Assembly (NCBI GenBank): GCA_947591315.1 | Contig: CANQDD010000016.1 | Location: 1 to 60,264 of the forward strand | Length of the DNA: 60,264 nucleotides | Direction of reading: 5' to 3' | From: an uncultured Clostridia bacterium | Lineage (GTDB): Bacteria; Bacillota; Clostridia; UBA1381 | In this document: positions 1 to 60,264 of the stretch, one piece after another | How the letters are laid out: each line of letters opens with the position of its first letter | How positions within the stretch are numbered: the stretch's first letter is position 1 | Made by a program: the position numbers and the translations under genes | Notes under the pieces: generated by a model | What the model was told of the DNA's origin: nothing | Database searches by the model: none | What the model saw: the letters and a program-made list of their open reading frames with translations, nothing else

Positions 1-749
1 TTTTCCGTTCTTTCGTCTCCGTTCGCGCCGGACGCTATGGCGTTTACTATAGCGCTGCCGACTATCACGCCGTCAAAGTAGCAGCACATGTCCTTTACCT
101 GTGCGCCGTTTGAAATGCCGAAGCCGACGCACGCGGGTATGTCGGAATATTTTTTTATTGTCCCCACAAATTCCTCGAAGTTTGTGCCGAACTCCGTTTT
201 CTCGCCCGTTACGCCGAGCGACGAAACGCAGTAGAGAAAGCCCTTTGAGTTCTGCGCTATGTCCTTCACTCTCTCGTGTGAGATCGGGGACACTAAACTT
301 ATCTGGTACACGCCGTACTTTTCCGTGTACTCGCTTATCTCGTCGCTTTCCTCGTACGGCAGGTCGGGTATTATAAGTCCGTCCACACCGACTGCGGCGC
401 AACGCTTGAAAAATTCCTCCGCGCCGTACTGCACTATCACGTTATAATACAGCAGGAACACGAGCGGTATCTCTACCCTATCGCGTATCTTTTCGACAAG
501 CTCAAACACCTTGAAAATGTCGCAGCCTCCGGCTATTGCGCGCTCGTCGGCCCGCTGTATCGTCGGTCCGTCCGCCGACGGATCGGAAAACGGCACGCCC
601 AGCTCCACAAGGTCAACGCCCTCCGACTGCATTGTGAATATCGCTTTTTCGCTCGTCTCAATGTCGGGGTCGCCGACCGTCAGAAACGTTATGAGCGCCT
701 TTTTGTTTTCCTCTTTCAGCCTGTTAAATCTCTCGTCTATTCTGTTCAT
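1..749 (-). CDS. trpA: Tryptophan synthase alpha subunit, 3' end cut by window
   Basis: Cleaves indole-3-glycerol phosphate to indole and glyceraldehyde 3-phosphate; indole is passed to TrpB, which makes tryptophan. The reading frame starts at ATG 749 (MNRIDERFNRLKEENKKALI) and stays open to the window edge, 249 codons, so only about 10-20 residues should be missing. Family motifs visible are FLTVGDPDIE, DLVELGVPFSDPSADGP, GVDGLIIPDLPYEE, and the phosphate-binding FGISNGAQV and FDGVIVGSAIV. The start lies inside the end of trpF (26 nt overlap), implying translational coupling. trpB, normally between trpF and trpA, is absent here. A copy of the GGGGACACTAAA motif lies at 286-298, coding LVSP. 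Confidence 0.96.
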   Translation of the reverse strand, partial: MNRIDERFNRLKEENKKALITFLTVGDPDIETSEKAIFTMQSEGVDLVELGVPFSDPSADGPTIQRADERAIAGGCDIFKVFELVEKIRDRVEIPLVFLLYYNVIVQYGAEEFFKRCAAVGVDGLIIPDLPYEESDEISEYTEKYGVYQISLVSPISHERVKDIAQNSKGFLYCVSSLGVTGEKTEFGTNFEEFVGTIKKYSDIPACVGFGISNGAQVKDMCCYFDGVIVGSAIVNAIASGANGDERTE

Positions 750-1995
750 TACACAACTTCCTTACTGTTTCCGTAAATTCTTTTATTTTTGTCTCATCTT
801 TAACGCCGTCCGTTTCAACGGCTGACGACACGTCCACGCACACGGGGTTAAATATACGTATCCCCTCCGCGACATTGTCCTTGTTCAGTCCGCCGGCGAG
901 TATCAGTGGCTTTTGAACTTTAGTGTCCCCAACCGCCGACCAGTCGAACGTCCGACCCGTTCCGCCGAGCTCCTTCGCGCTGTACTTGTCGAGAAGAATT
1001 TTGTCCGCGCCTTCGGTGTCGGGTATTTCGCCGCCGTCCTTTACTCGCACGGCTTTCCATATTTCGCATTTTGTGCCGAGCTTCTTAATATACTCCGCGT
1101 CCTCATCGCCGTGAAGCTGTATCACGTCAAGCCCCACCGTCTCCGCAATTTCGCGCACCGTTTCCGGTTTTTCGTTCACGAACACGCCCACGGTTTTAGT
1201 GTCCCCGCTGAGCTTTTCCGAAAAACGCTTCGCCGTTTCGGGGGACACATAACGTCTCGTCGGCGCAAATATAAAGCCTATGTAGTCGGGCTTGTATTTG
1301 TTTACGATTTCAACGTCCTCATCGCGGCGTATGCCGCATATTTTAATCTCCATAGCGAAGCCTCCGCACGGCGGCTTTTATGTCCCTCTCGCGCATGAAC
1401 GCCTCGCCGATAAGCGCCGCGTCGTAGCCGAGAGAGCGCAGATATTCAAAATCAGCGTGAGAGCGTATCGCACTTTCCGCGACGCGCGTTTTGCCTTCGG
1501 GGATATACGGCAGCAGCTTTTCACACGTCGTAATATCCTCCTCGAATGTCGCAAGGTTGCGGTTGTTTACGCCTATTATCTCGCCGTACTCGACCGCGCG
1601 CTTTACCTCCTCCGCATTGTGCGTTTCAACGAGCGCGTCAAGCTTAAGCTCCTTCGCGAGATTGGAAAAACGCCTGTACTCCGCGTCGGTGAGCGCCGCC
1701 ATTATGAGCAGCACCGCGTCCGCGCCGTAGAGCTTCGCCTCGTATATCTGGTATTCGTCAACAACAAAATCTTTTCTCAATACGGGGACACTAAAGTTGC
1801 TTTTTATGTCCCCGACGAATTTTATGTCCCCCTTGAAGTATTCGGGTTCGGTGAGTACCGACAGCGCCTGCACGCCGCACTCCGAGTATTCCTTTGCAAT
1901 CGCCATGTGGTCGAAGTCGGGGCGTATCAGTCCCTTTGACGGCGACGCCTTTTTTATTTCGGCTATTACCGAAACATCACTTGGGGACACTAAAC
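286..1995. repeat. Cluster of short GGGGACACTAAA repeats inside trp genes
   Basis: Exact copies of GGGGACACTAAA (or its complement TTTAGTGTCCCC) lie at 286-297, 919-930, 1195-1206, 1784-1795 and 1983-1994, with near copies at 1250-1262 (GGGGACACATAAC) and two TTTTATGTCCCC variants at 1802-1813 and 1820-1831. They occur in both orientations and in several reading frames of trpA, trpF and trpC without breaking them. I saw no others in the window except the palindrome at 51781-51835. Confidence 0.7.
724..1353 (-). CDS. trpF: Phosphoribosylanthranilate isomerase
   Basis: Third step of the tryptophan branch: Amadori rearrangement of phosphoribosylanthranilate to CdRP. 209 residues, the normal length of the monofunctional enzyme. 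The N-terminus MEIKICGIRR carries the conserved KICG with the catalytic cysteine; IGFIFAPTRRYV, VGVFVNE, DVIQLHGDE and the phosphate-binding PLILAGGLN follow in TIM-barrel order, ending with the conserved VDVSSAVET. The start overlaps the end of trpC by 11 nt and the end overlaps trpA by 26 nt, so this is a tightly coupled operon read leftwards. Two exact copies of the GGGGACACTAAA motif and one near copy sit in this gene. Confidence 0.97.
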   Translation of the reverse strand: MEIKICGIRRDEDVEIVNKYKPDYIGFIFAPTRRYVSPETAKRFSEKLSGDTKTVGVFVNEKPETVREIAETVGLDVIQLHGDEDAEYIKKLGTKCEIWKAVRVKDGGEIPDTEGADKILLDKYSAKELGGTGRTFDWSAVGDTKVQKPLILAGGLNKDNVAEGIRIFNPVCVDVSSAVETDGVKDETKIKEFTETVRKLCNEQNRREI

Positions 1996-2122
1996 CTGTC
2001 CTGAACATCGGCGCGGAAAGCTCCTTTTCGCCGAGCCTTTTTATAAGCTCCGCAGGCGGCAGACCTTCCTTCGCCTTTTCGACTCTCACCCTTGTTGAGG
2101 CGAGTATCTTATCCAAAATCAT
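1343..2122 (-). CDS. trpC: Indole-3-glycerol phosphate synthase
   Basis: Closes CdRP to indole-3-glycerol phosphate, the substrate of TrpA. 259 residues, standard length. Diagnostic motifs: SVIAEIKKASPSKGLI near residue 50-65 (catalytic Glu/Lys), SVLTEPEYFKGD, PVLRKDFVVDEYQI (catalytic Lys), ALVETHNAEEV, IGVNNRNLATFEED and VAESAIRS. Lies 12 nt downstream of trpD and overlaps trpF. It carries two GGGGACACTAAA copies (1784-1796, 1983-1995) and two GGGGACATAAAA variants, read in different frames as FSVP, LVSP and GDIK. Confidence 0.97.
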   Translation of the reverse strand: MILDKILASTRVRVEKAKEGLPPAELIKRLGEKELSAPMFRTGLVSPSDVSVIAEIKKASPSKGLIRPDFDHMAIAKEYSECGVQALSVLTEPEYFKGDIKFVGDIKSNFSVPVLRKDFVVDEYQIYEAKLYGADAVLLIMAALTDAEYRRFSNLAKELKLDALVETHNAEEVKRAVEYGEIIGVNNRNLATFEEDITTCEKLLPYIPEGKTRVAESAIRSHADFEYLRSLGYDAALIGEAFMRERDIKAAVRRLRYGD

Positions 2123-2134
2123 ACCGTCACCCTA

Positions 2135-3145
2135 TCAGAATTTATTTGTGAACGCGACAAGTTCTTCTACCTTTTCCATGACCTTGCCGCCGTCGATAAC
2201 GCTTTTCGCGGTTTCGACCGCTTCGGCGTACGTTTTCGCCTTGCCGCCGATATAAATTCCCGCCGCGCTGTTGAGCACAACGATGTCGCGCTTCGCGCCC
2301 TTTTCACCGGCGAATACAGCCTTCGCGATTTCCGCGTTGTCCTCGCCCGTGCCGCCTTTTATGTCGTCCGGCGACGCGTACTCCATACCATAGTCGTGCG
2401 GATCTATCTCGAATGCCGTTATTTTGCCGTCACGTATCTCGTTGACGTACGTCTTGCCCGTAACGGTTATCTCGTCCATGCCGTCGCAGCCGCACACAAC
2501 AAGCGCGTTCTTAACGCCCATTTCCTTCATAACCATTGCGAACACGGGCACCATCTCGCGGCTGAACACGCCTATTACCTGTCTTGTAGCGCCCGATGGG
2601 TTCGAGAGCGGTCCGAGCATGTTGAAGATCGTGCGTATGCCGAGCTCCTTGCGTATCGGCGCGACGTTCTTCATCGCCTTGTGGAACTTCTGCGCGTTCA
2701 TAAAGCCCATACCGGTCGTTTTAACACATTCCTCGACCTGCTCCGGCTCAAGCATGATGTTTACGCCGAGCGCTTCAAGCAAATCCGCGCTGCCGCTCTT
2801 TGACGACGCGGCGCGGTTGCCGTGCTTCGCGAGCGTAACGCCCGCCGCCGCGCATACGAACATTGACGTTGTTGACACGTTAAACGTGTTCGTGCCGTCG
2901 CCGCCCGTGCCGACAAAATCTATATATTCATCAGTGTCGAGGTGGATCGAGCCGCCCTTCGATTTCATCATCTCACAGCAGCCGACGATTTCCTCGACCG
3001 TCTCGCCCTTCATGCGCAGAGCCGTCAGAAACGCCGCCACCAAAACCTGCGGCGCGCTGCCTTCGAGCATAATGTCCATCGCTCTTGCGGCTTCCTCACG
3101 CGTCAAATCCTTTCCGTCAACAACCTTTTGAAGTAATGCTTTCAT
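2135..3145 (-). CDS. trpD: Anthranilate phosphoribosyltransferase
   Basis: Transfers phosphoribosyl from PRPP to anthranilate. 336 residues. Visible family signatures: DFVGTGGDGTNTFNVST (PRPP loop, around residues 78-94), KHGNRAASSKSGSADLLEALG, and RTIFNMLGPLSNP. The ribosome site AGAGGAGG precedes ATG 3145. It is the first gene of the visible trp transcript: a promoter lies about 55 nt upstream and an rpiB terminator beyond that, so trpE and trpG must be encoded elsewhere. The 5' leader is only about 50 nt, too short for a T-box or a classical attenuator. Confidence 0.97.
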   Translation of the reverse strand: MKALLQKVVDGKDLTREEAARAMDIMLEGSAPQVLVAAFLTALRMKGETVEEIVGCCEMMKSKGGSIHLDTDEYIDFVGTGGDGTNTFNVSTTSMFVCAAAGVTLAKHGNRAASSKSGSADLLEALGVNIMLEPEQVEECVKTTGMGFMNAQKFHKAMKNVAPIRKELGIRTIFNMLGPLSNPSGATRQVIGVFSREMVPVFAMVMKEMGVKNALVVCGCDGMDEITVTGKTYVNEIRDGKITAFEIDPHDYGMEYASPDDIKGGTGEDNAEIAKAVFAGEKGAKRDIVVLNSAAGIYIGGKAKTYAEAVETAKSVIDGGKVMEKVEELVAFTNKF

Positions 3146-3200
3146 AACCTTTTCCTCCTCTGATCTATTCTTGTCTCATCTAAAGCCCATTATCGTTTTT

Positions 3201-3229
3201 ATTTTATCATATTTCAGTCAAAAAAGCAA
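3201..3229 (-). promoter_or_regulatory. Promoter of trpD operon
   Basis: On the minus strand TTGCTT (3229-3224), a 17-nt spacer and TAAAAT (3206-3201). Transcription would start about 50 nt before the trpD ATG. Prediction from sequence only. Confidence 0.55.
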
Positions 3230-3238
3230 TAGCGGCGG

Positions 3239-3271
3239 CAAAAAAATAACGGCGCGGTTTGTGCCGCGCCG
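3239..3271 (-). terminator. Intrinsic terminator of the RpiB-family gene
   Basis: On the minus strand CGGCGCGG, a six-base loop and CCGCGCCG are followed by TTATTTTTTT. Lies 17 nt after the stop of the upstream gene. Confidence 0.85.
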
Positions 3272-3287
3272 CCCGTTGTGTTTTTGT

Positions 3288-3926
3288 TTAGCCTACAAGC
3301 TTTTCAACGTAAGCCTTGATCTCGGGGCATTTCGCGTTCGCGAAGAACAGCTCCTTGAAGTGTTCGCCGGCTACCGCGCCCTTTACAAGATCCTGATCGA
3401 GCTGCGGGAGAATGTCCAGAAGCTCTCTGTGCGTAACCTTCTTAACCTCGTTAAGGATTTTAGCGTTTCTCTGCTCGGGAACGGCTCTCTCCTTCGGGTA
3501 GCCGCCGCCCCACTCCTCAACAAACAGCTTCTCGAACACGTACTGGAGGTTGAGCTCTGCGCCCCAGCCCCAGCCCTTCGCGAACGGAAGAGCGATGCAG
3601 TTGCCGTTGTTTACCTGTGTGAACTGATAAGCGTCCGTAGGATCTACAACGTGTCCGCAAAGCACGCCGGGGAACGCGTTGCACGCAAGCATAGCGCCCT
3701 CGCCCGTGCCGCAGCCGGTAATCACGAGATCGGCAGCGCCGCTGTTCAAAAGGATAGCGGCGAGTATGCCGTTCTGCACGTAAGTGAGCTGCGCCGCGTC
3801 GTCAGCCGAGTACATGCCATAGTTATGTACCTCGTGACCCAACGGCTCAACGACCTTTTTGAGCGTCTCGCAGATAACGCTGTTCTTTGCAGCCTGACTG
3901 TTTTCGTTGATTAAAGCAATTTTCAT
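3288..3926 (-). CDS. RpiB/LacA/LacB-family sugar-phosphate isomerase
   Basis: Begins MKIALINENSQAAKN and shows the family core LVITGCGTGEGAMLACNAF (the cysteine plus GTGxG phosphate loop of ribose-5-phosphate isomerase B relatives). At 212 residues it is about 60 longer than a classical RpiB (about 150), with a C-terminal extension containing ELNLQYVFEKLFVEEWGGGYP. The substrate cannot be read from sequence: the longer subfamily is annotated only as RpiB/LacA/LacB-like and may act on a different phosphosugar. It is a single-gene unit with its own strong promoter and terminator. Confidence 0.85.
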   Translation of the reverse strand: MKIALINENSQAAKNSVICETLKKVVEPLGHEVHNYGMYSADDAAQLTYVQNGILAAILLNSGAADLVITGCGTGEGAMLACNAFPGVLCGHVVDPTDAYQFTQVNNGNCIALPFAKGWGWGAELNLQYVFEKLFVEEWGGGYPKERAVPEQRNAKILNEVKKVTHRELLDILPQLDQDLVKGAVAGEHFKELFFANAKCPEIKAYVEKLVG

Positions 3927-3965
3927 TTGATATATACCTTCTTTCTTAAAATTGTTTGTGTGATT

Positions 3966-3994
3966 ATTATAGCAAAATTTTTGCCGTTTTGCAA
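3966..3994 (-). promoter_or_regulatory. Promoter of the RpiB-family gene
   Basis: On the minus strand TTGCAA (3994-3989), 17-nt spacer, TATAAT (3971-3966), about 40 nt before the start codon. Confidence 0.75.
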
Positions 3995-4007
3995 TATGTA
4001 TTTCGGT

Positions 4008-4844
4008 TTAAAATCCGAATATTGCCTTCGCCGAGAAAAACGCGATAACGATTATACCGAGCACGATACGGTACCAGCCGAACGCCTTGAAGTCGTGGCT
4101 CCTGACGTAATTCATCAGGAATTTTATCGCTATCATCGACACAACGTACGCGACGACCATGCCGGTAATGAGAATTATCCACTCGTTACCCGTCATCATA
4201 AGTCCGTTTTTCGCGATTTTGAGTATACTCACGCCGAACATAACGGGTATCGCGAGAAAGAACGAAAATTCCGCAGCCATTTCACGCGAGCAGCCGATAA
4301 GTATCGCGCCGAGGATAGTCGCTCCGCTGCGGCTCGTGCCGGGAATTATCGAGAGCACCTGAAACAGACCTATCATGAGCGCCGTTTTGTACGTCATTTC
4401 GCTCATGCCGTTTATTTTTGTCTTTCTGCGCGTGTTCTCGACCGCGATAAACGCTATGCCGTAGATTATGAGCATCGCCGCTACCACGTACCAGTTCTCG
4501 ATAGCTTCCATGTAATCGTCGAGCAGAAGTCCTATCACCGCAGCCGGCAGACAGGCAATAATCACCTTGAACCACATCTGCCACGTTTCCTGCTTCTCAC
4601 GCTTCGTCTTTGACGGCGAAAACGGGTTGAGCTTTCGGAAATAGAGCGTCACCACGGCAAGTATCGCGCCGAGCTGTATCACGTAAAGGTACAGGTCGGA
4701 ATTTGTGAACCTCGCGGTGTCGCCGATAAGAGCGTTCACGAGTATCATGTGGCCTGTCGAGCTTATCGGCAGCCACTCCGTTATGCCCTCCACAAGTCCG
4801 AGAACTATTGTTGTCATCATTTCCAGAATGAAAATATCGATCAC
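4008..4844 (-). CDS. uppP: Undecaprenyl-diphosphatase UppP/BacA
   Basis: Integral membrane enzyme that dephosphorylates undecaprenyl pyrophosphate, recycling the lipid carrier of cell-wall synthesis; overproduction gives bacitracin resistance in known bacteria. 278 residues, multiple hydrophobic helices. The two catalytic signatures are present: [17 protein letters not shown] near the N-terminus and [14 protein letters not shown] around residue 170. GTG 4844 overlaps the stop of the preceding gene (GTGA) and lies next to AAGGGG; an internal ATG about 8 codons later (MTTIVLG) is an alternative start. It is the last gene of the ung-coaE run. Confidence 0.95.
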
Positions 4845-5470
4845 CCCTTATTCATAAGCGCTTCGGCGCAGCCTATTATGAGCTTCGCCGAGCCGTCTAT
4901 ACCGAATTTTTCCGCGTTCACGCACATATCGTAATTCGACATTACGCCCCAGTTTTTGCTCGTGTAATAGTCGTAGTACGTGCGGCGCTGCTTGTCGGTC
5001 TTAAGAACCTTGTCGCGCGCTTTTGCCTGCGTAAGACCGAGCGCCTCCATTACGCGCTTCGCTCTGTAATCGACGCTGCCGTGAATAAACACGTTCAGAA
5101 TGTCGACGTCCTCGTCCTCAAGCACGAAGTCGGCGCAGCGTCCTATTATTACGCATGAGCCCTGCTTCGCGACCTCCTTGATCGTCTCCGACTGCGCGAT
5201 AAAGAGCTTGTCGTTTATCGGCATCTCGTAGTAGATAGGCGCGTTGATTCCGCGCAGAGAGTAGTTTCCGCTCGCGAGCGAATAGAGGAAGCTGCTCGTG
5301 GCGCGCTCGTCAACCTCCTTTAACGCTTCCTTGCTGAGGTTGTTTTTCTGCGCCGCGATCTCGACAAGCTCCTTGTCGTAGAACGGTATACCGAAATGCT
5401 CCGCGACCTTCTCTCCCACGTCGCGTCCTCCGCTGCCGAACTGTCTGCCTATTGTAATTACAAACGACAT
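4841..5470 (-). CDS. Cytidylate kinase-like family protein
   Basis: 209 residues. The N-terminus [20 protein letters not shown] is a Walker-A-like P-loop (GRQFGSGGR) of the cytidylate-kinase-like family (PF13189), followed by the lid-type [34 protein letters not shown]. These proteins are widespread in Clostridia and distinct from the essential Cmk; the substrate is unknown. Co-directional with a lytic transglycosylase upstream (19 nt) and overlapping uppP downstream, so probably co-transcribed with cell-wall functions. Confidence 0.88.
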
Positions 5471-5489
5471 GATTGTTTTCTCCTTTCAT

Positions 5490-6086
5490 TTATTTGTTGT
5501 TTATTTTTCCGCGTTCATCGTCAAGGTCGGTGAAATCCGTCCCCTTGTAGTATTCCCAGCTCTCATTCACCTTCTTGACATAGCTCCTCGTTTCGGGGAA
5601 CGGTATGTATTTGAGCGTCACTCCGTCGTCGCTGTATTCCTTATCCTCAAGCCAGCCGTTTACGTTGCCCATGCCGGCGTTGTACGCGGCAAGCGCGGTG
5701 TCGGTGTTTTTGTAAAGGTCTATCAGATGCCTTAAATAGTAGCAGCCGAAATTTATGCTCGTTTCGGGATCGGCAATGTCGTAGTCGTACGTCACGTGCA
5801 TATCCTGCGCCACCCACGCCGCGGTGTCCTCGGTAAGCTGCATAAGTCCGTACGCCACGTGCGACTGCGCCTCCGGTATAAAGTTGCTCTCGACGTGTAT
5901 CACAGCCATGACAAGAAACGGGTCAAGGTCATTCTCACCCGCGTAATGCGTTATAAGCTCGCCGTAAGCGATCGGATATTTTGTTCTCTGCGCGATGTCA
6001 ACGCCTTCGCGGGTGCCGACCACGATTCCGGCAATCGCAAGCGCAATCGCCGCAGCCGCAAGAAACGCCTTGAAAAGCTTACTCAA
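5490..6086 (-). CDS. Membrane-anchored lytic transglycosylase (SLT domain)
   Basis: 198 residues. A single N-terminal hydrophobic segment (about residues 8-24) should anchor it with the catalytic domain outside. The Slt70-like lysozyme fold is recognised by VIHVESNFIPEAQSHVAYGLMQLTE (catalytic Glu in HVESNF, then GLMQ), FGCYYLRHLIDLY and ALAAYNAGMGNVNGWL. Members cleave the MurNAc-GlcNAc bond of peptidoglycan to give 1,6-anhydro products. It begins 4 nt after the end of coaE. Confidence 0.93.
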   Translation of the reverse strand: MSKLFKAFLAAAAIALAIAGIVVGTREGVDIAQRTKYPIAYGELITHYAGENDLDPFLVMAVIHVESNFIPEAQSHVAYGLMQLTEDTAAWVAQDMHVTYDYDIADPETSINFGCYYLRHLIDLYKNTDTALAAYNAGMGNVNGWLEDKEYSDDGVTLKYIPFPETRSYVKKVNESWEYYKGTDFTDLDDERGKINNK

Positions 6087-6090
6087 TACA

Positions 6091-6675
6091 TCATACTCCT
6101 TTTAATTTATCGTACAGCTCCCTGACGCTTTTTTCGAGAGCGTTCAGGTCCGTGCTGTTGTCAACAATATAATCGCCGTGCTTTATATAAAATTCATCGT
6201 CCGGCTGCGCGTCTATCCTTTTTTCCGCTTCAACGCGCGTAATGCCGTCGCGCGCCGTTATTCTGTCTATGCGTATATCGCGCCGCGCCGTCACGCAGAC
6301 GATTTTCCCGCAAAGCTCCTCCACGGGACTTCCTACAATCACCGCGCCGTCAATGCCGATAAGCTCCGCGCCCGACTTTTCTATTCGGCGCAGCGTTTCG
6401 GATTTTATATATTTATGCGTGATACGGCTGAGTAATGCGGTTTTTTCCTTATCCGCGAACGCTATTGACGCGAGATAATGTCTGTTAAGCCCGCCCGTCG
6501 GAAGGAGTATCTCTTTCCCGAACGCGTCCGTAAGCTCTTTAAGACAGTCGCTCCCTTTGCCCGTTACAGCGCGCGATATTTTATCCGTGTCTATTATCTC
6601 CGCGCCGAGACGCGCGAGAAGATTTGACACCGTGGTTTTACCGCTGCCGCTGCCGCCTGTTATACCGAATATCAT
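6091..6675 (-). CDS. coaE: Dephospho-CoA kinase
   Basis: Final step of coenzyme A synthesis. MIFGITGGSGSGKTTVSNLL is the P-loop N-terminus; IDTDKISRAVT and the CoA-domain FADKEKTALLSRITHKYI follow, and YIVDNSTDLNALEKSVREL closes the protein. I place the start at ATG 6675, where GAGGTG sits five bases upstream; a frame extension of seven codons upstream (MKIYEVR) would overlap ung and has no better ribosome site. Length 194 residues from this start, normal for the family. Confidence 0.93.
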   Translation of the reverse strand: MIFGITGGSGSGKTTVSNLLARLGAEIIDTDKISRAVTGKGSDCLKELTDAFGKEILLPTGGLNRHYLASIAFADKEKTALLSRITHKYIKSETLRRIEKSGAELIGIDGAVIVGSPVEELCGKIVCVTARRDIRIDRITARDGITRVEAEKRIDAQPDDEFYIKHGDYIVDNSTDLNALEKSVRELYDKLKGV

Positions 6676-6682
6676 ACGCACC

Positions 6683-7357
6683 TCATATATTTTCAATCTG
6701 CCAGTCGATAGGCTCCTTGCCCATCTGCGTCAGCATACGGTTTGCCGTTTTGAAGTGTCCGCAACCGAAAAAGCCTCTGCTTGCCGACAGCGGGCTCGGG
6801 TGAGCAGCCGTCAGTATTCTGTGGCGCGGCTCTGTTATCACCTTTATCTTCTCCTTCGCGTTCGCACCCCACAGCATGAATATTACGGGATCCCCGCGCT
6901 CGTTCAAAAGCTCGACCACTCTGTCGGTGAATATCTCCCAACCCTTGCCGCGGTGGGAGTTCGCCAGTCCGTCACGCACCGTCAGCGACGAGTTTAAGAG
7001 CAGCACGCCCTGTCTCGCCCACTTTTCGAGATAGCCGTTGTTCGGAATGTAAAGTCCAAGCTCGTCGTGCAGCTCCTTGTATATATTCACGAGCGACGGC
7101 GGTATTTTTACGCCCTTCTGCACCGAGAACGCAAGACCGTGTGCCTGACCGGGTTCGTGGTAGGGATCCTGTCCGAGTATGACGACCTTTGTGCCGCTGT
7201 ATGACGTCCACTTGAGCGCGTTGAATATATCGTACATATCGGGGTGGACGGTGTGCGACTTGTACTCGCTTGCCAGAAACGCGCGCAGACGGCGGTAATA
7301 ATCCTTCTCAAACTCATCAGAAAGAACCTCGTCCCAGTCGTTTCCAATCTTTACCAT
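6683..7357 (-). CDS. ung: Uracil-DNA glycosylase, family 1
   Basis: Removes uracil from DNA by base excision. Start set at ATG 7357 ([12 protein letters not shown]), preceded by GGAGGTGGGG; a longer frame upstream crosses the promoter. Family 1 signatures: [20 protein letters not shown] (water-activating loop with catalytic Asp), [20 protein letters not shown] and [16 protein letters not shown] (minor-groove His loop). 224 residues, normal length. First gene of the ung-coaE-transglycosylase-kinase-like-uppP run. Confidence 0.96.
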
Positions 7358-7406
7358 ATCCCCACCTCCGATACCTTTGTCCGTGCCAAATCGATCCATA
7401 TATTTA

Positions 7407-7435
7407 ATTATAACACAAGCTTTGCCAAATTGCAA
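7407..7435 (-). promoter_or_regulatory. Promoter of ung operon
   Basis: Minus strand TTGCAA (7435-7430), 17-nt spacer, TATAAT (7412-7407); about 45 nt before the ung ATG. Confidence 0.75.
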
Positions 7436-7462
7436 CCTTTGTTTCGGCGCCGCTCCGACACA

Positions 7463-7498
7463 CAAAGAAAAAGAACCGCTGCCCGAAAGCAGCGATTC
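7463..7498 (-). terminator. Terminator of the msmK-like gene
   Basis: Minus strand GAATCGCTGC, loop TTTCGG, GCAGCGGTTC, then TTTTTCTTT, 14 nt after the stop codon. Confidence 0.88.
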
Positions 7499-7512
7499 TC
7501 TTGTTTTTTGAA

Positions 7513-8622
7513 TTAGTTTACAATTACAAGCTCTGTCTCCTTGTCGAAGATGTGGAGCTTATTTGTCTCAAACGCAATCTTGATCGTGTCGCCGAGCTTA
7601 GCCGTCGAGCGCTGGTTAACCTTTGCCGTGAAGGGCTGACCCGCAATCTGGAGATACAGGAACGTCTCGCTTCCGAGCATTTCCGTAACTTCAACGTAAG
7701 CCGTAGCAACAGCCTCGGGCTTGTTCGCGATGAACATTTCGTCATCGTGGAGATCCTCCGGTCTGATACCGAGAATAACCGTCTTGCCGAAATAGTTCTG
7801 GAGTTCGGGCGTAACCTTGCCGTCGGGGATTTTGATCTTGTTATCACCGAACGAAGCGTATACGCCGTCAGCCTCTTTTGTAATCACAGCGTCGATGAAG
7901 TTCATCTGCGGTGAACCGATAAATCCGGCAACGAACGCGTTGCAGGGGTTGTTGTAAAGGTTAAGCGGCGTGTCAACCTGCTGAACGATACCGTCCTTCA
8001 TAACAACGATTCTCGAACCCATCGTCATAGCTTCCGTCTGGTCATGCGTAACGTAAATGAACGTTGTCTGGAGCTTGTTGTGAAGTCTCTTTATCTCCGT
8101 TCTCATCTGTACACGAAGCTTAGCGTCGAGGTTTGACAGAGGTTCGTCCATGAGGAATACCTTCGGGCTGCGGACGATCGCACGTCCCATCGCAACTCTC
8201 TGTCTCTGACCGCCCGAAAGAGCCTTCGGCTTTCTGTCAAGGAGATGCTCGATGTCAAGGATCTTAGCCGCCTCGGTAACACGCTTCTTGATCTCATCCT
8301 TCGGAGTCTTGCGAAGCTTAAGAGCAAACGCCATGTTATCGTAAATCGTCATGTGCGGATACAGAGCATAGTTCTGGAATACCATCGCTATATCTCTGTC
8401 CTTCGGAGCAACGTCATTTACAAGTCTGCCGTCTATGTAAAGCTCACCGTCCGAGATCTCCTCAAGTCCCGCGATCATACGGAGCGTGGTTGACTTACCG
8501 CATCCCGAAGGACCTACGAGGATAACAAACTCCTTATCCTCGATATCGAGGTTACAGTCGGTTACAGCCTGGAAACCACCCGGATATCTCTTGTAAATGT
8601 GTTTGAGTTGTAAATCTGCCAT
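7513..8622 (-). CDS. Sugar ABC transporter ATPase, MsmK/UgpC type
   Basis: 369 residues with an N-terminal ABC ATPase and a C-terminal TOBE/OB regulatory region, as in MalK, MsmK and UgpC. Walker [19 protein letters not shown] near residue 37, Q-loop [13 protein letters not shown], signature [16 protein letters not shown], Walker [14 protein letters not shown]-loop VTHDQTEA; the C-terminal half has [12 protein letters not shown]. No permease or binding-protein gene is adjacent, as is common in Firmicutes, where one such ATPase powers several CUT1 sugar importers. The neighbouring galactanase suggests galacto-oligosaccharide uptake, but that is inference. Confidence 0.93.
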
Positions 8623-8779
8623 TTCAAAATTCTCCTCTCGTCTTTTAAGATTTCGTTCGGAATTCCATGCGAAATTCCCTCTTTTAATAAGCGCGTATTA
8701 TGATGTACGCTTTTCGTTGTATATATAATAACATATTTTTTCGGAAAATGTTAGTCGTAGAATACACAAAATTTTTTTT

Positions 8780-8806
8780 ATTCTTTAGTAAAAATAACTA
8801 AAGAAT
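8780..8806. promoter_or_regulatory. Perfect AT-rich inverted repeat upstream of msmK-like gene
   Basis: ATTCTTTAGT and its exact complement are separated by seven bases, about 160 nt upstream of the msmK-like start and 27 nt after the galactanase stop. On the minus strand it is followed by A-rich rather than T-rich sequence, so it is not a good terminator for the galactanase; it could be an operator or a weak terminator. The rest of 8623-8832 is AT-rich with no gene. Confidence 0.4.
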
Positions 8807-8832
8807 AGTCTCTTTTCGTATATTTTGTATAT

Positions 8833-11574
8833 TTATTCCGCTGACAGCATAACATTTGTCTCGCTGCCCGCATATACCGGCTCGCCACTCTCCTTCCAGA
8901 GCATCGCCTTAACGGTGTACGCTATGTCGTCCGTAGCCGTATGAGTGAACGCTCCGCTCTCGGTCTGCTTTACCTCGATAAGCCTGCCGCCGCTGTAGAG
9001 CGCGACCCATAACTCGTCGCTTTCCGCGGACTTTTCAAGGTGCGTCTCGTAGCTTATCGTTCCGTTCACGTCAACCGACGCTGTGAGCGGTTCGGGATCA
9101 GGGTCGGGATCTGGATCTGGATCTGGGTCGGGGTCGGGATCCGGTTCGGTGGTCAGGACAAAATCCGAAAAGTCGATGCCGCTCATGAGTATGCCGTCGT
9201 ACGTCGGCGCAGCCTTATCCGTGTACGACGTTTCGCTGCCCTTTAATGAAATGCTCACCTTGCCGTCCTCGGGATATGGGATAGAAACGATATAATCGCC
9301 GTATTTGTCTGTGGTGCGGTTGTACTGCTTACCGTTTACAGTGAAGGTGACCTCCTTATTCACGGCGACGGTCGTGCCGCTTTTTATTTTACCCGAAATG
9401 TTCAGCGTGTCGCTTGATTCGGTGTTGTACTTCATCGCAAGCTGACCGGGTACGGCTTTGCCCGTGAAATCAAATATGGTCGAATTTGAAACAACGTTGC
9501 CGTCTGTCCAGTCGTCGTCTTTAACCGCCCAGCCTATTTTGTAGCTTCCGCCGTCATAAATCATAACGGGATCCCAGTACAAATCGCCTATGCAGCGACC
9601 GCCGAGCACTTTTTTGAGCTTCGCGTAAAGCTCGGTCAAAAACGCGCGCTGACCGTCCTTGCTTTCGCCGTAGGTATCCTGATAATAGCCGCTGTCCTCA
9701 AGCTGTCCTTCGTAATTGTCGCCTCTTAATTCAGTCCAGTTGTAACCTGTTTCCATTATTATGACATCTTTCTTAAGCTCGTCTACAAGTGAAGAAAACT
9801 CGTTTACAACATTATCAATGGACGTTTTCTGTTTTGTCGTAAGTCCCTTGTCATTATAAAACGGATAGTATGATACGCCTATAACGTCGAAGTATTCGGA
9901 CATTTCGCTGTCCCTAATAACACTCATAAACGTGGCTCTCTTGCTGACTTTTCCGCCGTTATCGCTGTGGAACACTATTTTTGTTTCGGGAGAAACCTCG
10001 CGGACGGCTTTCGCTCCCGCCTTTAAAAATCTTTTAAGCATTTCGGGCTTATTATATAAGTCAGAGTAATAATTAGCAGTATCACCCCGCTGCCCGAAGT
10101 ACATGCCCACCTGTATCTCATTTCCGATCGAGACAAATTCGGGAGTTGTGCCCTGTGCGGCTAAATCCTCCATAACCTTTTTTGTATAGCTGTAGGTTTT
10201 ATCCTCAAGATACTGATACATCGCCTCGCCGCTTAAGCCTTGATCCGTTATTTCTTTTTTCCACGCCGCCGGCATCATCTGCTTGTCGCCGTCTACCCAG
10301 TAATCCGAATAAGCGAAGGAGAACAATATATCCATACCCTTATCCTTCGCGCGCCGCGCCATTTCCAGACAGTCCTCCTCGGTCATATATCCTTTCGGAA
10401 GATACCAGCCTGTAGGATCGGGATAGGTGTCATCGGTATTTTTCTGACCGTGTCCCGGCCCGGGATCGTCCAAAAGACGTATACGCGCGAGGTTGAAGCC
10501 GTTTTCAGCCATGACCTGCAGTGCGTCTGCGGCAGTGCCGTCCGCCCGCTTAAATACTCCCGCGTTATCTTCAACATATGTCAGCTTTGAAATTTCGCCG
10601 CCCTTATAGAATTTCACGCGCGTGCTTTCCGTCGGTTCAAGCTTTAAATTATCAATCGTAACAGACGCGGAGCTTTCAAGATTTAAACCTATATCGCACG
10701 TTCCGTCCTCACCCACGACAATGCTCGGCACCACGATATTGTATACGCCGTTGTCCGTTGTGGCTTCGGGAATAGCCGTTGACGCGACGGTGTGACCTGT
10801 TGTTTTCGCGTAGAGATAGCTTGTGCCCGTTTCCGCTATGTCGCTCGTGAACGCGGTCGCGGTAAGGTTGTATGTACCCGCTTCAAGGTCGGTAACCGTC
10901 TGATATACGCGAACCGTTCCGCTCGCCACAAGCGCGCCGTCCGTTACTGCGGCGGTCGTGCCGTCAACCGTCCAGCCGTCCGTGCCGTTTGCGAAATTTC
11001 CGTTTACAACACCGCCGCCGTCATACACTCCCTCAACGCCGGTGAGTGTTACGTCGTCTATGTACACCGTTCCGGCGCTCCACGCCTCTATGCAAATTAC
11101 ACACGCTTGTGTAGACGTGCACGAAAACTCGGCTTTAAATTCCGTCCAATCTGTTGTCGCGTTCACGGAAATCTTCTCTGCAAGCGTGGTAGTATCCGGA
11201 TAATCCGCTGTTCCGTCGCCGAATACTAATTTCGGCGCGCTTGTCGCCGCGCTCGCCTTTATATAGCCGCTGAGCGTGTACTTGGTTCCCTCGTTCAGGT
11301 TGACACGCTGACCGACAGTCGCATCCGACAGCTTCAGCGACTGCATGCCGCCATGCTTTTCTTCCGTGCTAATCTCACTTGTGCCACTGTTGTTTGTTGC
11401 CGCGTACCAACCGCCTGTCTGCGTAAACTTCCATGTGTTGTCAATTCCCAAAGACGCGCTTTCAAAGTCGCCGTTCACGAGCAGATTGTCCGCCGCGCTT
11501 ACCGTCACAACGCCCGCGAAGCATGACGCGAGCATGGCAAGCGCGGCAAACGCGCTCAATATTTTCTTTTTCAT
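8833..11574 (-). CDS. Secreted arabinogalactan endo-beta-1,4-galactanase (GH53)
   Basis: 913 residues. A signal peptide (MKKKILSAFAALAMLASCFA, cleavage near VSAAD) is followed by two carbohydrate-binding-like beta domains (about 30-180 and 185-310; each opens NGDFE or NGNFANG). The GH53 catalytic domain spans about 320-700, starting VKFYKGGEISKL; the acid/base Glu is in FVSIGNEIQVG (about 484) and the nucleophile Glu in IIMETGYNW (about 605). A carboxypeptidase-like/SLH-free beta domain, a linker of about nine Asp-Pro repeats (about 805-825) and a C-terminal domain ending VKAMLWKESGEP follow. It should hydrolyse pectic type I galactan outside the cell. No cell-wall anchor is visible. Confidence 0.92.
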   Translation of the reverse strand: MKKKILSAFAALAMLASCFAGVVTVSAADNLLVNGDFESASLGIDNTWKFTQTGGWYAATNNSGTSEISTEEKHGGMQSLKLSDATVGQRVNLNEGTKYTLSGYIKASAATSAPKLVFGDGTADYPDTTTLAEKISVNATTDWTEFKAEFSCTSTQACVICIEAWSAGTVYIDDVTLTGVEGVYDGGGVVNGNFANGTDGWTVDGTTAAVTDGALVASGTVRVYQTVTDLEAGTYNLTATAFTSDIAETGTSYLYAKTTGHTVASTAIPEATTDNGVYNIVVPSIVVGEDGTCDIGLNLESSASVTIDNLKLEPTESTRVKFYKGGEISKLTYVEDNAGVFKRADGTAADALQVMAENGFNLARIRLLDDPGPGHGQKNTDDTYPDPTGWYLPKGYMTEEDCLEMARRAKDKGMDILFSFAYSDYWVDGDKQMMPAAWKKEITDQGLSGEAMYQYLEDKTYSYTKKVMEDLAAQGTTPEFVSIGNEIQVGMYFGQRGDTANYYSDLYNKPEMLKRFLKAGAKAVREVSPETKIVFHSDNGGKVSKRATFMSVIRDSEMSEYFDVIGVSYYPFYNDKGLTTKQKTSIDNVVNEFSSLVDELKKDVIIMETGYNWTELRGDNYEGQLEDSGYYQDTYGESKDGQRAFLTELYAKLKKVLGGRCIGDLYWDPVMIYDGGSYKIGWAVKDDDWTDGNVVSNSTIFDFTGKAVPGQLAMKYNTESSDTLNISGKIKSGTTVAVNKEVTFTVNGKQYNRTTDKYGDYIVSIPYPEDGKVSISLKGSETSYTDKAAPTYDGILMSGIDFSDFVLTTEPDPDPDPDPDPDPDPDPEPLTASVDVNGTISYETHLEKSAESDELWVALYSGGRLIEVKQTESGAFTHTATDDIAYTVKAMLWKESGEPVYAGSETNVMLSAE

Positions 11575-11611
11575 AAATATCTCTCCTTACGCCGAAATGT
11601 CTCTTATTATA

Positions 11612-11640
11612 ATTATATATTTATCCCGCCAACCTCACAA
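11612..11640 (-). promoter_or_regulatory. Promoter of the GH53 galactanase
   Basis: Minus strand TTGTGA (11640-11635), 17-nt spacer, TATAAT (11617-11612), with GGAGAG before the ATG at 11574. Confidence 0.65.
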
Positions 11641-11743
11641 GTGATATTTTATACTAAAATAATCAGGATTTTTTGTGTGTTTTAACAAAATGGGCTGCGT
11701 GAGCCGAGACGGTATAACCAGTAAGACGAAAAGACGAAAGCTG

Positions 11744-11771
11744 TTGACAATTCTGTGAAAGATGATATAAT
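11744..11771 (+). promoter_or_regulatory. Consensus promoter of the JAB-domain gene
   Basis: TTGACA, 16-nt spacer, perfect TATAAT. The -10 box overlaps an upstream in-frame GTG, which therefore cannot be the start; the transcript would begin about 13-15 nt before the GTG at 11791. Confidence 0.8.
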
Positions 11772-11790
11772 GAGTGTAAGGGGTGATACG

Positions 11791-12363
11791 GTGGCACTCG
11801 AAAACCAAAGATACGGAAGGAATAAGTCAACGCTAATAAACAGCGCGTATATAGAAAGCGGCGAATATCGGCGCAAGTTTGACAATTTAACACCGAACAC
11901 CGAGGTGAACCGTGTATTATATTCAAAGGCAAAGGAAATGCTAAAGCATAGAAGCGGCACTTTGTTTGAGGATATGTATTGGATCGACGGCGACACGGGA
12001 AAGATTATAGCAAGAGAAATAAACAGCGAGACGGAGCGTGGAATTTTATATTCTGATGCAACCAAGAAGGCTGTTACAACACATAAGAATAACAATTTAA
12101 TTGCAATACATAATCATCCCGGAAGTATGCCGCCGAGCGCCGCGGATTTAAACTCTTGTCACAGAAACGGCTACAATGTCGGTTATGTAGTGTGTCATAA
12201 CGGTAAAATTTTTGGTTATAAATCCGATGAAAATATAAATCCGCGATTATATGACATATATATCAAAAGATTTATAAATGACGGCAATTCGGAATTTGAG
12301 GCACAGGTTAAAGCTTTAGACAGATTAAAGGAAAATCATTATATAGATGTATGGGAGGTATAA
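11791..12363 (+). CDS. JAB/JAMM-motif protein of phage or toxin type
   Basis: 190 residues from GTG 11791, chosen because AAGGGG lies just upstream and the promoter -10 covers any earlier start. The centre has the JAMM zinc-metalloprotease signature IAIHNHPGSMPPSAAD (HxHP, then S and D), with candidate zinc-binding His-His-Asp and upstream residues in DMYWIDGDTGKIIARE. The N-terminal region, including AYIESGEYRRKFDNL, resembles C-terminal parts of phage head-associated and contact-dependent effector proteins, but I cannot place it firmly. It is followed at once by a 49-residue gene. Codon use is more AT-rich than the neighbours. A deubiquitinase-like, RadC-like or toxin role is possible; none is shown. 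Confidence 0.7.
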   Translation: MALENQRYGRNKSTLINSAYIESGEYRRKFDNLTPNTEVNRVLYSKAKEMLKHRSGTLFEDMYWIDGDTGKIIAREINSETERGILYSDATKKAVTTHKNNNLIAIHNHPGSMPPSAADLNSCHRNGYNVGYVVCHNGKIFGYKSDENINPRLYDIYIKRFINDGNSEFEAQVKALDRLKENHYIDVWEV

Positions 12364-12366
12364 CCT

Positions 12367-12516
12367 ATGGAAGATTTTTTAGACGACAGAGTAATTATTC
12401 CCGATGATATTAAGAGAATGTCTGACAAGGAATTAGACGCTGAAATTGCCCGACTTGAGGCGGAGGCTGCGTTGCGGCGTCAGCATAAGATAACGGAGCA
12501 GAAAAAAGCAAGCTGA
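12367..12516 (+). CDS. Small 49-residue acidic/charged partner protein
   Basis: ATG 12367 sits 3 nt after the stop of the JAB-domain gene, with GGGAGG eight bases upstream (inside the previous gene). It encodes MEDFLDDRVIIPDDIKRMSD followed by KELDAEIARLEAEAALRR, a strongly charged helix likely to form a coiled coil. No family recognised. The tight coupling to a putative enzyme and the following terminator suggest a two-gene unit, so an inhibitor, immunity or accessory role is plausible but unproven. Confidence 0.7.
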   Translation: MEDFLDDRVIIPDDIKRMSDKELDAEIARLEAEAALRRQHKITEQKKAS

Positions 12517-12536
12517 AAATCATCAAACAGAGTATA

Positions 12537-12565
12537 AAAGCACGTTCAAACGGACGTGCTTTTTG
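12537..12565 (+). terminator. Terminator of the JAB-domain unit
   Basis: AAAGCACGT, eight-base loop, ACGTGCTTTTT, 20 nt after the small gene's stop. Confidence 0.9.
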
Positions 12566-12618
12566 CATGGAAGGAATAATAAACCGCACGGACGTTATGT
12601 TATTTGCCGCAAGTCTCC

Positions 12619-12647
12619 TTGATTTTTCAGTCCGAGTGATGTATAAT
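12619..12647 (+). promoter_or_regulatory. Promoter of the 41-codon secreted-protein fragment
   Basis: TTGATT, 17-nt spacer, TATAAT, followed by GAAAGGGGG and GTG 12670. Confidence 0.7.
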
Positions 12648-12669
12648 ATATCGGAAAGGGGGAATTTCC

Positions 12670-12795
12670 GTGAAAAAGTTTACTTTGGGTTTCATTATAG
12701 GCGGCATTGTTTGTTCCGCGCTGACGGGATTTGCGGTCGGGTATGCGGTAACGGCGAATCCGTTTCCTATCAAGGTTGACTGGGCGTTACAGTAA
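12670..12795 (+). pseudogene. N-terminal remnant of a surface protein
   Basis: GTG 12670 follows a strong ribosome site and promoter and encodes 41 residues: MKKFTLGFIIGGIVCSALTG is a signal or membrane segment, followed by AVTANPFPIKVDWALQ and a stop. TANPFPIKV followed by NGK-like sequence is the usual beginning of copper-amine-oxidase-like stalk proteins, so this looks like an intact promoter and signal peptide whose body is lost. The following frame (12783-13118) continues as coding-like sequence without its own ribosome site. Confidence 0.55.
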
Positions 12796-13118
12796 CAGGT
12801 GTTGGTAATACCACGGTTACAATGACAAATGTGACAGGGTTAGTATTCTCAGGTGATGTTGGAAACCAAGTTGACTCAGCAGGTATGCGCATAAATAATG
12901 AGTCATATTTTGTGAATCAGATAACAGGAGAAGGGCACTGGGGTGCGGAATGGATGGCAATGACATCAATGCCAACAGAACATGGAGAATTTGCAGACCA
13001 ATTATCAGAAGATAAGAACTGGTATTGGGATAATATAATGCATAGTTGGACTACAGTATATAATCAGAATTTTAGTGGAGAGATTGCTGCGATTCTTGAA
13101 GCCAATGGCTTAAAATAA
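12783..13118 (+). pseudogene. Out-of-frame C-terminal remnant, unknown protein
   Basis: An open frame from 12780 (first ATG 12822) encodes VTGVGNTTVTMTNVTGLVF, then a Trp-rich segment including GHWGAEWMAMTSMP and KNWYWDNIMHSW, ending EIAAILEANGLK. No ribosome site precedes the ATG; an in-frame TGA lies at 12777, and the signal-peptide fragment upstream is in another frame. Base composition is clearly more AT-rich than in flanking genes. Most likely the tail of a horizontally acquired secreted protein fused out of frame to a resident signal peptide. No family recognised. Confidence 0.5.
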
Positions 13119-13136
13119 GCAAAATCCCATATATCA

Positions 13137-13180
13137 AAAAGCGAAAAGATGATCACCTCATCTCTTCGCTTTCTTTTTTA
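13137..13180. terminator. Bidirectional terminator
   Basis: AAAGCGAAAAGATGA and TCATCTCTTCGCTTT flank a five-base loop, with T-rich tracts on both sides. Serves the plus-strand remnant and the minus-strand gene ending at 13190. Confidence 0.85.
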
Positions 13181-13189
13181 CCGTATTTT

Positions 13190-14419
13190 TTAATCGCTGT
13201 CGCTGTAAAGGTACACCCAGAGTATCGTAAGGAGCGCGACCGCGATACCTCCGCCGACGCATATTATCGGCAGGCGCATACCGCTGTCGAATATCTTGCC
13301 GATGTTTATGAGCGGCTTTTTGCCGTTGTCCTTATCCTCGCCCAGAGAGAGCGTACCCTTCGCCTTCTTGTAGAGCAGCGTGTTCCTGTCGTAATCGGTC
13401 TTTATCTGCTTAAGCTCCCTGTCGGAGAGCGGTATGCAGTCGGTTCTGACCTTTAATATCTGATAGCCGTCCGGCGCGTCGTCGCTGCGGCGCAGAAGCG
13501 CGTAGTTGTAGTACGAGCGGTCGGTCGAAAATCTCACGTAATATATTTCGTCGCCGAGGTTGTACGCCTCGGATATGAGATAGAAACGGTCACCGTCGGG
13601 GCGCACGTCGACAGCCTCGCGGTATGCGTCCATCGTCGTGTAGTTTGCTATGTCAAAATCCGTAAAGCCCGTGACCGTGCCGAGTACGTTCTCTATCTGC
13701 TTTTCGTCCTCGTCGGACAGTCTCTCGGCAATATCCTCATACGTTACGCTGTCGGCTGCGGTGTTTTTGAGCTTGTCGAAGAAATTGTTAAGCTCCTTAT
13801 TAAAATGCGATATATCCGTGCCGGGGTGGAAATAACTCGACGAGAAGTCCGCAACGCCTATTTCCTCATTGATGTTCGGTGTCTTTACGCAGCGGTACGC
13901 AGCGCCGTCAATCGCGGTGTAGCAGTCCTCGCCGATGAGCGCGTCGTTTTCGTAGGTCTTGTACAGTATGTAGCGCTTGTCCTCGTAAAAGCCCATCGAG
14001 AACGTACCCACGCGTCCGTCGGTGAGCTGATTGTAATTAACGTCCAGAATCGCTATTCTCTCGGCGCAGTCCTTCTCCTTGTCGTAACGCCATAAGTGGC
14101 ACGACGCGACGGTGTACTCCGAGTCGGCTATAAAGATTACGAGGTACGGCTCTTTGTCCGCGTCAAAGTTTATTACCTCGCTGTACATCACGCCGCGCGG
14201 GTACTCATCGCCGTTTGCGAAGTCGAACGTATCGCCCGCATTTTCGGTGGTGAGCGTTCCGTAGGTGTAGATGTAGTCGTTCAGGGTGTAGGCGAATATC
14301 GACGCTGTTCTGCCCTCGTTTTCATCAGCCGAAACGCCGCCTATGTTAAGGCATGACATAAAGATAAAAAGAGCGCAAAGCGCGGAAATAACCCGAAATA
14401 CTCTCTTTTTCAACGTCAC
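13190..14419 (-). CDS. Secreted protein with C-terminal membrane anchor, unknown
   Basis: 409 residues (or 407 from TTG 14413, which is better spaced from the GGGGAGG ribosome site than the GTG at 14419). N-terminal signal sequence FRVISALCALFIFMSCLNI; long extracellular part rich in Tyr and Asp with blocks such as SIFAYTLNDYIYTYGTLTT, YLVIFIADSEYTVASCHLWR and RFYLISEAYNLGDEIYYVRF; a final transmembrane helix LPIICVGGGIAVALLTILWVYLY and a four-residue tail. I do not recognise a family. It is single-gene, with its own promoter and terminator. The topology suggests a surface sensor or binding protein, which is inference only. Confidence 0.8.
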   Translation of the reverse strand: MTLKKRVFRVISALCALFIFMSCLNIGGVSADENEGRTASIFAYTLNDYIYTYGTLTTENAGDTFDFANGDEYPRGVMYSEVINFDADKEPYLVIFIADSEYTVASCHLWRYDKEKDCAERIAILDVNYNQLTDGRVGTFSMGFYEDKRYILYKTYENDALIGEDCYTAIDGAAYRCVKTPNINEEIGVADFSSSYFHPGTDISHFNKELNNFFDKLKNTAADSVTYEDIAERLSDEDEKQIENVLGTVTGFTDFDIANYTTMDAYREAVDVRPDGDRFYLISEAYNLGDEIYYVRFSTDRSYYNYALLRRSDDAPDGYQILKVRTDCIPLSDRELKQIKTDYDRNTLLYKKAKGTLSLGEDKDNGKKPLINIGKIFDSGMRLPIICVGGGIAVALLTILWVYLYSDSD

Positions 14420-14471
14420 ACCTCCCCTTTTTCGGACACAATCGCCCTATTGTTTACATAATTCTTTTTCT

Positions 14472-14500
14472 ATTATACCGACGCGTGTGTGACATTTCAA
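14472..14500 (-). promoter_or_regulatory. Promoter of the 409-residue secreted protein
   Basis: Minus strand TTGAAA (14500-14495), 17-nt spacer, TATAAT (14477-14472). Confidence 0.75.
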
Positions 14501-14576
14501 CTTGATTTTCTTTAAGAGCTTATTACAAGAATATGGCAAAAATTGCATAATAATACAAAATAGGCGGCGCGGACGT

Positions 14577-14716
14577 ATGGCTCCCCTAATAGGGGAGCTG
14601 TCACACGCAGTGTGACTGAGGGGTTTGTTTTTTTGCGGATTAAACCCCTCCGACGCCTTCGGCGCCACCTCCCCTAGTAGGGGAGGCTTACCGTAGGGGC
14701 GGTCATTGGCCGCCCG
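14577..14716. repeat. Structured intergenic repeat, copy 1
   Basis: A chain of palindromes: GCTCCCCTAATAGGGGAGC, GTCACACGCAGTGTGAC, AGGGGTTT paired with AAACCCCT, GCGCCTTCGGCGC-like, CCTCCCCTAGTAGGGGAGG and GGGCGGTCATTGGCCGCCC. No coding potential. The same modules recur at 24767-25062 and 29008-29222, so this is a dispersed non-coding repeat; together with the promoter region it fills the 342-bp gap 14420-14761. Confidence 0.75.
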
Positions 14717-14721
14717 CACAC

Positions 14722-14746
14722 AAAAGACCCCCTCTACGAGGGGGTC
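14722..14746 (-). terminator. Terminator of proS
   Basis: Minus strand GACCCCCTC, GTA, GAGGGGGTC, TTTTGTG, 15 nt after the proS stop. Confidence 0.88.
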
Positions 14747-14761
14747 ATACGTAACTTTTAC

Positions 14762-16468
14762 TTATCTTCTACCTTCCACAAAACTTACCACATCATCAAT
14801 CGCCGCTTCAACGGTCTTTTCATCGGACGCTTGCGCCGTTCTTTCCTTATACTCGACTATTCCCTCGCCTATCTTTTTACCCACGACTATTCTCACGGGA
14901 ATACCGATAAGATCCGCGTCCTTAAACTTTACGCCGGGGCGTTCGTTTCTGTCGTCGATAAGCGCGTCAATGCCCTTTGCTTTAAGCTCGTTATAGATTT
15001 TTTCCGCCGCTTCGGTCTGTTCCTCATTCTTCGCGTTCACGGGTATTACGATAGCCTCGAACGGTGCGATAGACACAGGCCAGATAATGCCGTTCTCGTC
15101 GTTGTTCTGCTCGACCGCGGCTGACAGACAGCGCGTTACGCCTATGCCGTAGCAGCCCATTGTAACAACCTTGCTCATGCCGTCCTCGTCCTGGAACGTA
15201 AGACCGAGAGCCTCTGAATACTTCGTGCCGAGCTTGAATACATGACCTACCTCGATACCCTGCGCCGTCTTGATCGGCTTTCCGCATCTCGGGCAGGCGT
15301 CGCCTTCCTCGATAACGCGTATGTCCGCGACCGTGTGCGGCGTGAAGTCCCTGCCGATATTGACGTTCTTGTAGTGCATGTCCGTCTCGTTCGCGCCGAT
15401 GATGAAGTTTTTCATCGTTTCGACCTCTTTGTCGACGTATACGGGAATGTCAAGTCCGACGGGGCCCGCGAAACCGACCTCGGCGTTCGTAAGCTGTCTC
15501 ACCATGTACGGCTCGGCAAGCTCCAAATCGTCTGTACAGCCGACAAGGTTTTTAAGCTTGACCTCGTTAATCTCCCTGTCGCCGCGAACCATAGCCGCAA
15601 TGTACTTGTTGTCAGCCTTGTATATGATTGTCTTTGCGAAATTGTACGGCTCAGCGCCGAGGAACGACACCAGCTCCTCTATCGTGTGAACGTTCGGCGT
15701 GTGTATTTTCTCCATGTCGCCGCCGTCCTCCGCGGAGGGCTTGGGCGCGTTCACGCACTCCGCCTTTTCGTAGTTCGCCGCGTAGCCGCAACAGTCGCAG
15801 TACGCGATACCGTCCTCGCCCACGGGCGATTTTACCATAAATTCCTGGCTGCCGCTGCCACCCATAGCGCCGCTGTCCGCGTCAACAACGGTGAAGTCGA
15901 GACCGAGACGCTCAAATATCCTGTTGTACGCGTCGTACATCTTTTTATAGCTTTCGTCAAGACCCTCGTCGCTCGTGTCAAAGCTGTACGCGTCCTTCAT
16001 CACAAATTCGCGGCTTCTTATAACGCCGAAACGCGGACGCGCCTCGTCGCGGTACTTCGTCTGAATTTGGTAAAGCGTCATCGGATATTCCTTGTACGAC
16101 TTTACGTTGTCTATAACCGTCTGCGTGAAAAGCTCCTCATGCGTCGGACCGAGACAATAGTCGCGGTCGTAGCGGTCCTTGAGCTTGAACATGCTCGCGC
16201 CGAACACGTCCCACCTGCCCGATGCCTGATACGCCTCGGCGGGCAGAAGCGCGGGCATCAAAAGCTCCTGCGCGCCGGCGTTGTTCATTTCCTCTCTTAT
16301 GATTTTCTCCACCTTCTGCAGCACGCGCAGTCCGAGCGGCAGGTACGAGTAAATACCCGAGCCGAGCCTGCGTATCATCGCGGCGCGCAGCATAAGCTTG
16401 TGGCTTGTTATTTCAGCGTCCGCCGGCACCTCGCGCAGAGTGGGCAGAAGTAAATTTGACATTCTCAT
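14762..16468 (-). CDS. proS: Prolyl-tRNA synthetase, bacterial type
   Basis: 568 residues, the length of the bacterial ProS with an editing (INS) domain between class II motifs 2 and 3. Motif 1 [20 protein letters not shown], motif 2 [20 protein letters not shown] with [14 protein letters not shown] domain around 230-390 ([20 protein letters not shown]), motif 3 [17 protein letters not shown], then an anticodon-binding domain ([17 protein letters not shown]). AAAGGA precedes ATG 16468. It lies 21 nt after argB, so it appears to be the third gene of an arg operon, an unusual partnership. Confidence 0.97.
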
Positions 16469-16489
16469 TATCGTTTGTTCCTTTCCTAT

Positions 16490-17371
16490 TTAATACTTAT
16501 CGCTCTTTATAAGCGTGCCGATGCCGGTTTTCGTGAATATTTCGAGCAGCAGGCAGTGCGGCACGCGTCCGTCTATTATGTGCGCGCCCGCGACGCCCTC
16601 TTTTATCGCGTCGAGACAGCCGAGTATCTTCGGTATCATGCCGCCGCTTATCGTGCCGTTGTCTATGAGCGGCTGTATCTCGTTCTCATGTACCTCGTAA
16701 ATTATATCGCCGTTTTTATCCTTAACGCCCTCAACGTCGGTGAGCAGAATAAGCTTTTCCGCCTGCACAGCCGACGCTACCGCCGCAGCGACGGTGTCGG
16801 CGTTGATGTTGTAGCTGTTACCGTCGTCGTCCGTGCCTATCGGAGCGATCACGGGAATGTACTGATCCGACGCGAGCAGGTCAATGAGGCAGTGCTTTAT
16901 ATGCACGATGTCGCCGACGTAGCCAATATCGACCTTTTCGCCGTCAACCTCGGCGTACTGCTTTTTACATTCGATAAAGCTGCCGTCAATTCCGCTTATG
17001 CCGACGGCGCGTCCGCCCTTTTTGCTGATGAGCGACACAATCTCCTTGTTCGTCTTGCCGATAAGCACCTGCTGCGCCGTCTGCATCGTCACGTCGTCCG
17101 TTACCCTCAGACCGTTCACAAACGTGCTTTTTACGCCCCTGTCACTCAGCGCCTTTGAAATGTCGGGGCCGCCGCCGTGCACAACGATAGGCTTTAAGCC
17201 TATAAACTTCAGAAGCGTTATGTCCTCCATTACGGAGTTTTTAAGCTCGTCGTTAATCATGGCGTTGCCGCCGTACTTCACGACTATCGTTTTGCCCGAA
17301 AATTTTTGTATGTACGGCAGGGCTTCAATAAGTATGCCCGCCTTTTCAATAAGCTCGTCCATTTTTTCCAT
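16490..17371 (-). CDS. argB: Acetylglutamate kinase
   Basis: Second step of arginine synthesis: phosphorylates N-acetylglutamate. 293 residues. [15 protein letters not shown] (phosphate-binding Lys-Tyr-Gly-Gly), [37 protein letters not shown] and [18 protein letters not shown] are the amino-acid-kinase signatures in order. Starts 19 nt downstream of argC, forming argC-argB; argJ and argD are not in this window. Confidence 0.97.
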
Positions 17372-17390
17372 ACGTATTATTCACCCCATA

Positions 17391-18428
17391 TTATAAGTAA
17401 AATCCCGCATTTGCGAGAGCTGTTTTCTCGTCCAGTCCGAACATTAAATTCATGTTCTGTACAGCCTGACCGGCCGCGCCCTTGACTATGTTGTCGAGCG
17501 CCGACACAACGACCGCTCTTTGCAGCCGCTTGTCGTAGCACACGCCTATGTCCACGAAATTAGAGCCGGCGACGTGCTTTGTTTCGGGAAGCTCGCCGAC
17601 CTCCTTCACTCTCACAAAAAACTCGTCCCTGTAAAATTCCTTGTACATCTCTACAAGCTCCTCCGCGCTCGACGGTCGGTTGAGGTTTACATAAATCGTC
17701 GAGAGTATGCCGCGCTTCTGCGGTATAAGGTGCGGCGTGAACGAAATTATAATCGGCTCGCCCGCGATATTGGAAAGCTCTTGCTCTATCTCGGACGTGT
17801 GGCGGTGGTTCGTGACCTTGTACGCCTTCGTCGTCTCCGTACATTCGCAGAAATGGTTCTGCAGCGACAGTCCGCGTCCCGCACCCGTCACGCCCGATTT
17901 CGCGTCAACGATTATATTTTTCGTTTCGGCTATCTTACCCGCCAGAAGCGGAGCCGCGCCCAATATGGAGCAGGTCGTGTAGCAGCCGGGGTTGCCGATA
18001 AGTCTCGCCTTTTTGATTTTTTCGCGGTGAAGCTCCGGAAGTCCGTACACCGATTCCTTCAAAAGCTCCGGTGACGAGTGTTTTTCGCCGTACCATTCCT
18101 CGTACACCGCCGCGTCGTCGTAGCGGTAGTCGCCGCTTAGGTCTATCACTTTAAGTCCTCTGTCCAAAAGCGACGGAATGACCGTCTTTGACGCGCCGTG
18201 CGGCAGAGCCGTAAACGCCACGTCGCATTTTGCCGCTCTGTCAAGGTCGAGTTCCTCGCACTCCTTTTCAAGAATATGTCTTAAATTCTGGTACACGTCG
18301 CTTATCTTCTGTCCGGCAAAGCTCTGCGAGCCGAGTATTTCAATGCTCACATTCGGGTGGTTCGTAAGGAGCCTTACAAGCTCAATGCCCGCGTAGCCGG
18401 TCGCGCCGAGAACCGCAGCCTTTATCAT
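17391..18428 (-). CDS. argC: N-acetyl-gamma-glutamyl-phosphate reductase
   Basis: Third step of arginine synthesis; reduces the acyl phosphate with NADPH. 345 residues. N-terminal Rossmann motif AAVLGATGYAGIELVRLL, and LIGNPGCYTTCSI around the catalytic Cys149. FTPHLIPQKRGILSTIYV and ASNFVDIGVCYD-type C-terminal motifs are present. A strong promoter lies 35 nt upstream with only a short leader, so no T-box or long arginine attenuator is present; control by an ArgR-type repressor is possible but no operator was identified. Confidence 0.97.
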   Translation of the reverse strand: MIKAAVLGATGYAGIELVRLLTNHPNVSIEILGSQSFAGQKISDVYQNLRHILEKECEELDLDRAAKCDVAFTALPHGASKTVIPSLLDRGLKVIDLSGDYRYDDAAVYEEWYGEKHSSPELLKESVYGLPELHREKIKKARLIGNPGCYTTCSILGAAPLLAGKIAETKNIIVDAKSGVTGAGRGLSLQNHFCECTETTKAYKVTNHRHTSEIEQELSNIAGEPIIISFTPHLIPQKRGILSTIYVNLNRPSSAEELVEMYKEFYRDEFFVRVKEVGELPETKHVAGSNFVDIGVCYDKRLQRAVVVSALDNIVKGAAGQAVQNMNLMFGLDEKTALANAGFYL

Positions 18429-18462
18429 CGTTTATCCTTCTTTCTTTTAATCTCGGCTATAT

Positions 18463-18491
18463 ATTATACAATAAAATACGCGATTTGTAAA
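18463..18491 (-). promoter_or_regulatory. Promoter of argC-argB-proS
   Basis: Minus strand TTTACA (18491-18486), 17-nt spacer, TATAAT (18468-18463). Confidence 0.8.
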
Positions 18492-18499
18492 GAATAATT

Positions 18500-18880
18500 T
18501 TACAGTATATTTTCAAGACAAATCCTGTAATCTCTGGGCAAATTTTCTATAAGCACCCCAAGAGAGCGGCACTTTGAATACGCGTCCGGCTTCTGACGCT
18601 CGTTTGCGTAACCCTCGAGCTCCGACACGCCGAGCTCTATCTCGTCAAGGCGCACATGGTTACCTGTTGCCGTCAGAAAGACGCGGCGGCTGTCAACGGA
18701 GCTCCTAAGCCGCTTTATGTCCTCAGCCGCGCCGTCATAGTCCTCGCTCTCGATTTTTTCGGCTATTGAATTGTTTATTTCGGTAAGCTCGCCTGAAATT
18801 TTATTCATTCTGTTTGTATAAATAAAACTTCCCGCAACGATTGCCGCCGCGATTACGAGCGCGGATATTACACCCCTCAT
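18500..18880 (-). CDS. DUF4363 family membrane-anchored protein
   Basis: 126 residues: a short N-terminal membrane segment (VISALVIAAAIVAGSFIY) followed by a soluble helical domain (LTEINNSIAEKIESEDYDGA, RRVFLTATGNHVRLDEIELG). This matches DUF4363, a spore-former-associated family usually encoded after a DUF421 gene, as here: the two genes overlap by 4 nt. Function unknown; the constant pairing suggests a shared membrane complex. Confidence 0.85.
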   Translation of the reverse strand: MRGVISALVIAAAIVAGSFIYTNRMNKISGELTEINNSIAEKIESEDYDGAAEDIKRLRSSVDSRRVFLTATGNHVRLDEIELGVSELEGYANERQKPDAYSKCRSLGVLIENLPRDYRICLENIL

Positions 18881-19557
18881 TTCTTCCCCTCCTTCATCTG
18901 CACAAAAAGCTTGTCGTCCATGTCAAGCGACGCGAGAAACACGTCCTTAACGCCGTTCACGCCGCGCTTTTTAAGCTCGTTTTCGAGCCACCCCGCCGTC
19001 TTGCCGCTTCGCATAAGCTCAAATTTGTTAAGGCAGCCGTCCGCGACGAGCATATACGGCAGTCCGCCCTTCGTCACGGTGCTTGACATCATATCCCCTA
19101 CCGTCACGGCGCGCGCGTCCGCCTTCGGTATGACGCTCAGCTGACCGCTCGTCTCGATAACGGCTACCTCCACATCGGCGATATTCGGGTAATTGCAGAG
19201 CCGAAGTTCCTCCATGAGGTCGTTCAGGTTAAAACGCATACGCCGCAGCTCGCCCTCGTTTATGTGACCGTTGTATATGACCATGCTCGGCTCGCCGCTC
19301 AAAAACTTTCTGACCGTCTTGCTTTTAAGGCTAAGCTGCGACGTTGCAACCTCGGCTATAAGCAGCGTCAAAACCGGCACAATGCCCGAAAACAGCGGTA
19401 TTTCCACCGACTCCATCGGTATCGACGCAAGGTCGGAAATCATTATCGCGACAACAAGCTCCGACGGCTGAAGCTCGCCGAGCTGCCGCTTTCCCATTAT
19501 TCTGAGTGAGAGTATCACGATCGAGTACAGTATCAACGTTCGTATCGCAAGTACCAT
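18877..19557 (-). CDS. DUF421 family membrane protein (YetF-like)
   Basis: 226 residues: three N-terminal transmembrane helices (LAIRTLILYSIVILSLRIMG, ELVVAIMISDLASIPM, GIVPVLTLLIAEVATSQL) and a C-terminal cytoplasmic domain with the family hallmarks RIMGKRQLGELQPSELVV and FLSGEPSMVIYNGHINE, MRFNLNDLMEELR. Bacillus YetF and its sporulation paralogues belong here. Precedes and overlaps the DUF4363 gene. Divergent from yerC across a 123-bp gap. Confidence 0.92.
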   Translation of the reverse strand: MVLAIRTLILYSIVILSLRIMGKRQLGELQPSELVVAIMISDLASIPMESVEIPLFSGIVPVLTLLIAEVATSQLSLKSKTVRKFLSGEPSMVIYNGHINEGELRRMRFNLNDLMEELRLCNYPNIADVEVAVIETSGQLSVIPKADARAVTVGDMMSSTVTKGGLPYMLVADGCLNKFELMRSGKTAGWLENELKKRGVNGVKDVFLASLDMDDKLFVQMKEGKK

Positions 19558-19619
19558 ATCCGTTACCTCCGCAGGATTTATTTCATCTTATCGTTTCCGC
19601 TTTAATTGAAAATTATGTA

Positions 19620-19648
19620 TTTACTTTCACGCGTTAAAGTGGTACAAT
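19620..19648 (+). promoter_or_regulatory. Promoter of yerC
   Basis: TTTACT, 17-nt spacer, TACAAT; AAGGAG lies before the ATG at 19681. Confidence 0.6.
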
Positions 19649-19680
19649 ATATGTAATCAAAGCATAAGGAGCATATAAAG

Positions 19681-19980
19681 ATGAAGGAAATGAACGATAA
19701 AAGCACGGATATACTGTTTAAGGCTATTCTCACGCTCCGCACGGTCGACGAGTGCCGAAGATTTTTCGCCGACCTCTGCACCATAACGGAGCTAAAATCC
19801 ATAAGCCAGCGCATGGAGGTCGCGCTTATGCTGAAGGAGGGCAGCGTGTACACCGACATTGCCGAGAAAACAGGCGCGTCGACCGCCACGATAAGCCGTG
19901 TGAACAGATGTATAAATTACGGCTCGGACGGCTATAATTTAGTGATTGACAGAATGGAGAAATCCGATGAGCAGCTATAA
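19681..19980 (+). CDS. YerC/YecD family TrpR-like DNA-binding protein
   Basis: 99 residues, all helical: FKAILTLRTVDECRRFFADL, CTITELKSISQRMEVALML, then a helix-turn-helix KEGSVYTDIAEKTGASTATISRVNRC. This is the small TrpR-superfamily YerC/YecD group of Firmicutes. It is not itself shown to bind tryptophan; family members lack a defined ligand. Its closeness to the trp genes (16 kb) is not evidence of trp control. The next gene starts inside its last codons. Confidence 0.92.
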   Translation: MKEMNDKSTDILFKAILTLRTVDECRRFFADLCTITELKSISQRMEVALMLKEGSVYTDIAEKTGASTATISRVNRCINYGSDGYNLVIDRMEKSDEQL

Positions 19981-20704
19981 CGATTTCGCCGAGGTCTACG
20001 ACCGCCTGATGAAACGGGACGTGGACTACGAAAAATGGGCTGACTATATAGAAAATCTGTTTGACTATTGCGGCGTGAACCCGTCGCTTGTCTGCGATGT
20101 CGCTTGCGGCACGGGCAACATCACGATACCGCTCGCGCGGCGCGGCTACGACATGACGGGCGTTGACGTCTCGGAAAGTATGCTTAACATCGCGCGCGGA
20201 AAGTCGGAGGGACTTAATATCCTCTACCTGTGCCAGAGCATGACGAAAATCGACCTCTACGGCACAATGGGCGCGTTTCTATGCATGATCGACGGCGTGA
20301 ATTACTGTTTATCCCCGAAGTCGCTGCTCAAATTTTTTACGAAAATCAAGACGTGCTTTATGGACGGGGGCGCTCCGTTTATTTTTGATATAAGCACGGA
20401 GCATAAGCTTAAAAACGTCATCGGCTCGAACACGTTCGTCCACTCGGAAAAGGACGTTTTCTACACGTGGCAGAACAGGTACATCGAGAGCAAGCGTCTT
20501 TCGGATATGTTCCTGACGTTTTTCGTAAAAGACGGACATTCCTACCGCCGATTTGAGGAACGGCATTTGCAGAGAGCGTGGAAAGAGGAGGAAATCACGG
20601 CGCTGCTTAAAAGAGCGGGATTTAATAAAATTGACGTATTCGGCGAGCTTTCTTTCGACAAGCCGAGGGAGAACGAGGAAAGAATCGTTTTCGCTGCGAG
20701 ATAA
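19967..20704 (+). CDS. Class I SAM-dependent methyltransferase
   Basis: 245 residues from ATG 19967 (MSSYNDFAEVYDRLM), which has GGAGA upstream and overlaps the yerC end. Motif I VCDVACGTGNITIPLARRG binds SAM; MTGVDVSESMLNIAR is motif II. Similar proteins are encoded beside YerC in many Firmicutes; the substrate (small molecule or tRNA) is unknown. Confidence 0.88.
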   Translation: MSSYNDFAEVYDRLMKRDVDYEKWADYIENLFDYCGVNPSLVCDVACGTGNITIPLARRGYDMTGVDVSESMLNIARGKSEGLNILYLCQSMTKIDLYGTMGAFLCMIDGVNYCLSPKSLLKFFTKIKTCFMDGGAPFIFDISTEHKLKNVIGSNTFVHSEKDVFYTWQNRYIESKRLSDMFLTFFVKDGHSYRRFEERHLQRAWKEEEITALLKRAGFNKIDVFGELSFDKPRENEERIVFAAR

Positions 20705-20737
20705 GGCGAAAAAAGACAACAAATCGTTCATTTTTGC

Positions 20738-20766
20738 TTGATTTTTCCATGATTTTGTGATATAAT
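20738..20766 (+). promoter_or_regulatory. Promoter of gyrA
   Basis: TTGATT, 17-nt spacer, TATAAT; AGGAGG precedes ATG 20814. Confidence 0.8.
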
Positions 20767-20813
20767 TATATGGTTAAGGATAAAAAATCAGACACACTTT
20801 TTAGGAGGAAATT

Positions 20814-23321
20814 ATGGCGAAGAAAACCGAGGATTTAAAGCTTGACATGGAAGCTATAAATAATCAGCATATTGTTGATGTTGACCTCGACAGAGAAATG
20901 AAAAAAGCGTATATTGATTACGCGATGAGCGTTATCGTGAGCCGCGCGCTGCCCGACGTAAGGGACGGTATGAAGCCGGTTCACAGACGTATATTATATG
21001 ATATGTACGAGTCTAACCTGCTCTACGAGAACGACTTCAAGAAATCGGCTGCTACCGTCGGCGACGTGCTCGGTAAGTACCACCCCCACGGCGACGCGTC
21101 GGTATACGACGCGATGGTGCGTATGGCGCAGGACTTCTCGCTGCGTTACCCGCTCGTTCAGGGCAAGGGTAACTTCGGCAGCGTGGACGGAGATCCGCCC
21201 GCCGCGTACCGTTACACCGAAGCTAAAATGTCCAAAATATCGGCGCTCATGCTTACCGATATCGAGAAGGAAACGGTCGATTTTGTACCGAACTACGACG
21301 ATAAAATTCCCGAACCGGACGTTCTGCCGTCGCGTTTCCCGAATCTGCTCGTAAACGGCAGCGCGGGTATCGCGGTAGGTATGGCTACTAATATTCCGCC
21401 GCACAACCTCACCGAGGTCATAGACGGTATCATCGCGGTTATTGACGATCCGCTTATCACGATCGAGGAGCTTATGACGCATATTCAGGGCCCCGACTTC
21501 CCGACCGGCGGCGTTATCATGGGCAGAAGCGGCATACGTAACGCGTATACCACCGGACGCGGACGCATAATTCTCCGCGCCGAGGCTGAAATCGAAGAGC
21601 ATAACGGCAGGAACAGAATCATCGTCACCGAAATTCCGTATCAGGTCAACAAGGCAAAGCTCGAAAAGCACATAAACGAGCTTGCGCGCGACGGTAAGAT
21701 CGACGGTATCGCCTCGACGCGCGACGAGTCGACCGAGGTTATACGTCTCGTGATAGACTTAAAGCGCGACGCGAACCCGAATGTCGTGCTGAATAACCTT
21801 TACAAGTACACGCAGATGCAGGACACGTTCGGCGTGATACTGCTCGCGCTCGTCGATAAGGAGCCGAAGATACTCAATCTGCGCGAAATGATCGACTACT
21901 ACATCGCGCACCAGGAGGACGTTATAACGCGCCGCACGAATTTTGAGCTTGAAAAGGCTCTCGCGCGTGCGCATATCCTTGAGGGCTACAAGATAGTTAT
22001 AGACAATGTTGACGAGGTTATACGCATTATACGCGCCTCGAAGGGCATACAGGAGGCGAAGGAAGCGCTGTGCGCAAGATTTTCGCTGTCGGACGAGCAG
22101 GCTGACGCTATCGTTAAGATGCAGCTCGGCAGACTGTCCGGCATGGAGCGTGAAAAGATTGAGGAGGAGTACCGCGACGTTACCGCTAAAATCGCGAATT
22201 ACCGCGAAATTCTCGCTAACGAAAGCATGGTTCTCGATATCATAAAGAACGACCTCATCGACATAAAGAACAAGTACGGCGACGAGAGACGCACAAAGAT
22301 TTCCTCGATTTCGACCGAGATAGATATTGACGACCTCATTGACGAGGAGGATATAGTCGTAACGCTGACGCACACGGGCTACACAAAGCGCGTTCCAGCC
22401 GACACGTACCATTCGCAGAGGCGCGGCGGACGCGGCATAACGGGCATGAGCACGAAGGAAGAGGATTTCGTCGAGCATATCTTAACGACCTCCACACATA
22501 ACACCCTCCTGTTCTTCACGACGCGCGGCACGGTGTACAAGCTGCGCGGCTACCAGATACCCGAGGGCAGCCGTCAGTCGAAGGGTACGGCGATAGTAAA
22601 TCTGCTGCCCTTGGAGAGCGACGAAAAAATCACGGCGATTATTCCTATCAAGGAGTTCCGTGAGGGCGGCTATCTCACGTTTGTGACGCGCGGCGGTCTT
22701 ATCAAGAAAACCGATATTATGGATTATTCGAGAATAAGAAACGGCGGCTTAAGGGCTATCGACCTTGCCGAGGGCGACGAGCTTATACGCGTTCAGCTCA
22801 CGGACGGCACGAAGGACGTTATTCTGTCTACGCATGACGGCTACGCGATTCGCTTTAACGAGAGCGAGGTGCGTCACACAGGCAGAACTACGCGCGGCGT
22901 TAAGGCGATAACGCTCCGCAAGGGCGATTATATCGTCGGCTTCTCGCTCGCGAGAGAGGGCAGCGAGCTTTTGGCTGTAACCGAGAACGGCTACGGCAAG
23001 AAAACGCCGCTCGACGAATACAGAAAGCAGTCGCGCGGCGGTAAGGGTATATTCACCTACAAGCTGACCGACAAGACCGGCAAGCTCGCCGGTATGCGCG
23101 CCGTTACGGACGAGGACGATATTATACTCATCACGTCCGAGGGCGTTATAATAAGAATGCACACCGAGGACATTTCCACGTACAGCCGCCACACGCAGGG
23201 CGTTAAGCTTATGCGTCTCGCGGACAACGTTATCGTCGCGAATATCGCGAGAGCGCCGCGCGACGAGGACGAGGACGAGGACGAGGAAACCGAGGCTTCG
23301 GAAGGAGAGAATGAAGAATGA
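20814..23321 (+). CDS. gyrA: DNA gyrase subunit A
   Basis: 835 residues; with GyrB introduces negative supercoils. Breakage-reunion domain: [38 protein letters not shown] (quinolone-resistance region; Ala95 and Asp99) and the active-site Tyr134 in AAYRYTEAK. The C-terminal pinwheel begins about residue 515 and contains the gyrase-specific box [11 protein letters not shown], which separates it from ParC. It ends in an acidic tail ([19 protein letters not shown]). gyrB is not adjacent. The stop codon overlaps the start of the next gene by 4 nt. Confidence 0.96.
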
Positions 23322-24196
23322 AAAGAAAACTGACACTTTTGGCGGCGGTCGTAACGGGCGTGGCAATGCTTACCGCGTCATGCGGACCGGCGGACACGTC
23401 GGGACTTACGATGGACAAGGAAACGCTCGAAAAGCTAAAGGTTAACCCCGAGCTTGTGAAAAATACCGTCAACGCGACAATATTGCTTGAAAGCGGCGAT
23501 GAGATAGAGCTTGAGCTTTATCCCGACCTTGCTCCCGACACCGTTGAAAACTTCGTTATGCTCGCGGAGGACGGCTTCTACGACGGCACGATTTTCCACA
23601 GAGTTATCGAGGACTTTATGATACAGGGCGGCGGCTACGACGAGAACCTCAAAAAGCAGGACGCAGACGCGGTAAAGGGCGAATTTGAGGCTAACGGCTT
23701 TGAAAACACGCTCTCGCACGTGCGCGGAGTTATCTCTATGGCGCGGGCGCGCGACATGAACAGCGCGACAAGCCAGTTCTTTATCGTGCAGCAGGATTCT
23801 CCACACCTCGACGGTCAGTACGCGGCATTCGGCAGAGTTACCGACGGTATGGACGTGGTCGACGAGATCGCGTCGGTAAGGACGGGATACGTTGAGGCGC
23901 AGGGTCTGGACGATGTGCCGGTAGATCCTATCGTGATAGACACGATAGAAATAAATTCCGGCAGCGCGGGTAACGACAGCGATACGCCTTCAAAGAGCGC
24001 GGCTCCCAAAAGCACGTCCGCTCCGAAATCGTCGGCGAAGCCTTCAGCCGCTCCCTCGTCGTCGGCGCGTCCCTCAAAGCCCGATACCGACGATACGGAG
24101 GACGAGGCGCTAAGCGACCTGTTCGGCGAAAGTGAAACGGGCGGCGCGGATGAGGACGGTATCGCGAGAGGCGATTTGAGCGACCTGCTGACATAA
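23318..24196 (+). CDS. Lipoprotein cyclophilin-type peptidyl-prolyl isomerase
   Basis: 292 residues. Lipoprotein signal [20 protein letters not shown] with lipobox LTAS-C at about residue 22, so it should act outside the membrane. Cyclophilin domain about 55-215: [59 protein letters not shown] Ser/Lys/Pro/Ala-rich linker and an acidic C-terminal segment ending [13 protein letters not shown] follow, unusual for the family. ATG overlaps the gyrA stop. Probably assists folding of exported proteins. Confidence 0.93.
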
Positions 24197-24212
24197 TAAA
24201 GGAGAAAACGGT

Positions 24213-24695
24213 ATGAGCAATATAAATATTGAGATCGAAACGGAAAACGGCGGCATTATCAAGGCGGAGCTTTACCCGGACATCGCGCCGATAACGGTCG
24301 AAAATTTTGTGAAGCTTATCGAGGACAATTTCTTCGACGGGCTTATATTTCACCGCGTGATAGCCGGCTTTATGATACAGGGCGGCGGTTACCGTGAGGA
24401 CGGCTCGCACAAGGACGCCGACCCCATAAAGGGTGAGTTTGACAGAAACGGCGTTAAAAATCCGTTAAAGCACGAGCGCGGCGTTCTTTCGATGGCGCGC
24501 ACGATGTTCCCGAACAGCGCGTCGAGCCAGTTCTTTATAATGCACGACGACGCGCCGCACCTCGACGGTCAGTACGCGGCGTTCGGCAAGGTCACTGACG
24601 GTATGGACGTCGTTGACGAGATCGCGGAAACGCCTGTCGATATGAACGATAAGCCGATTGAAAATCAGGTTATTAAGACAATTCGTATTGTATGA
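24213..24695 (+). CDS. Cytoplasmic cyclophilin-type peptidyl-prolyl isomerase
   Basis: 160 residues, no signal peptide. NFFDGLIFHRVIAGFMIQGGG carries the catalytic FHR; SMARTMFPNSASSQFFIMHDD and [20 protein letters not shown] complete the domain. Closely similar to the catalytic part of the upstream lipoprotein, which suggests a tandem duplication with one copy gaining an export signal. Seventeen nt after that gene, followed by a terminator. Confidence 0.95.
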   Translation: MSNINIEIETENGGIIKAELYPDIAPITVENFVKLIEDNFFDGLIFHRVIAGFMIQGGGYREDGSHKDADPIKGEFDRNGVKNPLKHERGVLSMARTMFPNSASSQFFIMHDDAPHLDGQYAAFGKVTDGMDVVDEIAETPVDMNDKPIENQVIKTIRIV

Positions 24696-24702
24696 ATATG
24701 AG

Positions 24703-24733
24703 AAAGAGGATAACATAAGTTATCCTCTTTTTG
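24703..24733 (+). terminator. Terminator of gyrA-cyclophilin operon
   Basis: AAAGAGGATAAC, ATAA, GTTATCCTCTTTTT. Confidence 0.93.
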
Positions 24734-24766
24734 TGTGGTTGGGTTTTTAGAAATCATATAGCGGCG

Positions 24767-25062
24767 CACAACGTGAGCCTCTCCTTGAGGAGAGGTGGCA
24801 TCGCGAAGCGATGACGGAGAGGTGGCAACAGATAAAAAACCACCTCTCAGTCGCCTACGGCGACAGCTCCCCTTACTACGGCATACGAGCAAAGCTCTAT
24901 GCCTATGACGCTAAAGCGTCATTTACCTCAAGGGGAGCCTAACGGCGTGTTGCACAGCAACAAACGCCGTAGTAAGGGGAGACATACGTAGGGGCGAACC
25001 GTGTTCGCCCGTTTTAATTGCGCGCGGCGGGCGAACACGGTTCGCCCCTACGTCAACATGAC
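24767..25062. repeat. Structured intergenic repeat, copy 2, with long hairpin
   Basis: No coding potential. Contains palindromic modules CCTCTCCTTGAGGAGAGG, ATCGCGAAGCGAT, GTCGCCTACGGCGAC, GACGCTAAAGCGTC, CTCCCCTTACTACGGC with its distant complement, and at 24986-25053 two perfect 26-base complementary arms (GGGGCGAACCGTGTTCGCCC core) around a 16-base loop. Shares modules with 14577-14716 and 29008-29222. It fills the gap between the cyclophilin terminator and the convergent membrane-protein gene. Confidence 0.75.
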
Positions 25063-25067
25063 ACACA

Positions 25068-25898
25068 TTACCTTCTCTTCATATACCTTTCTTTCAACCT
25101 ATCGAGATGCTCATTATACGAATGTGACTGCATTCTTGGGAATGCCTTTATAAGTCTGTGCTGGAACAAATGCTTTTCCTCAACAATAGCCGCGTACTTC
25201 TTTTTAAGCTCCTCGGCGTTTTCGCTGTACTTACGCAGACGCTCCTTCGCTTCCTCGCTGTCGAATATCTCCTCACCCTTCTCGGCAACAGCCTTCGCGC
25301 CGTCGTAAACCTTCTCGCCTATACCGTCCGATACGGCGCGTATCTTAGCCGCAAGCTCCTCCATTCCGCGCATACGGCTCGTGAGGTGATTTATCGCCAC
25401 TACCGTTACAACAACGTCCGCGATAAACACAGCCGACAGTACCGATATGACCGTCACGCCGAGCGCGAACGGCACGGCTTTCACAAGTCCGAGTATCGGC
25501 GGGTGTATAAGCTTCATAAGCGCGACGCATATCGCGCCCCACGCGAGCGAGAACAATAGACATATATAACCGCCAAGATTAAGCGGCTGATTTGAATAGT
25601 CCCACCAGCGCGCATGAAATATCTTGTCGAGCGCGAATCCCGTCACAAGCTCGAGCGCCGACGTGAGAATTACCGAGCCGACAAACAGAAGCGGAATATT
25701 GTTCTCAAGCGGCGTAAGGCATATTACGACAACCGCGCCTCCCACGCCGTATATCGGGCATATAGGTCCGTTCAGAAAGCCGCTGTTCACAAAACGCTGC
25801 TCGACAAGTCCGCGGTATATTACCTCGATACACCAGCCGAGAAAGCCGTATATGAAAAACAGCGCGATTATTTCGTAAACCGTGTACCCCAAAATCAT
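25068..25898 (-). CDS. Putative membrane permease, CmpB family (PF06541)
   Basis: 276 residues. Four to five membrane helices in the first two thirds, with the family hallmarks FFIYGFLGWCIEVIYRGL, VNSGFLNGPICPIYGVG, ALELVTGFALDKIFHARWWDYS and NLGGYICLLFSLAWG. The C-terminal 90 residues are a charged helix. Called putative ABC-transporter type IV permease in families, but no ATPase partner is visible and no transport substrate is known. Lies 14 nt downstream of the ClC gene, so probably co-transcribed with it. Confidence 0.88.
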   Translation of the reverse strand: MILGYTVYEIIALFFIYGFLGWCIEVIYRGLVEQRFVNSGFLNGPICPIYGVGGAVVVICLTPLENNIPLLFVGSVILTSALELVTGFALDKIFHARWWDYSNQPLNLGGYICLLFSLAWGAICVALMKLIHPPILGLVKAVPFALGVTVISVLSAVFIADVVVTVVAINHLTSRMRGMEELAAKIRAVSDGIGEKVYDGAKAVAEKGEEIFDSEEAKERLRKYSENAEELKKKYAAIVEEKHLFQHRLIKAFPRMQSHSYNEHLDRLKERYMKRR

Positions 25899-25912
25899 GT
25901 TTATCCCTCCGT

Positions 25913-27181
25913 TTATTTTGTGCTTTTATCTATTTCCTCGCCGTCAAGCTTTGAGTAAACTATTTTTTGACTGTGATAAAGTCCGTAGTAGCCGGACATC
26001 ATGTACGCCACTCCAGCGGCTATGGCGAACAGTACGAACCCCTGCGCGCCGAAAAGCTCCACGCTCAGTATTATTGACGCTATCGGGCAGTTTAACACGC
26101 CGCAGAACATGGATATAAGTCCCAGCGCCGCGCCGAAACCGGGCGGCAGACCGATAAGTCCCGCGATGAAGCAGCCGAACGTCGAACCGATGAAGAACGT
26201 CGGCACTATCTCGCCGCCCTTAAAGCCCGAGCCTATCGTTATCGCCGTGAACACTATTTTGAGCGCCCACGCCCAGCCGTTATCTATGTGCGCGAACGTG
26301 ACAGCCCTCGTTATCACGTCCATGCCCGAACCGTTGTAGTCGCGCGTTCCCGAAAGGTACGTGAGCGCGATAATCGCCGCGCCGCCGACCGCTATACGCA
26401 GATACGGGTTTTTGAACCATATCCGCATGTACCGCGCGGTGTAATGCATGACGGTGCAGAATATTATGCTCAGCTCCGCGCACAGTACGGCTATTAAAAT
26501 CGTCCGAAGCATATTCACCGTTGTTACCTCCGGCACGAGCAGTATCTGAAAGCTCGTCGGTTCAAGTCCGAACATAGCCACTATAATGTACGCGCTTATC
26601 GACGATATGAGGCACGGCACAATTCCCGGGTAATACATGTGACCGATGCTCGATATGCCGAGCGCGAAGAACGCCGCCGTCACGGGCGTTCCGAACAGTG
26701 CGGAAAACACCGCGCTCATGCCGCACATTATGATGATGTGCATGAACCGTTTCTCGGTTTTGAACAGCTTTCCTATCGCCGTGCCGATGCTTCCTCCGAG
26801 CTGCAGCGCAGCGCCCTCACGTCCCGCGCTGCCGCCGAACAGGTGCGTTACCGCGGTACTTATGAATATGAGCGGCGATATTATAAACGGCACGCCGTCG
26901 TGACTGCGTATCGAGTCGATTATGCTGTCCGTGCCGCGGTTCTGGAGCATGTTCATCTTTTTGTACAGCCACACTATCAAAAGACCGCCGACGGGCATTA
27001 AAAACACAAGATAATCGTATTTCAGAAACAGCGTGTCCGCGCCGTGCACCGCCGTGTGGAACACCGCGCCGACAATACCGCCCGCGATACCTATCACAGC
27101 CGATATTATTCCCCACCTTAAAAAAACCTTTGTATATTCCAACGCGGAGCGCAGCTTCGCCGATATAAGCTCCTTGTACAT
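25913..27181 (-). CDS. ClC-family chloride channel or transporter
   Basis: 422 residues with about ten membrane segments. GGSAGREGAALQLGGSIG contains the gating glutamate (REG) typical of H+/Cl- exchangers, and GSGFKGGEIVPTFFIGSTFG is the second ion-pathway signature. No cytoplasmic CBS domains, like many short bacterial ClC proteins. The family also includes fluoride exporters, but the residues here look chloride-like. First gene of a two-gene unit with the CmpB-family protein. Confidence 0.93.
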   Translation of the reverse strand: MYKELISAKLRSALEYTKVFLRWGIISAVIGIAGGIVGAVFHTAVHGADTLFLKYDYLVFLMPVGGLLIVWLYKKMNMLQNRGTDSIIDSIRSHDGVPFIISPLIFISTAVTHLFGGSAGREGAALQLGGSIGTAIGKLFKTEKRFMHIIIMCGMSAVFSALFGTPVTAAFFALGISSIGHMYYPGIVPCLISSISAYIIVAMFGLEPTSFQILLVPEVTTVNMLRTILIAVLCAELSIIFCTVMHYTARYMRIWFKNPYLRIAVGGAAIIALTYLSGTRDYNGSGMDVITRAVTFAHIDNGWAWALKIVFTAITIGSGFKGGEIVPTFFIGSTFGCFIAGLIGLPPGFGAALGLISMFCGVLNCPIASIILSVELFGAQGFVLFAIAAGVAYMMSGYYGLYHSQKIVYSKLDGEEIDKSTK

Positions 27182-27212
27182 TCAGTATGCCCCCAATTCT
27201 TTCCTGACATAT

Positions 27213-27241
27213 ATTCTACCACACCGCGCCATTATTTTCAA
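27213..27241 (-). promoter_or_regulatory. Promoter of the ClC unit
   Basis: Minus strand TTGAAA (27241-27236), 17-nt spacer, TAGAAT (27218-27213). Confidence 0.7.
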
Positions 27242-27268
27242 CCCCCGATGGGCATACAAACATTTTAT

Positions 27269-27296
27269 TCATATTCTGCCGCCGGTTTCATACAAT
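27269..27296 (+). promoter_or_regulatory. Sigma-E-like promoter of sipL
   Basis: TCATATT, 13-nt spacer, CATACAAT, close to the mother-cell sigma-E consensus; the predicted start lies about 30 nt before the sipL ATG and no vegetative promoter is seen. Fits early mother-cell expression. Confidence 0.6.
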
Positions 27297-27330
27297 TTAC
27301 TATATAGTAATTAAATTGGAGGACAAAGCT

Positions 27331-28872
27331 ATGGAATTGATCAAGGAAAACGTTACCGTAAATCAGGTGTGCTGCAAGGGCGCGGTCAAAACGCAGATAG
27401 ACGAGGATATTATAGTGCCGGACGTGAAGCCGGACATACTGAAAATACTTCAGCTTGACGCGTCCGCGTGCGTCACCGACAAAAGCGTGTCGGACGGCAG
27501 AGCGGGCGTAAACGGAAGGGCGCAGGTCAAAATACTTTACATACCCGACAGCGAGAGCGAGAATATAAAGAGCATTATCACCTCGTTCGACTTTTCGCAG
27601 AATATAGACAATAAAAATATCGGTGATAATATGAAGGCGCTCGTTACCGCGAACGTCGATAACGCGGAGTTTTCGCTCACGAACAGCCGCAAGCTGCGCG
27701 TCAAGCTCACGGTATGCCTCGATTACGAGATTGTCGAGGAAAAGAACGTTGAAATCGCGGTCGATACTTCCGATTCGGAAAGCGCGGAGGTGCTTAAGGA
27801 GAGCGTGTCGCTGCAAAACTGCGTGAGCCTTCAGGAGGAGGAATTTACGCTCTCCGACAACATTGAAATTCCGTCCACGCAGACGGCAATAAACGAGATT
27901 TTGAAAGCCGACGCGCGCATTACCGACGCGGAGTACAAGACGGTCACGGGTAAAATCGCCGCGAAGGGCGCGGCTGCCATATCGGTGCTTTACACAGATG
28001 ATGAAAATAAGATACGCTTCATGGAAGCCGAGATACCGTTTACCGAGGTGTTCGACTGCCCTGACGCGGGCGATGATACAGTCTGCGACATTGATTATTA
28101 TGTGTCCGACATTCGCTGTGAGGCGCAGGAGGACGCCGACGGTGACAAACGCGTCATATTTGTGGAGATAACCGTTCTCGCGCAGATCAAGGCTGCGGAC
28201 AACGTCGTTATCGACATAATCAGCGACTGCTACGAGCCGTACATGAACACGCAGCTCATTAAGGAAGAAACTGAGCTTGAAGAAATAATCGCGCGTCCGT
28301 CGGCGCAGAACACAATACGTGAGACGATCGAGGCGGGCGGCGACGCTCCGCAGGTGTCGGGCGTGTACGACGTTATAACAAAGCCGTGCGTCACGAGCAC
28401 GCTCCTTAAAAACGGTCATTTGCAGGCGGAGGGTAAGATAGAGACGTATATCCTCTACCTCACCGACTCCCCCGACGCGCCGGTGTACAGCATTAAAAGG
28501 GATATTCCGTTCAGCTACACGCTCGACGCGCGTGAGGACGGCGACGACCTTATAACGGAAATCAAGGCGGAGGTCAAGCACACCGCGTACAACCTCAATA
28601 TGGCGGGTGAGATTGAGCTTAGGTGTATTCTATCGCTCTGCGCAAATATTATCCGCAAGCGGAGGATCGACGTTATCGACGACATTGTTACCGAGGATAT
28701 CTCGCCGGATTCGGGGCGCGGAATTGTGATTTATTTCGTTCAGCCCGGCGATTCGCTCTGGGGTATTGCAAAGCGTTACGCCGTGCCGCGCGATGCCGTG
28801 ACGAGCTTCAACAACCTCTCCGACGCCGAACCTCCCGCCCCCGGTACAAGATTGTTTATCCCGGGAATGTGA
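27331..28872 (+). CDS. sipL: SipL-like spore-coat morphogenesis protein (SPOCS x3 + LysM)
   Basis: 513 residues from ATG 27331 (MELIKENVTVNQVCCKGAVK), which has GGAGG nine bases upstream; the in-frame TTG before it contains the ribosome site. Three DUF3794/SPOCS beta domains (about 30-140, 175-280, 325-430) are followed by a C-terminal LysM (YFVQPGDSLWGIAKRYAVPR, about 469-513). This is the architecture of SipL, which in Clostridioides difficile binds SpoIVA to attach the coat to the forespore. Its presence argues the organism forms endospores. Confidence 0.93.
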   Translation: MELIKENVTVNQVCCKGAVKTQIDEDIIVPDVKPDILKILQLDASACVTDKSVSDGRAGVNGRAQVKILYIPDSESENIKSIITSFDFSQNIDNKNIGDNMKALVTANVDNAEFSLTNSRKLRVKLTVCLDYEIVEEKNVEIAVDTSDSESAEVLKESVSLQNCVSLQEEEFTLSDNIEIPSTQTAINEILKADARITDAEYKTVTGKIAAKGAAAISVLYTDDENKIRFMEAEIPFTEVFDCPDAGDDTVCDIDYYVSDIRCEAQEDADGDKRVIFVEITVLAQIKAADNVVIDIISDCYEPYMNTQLIKEETELEEIIARPSAQNTIRETIEAGGDAPQVSGVYDVITKPCVTSTLLKNGHLQAEGKIETYILYLTDSPDAPVYSIKRDIPFSYTLDAREDGDDLITEIKAEVKHTAYNLNMAGEIELRCILSLCANIIRKRRIDVIDDIVTEDISPDSGRGIVIYFVQPGDSLWGIAKRYAVPRDAVTSFNNLSDAEPPAPGTRLFIPGM

Positions 28873-28881
28873 ATGACATAA

Positions 28882-28910
28882 TTGACATTTTCGTTTTGAT
28901 GTGATACTAT
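28882..28910 (+). promoter_or_regulatory. Promoter of the candidate small RNA
   Basis: TTGACA, 17-nt spacer, TACTAT, starting 10 nt after the sipL stop. It predicts a start at about 28916-28918, exactly at the first base of the structured RNA. Confidence 0.65.
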
Positions 28911-28915
28911 TTTGA

Positions 28916-28989
28916 TGAGGATATCATCAGCGTTCGCCACAGGCAATGGGAGCCTGTCTGAAAGAAGTTGGTGTATATCCTCATTTTTT
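28916..28989 (+). ncRNA. Candidate compact structured small RNA
   Basis: About 70 nt between its own promoter and a T-run. The ends pair: TGAGGATAT (28916-28924) with ATATCCTCA (28975-28983), extended across a bulge by CATCA/TGGTG. Inside are a small GC-GTTC-GC stem and the hairpin ACAGGC/GCCTGT with loop AATGGGA, then unpaired CTGAAAGAAG. The closing stem plus TTTTTT also forms the terminator. No reading frame of note. I do not recognise a known RNA class; it could alternatively be just an elaborate sipL terminator. Confidence 0.5.
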
Positions 28990-29007
28990 GTGCGCTGTAT
29001 ATTGCAG

Positions 29008-29222
29008 AACGGGCGAACGCGGTTCGCCCCTACGAAAGCGGGCGGCCGATGATCGCCCCTACGGAAGGCCCCCTTGTCAAAGGGGGCTGTCACGCGGAGC
29101 GTGACTGGGGGATTCCTTTCCAATTTCTATATTGAATCCCTCCACCGCCTTCGGCGGTCCCCCTCCCTTTGACAAGGGAGGCTTACGATGTGCGCCGCAC
29201 GCCGTATATCACGCGGTGGGCG
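29008..29222. repeat. Structured intergenic repeat, copy 3
   Basis: Modules shared with the other copies: CGGGCGAACGCGGTTCGCCC, CCCCCTTGTCAAAGGGGG, GTCACGCGGAGCGTGAC, CCGCCTTCGGCGG and CCCTCCCTTTGACAAGGGAGG. No coding potential. Together with the two RNA-like elements it fills the 647-bp stretch 28873-29519. Confidence 0.7.
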
Positions 29223-29246
29223 TTCACGGCTGTTCGCGGCAAACTA

Positions 29247-29275
29247 CTGACAAAACGGGAAATATGTAGTATAAT
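29247..29275 (+). promoter_or_regulatory. Promoter of a second structured RNA
   Basis: CTGACA, 17-nt spacer, perfect TATAAT, immediately before the hairpin pair at 29289-29366. Confidence 0.55.
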
Positions 29276-29280
29276 ATAAA

Positions 29281-29375
29281 CAGAAAAAGGCAATGACCTC
29301 AAACGGTTATGCCCACATTAAGCTATTTTAAACAAATAGTCGCTTCATGGGTCGAGGCGGCTATTTTACGTTTAT
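29281..29375. ncRNA. Two-hairpin element resembling a type I antitoxin remnant
   Basis: Hairpin 1 (29289-29313) GGCAATGACC/GGTTATGCC is preceded on the minus strand side by TTTTTCTG, so it can terminate leftward transcripts; hairpin 2 (29334-29366) AAATAGTCGC/GCGGCTATTT followed by TTACGTTT can terminate rightward ones. A plus-strand promoter lies just before it. This head-on arrangement resembles the antitoxin RNA and toxin-mRNA 3' ends of holin-like type I toxin loci in Firmicutes, but I find no toxin frame on the minus strand, so it may be a remnant. Confidence 0.35.
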
Positions 29376-29403
29376 TGAGAAATGATTAAATTGCATTAAA
29401 ATC

Positions 29404-29432
29404 TTGAAAATCCTCTCACCCTATGGTACAAT
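29404..29432 (+). promoter_or_regulatory. Promoter of the bacteriocin-export operon
   Basis: TTGAAA, 17-nt spacer, TACAAT; about 85 nt before the lipoprotein ATG. A 19-codon TTG frame (about 29464-29523) ends overlapping that ATG. Confidence 0.65.
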
Positions 29433-29519
29433 AATTTTATCAACGGCACGGAGCAGAGAGGTTTTGAATACGCATCGGACAAGCCGTTTTGGAAAATGCC
29501 GAGGTATCGGAGGAAGGTT

Positions 29520-30661
29520 ATGAAGAAAATATATATATTTTTTGTTGCCGCGATTTTATCCTGCGCGTTATCGGGGTGCTTCGGCGGCAGCGAGGGGCGT
29601 ACCGTTAAAATCGCCGTTATGGGAAATGAGGACGCTTTTTATCCCGGCTACAAAGAGGGTATCGAGAGAGCCGAACGCGACCTGAATAAGGAATACGCGG
29701 ACAGCGGATATAACGTGGAGTGCGAATTTTACAACGACAGCGGAAGCTATGAGGAGGACTCGGCGCTCATTGACGCGGCGGCGGCGGACGAAAGCATTGA
29801 CGCGGTAATCGGTTCGATGGATATGGATATAAGCAAAACTGCCGCTTACGTTTTTGACAACGCGGAAAAGCTGTTTATTATGCCGTTTTTCCTTTATGAC
29901 GACGTGTATGAGGACAACAATTACGAAATGGTGTTCTCTCTCTGCAATTCGGCGCAGACGGTCGGAGAAATACTTAAGCTCGCGTCCGCCGAAACGACGG
30001 CGAAGCGTTGGGCGGTATGCGCCGGAGACGGCAATTTTGAACAGGCGGAGATGAGAGGCTTCCTGCAGTACGGCGCGGACAGCTCAATAAAAACGGTAGA
30101 TTGTGTAAGCATGTCGGCGCTGGAGGCAAACTTTGACGAAATTTACAGCCGCTGGGAAACGCTCGGCGTGGAAGGGGTAATCATGTTCCCGAAATCGGAC
30201 GAGGGCTTTGAAATATTAAAAAAATCAAGAACAAAAATCCCGCGATTATATGCGGCGGCGACACCGCGTTTGACAACAGCACCCTGATGAGCGAGGACAA
30301 AGAACTGATGCAGGCAATGAACGGGTTTATTATTGCCGATGAGTTTATGCTGGCGGATCGGACAGATAAAGACAGTGATATAATTCATGAAATGGTTGAA
30401 GAGTATAGGGCAAACACGGGCAGCGTGTTTGATACATGGTACATTCAAGGCTATAACGCCGTCAGGATTATTGCCGACACGGCAATAAAAAACGAAACGG
30501 TCGATTCCTCAAAAATCGCGGAGATTTTACATAGGGACGGTTACAAAGGCTTGATTGAGAATTTCAGCTTCGACGAGAAGGGCAGACAGGAAACGCAGGA
30601 ATATAAATACAGCACAATCGACGAGAAGGGGTATTCGCATGACGTCAAGGTGAAGAAGTAG
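29520..30661 (+). pseudogene. Type I periplasmic-binding-fold lipoprotein, split by a frameshift
   Basis: ATG 29520 follows GGAGGAAGG. The signal MKKIYIFFVAAILSCALSGC has lipobox LSGC. The mature part reads VKIAVMGNEDAFYPGYKEGI and is a LivJ-like (Peripla_BP_6) fold. In frame it stops at 30287 (255 residues) after garbled sequence; a -1 shift at the A7 run 30218-30224 restores PAIICGGDTAFDNSTLMSED and continues to 30661, total 380 residues. The run is A-AAA-AAA in exact slippery register, so programmed or transcriptional slippage is possible; a one-base deletion is the simpler view. First gene of the exporter operon, so perhaps a peptide or inducer receptor. Confidence 0.8.
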
Positions 30662-30667
30662 GGGGCA

Positions 30668-31552
30668 GTGATGAAGAATTTATTCAGACAGGAAGCGCTT
30701 GACAGCTTCTCATCACATTCGGGAATGAGCAAGGGCATACGCGCCGTACCGATACGCACGGTTATTTATGTGCTGCTGATTTTTATGTTCGCGGCTGTTT
30801 TTGCGCTGTGGCTCTTTTTCGGAACGATTTACGAAACGGTGTCCGTAAACGGCATAATATGGCCCGCTTCAAAGGGCGGCGAGGTCTACGCAAGGTCGGG
30901 CGGTATTATATCGAAGATAGCCGTGTCGGAAGGAAACGACGTAAAGGCGGGCGATATTATCGCGGTTGTTCCGCAGGAGGATATTCTCACAAAAATAAAA
31001 AACGGAAAAGCAAGCGGCATTACGGCGGAGGAACTTGGCAAGCTGTATGACGAATACGACGCGCGCTCGGTTATCCGTTCAAACATTGACGGCATTGTCG
31101 TCTACGTCACGGGCGAAAACTCGTATATTTCCGAGGGCGAAATGGTGGCGGAAATCATTCCGTACGACAAGGACGGCGACAACAAAAAGCTCACCGCGTT
31201 TATTCCCGCCGAAAACGGCGGTCTTATCGCGCTCGGCACTGAGGCGCAGGTAATGCCCGATTTCGCGCCGCGTGAGAAGTACGGCTATATAAACGCGTAC
31301 GTTTCGGGTATTTCGTCGTACCCCGTCAAGGGACAGAGCATAAAGGAAACGGACAGCGATTTGTTTTTACCGTCGCTCGACGAACGGGAGAGCTATCTGC
31401 AGATTGAAATTTCGCTTATACCCGACGCTAACGCGCAGAGCCGCCTTAAATGGTCAAATCCCGACAGCGGAGCGATCGACCTCGCGATGGGAACGATGTG
31501 CGGCGCGGACATAGTGATAGAAAAGTGTCATCCGTACGAGTGGCTGTTTTAG
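30668..31552 (+). CDS. HlyD/NHLM-type bacteriocin secretion adaptor
   Basis: 294 residues (GTG 30668, or ATG 30671 directly after). A single transmembrane helix at about 30-52 (TVIYVLLIFMFAAVFALWLF), then a barrel-sandwich half GGIISKIAVSEGNDVKAGDII and its partner SNIDGIVVYVTGENSYISEGEMV. Between them is only about 40 residues, so the long helical hairpin of classical HlyD is missing, as in the NHLM-type adaptors (TIGR03794). Six nt after the lipoprotein gene, eight before the peptidase exporter. Expected to link the two ABC proteins to the cell surface. Confidence 0.88.
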   Translation: MMKNLFRQEALDSFSSHSGMSKGIRAVPIRTVIYVLLIFMFAAVFALWLFFGTIYETVSVNGIIWPASKGGEVYARSGGIISKIAVSEGNDVKAGDIIAVVPQEDILTKIKNGKASGITAEELGKLYDEYDARSVIRSNIDGIVVYVTGENSYISEGEMVAEIIPYDKDGDNKKLTAFIPAENGGLIALGTEAQVMPDFAPREKYGYINAYVSGISSYPVKGQSIKETDSDLFLPSLDERESYLQIEISLIPDANAQSRLKWSNPDSGAIDLAMGTMCGADIVIEKCHPYEWLF

Positions 31553-31561
31553 GAGGGCGTT

Positions 31562-33700
31562 ATGGAAAAGGTAAAAAAAATACGTCCCATACTGCAAATG
31601 GAAGCGACCGAATGCGGAGCGGCTTCACTGGCTATGATTTTGGCTTATTACGGCAAAACGGTTACGCTCGAGGAATTAAGGCGCGAGTGCGGAGTGTCGC
31701 GCAACGGCGTGAACGCGACAAACATCGTAAAAGCGGCGCAGTTCCACAAGCTAAAGCCGAGGGCGCTGCGCGTGGATATTGACGGCGCGAGGGAGCTTAA
31801 AACGCCCGCCGTTATACATTGGAATATGGATCACTTTCTCGTGCTGTGCGGATTTGACAAAAAAGGCGCGGTGCTTGCCGATCCCGCGTACGGCGTGAGA
31901 ACGGTATCGCCGGAGGAATTTTCAAGGTCGTTTACCGGTATCGCGATTGAGTTTACGCCGGAGGAGGATTTTCAAAAGGACAAGGGCGGTAAAGCCGCGA
32001 ATTATATAATGTCATGCTTGAAAGCCTTTCTCCCCTGCACGGCGTACTTTGTTTTGCTTGAAATATGCGCGCTGATAGCGGGCGCGGCAGTGCTGTTTCT
32101 TAATTCGGTATTCATCGACAAAATTCTCATCGGCGGCAACACGAGCAATTTAAGGATAATACTGCAGGTCATACTGTGCGCCGGACTGATTACGGCAACG
32201 TCCGCGGCGCTTGACGAGCATATAAAGTTCCGTATAGGCAGACAGCTTAATATGCGTATCAATTCGGGATTTATAGAGCATTTGCTGAGGCTTCCGATAG
32301 AGTTTTTTTCTCAGCGCAGCGAGGGCGACCTTGCGAACCGTCAGAACACAAGCATGGAGATGGGCGCAAAGCTTGTGCGCATGCTCTCCCCCATTCCCGG
32401 ATATGTCATGCAGGTAATCGTATATTTTATATTGATAGTTGTGTTTGACATACATATAGCTTTTATCGGAATACTCTGCGCCGCTGCCAACGTGTGCGCC
32501 ATGATCGCAAGCTCAAAAAAGTACGAGGATCAGATGCGCTCGTACAGCCGTGACTTGGGCGCTTTGCAGGGCGATATTTCAAGAGCGATCGACATGGTTG
32601 AAACGATAAAGTCATGCGGCGCGGAGGACGCGATATTCAACCGCCTTACGGCAGCCGGAACGCAGGCCGTAAACACCAAAACGCAAATCGGAAAAACGGG
32701 AGTGCGCGCGGGCAGCCTGTTTTCCTTCATTAACGCGCTCGGTTCGGGAGTGATTCTTATCTCGGGAGTGTGGGAAATACTGTCGGGCGATATGACCGCC
32801 GGTATTCTTATAGCAATGCAGGCTCTTGTCGCCGCAATGCTTGAACCGCTCGGAAATACGGTAAACGCGGGAATAGAAATGCAGACGCTTAACAGCGACG
32901 TGGCGCGCGCAAACGACGTTATGCATTACGGCAGGGACGACAAGTTCCTCGACGACACAACGGATCAGATAAAAAACATCGACGGCGATATAACTCTCGA
33001 AAATGTAACCTTCGGCTACAATCCGCTTGACGAGCCGTTTATAAAAAATCTTGACCTCACCGTGAAAAAGGGCGGGAGCGTTGCGATTACCGGCGGCAGC
33101 GGCAGCGGCAAATCGACCGTCGCGAAAATCATCGCGCGGCTGTACCGCGAGGACGGCGGCAGTGTGCGGTTCGGAGGCACTCCCGCTAATGAGATAAATC
33201 ATTTTTACTTCTACTCCAAAACAGCCGTGGTAAGCCAGAATATACGCTTATTCGAGGGTACGGTGCTCGACAACATAACGATGTGGGACGACAGTATTCC
33301 GTACGACGAGGTGGTTGCCGCGGCGAAAGCGGCGTGTATTCACGATGACATAATTTCACGTAAGGAAGGCTACCGCGAAAGAGTAAGCGAGAACGGCAAA
33401 AACTTCTCCGGCGGACAAAGGCAGCGTATCGAAATTGCCCGCGCGCTCGTAAAAAAGCCGACCGTTCTGATAATGGACGAGGCGACAAGCGCGCTTGACA
33501 CCGACACCGAAGAAAGGGTTATGAACAACATAAAGGCGCTGGAAATTACGCGAGTGATCGTCGCGCACAGGCTTTCGACCATTATGGACAGCGATGAAAT
33601 TATTGTCATGGACAACGGAAAAATCGCCGAGCGCGGTACGCATGAGGAGCTTATGTCGGCGAACGGCATATACAGCTCACTGGCAGGAGGCGTGAGTTAA
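31562..33700 (+). CDS. C39-peptidase bacteriocin ABC exporter (NHLM ABC1 type)
   Basis: 712 residues with the SunT/LagD plan. N-terminal C39 peptidase: QMEATECGAASLAMILAYYG with catalytic Cys18, then IHWNMDHFLVL with His91 and ADPAYG with Asp107. A six-helix exporter domain (about 150-430) follows, and a complete ABC ATPase: Walker A GGSGSGKSTVAK, Q-loop VVSQNIRLFEGTV, signature NFSGGQRQRIEIARAL, Walker B VLIMDEATSALD, H-loop VAHRLST. It should cut a leader peptide after a Gly-Gly motif while exporting the core. All catalytic residues are intact. The next gene starts one base after the stop (33701). Confidence 0.95.
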   Translation: MEKVKKIRPILQMEATECGAASLAMILAYYGKTVTLEELRRECGVSRNGVNATNIVKAAQFHKLKPRALRVDIDGARELKTPAVIHWNMDHFLVLCGFDKKGAVLADPAYGVRTVSPEEFSRSFTGIAIEFTPEEDFQKDKGGKAANYIMSCLKAFLPCTAYFVLLEICALIAGAAVLFLNSVFIDKILIGGNTSNLRIILQVILCAGLITATSAALDEHIKFRIGRQLNMRINSGFIEHLLRLPIEFFSQRSEGDLANRQNTSMEMGAKLVRMLSPIPGYVMQVIVYFILIVVFDIHIAFIGILCAAANVCAMIASSKKYEDQMRSYSRDLGALQGDISRAIDMVETIKSCGAEDAIFNRLTAAGTQAVNTKTQIGKTGVRAGSLFSFINALGSGVILISGVWEILSGDMTAGILIAMQALVAAMLEPLGNTVNAGIEMQTLNSDVARANDVMHYGRDDKFLDDTTDQIKNIDGDITLENVTFGYNPLDEPFIKNLDLTVKKGGSVAITGGSGSGKSTVAKIIARLYREDGGSVRFGGTPANEINHFYFYSKTAVVSQNIRLFEGTVLDNITMWDDSIPYDEVVAAAKAACIHDDIISRKEGYRERVSENGKNFSGGQRQRIEIARALVKKPTVLIMDEATSALDTDTEERVMNNIKALEITRVIVAHRLSTIMDSDEIIVMDNGKIAERGTHEELMSANGIYSSLAGGVS

Positions 33701-35833
33701 ATGAAAACACAGGTAAGAGAAGAAACCGAGCGCATACAGCAAAAAAACCGCGAGGCGCACCGAAGAGCTTATGAAAATATGGAGTCCGCTCTTAACGGAA
33801 AGACGGACTGCGACGGTATTAACGCGATACTTAAATTCCTGAACGAAAAGGAGCGCGTGGACCCGGAGCTTCCCCTTTCGGAGCAGCTTAGCTGCATAGA
33901 GAACCACCTGTTTATAAAAACGCGCTATGTCGAGCTTGACGAGGACTGGTACACATCTTCGGCAATTCCGATGCTCGTGAAAACAACAGAGGGACGCTGG
34001 GTTGCCGTGACGCCTAATTCCGACGGCACGTGTGACTATATTGACGGCGGCGCGAAATCAAAGGTGACGCGTAAAAAAGCAGGTATGTTCACAAACAGCG
34101 CGATGTATTTTTACAAGGTTATGAAAAACGGAAAAATCACGTTGCGCGATTTGATTTCGTTTATTTTGAAATGCTGCTCGCGGAAGGACAGAGTAACCGT
34201 GCTTACGACGGCTGTGCTTACAACGCTTGCGGGAATGCTGCTGCCGTGGGCGAACAGCCTCATTTTTTCAATGATAATCCCCTCCGGAGAGCTGTCGGGA
34301 GTGTCGGCTGCCGCCGCGCTTATATTTTCATCCGTTATGATTTCGTCCGTGCTGGGGCTGCAGCAGTCGCTTATTTTGACAAACACGATGCTGCGCGCGA
34401 CCACGTACGTGCAAAGCGCGGTGTTCTCCCGTATGCTGTCGCTTAAGCCGGACTTTTTCAAGGACGCAAAATCCGGCGAGCTGTCGCAGATGATAATGGA
34501 ATTTTCCGATATTACGCAAATAATATCCGTCAGGAGCATAAGCGCGTGCATCGGTGTAATACTGTCGCTGGCGTACCTGATACAGATTTACGTATACGCT
34601 CCGTCGCTGTTCGGGTTGGTAATCGCGGTGACGGTAGTCCTTTACGCGCTGATGATAGCGGAGGGCATACTGAACGCAAAATGGAGGAAGGCGTATTCAA
34701 AGTCACTGTCGGGAATGTCGGGCTTCTGCTACGAGCTTTTTTCGGGTATCGAGCAAATAAAACTAAGCGGCGCGGAAGCGAGAGTGATGCAGAGGTGGAG
34801 CGAGCGGTATTATGACGCGTCAAAAAAAGAGGACAAACCGTTTTTCTTCAAATATTCCGATGTTATCTACAAGCTGGTAAGAGTGTTTGCCACAGCCGCC
34901 ATATTTTTACTGGGCGCGGGTCTGGGAGCCGCGGATTATATCACGTTTTCGGCTGCATACGGAGCGTACGCGGCTTCAATCGGCGGCGCGGCGGTCATTA
35001 TAGAAATGACGGCGGGCTTCCGTTCCTCGTATTCGCTCATCAAGCCCGTGTTTGACGCCGAATGTGAGGAGTACGGCGGCGGCAAGAAAAAACCCGACAA
35101 GCTCAGCGGCGATATAACCGTGACAGATGTGTGTTTCCGCTACGGGAATAATTCCCCGTACGTCCTGAAAGGATTGTCGGCGCAGATAAAAGCGGGCGAA
35201 AGCGTCGGAATTGTCGGCATGTCGGGCTGCGGAAAATCGACGCTGCTCCGATTGCTGCTCGGTTTTGAAACGGCTGAGGAGGGCAGCATATACATAGACG
35301 GATTCGACATACGCGAGCTTGATTTGAAAAGCTGCCGCCAAAAAATAGGCGTAGTTTTGCAGAATTCGGGGCTTATATCGGGCGATATTTATTCAAATAT
35401 CACAATAACAAAACCTGACGCGAGCAAGGAAGAAGTGAACGACGCCCTACAAATGGCGGCGCTCGGCGACGATATAGCGTCGCTGCCGATGGGCTTGCAC
35501 ACATTGGTCAGCCGTGATAACTGCACCCTCTCGGGAGGTCAGTGCCAGCGGGTTCTTATCGCGAGAGCGCTTATCGCGAAGCCGTCGATACTCATTTTTG
35601 ACGAAGCCACATACGCGCTCGACAACGTTACTCAGGCGAAAGTAATCGCAAACATAAACAAGCTTGAATGTACTAAAATTATAGTCGCGCACAGGCTGTC
35701 CACGGTGGAAAGCTGCGATAGAATTTTAGTTATGGACAAGGGCGTGATCGTGCAGGAGGGAACGTTTGAAGAATTGAAAAACAATGACGGTCTGCTGAAA
35801 AAGCTCGCTAAAAGGCAGTTCCCCGCCGCGTAA
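33701..35833 (+). CDS. Second bacteriocin ABC exporter subunit (NHLM ABC2 type)
   Basis: 710 residues. The first 150 residues are not a peptidase: they are a charged helix and a small domain (VKTTEGRWVAVTPNSDGTC). Then membrane helices (about 165-430) and an ATPase: Walker A GMSGCGKSTLLRLLLG, signature TLSGGQCQRVLIARAL, Walker B ILIFDEATYALD (Tyr where Ser is usual), H-loop VAHRLST. This matches the peptidase-free partner of NHLP/NHLM export systems (TIGR03797), which probably forms a heterodimer with the C39 protein. Its start adjoins the end of the previous gene, and a bidirectional terminator follows. Confidence 0.93.
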   Translation: MKTQVREETERIQQKNREAHRRAYENMESALNGKTDCDGINAILKFLNEKERVDPELPLSEQLSCIENHLFIKTRYVELDEDWYTSSAIPMLVKTTEGRWVAVTPNSDGTCDYIDGGAKSKVTRKKAGMFTNSAMYFYKVMKNGKITLRDLISFILKCCSRKDRVTVLTTAVLTTLAGMLLPWANSLIFSMIIPSGELSGVSAAAALIFSSVMISSVLGLQQSLILTNTMLRATTYVQSAVFSRMLSLKPDFFKDAKSGELSQMIMEFSDITQIISVRSISACIGVILSLAYLIQIYVYAPSLFGLVIAVTVVLYALMIAEGILNAKWRKAYSKSLSGMSGFCYELFSGIEQIKLSGAEARVMQRWSERYYDASKKEDKPFFFKYSDVIYKLVRVFATAAIFLLGAGLGAADYITFSAAYGAYAASIGGAAVIIEMTAGFRSSYSLIKPVFDAECEEYGGGKKKPDKLSGDITVTDVCFRYGNNSPYVLKGLSAQIKAGESVGIVGMSGCGKSTLLRLLLGFETAEEGSIYIDGFDIRELDLKSCRQKIGVVLQNSGLISGDIYSNITITKPDASKEEVNDALQMAALGDDIASLPMGLHTLVSRDNCTLSGGQCQRVLIARALIAKPSILIFDEATYALDNVTQAKVIANINKLECTKIIVAHRLSTVESCDRILVMDKGVIVQEGTFEELKNNDGLLKKLAKRQFPAA

Positions 35834-35840
35834 ACAGCAT

Positions 35841-35878
35841 AAAAAATGACGATTGCAATTTCGCAGTCGTCATTTTTT
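35841..35878. terminator. Bidirectional terminator between exporter and peptide genes
   Basis: AAAAAATGACGATTGC, AATTTC, GCAGTCGTCATTTTTT; A and T runs on both sides serve both convergent transcripts. Confidence 0.9.
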
Positions 35879-35889
35879 GATTTTCCGTG

Positions 35890-36030
35890 TCAAATTTTCT
35901 CTCTCAGGGAGTTGTCAATCTTATGCTCCGGCACGCGCGGTACGTTTTCAAACGCGCCGCCCGTTACATCCTCCAGGTCGTCCAATTCAAGCTCCTGTGC
36001 TTTCTTGTTCTCGTCCTCTTTTTTTTGCAT
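35890..36030 (-). CDS. Double-glycine leader bacteriocin-like precursor peptide
   Basis: 46 codons. ATG 36030 has a near-perfect ribosome site (AAAGGAGG, eight bases upstream). Leader MQKKEDENKKAQELELDD then LEDVTGG: acidic/amphipathic helix with Leu residues spaced as in C39 substrates and a Gly24-Gly25 cleavage motif. The predicted core has 21 residues, beginning AFENVPRVPEHK and ending SLREKI; it has no Cys and a single Ser, so no lanthionine or disulfide is expected, and no modifying enzyme is encoded nearby. It faces the C39 exporter operon across a terminator and follows the giant SLH gene by 15 nt. Most likely the exporter's cargo. Confidence 0.82.
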   Translation of the reverse strand: MQKKEDENKKAQELELDDLEDVTGGAFENVPRVPEHKIDNSLREKI

Positions 36031-36045
36031 TTCTATATCCTCCTT

Positions 36046-39000
36046 TTATTTTATTGTCTTATCAAACCGCTCCGTCAGCGCGGCGGCTTCGGCGCGTGTG
36101 GCGTTGTTTTGCGGTCTTAATGTGTTGTCCGTGTAGCCGCTCATAATACCCGAGCCGCACGCCCACTGTATTGCGGGTACCGCGTATTCGTTCGCTTCCT
36201 CCGCGTCGGCGTAGCTTAGTATATTCGTGTTTTCACCGACCGACACGTCCTTTCCGATATACTGCGCGTACCGCCACAGCATAGCCGCGACCTGCTCGCG
36301 CGTTACCAATTCATCGGGCGCAAACTCCGTATCGCTGTAACCCGAAACTATTCCGTTTTCCGTGCCCCACGCGATATACGGCGCGTAGTACATACCTTTG
36401 TCCACGTCGGTGTACGTCATATCCGCGCTGTTGGGGTTAGCTCCGTTCATGCGTCCTATTACCGTTATGAGCATACCTCTTGTGACATTGGTATTGGGTT
36501 CAAACGTATCCGCACTTACACCCGCGAAGTAGCCCTTTTCGGCTGCATACTTCACGCTGTCGCTGAACCAGTCGGACGGAGTTACATCCTTAAACTGTGT
36601 TTCCGCGGTATTTCCACTGTCGGGTGTAGGTGTTGCGTCGGGTGCGGGTGTTGCGTCAGGTTCGACCGTAGGCTCGGGTGACGCTGTCGGGGCGGGGGTT
36701 GCCTCTGAGCGCCGTGACGCCGCGCCCGAACCCGAACCGCGCGGTCTTGATGTCGGTTCAGGCTCGGCTTTACTCGGTGTTACCGTTACCGTTATATCGG
36801 GTATCGCATTGCCGTACGGAGTGACGTTGCCGTGTATCATTGTTGTACCTTCGCTGAGCGCCTTAAGCGTCGTGCCGTCGAACGCCGCGACCGCCGCGTC
36901 GTCCGTACCGAGAGCCGCGCTCATTCCTTCGCTGAGCGTGCTCGGCTCGCACGTTATGTTAAACTCCATCGTCTCGCCCTCGGTGAGCTCTATTTTCTCC
37001 GGGAACGGCTCGCCGTTTAACATGAATTCCATCGGCATCGCTGCGGTAAGAGAAATATTTTCACCCTGCGTTACATATTCTCCGTCCTTATCCTTGCCTA
37101 ATAACAGACAATCCACAAATCCGTATTTTTCAAACGGCTCCGCAACGGCGTTTATATCTATCGTAAAGCTTTTGGTTTCGCCGACGCCTATTCCGTCCAT
37201 TGCAGCCTTACCCCAGTCGCACTCGTCAACCGTATAGCCTGTGGCGGCTCCGTACGGACCGGAGAAAATAACGTTCATCGTGTCGTCCGATTTTGACGGA
37301 ACATTGCCCGTGTTCGTTATATTATATTTGACATGATAACCGTTGCTGTCCTGATACGGATAAACGTCATCCACAATATATTGAGGCTTATCTTCAAGCC
37401 TGTCACTCTCATAAGACGATACATTTTCCATACCGCCCTCTTTCACTTCGGCAATAAGGCTTACGCCTTCTGCGCTTGAGGGGGCAGTCCATTCAAATCT
37501 CAAAGTATCCGTGCCGGAGGGGAGCAGCTTACTAACGCTGTTAAGCGTATATATCGGCTCACCCTGCTTTTCACCGTTTTTAGCCTCGTAAACGTTTAAG
37601 GTATAACCGTCTGCGTAAGTAAGACCGTTGTTTGTGACGTCGACGTACACATCTACCGTGTCGCCCCCGCACGGAGTTTCGTCGGACAGCGTTATATCCG
37701 TAACATCGACCGCTCCGCACGGCGTCATATACGAAGCCATGAGCTTAAAGTCGCTTATTTCAACGGGGTTTTCGGCGTTATCGGTTATCTTCTGCTTAAA
37801 GCTGTTATACATAACCATGAGGCTTCCGCTGTCATCTATCACGGCATTGGGTTCATCGGTGAATGCGCCGGTGTTTGTCAGCCTATATGCCGGCGCCCAC
37901 GCGGAGCCGATCTCCTCGGCAGTCCCGTTCGGGTCGGACGACGGTATCGGATCGTTTTGAATTAAAGCCGTCGCGTATATCTCGGTTCCTTGCTTTTCGT
38001 TAAAGTCGTCCGTGTCCTTATCCTTCGTTTCGGGCTGTGTCCAAACGACATATATATCGTCACCGTCCGTCACCGCCTTAAAGTCAGCCATGTACCGCGT
38101 GTTATCCGAATTTTCGGCAGGCATCGCGACATAGGAGTAAAGCGAGTCAATATCCTTTACCTCATTGCCGTCTGCGGTTTTGAGATACTCATCCTTGATG
38201 TGACCGTCATTGTCAATGCCGTCGCGTACGAGCGACGTTATGTCTATGTACGCGACAGTCCTGTCGTCTCTGTACCAGAACAGCTTTGTATCAGCCGCTT
38301 CCGCTTTTGTCGTTTTGGCTTCCGGATGCTCGGCAATAGCTTCGGCAAGCGCTTTGTTTTCCGTTCTCACGAACTGCGGCAGGGCGTCACTCACGTTGTC
38401 GTCCGTAATTCTTACCGGTTTATACGTCGTGTGCTTCTCAAAGTCGTAGCACTGCACGAACAGCTCTTTGTCGTTAGCCGTATCACCGCTCGAATCTTGG
38501 TCGATCGTGTACGCGTAAACGGCTATACCGTTATACGTTATCGCCGTGAAGTCGGACACGTTCGGAACATCAAGTCCCAGCTCCGGCAGCGGCGACGACA
38601 GGAAGCGCTGTCCGTGCCATTCGTTTATGAGAGTTTCCTTTTCATCTTCCGTGCTGCCGTTTCCGTTGCTGTCGGACAGTTCTTCGGGGTAATACTCGTC
38701 GACCATCCACTTGCTCTTATCGGCGGAGTACAGCATATATATAACGGCGCAGTCGTTCGTGTAGGAATTAGCCAGATCCGCAGCCGTTCCCTCGGAATTA
38801 CCGGTTTTTACGTAATATACCGCTCTGTCGTGCGTCTTTTCGTCGTAGACACAGGTGGGGTTGTAATCGTAATACTCATCCGTTGTAAGACGCGTTTCCC
38901 CGCTGACCGTACCGGTTGCGGGATCTATTACGGCAGTGTAGACCTCCAAATTCCTCAAATAATCGGCGGAATCCTCTGTAGTCGCCTTATCGGGATCGCT

Positions 39001-42000
39001 CGACAGCCACGCAATCATCACCTTGCCGTCCTCGATCTCGCATACGCTCGGCTGGAAGTCAGCCTTTTTATCGTCCTGAACAATTTTAGGATCGCTCCAT
39101 GTACCGTCCTTATATACCGCGTATTTGAGGACGGTTCTCTCCGTTGCGCCGCGCGATGTGTCGGAGTCGAGGAATGCTGCGAAAACACTGTCATCGCTGA
39201 GCTTTATGAGCTGCGTGTCGGGATGCTCGTAAGCGTTATCCACTATCGTCTCGCTCGATGCTTCACCGAACGCCGACATAAGCGAAATATCGCCGTCGGG
39301 ACGCCATTCGCTCTTTTCGTCGCTGTACGGCTGTCTTACGCCGAACGACGGCTGCTCCTCAGCGCTCATAAGCGCCGTATCGTCCGTATTGCTGTTCAGA
39401 TTCGGTCCGTTTTCGTATTGCTCAAACATACCGAATTTTATGTCGGGGAATTCGTACTGCAGCGGTATGGAGAACAGGAACAAATCTATCCACGCTCCGA
39501 GCGTAAACACAAGATCGCAGCCCCAGTCGTCATACCCGGGATCCTGACCGGTGAATTCAAATACGCCCATAGCCGTAAACGTGCCTCCGGCGCGTACGCC
39601 TATCGTTCCGGCAAGACCTACTCCCGCGTAGATCTGAACCGTTCCGGCAATCTGTATCGACGCTTGGGATTTTCCGAGCTTATTCTGGAAGTCTACAGTG
39701 GCATTATGCGCGTCCTCATAGGTTATTTCCGGCTTGCTTGTATCGGTTCCCGCGCCGAAAAATCCGAGCAGGTAGGCGCCCAGCTCCAAACCGAAATACG
39801 CCGGTATATATACTACGGGAATAATGGTGTAATGTGCTCTTTTGACGTTCGCGCTCGCTCCGACGTATGCGCCTACTCCCGTAAATACGGCGGCATTATT
39901 GTTGTATCCCGTTGTACGGTTCAATATATTCACGTATGTGAAATCAAAGTATATGCCCGCCTGAACATCTACTTTCCACGTCGGCGCGCCGAGAGCGGCT
40001 GCCGCGTCCGGCAAAGAATTGTTCATCATATTGTTGAACGCTTCGTTGTACGCCCGTTTAATACCGTCGGTAAAGGTCTGTATCGGATGCCTTGCCGAGA
40101 ATAAATCCTTATAATATCTTCCGGTGTCCCCTTGGTACTGGTTCATGTTCATATCCTTAACAGTGTCCACGATCTGAACCGGACTGACGCCTATATACAT
40201 TCTGTATCCGGTAGGCGTCTTTATCGAGCCGACCGACACAAACGGCAGATCAAGTCGCATCGCCGTGGTGCCGACAAACGGAAGGCTTATAAAGTCTATA
40301 TCCGCCGGTATATCGATGTGCTGCAGCACGGGTACCTCCTCGGTCGTCTTTTGCAGGAACGTGTAGCCTGTAAACACATCGGAGTACGTGGTTGTATTCA
40401 TCGCGTCATCATTTGAGGACGAGGACACCGCCGACTCCTTCCGCTGCTTTGACACCTCGGAATTTATTCCGTGCGTTTTATCGGTCGTCACTCGCATGTA
40501 AAGCCTGTAACCGGGAATTGCCTTTTCGAGAGGAATATATCCCGTAAAGCTGCCGTCGCTGTTCTTTTCCGCTTCGCATGAGGCGATCTCGGCATTGGTA
40601 TCGGGATCGCATATCATGAACTTAATGCCGGTCACGCTTTCGTCCGCGTTGGGGCTTTTGATGATATTGCCGTATTTGTCCATCTCCACCTTGGTGTATT
40701 TGATCGGCTCGCGCATTCTCGCGGTCACCGACACCTCTTCCCCGTCAATTACAAGATTGCTGCCCTGACTTGGGTTGTCGGTCGTCAGTTCTATGTTGTT
40801 TATTATCGAACCGTTCTCGGAGTTTATCCGAAGCTGTCCGAGATCCTGGTCGCACACGGAAACCGTTCTGTTTACCTTGCTGCCAGTTTCGTTATTTGCG
40901 AAAACGACCTCGCGCTTTTCGCTTTCCACGTACGGAAGTTCCATTTCACGCAGGCTGCTCTGACCGTTTAGCTCTATCTTATACCGTATGTAATGCCGCG
41001 CCGTTGAGCCTTCGGTGTTGCACGCCGCGCGGAACGGCGCCGTAGCAAAGCTGCCGTCCTCTTCGACCGCCGCGAACTCACCGCCGATGTTTACTATCGC
41101 TCCCTTGGCGGGGATAGCGTTTGACGTACCCGCGCGCCGCGTCATCATATTAAAGCTTGGCATATAAACGCTGCCCTTGACCGACTGGTATATATCCTCC
41201 CCGCTCTCCTCAACGTACGAGAGCGTCACTATATTATTTTCGGGAACGTTTGACGCTTCGTGGAAAAACGCCTCACCGCCGTATAATTTGTCGTCATTCC
41301 TTTCCTTCCATACGGGATAGACGCTGCTGCCCGCGTCGTCCGCCATACGCACCGACAGGGTGTATATCTCTCCGTATATGGGGTGCGACTCTATGACGTA
41401 CTCATAATATTCTTCGCCGTCGATAGTCGTTTCCGACATGACCGGCGAATTGAAAAATCCGTACGAAATATCGAATTTCGGCAAATCCGACTTCTTTACA
41501 CGCAGAGTAAGCGCGTTGTCGTTTCTCGTAAAGAGCGGCGTTATCTCGTAATAGCCGTAACGAAGTCTCTCGTTGTCGTCAAGATACGCGCTCGTTCCGT
41601 TGTCCTCGGTGTAGGGCACTATAACGTCTCTCTTTACCCAATTCGTATCGGACTCGTTATATTTGTAGCTGACCTTGTATCCCGCGGGAGCGAAAAGGTC
41701 GGAGTATTCGTCCCTTACGACCGAGGAAATCTTTAAAACATCGCCGAGGTGGTACGTAAACGTCTGCGAAGTGGATATATCCTTGTCCTCGCCGCAGATT
41801 TTTAAGTATCCGAAATCGCCTTCGGGAAGGTTGATTTTTACTTTCGCGTCAATATAGCCGAACTCGGGCTTTAACTCGATTCTTCCGCGCAGACCGAATT
41901 TTCCTCCCGTCTGGTTCTCCCAATCCCGTGAGCTGTTGTTTTCCTCTATGCTCAGCACGCCCTCCTTATACATTTCATCGACCTTTTCCGGCGTCAGCGT

Positions 42001-42235
42001 GTACGTGTGCGACGTAGCTCCGTCGTCGGAAAAGCTCGCTATCTTCATTTGCTTGCCGTTCTTTACCGCGTACACGTTTTTCAGATATGCGTAAGGCGAG
42101 GTGACGTTTCCGCCCAAGGTCTGCTGGAAGGCGATAGAGTTTTTGCCGTCCTTCGTATAGCGGATAAGCTGGTTATTGTTTGTGTTATCCGAGCCGGCAA
42201 GCGCAAGGAACGTCGGACTTTGCCACGGTGAGCGC
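36046..42235 (-). pseudogene. Giant SLH-domain surface protein, C-terminal part (frameshifted)
   Basis: About 2,060 residues remain in this frame. Beta-rich repeats fill the first two thirds, including a domain with many aromatic residues near AHYTIIPVVYIPAYFGLELG, and a CARDB-like domain (VDVTDITLSDETPCGGDTVD). A Pro/Thr/Glu linker (about PTASPEPTVEPDATPAP) leads to three SLH repeats (FKDVTPSDWFSDSVKYAAEKG; YTDVDKGMYYAPYIAWGTEN; ILSYADAEEANEYAVPAIQW), which bind pyruvylated cell-wall polymers. Frame is lost near 42200-42240; upstream the reading continues in another frame. Read together it is a cell-surface protein of over 2,300 residues. The peptide gene follows 15 nt after its TAA. Confidence 0.85.
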
Positions 42236-43098
42236 GCCCTCGCGCTTTATCTCAACCGTAACGCTGTCGCCCTCCGCGCTGTATGTTTCCTCTGTAAATC
42301 CGACCTTTGAGGGAGGTTGTACCTCGTCGTCGGCAATCGTAAACGCGCAGCTTGACGACGCGCTGTTTGTCGTAGTTCCGTACGGATTGGCGAGCATAAA
42401 GAAGAAACGTCTGTCGCCGTCTCCTTCATCATTATCGTCAACGTCTATCGCTATGTATTTTTCCTTTTCGCCCTCCGCGAAACCGACCGTAAGCGTCGCG
42501 CCCACAACGACGTTTGTCACAACGTTCGCCATCTGCTGTATCTGCTGCACCGTGTCGGTCGTGGAGGTCACCGCCTGCGGAGCGCCCTCTACGCCCGTAT
42601 ACGCCGCACGCGCTCTCTGAAGGGGGCTGACGGAAAGAGTTTCGCCGTCCCCGTCCGCCGCTTCCTCCGCGGAGAGCAGACCGCTTTGCTCCTCTATGTA
42701 GTCGATAGCTTTCTGCACTCCCTGCTCGGTAGCCTGCTGAAGTTCCTCGTCATTTTTGAGCATTTCGGCGTACTCCTCCTCCGTTTTCAATTCGGATTCG
42801 GTGTATTCCTCGCCCTCCATGCGCTCGATAAGAGATTGGTTGCCGTCGGGGTTGTACGCCTCTTCGCCGCCGTACACGGATACCGTGTAATCCTTTCCGT
42901 ATTTGGCTGTCAAATCGGAAATTTTTACCGTTACACCCGATTCCGACGCGCAGTCTCCGCCTCTGGCAATGCGCAGAAGGTATCTTTTGTTCGCGCCTTC
43001 CTCCAGCCGGGCGTTGGCTGCGGTGAGATAGAACACGTCGCTTGAAAGTATATCCTCCGTCATTTCTATTTCGGGAATGTACTCGTCCGTTTTCTCGG
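42236..43098 (-). pseudogene. Giant SLH-domain surface protein, N-proximal part, 5' truncated
   Basis: Continuous protein-like frame from about 43098 (EKTDEYIPEIEMTEDILSSD) to a stop at 42185, in a different frame from the rest. Contains Calx-beta-like segments (GVTVKISDLTAKYGKDYTVS and FTEETYSAEGDSVTVEIKRE). The expected signal peptide and start are missing: at about 43095-43101 the sequence passes directly into the opposite-strand GLUG gene. The nominal ATG at 43177 lies within that other gene and is not credible. Confidence 0.75.
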
Positions 43099-44868
43099 CG
43101 CAACCGGCGTAATTAAAAATCTGACAGTGGACGGCTCTGTGACCGGCGGCAATTATATCGGCGGTATCGTGGGACAAAACAACTCCGGCACGATCGAAAA
43201 CTGCGCAAGCTCGGTAACGGCGACGGGAAAAAGATATGTCGGCGGTATAGCCGGTCAGAACAATGCCGGCAGAATAACGGACTGCTCCAATTCCGGCTCA
43301 ATTTCGTCCACAATCACGACACACACCGCGTCAAGCTCCTACATCGGCGGTATAGTCGGTCAAAACAGCGCGGGCGCCGCGTCAACCGGAGCTTTAAGCG
43401 GGTGCCACAATACCGGCGCTATATCGGGCAGTAATTATGTCGGCGGTATAACGGGATACACCACCGCGCAGACAACAATCTGCTATAATACCGGCTCTGT
43501 ATCGGGCAGCGGCTATATCGGCGGCATAACGGGATTTGTAAAGGGCGCGCCGATACCCGGCTCCCTTTTGCCCGACGACGTAACCGACACTTTACTGACA
43601 GACTGCTATAATACCGGCGCCGTCAGCGGAACCGTCAGATATACCGGCGGCGTGGTAGGACAGATCGCGGCAGGCGGCACTGTGGAAAGCTGCTACAATA
43701 CCGCGGATGTAAACGGCGCGTTGATAGTCGGCGGCGTGGCGGGACACGTAAACGGCAGCAGGGCGGCTCTCAGATGCTGCTATAACATCGGTAAGCTCGA
43801 TGGAAGCATGAACATCGGCGCGGTTGTCGGACAAAATTCATCCGGCACTGTAGAGTATTGCTATTATCTGGACGGCGCTGCCGGTAAGGGAATAGGCAGC
43901 GGCGGCGGCAGCGCCGAAGCGCGGACCGTACCCGAATTTACAAACCTGATTTCGACCTTGTCCTCGTCATCACACGGCGGCTGGGTCGGCTGCGGCACTA
44001 TAGACTTTATAAGACCCGCGCTTGCCTCAAACAGGGAGGTTGTTGACTTTACGGCTACCGAGGAAAATCCTTATATTATCGACGGCATGGACAGCTTCAA
44101 CAAGCTAAGGAGCTATATGCTCAATGTCGGTTCCGTAAAAGGCAAGTACTTCAAGCTCACATGTAATCTATTAACCAAAAATAATAATATATACATCCAG
44201 GGAAATTTCGACGGAGTATTTGACGGCGGCGGTCATTCCATATATATATACGAGTATGTTGTCAATCATCCGCTGTTTAACAATGTCGAGGACGGCGGCG
44301 TTGTAAAAAATCTGAATATTTACAAGAGTCCGTATCCTTATCCGTCCAGCGGTACAAACGAAGCCTTTATTGCGGCACGTGTCAAAAGCGGCGGCATAAT
44401 CGAAAACTGCCATGTCAGCGGCACAATGACTTATTCCATCTCTTCCAGCAGTCCGAGAAATTACAATTACGGAGGCGTCGCCGCGATAGTTGACGCGGGC
44501 GGAACGATTAAAAACTGCGTAAATGAATTCGGCTTTACTTTGACAAGTAATAACTGTGTGGCTTACATCGGCGGCATCGCCGGAGAAAACAACGGAACAA
44601 TCGAAAACTGCATCGGCATGGCAGGGTACTATGGTTTGTCTTTCAGCCGCGGCAGCAGCACGACTGTCAACGCGGCTTATGTCGGCGGCATTGCCGGAAA
44701 AAACACCGGAACAATACGGAATTGTCTGAATATAACCGCAATTCCGAATCAGGAGAATGTGACCGCAGGCAGTATCGCCTGTAACGACGGCGGCATTATT
44801 GAAAACTGCTATTATGACGCGGACAGAACACCTACGGTAACGTCCGGCGACAAGGGCTTGGGAAAAAC
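43095..44868 (+). pseudogene. GLUG-repeat surface protein, fragment 1, 5' truncated
   Basis: Starts in mid-domain: GATGVIKNLTVDGSVTGG is the normal inside of a GLUG protein, with no signal or ribosome site. About eight GLUG motifs follow (YIGGIVGQNNSGTIENC, YVGGIAGQNNAGRITDC, YVGGITGYTTAQTTICYNTG and others), a pattern of secreted adhesin-like beta-helix proteins. After SGDKGLGKTA (about 44860) the frame becomes meaningless, and true coding resumes in the next frame as GEGGASWSPIGIEGNKF. Confidence 0.75.
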
Positions 44869-47150
44869 GGCGAAGGCGGCGCGTCATGGTCTCCTATCGG
44901 AATTGAGGGCAATAAATTCGAGGGCGTTTTTGACGGAAACGCTCATGAGATAAGCGGATTATATATAAACGCTCCGGATACAAAATATCAAGGTTTGTTC
45001 GGCTTTGTCGGCACAGGCGGAACCGTGAAAAACCTGACCGTTTCCGGCACCGTCACCGGCAAACAATATATCGGCGGTATCGCAGGACGCATCGATGAGG
45101 GCGCGGCAGTATACGGCTGCGTCAACAAGAGCGAGGTTTTCGGCGACAGTCAGTTCGGCGGCGTCGCGGGTATAAATTACGGCGTTGTGACAAACTGCGC
45201 CAACGCCGGAAACATCGGCGATAACAAAAACATAGGCACAGACAGTATCTGCGGCGGTATTTTGGGTGAGAACCGCGGCGGCATAACAAGGTGCGTCAAT
45301 GCGGGAACAGTCGGAGTGATGTATGCTGACGAAATAAAAGGCGGCATTATAGGATATAACGCTTCCGAAAACACCGCAGCCGACTGCTATTATCTCTGGG
45401 GAGGCACTGGAAGCATAAAGGGCGTCGGCCGCGGCACCGATAACACAAAAAGAGTTAACTCCGCCTCCAGACTTAAATCAGGCGAGACAGCGTGGCTTTT
45501 GCAGGACGGTCAGGACGGCCTTGTCTGGGGACAGAAGCTCGGAACTGATGACTATCCCGTACCGACGAGCGACAGCGGCAAGCAGGTGTTTAAGGTTACC
45601 TTCGCAACGCAGTCAAATCCGAATTTTGCCGAGCGTTACGCCAATCCGAACGGCACTGTAACGCTGCCGGACGCTCCCACGGCGGAGGGGCAGGTATTCT
45701 CGGACTGGTCGCCAAATCCCGGAAGCGGCAATATTTTTGATGAGAACACTCCCGTAACCGATGATATAACCGTATACGCGTCCGAGCGCACTCCCTTCGG
45801 CGGCGAAAGCGGCGAGATCCCGCTCGACACGGTTTACGGCGAGGGTGTTACGGCTGATTTGTCCGATTACATCGCTTACGGAGATACGACCGATACGGCG
45901 GATAAATTTACATACACGATCGAGGAAGGCAATACAATAGGCGCGTCGGTAAACGGCGACACGCTTACCGTTCCGAAGGATACCGGCGCGGGCGAATACA
46001 CGCTGAAAATCAAAGCCGAAGAAAAAGCTCCGCTGTTCAATCTTATGAGCGTTGATGATTATGGCTTTGAGCCTGTGACGCTGACGATTAAAATAACCGT
46101 CGCGAAAGCCGCACCGACGGCGTCCGTTCAGCCCAACGAGCTCGTGTTCAAGGACAGGGAGCAGTATCTTGTAACAGGCAGAACCGACGACGGAACGCTT
46201 GTATACAGCACGAGCAAAGACGGCGATTATTCCGAAAAAGTACCGACGGGCAGTGATGCCGGAACGTATACGGTCTGGTACAAGGTGATAGGCGACGAAA
46301 ACCACACCGATTCCGAGCCGCAGTCCGTAGAGGCTGTTATCAGAAACATTGAAAGCATAAGAATTGAAAGAGAACCTGACATCACCACCGTTATTGAGGG
46401 TATGCCGCTCGACACGTCGGGCTTGGTAGTAATCGCCGACTGCGGCAACGACGAAACCTTTGAGGCAGCAGGCTATACACTTTCGGGCTACGACACATCG
46501 GAACCGGGCGATCAAACCGTCACTGTAACCTACGGCGGTAAAACCGCACAGTTTAATATAACGGTAACGCCGAAATCGCTCACGGGTATCGAGCTTACGC
46601 ATACGCCCGACAAGCTCATATATTATCAGGGTGATGAGCTTGATTGGAGCGGTATGGTGATCACTGCGGTTTATGACAATAACACGACCGAGTTTGTTGA
46701 CAGCGATGCCTGCGTTATCGAGGTAGCCGAGTTCTACGGCGGCAAGCGCGCGATAATCTCATGCGCTACTGACGACGCGGAAATTTACTACACGATCGAC
46801 GGAACCGATCCGACAACAAGCTCGGATAAATACACAGCTCCGTTTGAATTGACCTCCAACGCGGATATAAAGGCGATAGCCGTAAAAGCCGATATGGACG
46901 ACAGCGACGTCGAGGAGCAGCTCGTAAATGTTGAGAAGGTCGCGGCTCCGAAGGCGAACGTCAAGGGCGAGGTGGAGGTCGGAACGGCTGTGAAGCTGCT
47001 CTGCTCAACCTCCGGCGCGGAGATTTATTACACAATCGGCGATTCGCTGGACGAGAACAATTACAAGAAATATACAGACGACATAATAATAACAGGAAGC
47101 ATGACAATACGGGCAATCGCCGTAAAGCGCGGCTGTGTAATGAGCGACGG
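44869..47150 (+). pseudogene. GLUG/InlB-like/Ig-like surface protein, fragment 2
   Basis: Continues from GGASWSPIGIEGNKFEGVFD with more GLUG repeats, an InlB/Listeria-Bacteroides type repeat (FKVTFATQSNPNF, VFSDWSPNPGSGNIF), two bacterial Ig-like domains of the Big_3 type (IRIEREPDITTVIEGMPLDT; IELTHTPDKLIYYQGDELDW) and two chitobiase-C-terminal-like repeats (AEIYYTIDGTDPTTSS, AEIYYTIGDSLDENNY). A frame break at about 47150 separates it from the tail. The first credible residues have no start codon, so it depends on fragment 1. Confidence 0.75.
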
Positions 47151-47942
47151 TGTTACATTATACCTACACCGTAGCGCCGCCAGAGGAGCAGAGCGGAGAA
47201 GTAAACCGCGCGCTGCTTGAATTGGAGGAGGCGGCATGGCAAAGCCGGCGACACCTTCAGCCTGCCCGCGTATATATATTCCGAAAGCGAGGTAAGCGAC
47301 TTCCGGTTTACGCTCGAGTACGACAGCGACCAATTTGAATATCTCGGCTTTAAGCCGGGCGAGGATATGTCCGCATCGTCGGTATCCGTCACAACAGATG
47401 AAAACAGGGTGACGGTGCGCGGCACGCAGGGAGGAATAACCGGCTGCGAGGCTTGCAGGCTTGAATTTAAGGCGAAGCCGGATATTGATTCCGGAGAATA
47501 TATTTTGCCGGTAAGCGATATCGAGATCAATGCCGCCGAAAAAAATCTGACCGACGTGTATTATACGGACGGTTATGTCAGGATAATATCCGAGGACGCG
47601 AAAATTTCCGCGGGCGCGTTTCTCTTCAACTCCGACAACGATGTTATAGAGGATGTGTCAGAGATAAGCGGAACCTTGTCGGCAATGATATTGGCGGACA
47701 TTGCGGGCTTGCCCGAGGACGAAAGGGTGACAAGCTTTGACGCGATCCTCGCGTTCTACGACACGAACGACGCGCTCGTCACGCTGAGCACAACCGAAGC
47801 GGAGATGAGCGATGACATTGATTGCTTCATGGTCGAAAATATAGCTATCCCCGAAAACGTCGAAATCGGCGGAGTAAAGCTGATGATATGGGACGGTATA
47901 GACACTGCGAAGCCGCTTGCGGCAGCCACGCCTGTGCTGTAG
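47150..47942 (+). pseudogene. Cohesin-like tail of the GLUG surface protein, fragment 3
   Basis: TLHYTYTVAPPEEQSGEVNR (frame 47150) runs for about 85 nt, then a second shift at about 47235 leads to AGDTFSLPAYIYSESEVSDF, a cohesin-like beta domain (FTLEYDSDQFEYLGFKPGED). It ends with a small domain finishing VKLMIWDGIDTAKPLAAATP, the same kind of ending as the galactanase and the 1,629-residue surface protein. A terminator follows. Together with fragments 1 and 2 it was once one secreted protein of about 1,600 residues or more. Confidence 0.72.
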
Positions 47943-47959
47943 GCTAAAGCGGATTACAA

Positions 47960-47990
47960 GAGTATGTTCACACCGAACATACTCTTTTTC
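47960..47990 (+). terminator. Terminator of the GLUG surface gene
   Basis: GAGTATGTTC, ACACC, GAACATACTC, TTTTTC, 17 nt after the stop. Confidence 0.9.
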
Positions 47991-48004
47991 TATTCCGCGC
48001 AAGG

Positions 48005-48033
48005 TTGAATTTCCGTAATTTTTGTGGTATAAT
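48005..48033 (+). promoter_or_regulatory. Promoter of the zinc-ribbon gene
   Basis: TTGAAT, 17-nt spacer, TATAAT. Confidence 0.8.
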
Positions 48034-48067
48034 CCAAACAGTCAAATATTTGAAAGGAGCAGTTAAT

Positions 48068-48256
48068 ATAAGAAAGTGTGTAAGATGCGGAGCGGAAATG
48101 GAGGAGGGCTTTTCCTTTACGGGCGGCGGCGGAAACGTGCTGCGTAAGAAGGGCTTTACCCTGAAAGCCGTTTACCCCAAAGCGGCACTGTGCCCCAAAT
48201 GCGGCGAAGTGTCGATTTACATCGAGGACGAAGCGCTTGAGAAGCTGACGAAATGA
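48068..48256 (+). CDS. Small zinc-ribbon protein, apparent ATA start
   Basis: 62 residues reading (I/M)RKCVRCGAEMEEGFSFTG and ending LCPKCGEVSIYIEDEALEKL: two CxxC knuckles 30-40 residues apart, a nucleic-acid-binding zinc-ribbon family common in Clostridia whose members begin M-R-K-C. The codon at that place is ATA (48068), with AAAGGAGC at the correct distance upstream; the only other in-frame candidate, TTG at 48050, lies upstream of the ribosome site. Function unknown; has its own promoter and terminator. Confidence 0.8.
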   Translation: MRKCVRCGAEMEEGFSFTGGGGNVLRKKGFTLKAVYPKAALCPKCGEVSIYIEDEALEKLTK

Positions 48257-48270
48257 TCTGAAAAGAATTA

Positions 48271-48300
48271 AGCGGCTGCCGAAGCAGCCACTTTTTTCTT
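48271..48300 (+). terminator. Terminator of the zinc-ribbon gene
   Basis: AGCGGCTGC, CGAA, GCAGCCACT, TTTTTCTT. Confidence 0.85.
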
Positions 48301-48403
48301 TTCTGCAAACACACAACAATATATCTTCACAACTGAATACACGGTGTATTGATCCTATATTCTCATAAGCCGCTCAACACAAAAGTTTAAAACATGCCGC
48401 GCT

Positions 48404-49189
48404 TTACAAAGCCTTTTCCATGACATCTTTAACGACATCGCTTATCTGTCCGCATTTACGCTCTTTTACATACTCGCTGTCCAACACTTCCACAAAATCA
48501 AGGTATACGTCTGTTCGTCTGAACGGAGCATTTTCACGCACCAAATCGGAATTTCTTATTACCGCAATCACAATCGGGCAGCCGGCTTTTTGGGCAATCT
48601 TAAACGCGCCTACCTTAAACGGCAGCAATTCCTTTCCTTTATTTCGTGTACCTTCAGGGTAAATTCCTATCGAAGCCGCACCGCTTTTAATGACATTTAT
48701 TGCGTCTATAACAGTCTGCAATTCACTCCGCGGATTTTCGCGGTCAAGCGAAAGACAAAAACGCTTGTGCATAATTTTACCTACCACGGGGATATCAAAA
48801 AGCTCCTTTTTCGCGACAAAACCAAGATTGTATTTCCTTAAAACCCCCATTTCAAGAATAGGATCGATTGCTGACCGATGATTTCCGACAAGCAAAAAAT
48901 TTCTGTCGGGTAAAGATGCTTGTCCCGATACATGGAGTTTTATGCGGAGCAAATGTGTTACCGCATCAATAATACAGTAGGCGTAAAACCGAAAAATCCA
49001 TTCGCTTTTTTTACATTCTCTGTTCATGTCAACAAAAAGCGAAGCAACCGTCCCGACGACAGCCCATAGAAAAATCAGCACGACAAACGAAGCTGCAAAG
49101 GTTATCGGAATAAGAATTACCGAATGTGATATTATGTAAGCTGCCGCTGCCGCCAATGCGGAAATTACAGCTATGCATGGAAAAAACAC
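48404..49189 (-). CDS. plsC: 1-acyl-glycerol-3-phosphate acyltransferase (PlsC family)
   Basis: 261 residues. Two N-terminal membrane helices (VISALAAAAAYIISHSVILI, FAASFVVLIFLWAVVGTVAS), then acyltransferase motif I LLVGNHRSAIDPI (catalytic His/Asp), motif II around SLDRENPRSE and motif III GIYPEGTRNKGKELLPF. It would acylate lysophosphatidic acid to phosphatidic acid. Last gene of a three-gene unit with a phospholipase-C-like protein 3 nt upstream, so a link to lipid turnover is plausible. Confidence 0.92.
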   Translation of the reverse strand: MFFPCIAVISALAAAAAYIISHSVILIPITFAASFVVLIFLWAVVGTVASLFVDMNRECKKSEWIFRFYAYCIIDAVTHLLRIKLHVSGQASLPDRNFLLVGNHRSAIDPILEMGVLRKYNLGFVAKKELFDIPVVGKIMHKRFCLSLDRENPRSELQTVIDAINVIKSGAASIGIYPEGTRNKGKELLPFKVGAFKIAQKAGCPIVIAVIRNSDLVRENAPFRRTDVYLDFVEVLDSEYVKERKCGQISDVVKDVMEKAL

Positions 49190-49192
49190 ATC

Positions 49193-50179
49193 TTACGCCC
49201 CCATTACTCTGTATTTCTTATAATTTATTTCAAGCCGCTGCCCGCACTCCAACCCATGAGTTGACGCGATATTGGGAACAATGGATTTAATAAATTCCCA
49301 TCCTACCGTGCCGCACCGCCAAACATAATCCAGATTGTTTATTATATCGGCGGTTACCCTTAGAGCATCCTCGTACAGTTCCGTAAATGACTTATGGGAA
49401 GTCACGCCGTTCATCGGATTTTGCCATATTGCATGACGGTCATTTAAAAGCGGCTGCACTTCCGTATCATCACGATTATACGAAAACGCCGCCGTTCCTT
49501 TCAAAAACGGATCTAATATATCAAATACAGCACGCTTTGCACCTGTCGGATCGTATTTGAAAATCCGCATAAACAGCTTGACTTGCATTATAGCCTTACG
49601 AAAGACTTCGCCGCCGTTTTGAAATTCGTAGGTTTCCATTAGACTTGTATTCAAAACCGCTTTTAATTCCGGTGACAAATTCTTTCCGTTTATCGAGAAA
49701 TCTTTATGTACGGCATAATTTCTCGGATTTTTATTTTCCGCAGCTTTCATAAGGTGTACGTCAAGCAAATTCTCCATTATCCCATGACGCCATGTCGGAT
49801 TGTGCTTGTCACGCATATGGTCGCCGGAAAAATAAATTATCAGCGGATGCGTGTATGCGTCCAGAATATGATGACCGATATATCCGTAAAGGAACAGCCT
49901 GACTTGTTCGTTCTGATTATTATTGCTTTCCTGTGTATACTTCACGTAATTATACACAAATTCGGGAAAATGAAATTCCTGCAATTTATCCGAATACCGC
50001 AGATTGTTTTCAAGACGTTTTGTGCTGAATATTTTATAAAAATCATAATAAATCAGCAAATCATGTCCCTGCGCGAAAACACTGTAATCATCATAATGCG
50101 GCAGCATATCGAGAACCGATTTGTTAATGAGAGGCTTTAGCTGTTTATAAAATATATTATGTGTTTTCGGTCCGGGCAT
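49193..50179 (-). CDS. Zinc-dependent phospholipase C-like protein
   Basis: 328 residues, no clear signal peptide. PGPKTHNIFY at the N-terminus, AQGHDLLIYYD, LYGYIGHHILDAYTHPLIIY and FSGDHMRDKHNPTWRHGIME supply the His/Asp pattern of the zinc-dependent phospholipase C/nuclease fold (PF00882). Lacks an export signal, so the substrate may be cytoplasmic or unknown. Its start overlaps the upstream peptidase-like gene by 23 nt. Confidence 0.85.
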   Translation of the reverse strand: MPGPKTHNIFYKQLKPLINKSVLDMLPHYDDYSVFAQGHDLLIYYDFYKIFSTKRLENNLRYSDKLQEFHFPEFVYNYVKYTQESNNNQNEQVRLFLYGYIGHHILDAYTHPLIIYFSGDHMRDKHNPTWRHGIMENLLDVHLMKAAENKNPRNYAVHKDFSINGKNLSPELKAVLNTSLMETYEFQNGGEVFRKAIMQVKLFMRIFKYDPTGAKRAVFDILDPFLKGTAAFSYNRDDTEVQPLLNDRHAIWQNPMNGVTSHKSFTELYEDALRVTADIINNLDYVWRCGTVGWEFIKSIVPNIASTHGLECGQRLEINYKKYRVMGA

Positions 50180-50765
50180 CGCCTGAATACTCCTTTGTCA
50201 ATCCTTCATAAATAATATAATCCGACAATTTATGGTAAAAGTCTGCCGGACTTACCGTATACAATTCCTCATCGGCAAAAATATCAATTCCGCACTCGCG
50301 TAAAATATCCTCAACCCACTGTGAGCAGAAAAACGATTTTTTATCCTCATAACGTTTTTTATCGCGCCCATGCAGCAAAATACGTATCAGCACATGCGTA
50401 TTGTATTTATACTCACTTCTTTTATTCCAATACTCATTCATTCGCGCTGCCAGCTTATCGTATTGCTCGCTTGAAACATCAAGACAAATAACGGCAATAC
50501 GGCTTTGTGTAGGTTTTAACGCGAACAGTCCCGATGTAATGCTTTCTTGTACCAGTCCCGCCACAAACGGATTATGTATTCTTTTTCGGGCAAATGATAA
50601 CATATTTTGAAGCGTTGCATCCAATGATAATGATGCGTGTGAATACCGCGCTCCTATGTCTTTCCTGCCGAATTGCAGCTTTTGACGCAAACATACTATT
50701 CTGCCGACTGATGTATGGTTATTGCTTAATACGATATATATTTTATTTTGTTTGTCTGCACTCAT
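50157..50765 (-). CDS. YiiX/NlpC-P60-like permuted cysteine peptidase
   Basis: 202 residues from ATG 50765 (MSADKQNKIYIVLSNNHTSV), which has GGTGGAG upstream and sits just behind a consensus promoter; the frame upstream runs into a GC-rich repeat and is not coding. IGARYSHASLSLD has the conserved histidine and KSFFCSQWVEDILRECGI the cysteine of permuted papain-like proteins (YiiX/YebB, related to NlpC/P60 and LRAT). Such folds hydrolyse amide or ester bonds in cell walls or lipids; substrate unknown. First gene of the unit with the phospholipase-like protein and plsC. Confidence 0.8.
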   Translation of the reverse strand: MSADKQNKIYIVLSNNHTSVGRIVCLRQKLQFGRKDIGARYSHASLSLDATLQNMLSFARKRIHNPFVAGLVQESITSGLFALKPTQSRIAVICLDVSSEQYDKLAARMNEYWNKRSEYKYNTHVLIRILLHGRDKKRYEDKKSFFCSQWVEDILRECGIDIFADEELYTVSPADFYHKLSDYIIYEGLTKEYSGDARTENT

Positions 50766-50802
50766 CAAAATCTCCACCCGTAATCTTAGTAACTCACATG
50801 AG

Positions 50803-50831
50803 ATTATACCATATACAAAAATAATTGTCAA
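50803..50831 (-). promoter_or_regulatory. Perfect-consensus promoter of the plsC unit
   Basis: Minus strand TTGACA (50831-50826), 17-nt spacer, TATAAT (50808-50803), both boxes exact. Confidence 0.92.
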
Positions 50832-51066
50832 CTCGGCTTGCTCCGTGTACGCATGCATCTGACCGCGGCTTCGCCGCGAAAGCTGCCGCAACGGAGCGTT
50901 TGAGCGCTGACTTTTATGCAAATAAAAAGTCGCCGCGAACGCCGCAAGCGCACCGCAGGTGCGCCAAAACCGCACGAAGCCCAAAGCGACAGTGAGCCGT
51001 CGTGAGCGCGCTTGCAAGCGAACAGGCGAGCCGAGTGACGGCTTCGTGCGGAAAAGGAGCACCATG
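50832..51066. repeat. GC-rich nested palindromic element next to tRNA-Arg
   Basis: CCGCGGCTTCGCCGCG, GACTTTTATGCAAATAAAAAGTC, GCGCACCGCAGGTGCGC and a long arm CCGCACGAAGCC pairing with GGCTTCGTGCGG about 80 bases later. Very GC-rich compared with the AT-rich promoter beside it; no credible gene. With the promoter and the tRNA terminator it fills the 363-bp gap 50766-51128. Confidence 0.6.
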
Positions 51067-51071
51067 CGGCA

Positions 51072-51104
51072 TAAAAAAGAATCCTTTGCCGAAGCAAAGG
51101 ATTC
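51072..51104 (-). terminator. Terminator of tRNA-Arg
   Basis: Minus strand GAATCCTTTGC, TTCG, GCAAAGGATTC, TTTTTTAT, 25 nt after the tRNA. Confidence 0.92.
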
Positions 51105-51128
51105 GTAAAACTGCCGCACGGTGCGACG

Positions 51129-51205
51129 TGGTACGCCCGAAGGGACTTGAACCCCCGACCTTTCGGTTCGTAGCCGAACGCTCTATCCAGCTGAGCTACG
51201 AGCGC
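51129..51205 (-). tRNA. tRNA-Arg (anticodon ACG)
   Basis: 77 nt including encoded CCA. Acceptor GCGCTCG pairs with CGGGCGT (G-U at the first pair), D arm GCTC-GAGC, anticodon stem TTCGG/CCGAA with loop CTACGAA, T arm GGGGG-TTCAAGT-CCCTT. ACG is normally modified to ICG and reads CGU, CGC and CGA. Confidence 0.96.
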
Positions 51206-51274
51206 ATATGATTTCCGCTTCCGAAAATCACTTCAAATATATTACCACACAGCACCCCGATTGTCAAGAGTTTT

Positions 51275-51303
51275 TTGACAAAAAGCCGTCTCTGTGGTAA
51301 AAT
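51275..51303 (+). promoter_or_regulatory. Promoter of ogt
   Basis: TTGACA, 17-nt spacer, TAAAAT, 18 nt before the ogt ATG; the leader is therefore very short. Confidence 0.85.
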
Positions 51304-51320
51304 AATTACGGGGTGAGATT

Positions 51321-51776
51321 ATGAGATTTGTATGGTATTACGACTTCCCTATCGGCAAAATCGCGATAGCGAGCGAGGGAGAATACATAACCGACATAAC
51401 CTTCGATTACGCGGACGGTATCGAACACGAAACGGCGGAAACGGCTGCTTGCGCGAACGAGCTTTGGGAATACTTCGACGGCGAGCGCAGGGAATTTGAC
51501 ATTAAAATAAAATACGGCGGCACGCCGTTCACCCGCGCGGTACTTGAAGCCACCATGAAAATACCCTACGGTGAAACGCGCTCCTACGGAGATGTTGCGC
51601 GCATGGTGAACAACCCGCGCGCGGCGAGAGCGGTCGGCAACGCGATACACCGCAACCGCCTGCTCATCGTTATCCCCTGCCACCGCATTATACAGGGCGA
51701 CGGCTCGCTCGGCGGTTACGCCGGACGCGAGGATATTAAACGCCGGCTTTTAAGTCTTGAAAAGCACAACATATGA
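51321..51776 (+). CDS. ogt: Methylated-DNA--protein-cysteine methyltransferase
   Basis: Removes alkyl groups from O6-alkylguanine onto its own cysteine. 151 residues; a short N-terminal domain MRFVWYYDFPIGKIAIASEG and the DNA-binding core PFTRAVLEATMKIPYGETRS, YGDVARMV, ARAVGNAIHRN (Arg finger) and IPCHRIIQGDGSLGGYAG with acceptor Cys120. Single gene with its own promoter; ends at the GGGGACACTAAA palindrome. Confidence 0.96.
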   Translation: MRFVWYYDFPIGKIAIASEGEYITDITFDYADGIEHETAETAACANELWEYFDGERREFDIKIKYGGTPFTRAVLEATMKIPYGETRSYGDVARMVNNPRAARAVGNAIHRNRLLIVIPCHRIIQGDGSLGGYAGREDIKRRLLSLEKHNI

Positions 51777-51780
51777 ATAC

Positions 51781-51835
51781 GGGGACACTAAAATTTTAGT
51801 GTCCCCGTATTTTAGTGTCCCTGACTTTAGTGTCC
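51781..51835. repeat. Perfect 26-bp palindrome plus two further repeat copies
   Basis: 51781-51806 is GGGGACACTAAAA joined to its exact complement; TTTAGTGTCCC recurs at 51811-51821 and TTTAGTGTCC at 51826-51835. Lies between the convergent ogt and nitroreductase genes, four bases after the ogt stop, so it can act as a terminator hairpin. Same motif as the trp-gene cluster at 286-1995. Confidence 0.85.
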
Positions 51836-51839
51836 ACAA

Positions 51840-52361
51840 TCAGCACACTTCCACAATCTCGTCTCTGTCTCTGTACTCGGTATGGCGCGGCGACGGCTCG
51901 CAGCCGTCGGCAATACCGCTCACCGGCAGCAGTGCGATGAGGTCGTACTTCTCCGTATCGGGGAAAAGCTCCTTTACCTTATTCACATCAAAATGCCCTA
52001 TCCACGTCGAGCCATAACCCAAATCGTGTATCGCGAGCATCATATGCGTCGCGACGATCGACGCGTCCACATCGGCGAAATTCTTACCGTCGTACTGTCT
52101 CACCCACGCCGCCGATGGGTCGGCTCCAATCATGAATATCACCTTCGCGGGCGCGATAAACTGCATTTTCGTGCAGCTTAAAAGCTTTCCGCGCGCTTCC
52201 TCACTCTCGAAAACCCATATTTTGAACGGCTGATTGTTGACCGCCGTCGGTGCGCAAACGCCCGCCTCTATTATTTTTTCCACATCGTCCTTCGGTATAT
52301 CCGCGCCGTCAAACATGCGCGCGGAATACCTGTCCTTTGCAAGCTGCAAAAAATCCTTCAT
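51840..52361 (-). CDS. Nitroreductase family protein
   Basis: 173 residues. MKDFLQLAKDRYSARMFDGA is the FMN-binding Arg-Tyr-Ser-Xaa-Arg start; AGVCAPTAVNNQPFKIWVFE and THMMLAIHDLGYGSTWIGHF are further flavin-binding segments. Likely an FMN-dependent oxidoreductase using NAD(P)H; natural substrate unknown. Fourteen nt after the L,D-transpeptidase-like gene. Its C-terminal sequence DRDEIVEVC ends on Cys. Confidence 0.92.
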   Translation of the reverse strand: MKDFLQLAKDRYSARMFDGADIPKDDVEKIIEAGVCAPTAVNNQPFKIWVFESEEARGKLLSCTKMQFIAPAKVIFMIGADPSAAWVRQYDGKNFADVDASIVATHMMLAIHDLGYGSTWIGHFDVNKVKELFPDTEKYDLIALLPVSGIADGCEPSPRHTEYRDRDEIVEVC

Positions 52362-52374
52362 CTCGGTAACCTCC

Positions 52375-52992
52375 TTAATAAATCGTAATAATCGTGCCTT
52401 CGGTAACGGTTCGCAGCACCCTCACCATATCATCCTCCGCTATGGCGATACACCCTGCCGTCGCCGTTTTACCGTCGGACATGCAGTGCAGGAACACCGC
52501 GCTTCCGGCGTACGGCGCTCGGCACGCGTTGTAGCCTATATCCAAAAGATAATTGTACGCGCCCGCGTACTCGATAAGGTGCTCATCATGCGAAAAATCG
52601 GTATTCTCGGGCAGCTCCGAGGCGCGCGCGAGCGTGTTGTAATCAGCGCGCTCGCTGTCGCCGCGCCAGTACATATCCTCCGTGATTTTCGTGTACGGCA
52701 CGCGGCTTTCGGGATCGTCCTTTATGCCGTACGCTCGCCCTGTAACGTAAGTGCCGAGGGGTGTTTTCATATCCCCCTCGGCAGCCTTACCCGTTCCGTT
52801 TTTACCTATCACACCGCCGCACGAGAACAGCGTTTCATACCGTCTCTTACGCGCGCGGTACACCGTAAGGCGGCAGGTGTGACTTTCCGCGTCACACCTC
52901 ACGCCTATCCTGTATTTTCCCTCGTATTCGGCGGGCAATACGCCGCCGAACAAAAGTCTTTCGCATAAATTTTGTTCTTCCGCGATGTTCAT
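52375..52992 (-). CDS. L,D-transpeptidase-like (YkuD) protein
   Basis: 205 residues. FSCGGVIGKNGTGKAAEGDM and KTPLGTYVTGRAYGI are the front of a YkuD domain, AVFLHCMSDGKTATAGCIAI its catalytic block with His and Cys; the usual SHGC is TAGC here, so the second His-type residue differs. No obvious signal peptide (MNIAEEQNLCERLLFGG), odd for an enzyme of cell-wall cross-linking; a cytoplasmic or alternative-export form, or a longer start, should be considered. Co-directional with the surface protein 7 nt upstream. Confidence 0.82.
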   Translation of the reverse strand: MNIAEEQNLCERLLFGGVLPAEYEGKYRIGVRCDAESHTCRLTVYRARKRRYETLFSCGGVIGKNGTGKAAEGDMKTPLGTYVTGRAYGIKDDPESRVPYTKITEDMYWRGDSERADYNTLARASELPENTDFSHDEHLIEYAGAYNYLLDIGYNACRAPYAGSAVFLHCMSDGKTATAGCIAIAEDDMVRVLRTVTEGTIITIY

Positions 52993-52999
52993 AGCTTAA

Positions 53000-55900
53000 T
53001 TACTGCGCCGCGTCAACCGCTTTTTCAAGCGCTTCGCACGTCTTTGTGTTCCACAGAAACGCCTTTAGCTTCGTACCCGTGTCCGGCACATCTGTTGTGA
53101 TTTCGCTTTCGCCGTTGACCTCCACAAGCTGCGTTTCCATGTTTATTCCCACGAGCCGTCCGTCAGCGTCATACGACGCGGCTATAAGCGAAATCTCCAT
53201 CGTGGTCGAACCGGTGTTTTTAATCTTCGCCGTTGCTTTGCCCTCGCTTGTTATCGAGAGAGGTTCGGCGTTTATTGCGGGGTTTGTCTTGAACGTAACC
53301 TCCGCGCCGTTGGTAACCGTTTCACCCGCCATGCCTATTGCCTGGTACACGTAGGTCGTGTCGGGCTTCAGTCCGTCTACCGCGAGACTATACTCATGCT
53401 CGCCCGCCTCGCTGAACACAATCGGGCTCTTATCACCGTATCTTATCTTTTCGTCGCTGCCCTGTTCCCAAATCAGGAACATGCCTACCGCGCTCGGCTT
53501 TATCGTATCGCCGTGGGTTGTTATTTCGATGCTGCCGTTAAGCGTCGCGCCCGTGGACGTAATGTCGGTTGCGGCATTTGTCGTGTACGCGTAATCGGGA
53601 GCCTGCTCGCTCGTTATCGTTACCGTCACGTAATTCGTCGTCGTAACCGTCTTTTCCGTCTCCAGCGGATCGGGATGCGCAAACGTCGCCGTCACGGTAA
53701 GCGTCGCGTTTCCTGCCTCGGCAGTGCCCGTCACTGTCGCCGACGCGCCGTCCTGCGCGGGAGTTACATCGACCGCGCTGTCCTGCGGCACTGTCCACTC
53801 GGTACCCTGTAAAACGTAGCTGTCGTCGGATTTTTCAACCGAAATTGTTTTCTCATCACCCTGCGCCATATAAACCTGGGTGGGATTCAGTCTGAAGCCT
53901 ATCTGAGTTTTATACGGAATTTCAGCCACAGCCGACGAGCCCTCTATATGGAGATACAGCACGCCGCTGCCGGTGTTGAGCGCGTCGTCGTCGATATTGA
54001 CCTTTGTCCGGCCGCTCATTTCTTCCGTTATCTCGATTATATCACTTTCGGGATCGGTCATCTGAGCGTCGCGGAAGAATTGAATCTTATCGCCCGCCTT
54101 GAGGTTTACATTGTCAACATTCACGCGCGCGTAATCGCCTATACCTTCATCATAGCCTTCCGGCAGGTTGTAAATCTCCGCCTCCGCCTTACGCGTGTCA
54201 ATATTAAACTCAACCTTTGACGTGCCTCTAACGCTCTTGTAGTTATCGTCTGTCGGATCAAATTCCCACTCGTAGTCCTTGCTTGAATCAACGAGAATCA
54301 TGCCCGGCTGAATGCCGTCCTGGTAGCGCCACATCACCTCACCGGCGAGCGGCTCGCCGTCCACTCCCGTAAATGACGGGGTAAGCGTCGAATCGCTTAG
54401 GTACGCGCCCCTGTCAACGTTACCCGCCTTCACGCTTCCCTCGGGCTCCGCCTGGAGAATGGTCAGCGTTGTTGTCTCCACATTACCCGCGTAGGTTTGC
54501 GCGTTTGCGCCGGTCACCTCAGCCGTCGCGCGGACTTCATACGTGCCCGCGTCCTTCGGCGCCGCGCGCAGCCACTCATCCGTTTCGGTTGTCTCGGAAT
54601 GAAGCGCTATGTCAGTTTTACGATACTCAATCGTAATCTCCGTACCCTGCACGGTTGATGTGGCGGTTATGGCGTGCGCGTTTCCGTCGTATGTCACTTC
54701 TTTATTTGTATTTGTCTCGTCAAACGTAATCGGCACAGGTTCCTTATCGCCTGCCGTCACGTACGCGGTGCCGCTTACCGTGTTGTAATTCTTGTTATCG
54801 GTCGGCACAAACTCCCATTCATACGACTGCTTGCCTTCCCTAAGCTGTGTTTGGGGCGCCTTCCAGTGCAGGTCGCCCTGTACCTTCATGGACGCGTTAT
54901 TCTCGTTCACAAACGCACCCTCGGGCTTTACGCTTGAAAGCGTGTTGCCTGCCTTGCCGTTCGGAGCGGTCACGCTGCCCTCAACCTTCGGATTTGCCCT
55001 TACAACCTCGAGAGTACCGAGCGCGTCGTCCGTTATTGAGTAGTTATATCCCGAAACCGGCGGCGTGGTCGCTTTTACCGTGTAGCTTCCCACGGCAGCG
55101 TCAACCGCCATGCCATCGGCGCCGTTACTGTCCGTCGCCGTCAGGGTTGCCTTTACGTCCGAAATCGAGCCCGTGTTCACAAGTCCGCCGTTTTCGGGCT
55201 GACCTGCCGCGGCAGCCTGATAGTTCTGTGCGGTGAGCACGAACGACACGCCGTACGGTTTTGTTATCGTCTTGTTTTCACCCGTCAGCTCAAGTTTGAT
55301 CGGGCGCTGCGACGATATGTAACCCGTCGTATGGTACGTTGAAAGACCTTCTCCGAGCGTGTAGTTTGAAGCGTTTGCGCCCTCAAGCGCGTCCTTGCAG
55401 TCAACGTTTATGGTTACGGTCTTAGGATAGTGCGGATCATAACCGGCGTCGGCGAACGTCGCCTTGGAAATTGCCGACTTCTTAATCTTAACAACGTCTG
55501 CGGAGTTTACCTTATTCTTAAACGTAACATTGTCCGGATTTATCTCGGCGTCGGTTGTACCGTCATATGCCTTGTTCACAACGCTGCCCGAAAAGTTCGG
55601 CTGAAGCGTAAGCGGTGCTATGGTGAAAATCGCGGTAGTATCGCCCGCCGAATAAGCTCTTACCGAACTATCCGTTTCGGGACAGGTAGCGTGAACCTTA
55701 TATATTCCCGCCTCAGTCGGCGCTTCTGCTTTATAATCGGTGTAATCCTCGCCGTCAAAGCTCAGGTTGCCGTCTTCTACTTTTTTGTATGTTACCGTCA
55801 CAAGATCCTCGCGGAACGATCCGATTCTCTCCCATGTAAAGCTCGGCGACTGCGGCTTACCGTTATATGTCTTTGTAAGCGATGACGGTTTCGCTTGGAG

Positions 55901-57889
55901 GTTCGTCGGGATTTTTGCGGAAACCACAACGTTTACTTTTCCCTTGTCAGGATCTATATAATTATCCGTATCCGTTGGCTTAAATTGATATTCGCATGAT
56001 ACGACCGTGCTCTCTCCCGTACTTATCTCTTGATCACCGTTTACCCAATCCCATGTGCCTTTGACTTCCTCATGTGAATGTGAATTTACATACATACCCG
56101 ATATTTTCGAGGTCGAAAGCTTGGCGCCGTCGCTTATACCCGTCGCCGAAACGGTGTTTACCCGCGGTGTGGTTTTATTGACGGTTATGCCTGTGTTGGT
56201 GCCCGGTTTAAGGGAAACCTTATAATTGCTGTTGCTCGTTTCCGTAACGGCTGTGAAAGGATATTGTGTGCCGCCGTTGACGATTGCGTCCTTAGCCATA
56301 CCGGCGCTTGTGACATCGACGCCGAGCTGTGCCGCCGTCTTGTTTTCTTCGAGTAATTGATCGCCGGAGTACACTTTGCACGTAATATCCGCGGCGGTAA
56401 GCTCCTGACCGTAAAACTTCTCGGTGCTCTGCGGCTCGACATAGACTGTCCTTTTGGAAATGTCTATTTTAAGTTTGCAGATATTCCAAATCATGCTTCT
56501 GCTGTTGTAGCAGCGCGTCAGGATTTCCGCCGTATGAGTGCCTACCGCAAGTCCCTTTTTCGGGGTGATAACAAGCTCCGCGTAGTTTACCCATGTTTCG
56601 CCGTGCTCTTCTTCCGCGCTTTTTACGTCGGCGGCGGAGGGTATGTAGAATTGGGTGCCGCCGCCGTTAAGACCGCCGGCATCGTACATCAGCTTCGCGT
56701 GCTCTTTATCGGCGTTCATGTTGTTCAGCTTTAGGTCAAAATTGTCGTTGTCCGACTTTATCTGAATGTATTCACGCACGTTACCCTTGTTTACAAGATG
56801 AAGCGTGAGGGAATCCGCCGCCTCCGTCGGATTGTATTCGACTTTTTTGGGTGCTTCCGTGCTGCCCGCGAGGACGTTAAACGACGCGGCCTCCGGTGAA
56901 CCGGTCGGAGCTATCGTCGGAAACGCGCTCTTTTCGCCGGCGGTGTCCGTCGTAATGTCGTACTCGTAGGACTTCGGCTCCGTGAGTATAGCTTGGAGCG
57001 TTATCTCGTTGTCGTCCTTATTTTCGTCGGCAAAGTCTTTTTCGCCGTCATCACGAAGGTAGTCGCCGATCGCTCCGCTGAGGTTGTCGGGACCTTCCTT
57101 TTTGGTTACAACGCGCCAGCCCGAAACTACCTTTTCCGGCTTCTCTTTCTCAACCGCATCGGTGCAGTCAGCCTTCGGCGCAATAATCGCCGGCATATCT
57201 CCGACCATCGCAAGCTCCTGTATCTGTTCTTGCGCATCCTGTTCCATAGGGCATTTCAGCTTATAGCCGTCGGCTTTGTCTTGCTCGCTGAGCGTGTATG
57301 TAACGTGTACAATCTTAATTTCTTTCGGTTCACCTTGTTGTTCCTTCGGCATGTTTTTGGTTGTATCAAAGTCTGTCGGTCTTTCCGTTGTCTGAAGCTT
57401 CTGCAGCGTTGCTTTATATTCGCCGACCTGATAATCAACCGTTGCGTCCTGCTCAAACAGGTCGCCCTCTGCCTGTCCTATCTGCCAGCCGTGGTAGCGG
57501 TGCTGCTTGCCTTCAACCTCGTCCTTAACGATACCCGAAATGTCATTCTCGGGAACGATTGTCGCCGGCTGGTGCGGGCTTGCGCTCGGGCCGTGCGTCG
57601 GGCGCGAGATTTCAATTTGATAGTAGCTGCCGTCCAGCTCATACGTCCTTGACTTCTTATCGTAATTCGCCTCATGGTCTATTGCGGTGTTAAACTCCGC
57701 CCACAGCAAATTTGTCGGTATGCTTTCCGAGTCCTGAAAAATGCTGTACGTCTGCGGATGTGCTCTGAACCTCATTGATGTTATCCGGACGGGTTCCTCC
57801 GCCGCTGCCGCGGTAATAAGGCTTGTCGGCAATATTGATATGATCATCGCCAGTGCGGCGATGAGCGCCGTAAATTTTTTTGCTTTCAT
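53000..57889 (-). CDS. Large secreted multidomain surface protein
   Basis: 1,629 residues, intact. Signal MKAKKFTALIAALAMIISIL with cleavage near ITAAAAEE. An N-terminal unknown region (to about 330), then repeated YDG/MBG-type beta domains (KTYNGKPQSPSFTWERIG; VNKAYDGTTDAEINPDNVTF; KEVTYDGNAHAITATSTV), Big-like (PTQVYMAQGDEKTISVEKSD) and a fibronectin-III-like segment (DITSTGATLNGSIEITTHGD), ending KAFLWNTKTCEALEKAVDAA. No SLH, LPXTG or lipobox anchor. An adhesin-like or polysaccharide-associated role is inferred. Twenty-one nt downstream of the aldo/keto reductase, so possibly co-transcribed. Confidence 0.85.
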   Translation of the reverse strand: MKAKKFTALIAALAMIISILPTSLITAAAAEEPVRITSMRFRAHPQTYSIFQDSESIPTNLLWAEFNTAIDHEANYDKKSRTYELDGSYYQIEISRPTHGPSASPHQPATIVPENDISGIVKDEVEGKQHRYHGWQIGQAEGDLFEQDATVDYQVGEYKATLQKLQTTERPTDFDTTKNMPKEQQGEPKEIKIVHVTYTLSEQDKADGYKLKCPMEQDAQEQIQELAMVGDMPAIIAPKADCTDAVEKEKPEKVVSGWRVVTKKEGPDNLSGAIGDYLRDDGEKDFADENKDDNEITLQAILTEPKSYEYDITTDTAGEKSAFPTIAPTGSPEAASFNVLAGSTEAPKKVEYNPTEAADSLTLHLVNKGNVREYIQIKSDNDNFDLKLNNMNADKEHAKLMYDAGGLNGGGTQFYIPSAADVKSAEEEHGETWVNYAELVITPKKGLAVGTHTAEILTRCYNSRSMIWNICKLKIDISKRTVYVEPQSTEKFYGQELTAADITCKVYSGDQLLEENKTAAQLGVDVTSAGMAKDAIVNGGTQYPFTAVTETSNSNYKVSLKPGTNTGITVNKTTPRVNTVSATGISDGAKLSTSKISGMYVNSHSHEEVKGTWDWVNGDQEISTGESTVVSCEYQFKPTDTDNYIDPDKGKVNVVVSAKIPTNLQAKPSSLTKTYNGKPQSPSFTWERIGSFREDLVTVTYKKVEDGNLSFDGEDYTDYKAEAPTEAGIYKVHATCPETDSSVRAYSAGDTTAIFTIAPLTLQPNFSGSVVNKAYDGTTDAEINPDNVTFKNKVNSADVVKIKKSAISKATFADAGYDPHYPKTVTINVDCKDALEGANASNYTLGEGLSTYHTTGYISSQRPIKLELTGENKTITKPYGVSFVLTAQNYQAAAAGQPENGGLVNTGSISDVKATLTATDSNGADGMAVDAAVGSYTVKATTPPVSGYNYSITDDALGTLEVVRANPKVEGSVTAPNGKAGNTLSSVKPEGAFVNENNASMKVQGDLHWKAPQTQLREGKQSYEWEFVPTDNKNYNTVSGTAYVTAGDKEPVPITFDETNTNKEVTYDGNAHAITATSTVQGTEITIEYRKTDIALHSETTETDEWLRAAPKDAGTYEVRATAEVTGANAQTYAGNVETTTLTILQAEPEGSVKAGNVDRGAYLSDSTLTPSFTGVDGEPLAGEVMWRYQDGIQPGMILVDSSKDYEWEFDPTDDNYKSVRGTSKVEFNIDTRKAEAEIYNLPEGYDEGIGDYARVNVDNVNLKAGDKIQFFRDAQMTDPESDIIEITEEMSGRTKVNIDDDALNTGSGVLYLHIEGSSAVAEIPYKTQIGFRLNPTQVYMAQGDEKTISVEKSDDSYVLQGTEWTVPQDSAVDVTPAQDGASATVTGTAEAGNATLTVTATFAHPDPLETEKTVTTTNYVTVTITSEQAPDYAYTTNAATDITSTGATLNGSIEITTHGDTIKPSAVGMFLIWEQGSDEKIRYGDKSPIVFSEAGEHEYSLAVDGLKPDTTYVYQAIGMAGETVTNGAEVTFKTNPAINAEPLSITSEGKATAKIKNTGSTTMEISLIAASYDADGRLVGINMETQLVEVNGESEITTDVPDTGTKLKAFLWNTKTCEALEKAVDAAQ

Positions 57890-57910
57890 AAATGTTCCTC
57901 CTTAATTCTG

Positions 57911-59032
57911 TCACTCAAACATATCCGCGCATTTTGCGAGATTGTCGATTATCTTGATGTGCTGCGGGCATACGCGCTCGCACTGTCCGCACCTTACGCA
58001 GTCGGACGCGCGTCTACCCTCCGGCGCGGCTTTTGCGTAGTCCTTCGCCGCCTCGTCCGCATGACCGCCGAGCCGCTTGTTCGCAGCCGCGAAAATATCG
58101 GGTATCGCTATTTTCTTCGGGCAGCCGCCGGTGCAGTAGTGACACGCCGTGCAAGGGATAGCCGACAATTTGTCCAAAATCTTCTGCGCCTCGCGTATTA
58201 TAGCCTGTTCCTCATCGTTAAGCGGCTTAAAGTCCTTCATGTACGACAGGTTGTCGCTCATCTGCTCCGTGTTCGACATTCCCGACAGCACCGTTAAAAT
58301 GCCGTCGAGCGACGCGACGAAGCGTATCGCCCACGACGCGTATGAAGCGTCGGGGTTGTAGTCCTTAAACAGCTTCTTTATCTCCTCCGGCGGGTCGGCA
58401 AGCGTGCCGCCCTTAACGGGCTCCATTACGACTATCGAAACGCCGTGAGCGCGCGCCGTCTCGTAGTTCGCGCGGGACATTACCTTCGGATTTTCCCAGT
58501 CCGCGTAGTTGAGCTGGAGCTGCACAAAATCCACCTCGGGGTGCCCGTTCAGCACGCTGTCGAGCACCTCCGGCGAGTCGTGGAACGAAAATCCCACGTG
58601 TTTTATAAGTCCCTTTTCCTTCTGCTCCTTCACAAAGTCCCAAATGCCGTAGCTGTCGAACGTGCCGCGGTTCTTCGCTGACACGGCGTGGAGCAGGTAG
58701 TAATCGAAATACCCCGCTCCCGTGCGCTCAAGGCTTGTGAAAAACTGCTGCTTCGCGCTTTTTTCGTCATGCGACATCATATTCACGTTCAGCTTTGTCG
58801 CGAGCGTGTAAGAGTCACGCGGGTGTCTGTCAACGAGCGCGATTTTTGTGTCTGCTTCCGATGTTCCGTACACGTACGCGGTATCGAAATATGTAAATCC
58901 CGCGTCGAGGAACATATCCACCATTTCCTTTGTCTGTTCAATGTCCGTTACGTCGTCCTTCTTGGGCAGGCGCATAAGTCCGAAGCCGAGCTTCGGCGTG
59001 TCCTTTCCGAAATAATCCGACAATGTTATCAA
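57911..59032 (-). CDS. Aldo/keto reductase with C-terminal ferredoxin-type clusters
   Basis: 373 residues. TIM-barrel AKR part: LGFGLMRLPKK, GFTYFDTAYVYGTSEADTK (catalytic Asp/Tyr), TKLNVNMM, YFDYYLLHAVS, HVGFSFHDSPEVLD and VVMEPVKGGTLADP. The last 90 residues add two cysteine clusters, CTACHYCTGGCPKKIAIPD and CVRCGQCERVCPQHI, expected to hold [4Fe-4S] centres. Typical of anaerobic Firmicutes; the electron donor and substrate are not identifiable. Twenty-nine nt downstream of the histidine kinase. Confidence 0.94.
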   Translation of the reverse strand: MITLSDYFGKDTPKLGFGLMRLPKKDDVTDIEQTKEMVDMFLDAGFTYFDTAYVYGTSEADTKIALVDRHPRDSYTLATKLNVNMMSHDEKSAKQQFFTSLERTGAGYFDYYLLHAVSAKNRGTFDSYGIWDFVKEQKEKGLIKHVGFSFHDSPEVLDSVLNGHPEVDFVQLQLNYADWENPKVMSRANYETARAHGVSIVVMEPVKGGTLADPPEEIKKLFKDYNPDASYASWAIRFVASLDGILTVLSGMSNTEQMSDNLSYMKDFKPLNDEEQAIIREAQKILDKLSAIPCTACHYCTGGCPKKIAIPDIFAAANKRLGGHADEAAKDYAKAAPEGRRASDCVRCGQCERVCPQHIKIIDNLAKCADMFE

Positions 59033-59061
59033 CCCCTTTGCAATAATTACGGTCGTCCGCC

Positions 59062-60264
59062 CTACTTCAAAATCTGTCTCAGTGTCTCCGTCAGTTTTCC
59101 TACGTTGATCGGTTTCGCTATATGCTCGTTCATACCGTTTTTGAACGCTTCCTCGCGGTCGTCGTCAAAAGCGTTCGCCGTCATTGCGACGATCGGTATG
59201 TCCGCAAGCTCCTTGTTTTCGAGCGCGCGTATCGTACGCGTCGCCTCGTAGCCGTTCATTATCGGCATCTGTATATCCATAAGCACAGCGTCATAGTAGC
59301 CGGGCTCTGAATTTTTAACCTTATCCACGGCGACGCTGCCGTCAACGGCAGTCTCGACCGTGAAGCCGCTTTCCGAAAGTATTTCCTCGGCTATTTCGCG
59401 GTTTAACGCGTTGTCCTCGACGAGGAGCAGACGCTTGCCCTTTAGGTCGTCGAGCTTCGGTATAACGGGCGCGTCGTCCGCGTTCTTGTCGCTCTTGCCA
59501 AGCGCCGATATAAGCGTGTCGCGCAGCTCCGACATAAACAGCGGCTTGTTGCACATCGCCGTAACGTTCACGTCGCCCATTTCGTCCTTAACTACATTGA
59601 GGTCGTACGCCGTCAGTATTATGATCGGCACGGTGTCGCCGACTATCGAGCGTATCTGTCTCGCGACCTCAAGTCCGCCCAGATCCGGCAGCGCCCAGTC
59701 TATTATGTACACGTAAAACTCGTCGCCCATTTCGACCGCCTGTTTCGCGCGGAGCACCGCTTCCTTGCCACGCAGCGTCCACTCGGAGCGCATACCGATA
59801 CGCATGAGCATTTTCGCGACGCTGTCACACGTCGTGAAGCTGTCGTCAACAACGAGCGCGCGCAGTCCTTCAAGCTCGTGTATACGTCCGAACTTCTTCG
59901 GCTCGCTCACGAGGCGGAGCTTCAGATTTATAATAAACTCCGTACCCTTTCCGCACTCGCTCTGCACCTCTATCGTTCCGCCCATCGCGTCGACTATGCT
60001 CTTGGCTATGGGCATTCCGAGACCCGTGCCCTGTATACCGCTCACAGTCGAGTTTCTCTCTCGCTCGAACGGCTCGAATACATGCTTCAAAAATTCCTCG
60101 CTCATGCCTATGCCGGTGTCCTTTATATGTATCTCGTACGACGCGTAGCCCTTCGGCGCGCCCGGCTTTTGAGCTATCGTGAGCGATACCGTTCCGCCCG
60201 CGGGCGTGAATTTTATCGCGTTGCTCAAAAGGTTTAAAAGCATTTGATTTACGTGCAGCTTGTC
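59062..60264 (-). CDS. Hybrid sensor histidine kinase with two receiver domains, 5' end cut by window
   Basis: The visible 400 residues start in the HATPase domain: NQMLLNLLSNAIKFTPAGGT (N box), HIKDTGIGMSEEFLKHVFEP (D/F boxes), GTGLGMPIAKSIVDAMGGTI (G box). Two receiver domains follow: ALVVDDSFTT with phospho-Asp in YIIDWALPD and Lys in CNKPL, then RLLLVEDNALNREI with Asp in VLMDIQMPIMNGYEATR and Lys in AKPI. The kinase core, dimerisation His and any sensor lie outside. No Hpt domain is at the C-terminus, so the partner phosphotransfer protein is elsewhere or phosphoryl flow ends in the receivers. Confidence 0.93.
   Translation of the reverse strand, partial: DKLHVNQMLLNLLSNAIKFTPAGGTVSLTIAQKPGAPKGYASYEIHIKDTGIGMSEEFLKHVFEPFERERNSTVSGIQGTGLGMPIAKSIVDAMGGTIEVQSECGKGTEFIINLKLRLVSEPKKFGRIHELEGLRALVVDDSFTTCDSVAKMLMRIGMRSEWTLRGKEAVLRAKQAVEMGDEFYVYIIDWALPDLGGLEVARQIRSIVGDTVPIIILTAYDLNVVKDEMGDVNVTAMCNKPLFMSELRDTLISALGKSDKNADDAPVIPKLDDLKGKRLLLVEDNALNREIAEEILSESGFTVETAVDGSVAVDKVKNSEPGYYDAVLMDIQMPIMNGYEATRTIRALENKELADIPIVAMTANAFDDDREEAFKNGMNEHIAKPINVGKLTETLRQILK

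Follow-up and report, generated by a model that had tools for sequence, protein, structure and literature searches.

Double-glycine peptides are usually classed as bacteriocins or signals. What, then, is the role of such a peptide when its gene lies beside one for a giant surface protein? The question is raised by the window analysed here, a 60,264-nucleotide stretch of DNA from an uncultured Clostridia bacterium of the gut (contig CANQDD010000016.1), in which a C39-peptidase ABC exporter faces a 46-codon gene with a double-glycine leader end. Genome comparison across several families of uncultured Clostridia points to another role, in which the small peptide is exported to act as partner to a giant surface protein. 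Judged from sequence, the locus is a real and conserved peptide and export cassette, a variant of double-glycine peptide export of which the most notable element is a matched giant surface protein.

Organization of the export locus

The exporter genes and the small gene that faces them comprise the following parts, given with coordinates in the window and strand.

29404-29432, plus strand: promoter-like TTGAAA-N17-TACAAT ahead of the exporter genes (sequence motif, weak by count)
29496-30661, plus strand: binding-protein-like lipoprotein (Peripla_BP_6), in two frames (29496/29520-30287 and 30287-30661)
30668-31552, plus strand: short HlyD-type adaptor; best family TIGR03794, score below the cut-off
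31562-33700, plus strand: C39 peptidase/ABC exporter (ABC1); best family TIGR03796, score below the cut-off
33701-35833, plus strand: peptidase-free ABC exporter partner (ABC2); best family TIGR03797, score below the cut-off
35840-35879, no strand assigned: terminator hairpin of 17 pairs between the convergent genes, T-rich on both strands
35890-36030, minus strand: double-glycine peptide gene, 46 codons, AGGAGG upstream (ORF, homologues)
35956-36030, minus strand: leader, 25 residues, ending LEDVTGG, hydrophobic at -12/-7/-4
35893-35955, minus strand: predicted mature core, 21 residues, AFENVPRVPEHKIDNSLREKI (putative cleavage)

The initial annotation, made from the letters and translated reading frames, holds for the HlyD adaptor, the peptidase-free ABC partner, the bidirectional terminator and the convergent 46-codon gene with its ribosome site and LEDVTGG leader. 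The promoter that it had proposed is likewise present as a motif, but this is weak by itself: because the region holds 9 promoter-like sites against the 7.7 expected from shuffles, we regard the promoter as no more than plausible. The residues reported as intact in the C39 domain, Cys18, His91 and Asp107, are all there and are invariant in 21 of 21 aligned exporters. Among solved structures, ABC1 matched an ABC-type bacteriocin transporter, PDB 4ry2, which we take to be PCAT1, over residues 6-705 (E 3.4e-93), and the ComA structure 8hf7 over residues 12-708 (E 8.4e-81).

The lipoprotein had also been read correctly as binding-protein-like; its gene, however, is split between two frames, and is one ORF at every locus outside the window genome where both halves were matched. 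Its lipobox cysteine is kept by all 24 relatives aligned, and its nearest PDB chain is an extracellular ligand-binding receptor (4mlc, E 5e-37), followed by branched-chain amino-acid-binding proteins. It stands beside all 17 exporters of at least 50% identity for which upstream DNA was available. Our guess is that it might capture the peptide or serve as an extracellular chaperone.

A conserved double-glycine peptide gene

A filter for ORFs of 30-100 codons with a GG motif and 5 or more of 6 matches to a ribosome site returned a single match in the 60 kb window, the 46-codon frame. Homologues of the 46-residue peptide were found in relatives in a search of 61 genomes, and a profile built from 15 homologues detected the peptide in 17 of 70 genomes of the family; a match in G033 (E 0.03 / 0.008, within a 621-residue frame) and a truncated remnant (G005:C27) were left out of the peptide counts. 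The peptide was not detected in the 25 genomes outside the family in an order-wide search of 95 genomes, and a class-wide search of 391 genomes returned 8 with the peptide, 5 of these in other families. The precursor of G205, a genome of another family, is nearly identical to that of G090, and transfer or contamination is therefore possible for G205. Over the 66 pairs of 12 genes of the type designated A below, whose synonymous sites are nearly saturated, pN/pS was 0.24 for the core and 0.34 for the leader. By these comparisons, the 46-codon ORF is a real conserved gene and not a chance reading frame.

Positions -12, -7 and -4 before the Gly-Gly pair are hydrophobic in 27 of 28 peptides (the exception is L037), 27 end in [KNR] followed by I, L, V, A or T, and none has a cysteine in the core. 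The signature of PCAT substrates, as set out in the sections of the source used here, includes Ile/Val at -12, Met at -7 and Val at -4 (PMC12184118). Seen by eye, the core is charged, contains proline and has no hydrophobic stretch.

The window peptide matched no Pfam and no NCBIfam family. Of 22 members, 15 weakly matched the ComC model (best E 0.001), and some weakly matched bacteriocin models (E 0.0049 for type-A lantibiotic, 0.014 for class IIb and 0.02 for class II). These last matches, the Gly-Gly leader with its C39 exporter and the bacteriocin-export names that the exporter families carry would suit an unmodified class II-type bacteriocin, for which the lipoprotein (or the giant) would be an immunity or display factor. 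We consider such a bacteriocin quite improbable: the window peptide itself matches none of the bacteriocin families, the charged, proline-containing core without a hydrophobic stretch speaks against it, and the gene is nearly always placed behind that of a giant surface protein, as described below. Moreover, conservation of the cores extends to paralogues and to other genera, and bacteriocins usually vary more than this.

Co-occurrence of peptide and exporter

An orthologue of the exporter, called where the C39 region matched at E<=1e-45, is present in 18 of the 70 family genomes, and all 17 genomes with the peptide are among them (Fisher p 2.3e-15, uncorrected for the relatedness of the genomes). 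Seven more family genomes gave weaker C39 matches only (27-44% identity), and no peptide was found in them. The one exporter genome in which no peptide was detected, G033, is 79% complete, and its contig stops just after ABC2. Close linkage does not explain the pairing in G005 or G018, where the peptide gene is found on one contig and the exporter on another (35 to 274 kb); the split contigs of G012, G072 and G084 probably reflect assembly breaks within the cassette, and G029 and G031, also split, may belong to either group.

The initial annotation had staked its reading on finding, next to related exporters, a small gene that keeps this leader; the search did return such a gene, in 17 of 70 genomes, and the reading survived. 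The annotation's view that the C39 exporters have a cognate double-glycine peptide without cysteines is borne out: 17 of the 18 exporter genomes have the peptide, and 27 of 28 peptides have the leader hallmarks. The exporter might still have some other true substrate, with the small gene a linked passenger, as the exporter orthologue of G033 could suggest. Given the same two counts, the inclusion of the unlinked G005 and G018 in the first, and the purifying selection on the gene, we hold a passenger to be very improbable indeed. From the leader and the co-occurrence, we infer that the peptide is probably cut and exported by this dedicated exporter.

A giant surface protein precedes the peptide gene

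Next to the peptide gene, on the same strand, lies the gene for the surface protein:

36046-43120, minus strand: gene of the giant surface protein, encoding three SLH repeats and split between two frames (36046-42246 and 42185-about 43120)
38137-39819, minus strand: region common to 12 aligned giants, propeller-like by eye

The SLH surface protein had been recognized from the outset and its three SLH repeats are present, but the gene is frame-broken and the signal-peptide region is missing. The closest relative has about 0.67 kb extra where the window giant is without this region, and the two segments aligned to that relative overlap by 15 bases at the window junction. The frame breaks in the window giant and lipoprotein may be real or may be assembly errors. 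Intact relatives of the giant have a signal peptide (by eye), and the two complete giants that were scanned contain 2 and 3 Calx-beta stretches, with three SLH stretches apiece. The region common to the 12 aligned giants has 21 invariant columns and no strong Pfam or PDB sequence match; the best E values of its profile against solved structures were 0.54 and 0.99, and in Pfam one member matched a legume-lectin domain (E 0.0068).

The genes for the lipoprotein, HlyD, ABC1, ABC2, the giant and the peptide form a co-directional row on one contig in 8 of the 17 peptide genomes (G001, G006, G015, G020, G068, G075, G083 and G090), which makes the lipoprotein and the SLH protein, once thought unusual in such company, regular members of the cassette. 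The convergent orientation first described for the peptide gene stands for the window and its nearest relative, G008, the only two places where this layout was seen, whereas in those eight genomes the gene comes last in the row. The convergent look of the peptide gene in the window and G008 comes from the orientation of the giant and peptide genes, which together point towards the exporter.

Directly 3' of a giant, or of a giant's visible 3' end, lie 26 of the 28 peptide genes; the exceptions are in G029, where another frame lies between, and at L037, where the peptide follows ABC2. A scripted count over 23 peptides (the 21 of the family set plus L044 and L037) placed an SLH-ended frame, the ends being judged by eye, directly upstream of 20 at gaps of 1-100 nt, including three (L123, L125 and L128) whose upstream gene is visible for 201-515 codons only; a 21st, L121, abuts a giant. 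All five peptides from other families are directly 3' of a giant. Inspected by eye, these giants end in SLH at L158 and L159, show no such end at L160 and L161 and appear sortase-like at L162, where the peptide is kept although the end appears to be of sortase type and not SLH. On these by-eye endings, the SLH anchor was dropped as the link between peptide and giant.

The core tends to follow the giant

Peptides were assigned by eye, from the core, to type A (FDNVPRVPEHxID and variants) or type B (SIKDVxYTxTTxIS), and giants to types A and B, plus a type C in two genomes, by blastp to two references. Strong type-A N termini (E<=1e-40) were detected in 11 of the 70 genomes, and type-A peptides accompany them in 10; type-B N termini were detected in 5, each of which carries a type-B peptide. 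The remaining type-A giant is that of G093, in which neither a peptide nor an orthologous exporter was found; in G018 a type-C giant goes with a B-like core. The core of G090, type A by eye, has 33-43% identity to A and 25-40% to B, and so is not clearly nearer A. Distant type-A-like N termini (29-36% identity) are present in G004, G014, G025 and G063, which have no peptide; giant-like proteins thus occur without it.

Compared with G068, G083 has identities of 88% in the lipoprotein (SBP), 92% in HlyD, 78% in ABC1 and 81% in ABC2, against 28% in the giant and 33% in the core. Compared with G012, the values are 59% in the giant and 67% in the core, with 53-68% from SBP to ABC2. The exporter tree likewise cuts across the types, grouping G083 (type B) with G068 and G084 (type A) at a support of 95/90; this grouping is the only one relied on in a tree of 21 rows with 7 of 18 inner branches open and several long end branches.

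In an identity table of 8 of the 17 peptide genomes, picked for near-complete cassettes and with two giants partial (2550 and 2002 residues), the identities of core and giant correlate with r=0.77 (exact Mantel p=0.008), whereas those of the core and SBP, HlyD, ABC1 or ABC2 give r=0.10-0.16 (Mantel p=0.14-0.24). In the same genomes a leader that follows the exporter finds no support, with r=0.02-0.04 for leader and exporter and a weak r=0.43 (p=0.013) for leader and giant; a tidy split of leader with exporter and core with giant is not borne out, as the leader also tracks the giant, not the exporter. The exporter itself usually adjoins the giant as well, yet without co-variation.

Across these comparisons, the core tends to follow the giant and not the exporter. 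Giant and peptide are adjacent, and linkage could therefore cause part of the co-variation.

The same table bears on a peptide pheromone, in which the core would be a quorum signal, the giant and exporter its output and the lipoprotein its receptor. Short unmodified double-glycine peptides from C39 transporters are often signals, according to the sections of the source used here (PMC7595303), the weak ComC matches fit, and every exporter of at least 50% identity with upstream DNA is accompanied by the binding-protein lipoprotein. Yet the core and the lipoprotein show no co-variation (r=0.10, p=0.24), which leaves a type-specific peptide receptor unsupported; no sensor kinase or regulator was seen among the operon genes read, and the cores are well conserved inside a type. 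We regard a pheromone as unlikely, if the readiest of the alternatives, and both it and a bacteriocin as less likely than a partner of the giant. For the original choice between bacteriocin and signal, we find no positive evidence beyond weak leader resemblance.

A proposed surface complex

The frequent adjacency and joint change of peptide and giant suggest that they act jointly at the surface of the cell. With somewhat better than even confidence, we favour an exported, unmodified core of about 21 residues that is the partner of its own giant, the two being products of a surface-protein/peptide export cassette. The giant would be made with a Sec-type signal peptide and anchored to the cell wall through its SLH repeats, while the small gene 3' of it would encode the 46-residue precursor with its Gly-Gly leader. 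The C39 domain of ABC1 would recognize the conserved positions of the leader and cut it off, and ABC1, ABC2 and HlyD would export the unmodified core. Once outside, the core may act with its own giant, as a bound ligand or as a small subunit for folding, assembly or activity; we infer this physical pairing from the gene comparisons.

A more specific proposal, which we advance tentatively and at slightly under even confidence, is a surface complex supplied by two routes. The giant Calx-beta protein would arrive by Sec and the matched peptide of about 21 residues by the peptidase-ABC exporter, as an obligate subunit or ligand; giant and peptide would be exchanged jointly, as one module, with the exporter left in place, in several Clostridia families and with SLH or sortase-like anchors.

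If the partnership is true, a synthetic core should bind giants of the matching type only. Such exporters should, as a caution, not be labelled automatically as 'bacteriocin export'. A literature search pairing double-glycine with S-layer homology, outside which most subscription papers lay, returned nothing; one on Calx-beta and double-glycine returned one review, on calcium-dependent proteins; and one on Monoglobus with S-layer homology and surface found none in the literature searched.

Comparison with known systems

The locus had been assigned to the NHLP/NHLM export systems, and its gene set is indeed like the one described for them (PMC2887384): HlyD, a peptidase ABC and a peptidase-free ABC protein occur together, and each window protein has the corresponding model as its best NCBIfam match. 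The assignment does not hold, however, at the level of scores or leader. ABC1 reaches 751.9 of the 853.3 bits set for TIGR03796, ABC2 593.5 of 709.4 for TIGR03797 and HlyD 128.3 of 156.2 for TIGR03794; the leader is a short double-glycine one, and neither the window peptide nor the family listings of the 22 members (E<=1) gave an NHLP or Nif11-type leader match. Because all three scores and the leader fall short, we do not file the locus as an NHLP member, although it may work like one. Unlike NHLP/NHLM clusters, the locus has no nitrile-hydratase/Nif11 leader match and no modification enzyme was seen among its operon genes, and its cassette has an extra lipoprotein and giant surface protein.

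With the C39 exporters PCAT1 and ComA, the window exporter shares full-length homology, intact catalytic residues and a substrate with the leader hallmarks; it differs in having two ABC proteins plus HlyD and a substrate tied to a giant surface protein. The pneumococcal peptides VP1 and BriC are double-glycine peptides with non-killing roles, in biofilm development, but they are regulators, and the sections of the source used here mention no dedicated giant surface protein (PMC7595303).

MAM of Faecalibacterium duncaniae, as described in the sections of the source used here, is a double-glycine-leader cargo of a Clostridium-cluster gut bacterium, co-occurs with a PCAT and is proposed to end up and remain in the cell envelope, a precedent for an exported cargo that would stay at the surface (PMC12184118). 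It differs from the window peptide in that the cargo comprises residues 23 to 135, self-assembly is proposed and the protein is confined to one genus, again according to those sections (PMC12184118). The window system instead sets a peptide of about 21 residues beside a separate giant protein.

The repeat-rich neighbour and a remnant of the peptide gene

Adjoining the giant SLH/Calx-beta surface protein gene (the giant), which usually lies directly upstream of the 46-codon double-glycine (GG) peptide gene, is a second surface-protein gene:

43127-47942, head to head with the giant, in three frames: repeat-rich surface protein

By eye, this protein looks GLUG-like; it was assigned to no family. 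Similar sequence adjoins giant–peptide units at five loci (L102, L103, L104, L110 and L112). On contig G005:C27 (locus L020/L105), we observed a remnant of the peptide gene with its 3′ part retained, abutting an opposite-strand fragment of the GLUG-like repeat protein; the same contig carries the chloride-channel-like and LysM-type neighbours of the window (named by eye). This arrangement suggests recombination at the site.

Frame breaks in the window copies

The lipoprotein gene of the exporter cassette (29520-30661) contains a frame break that was not observed in copies from other genomes, and the aligned lengths of the window and its nearest relative differ by one base over this stretch; the break could be either real or a sequencing error. 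The giant gene is also broken, within 42117-43177, and its divergent start region shows an apparent loss of about 0.67 kb relative to L102, the closest relative; the aligned segments overlap by 15 bases where they join. This could represent an assembly collapse.

Additional giant–peptide loci and distant cassettes

Four genomes carry a second giant–peptide locus apart from the exporter (L017 in G008, L018 in G015, L019 in G001 and L007 in G006), with similar predicted mature cores, all type A. At L159, the peptide of the giant–peptide unit is nearly identical to that of G090, a genome of a different family. ORFs resembling a relaxase and a transposase piece by eye lie nearby (7612-9364), and the unit may therefore travel on a mobile element, as judged from these likenesses. 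In L162 (9645-16142), a giant of the group described here ends in a sortase-like C terminus (by eye) that replaces the SLH repeats, with a GG peptide still directly after it.

Distant lipoprotein-type exporter cassettes include additional genes: an LGT family gene (L073 and L037), an MFS gene (L073 and L044), an LPG_synthase_C gene (L044) and, upstream of the lipoprotein in L037, six consecutive GG-peptide genes.
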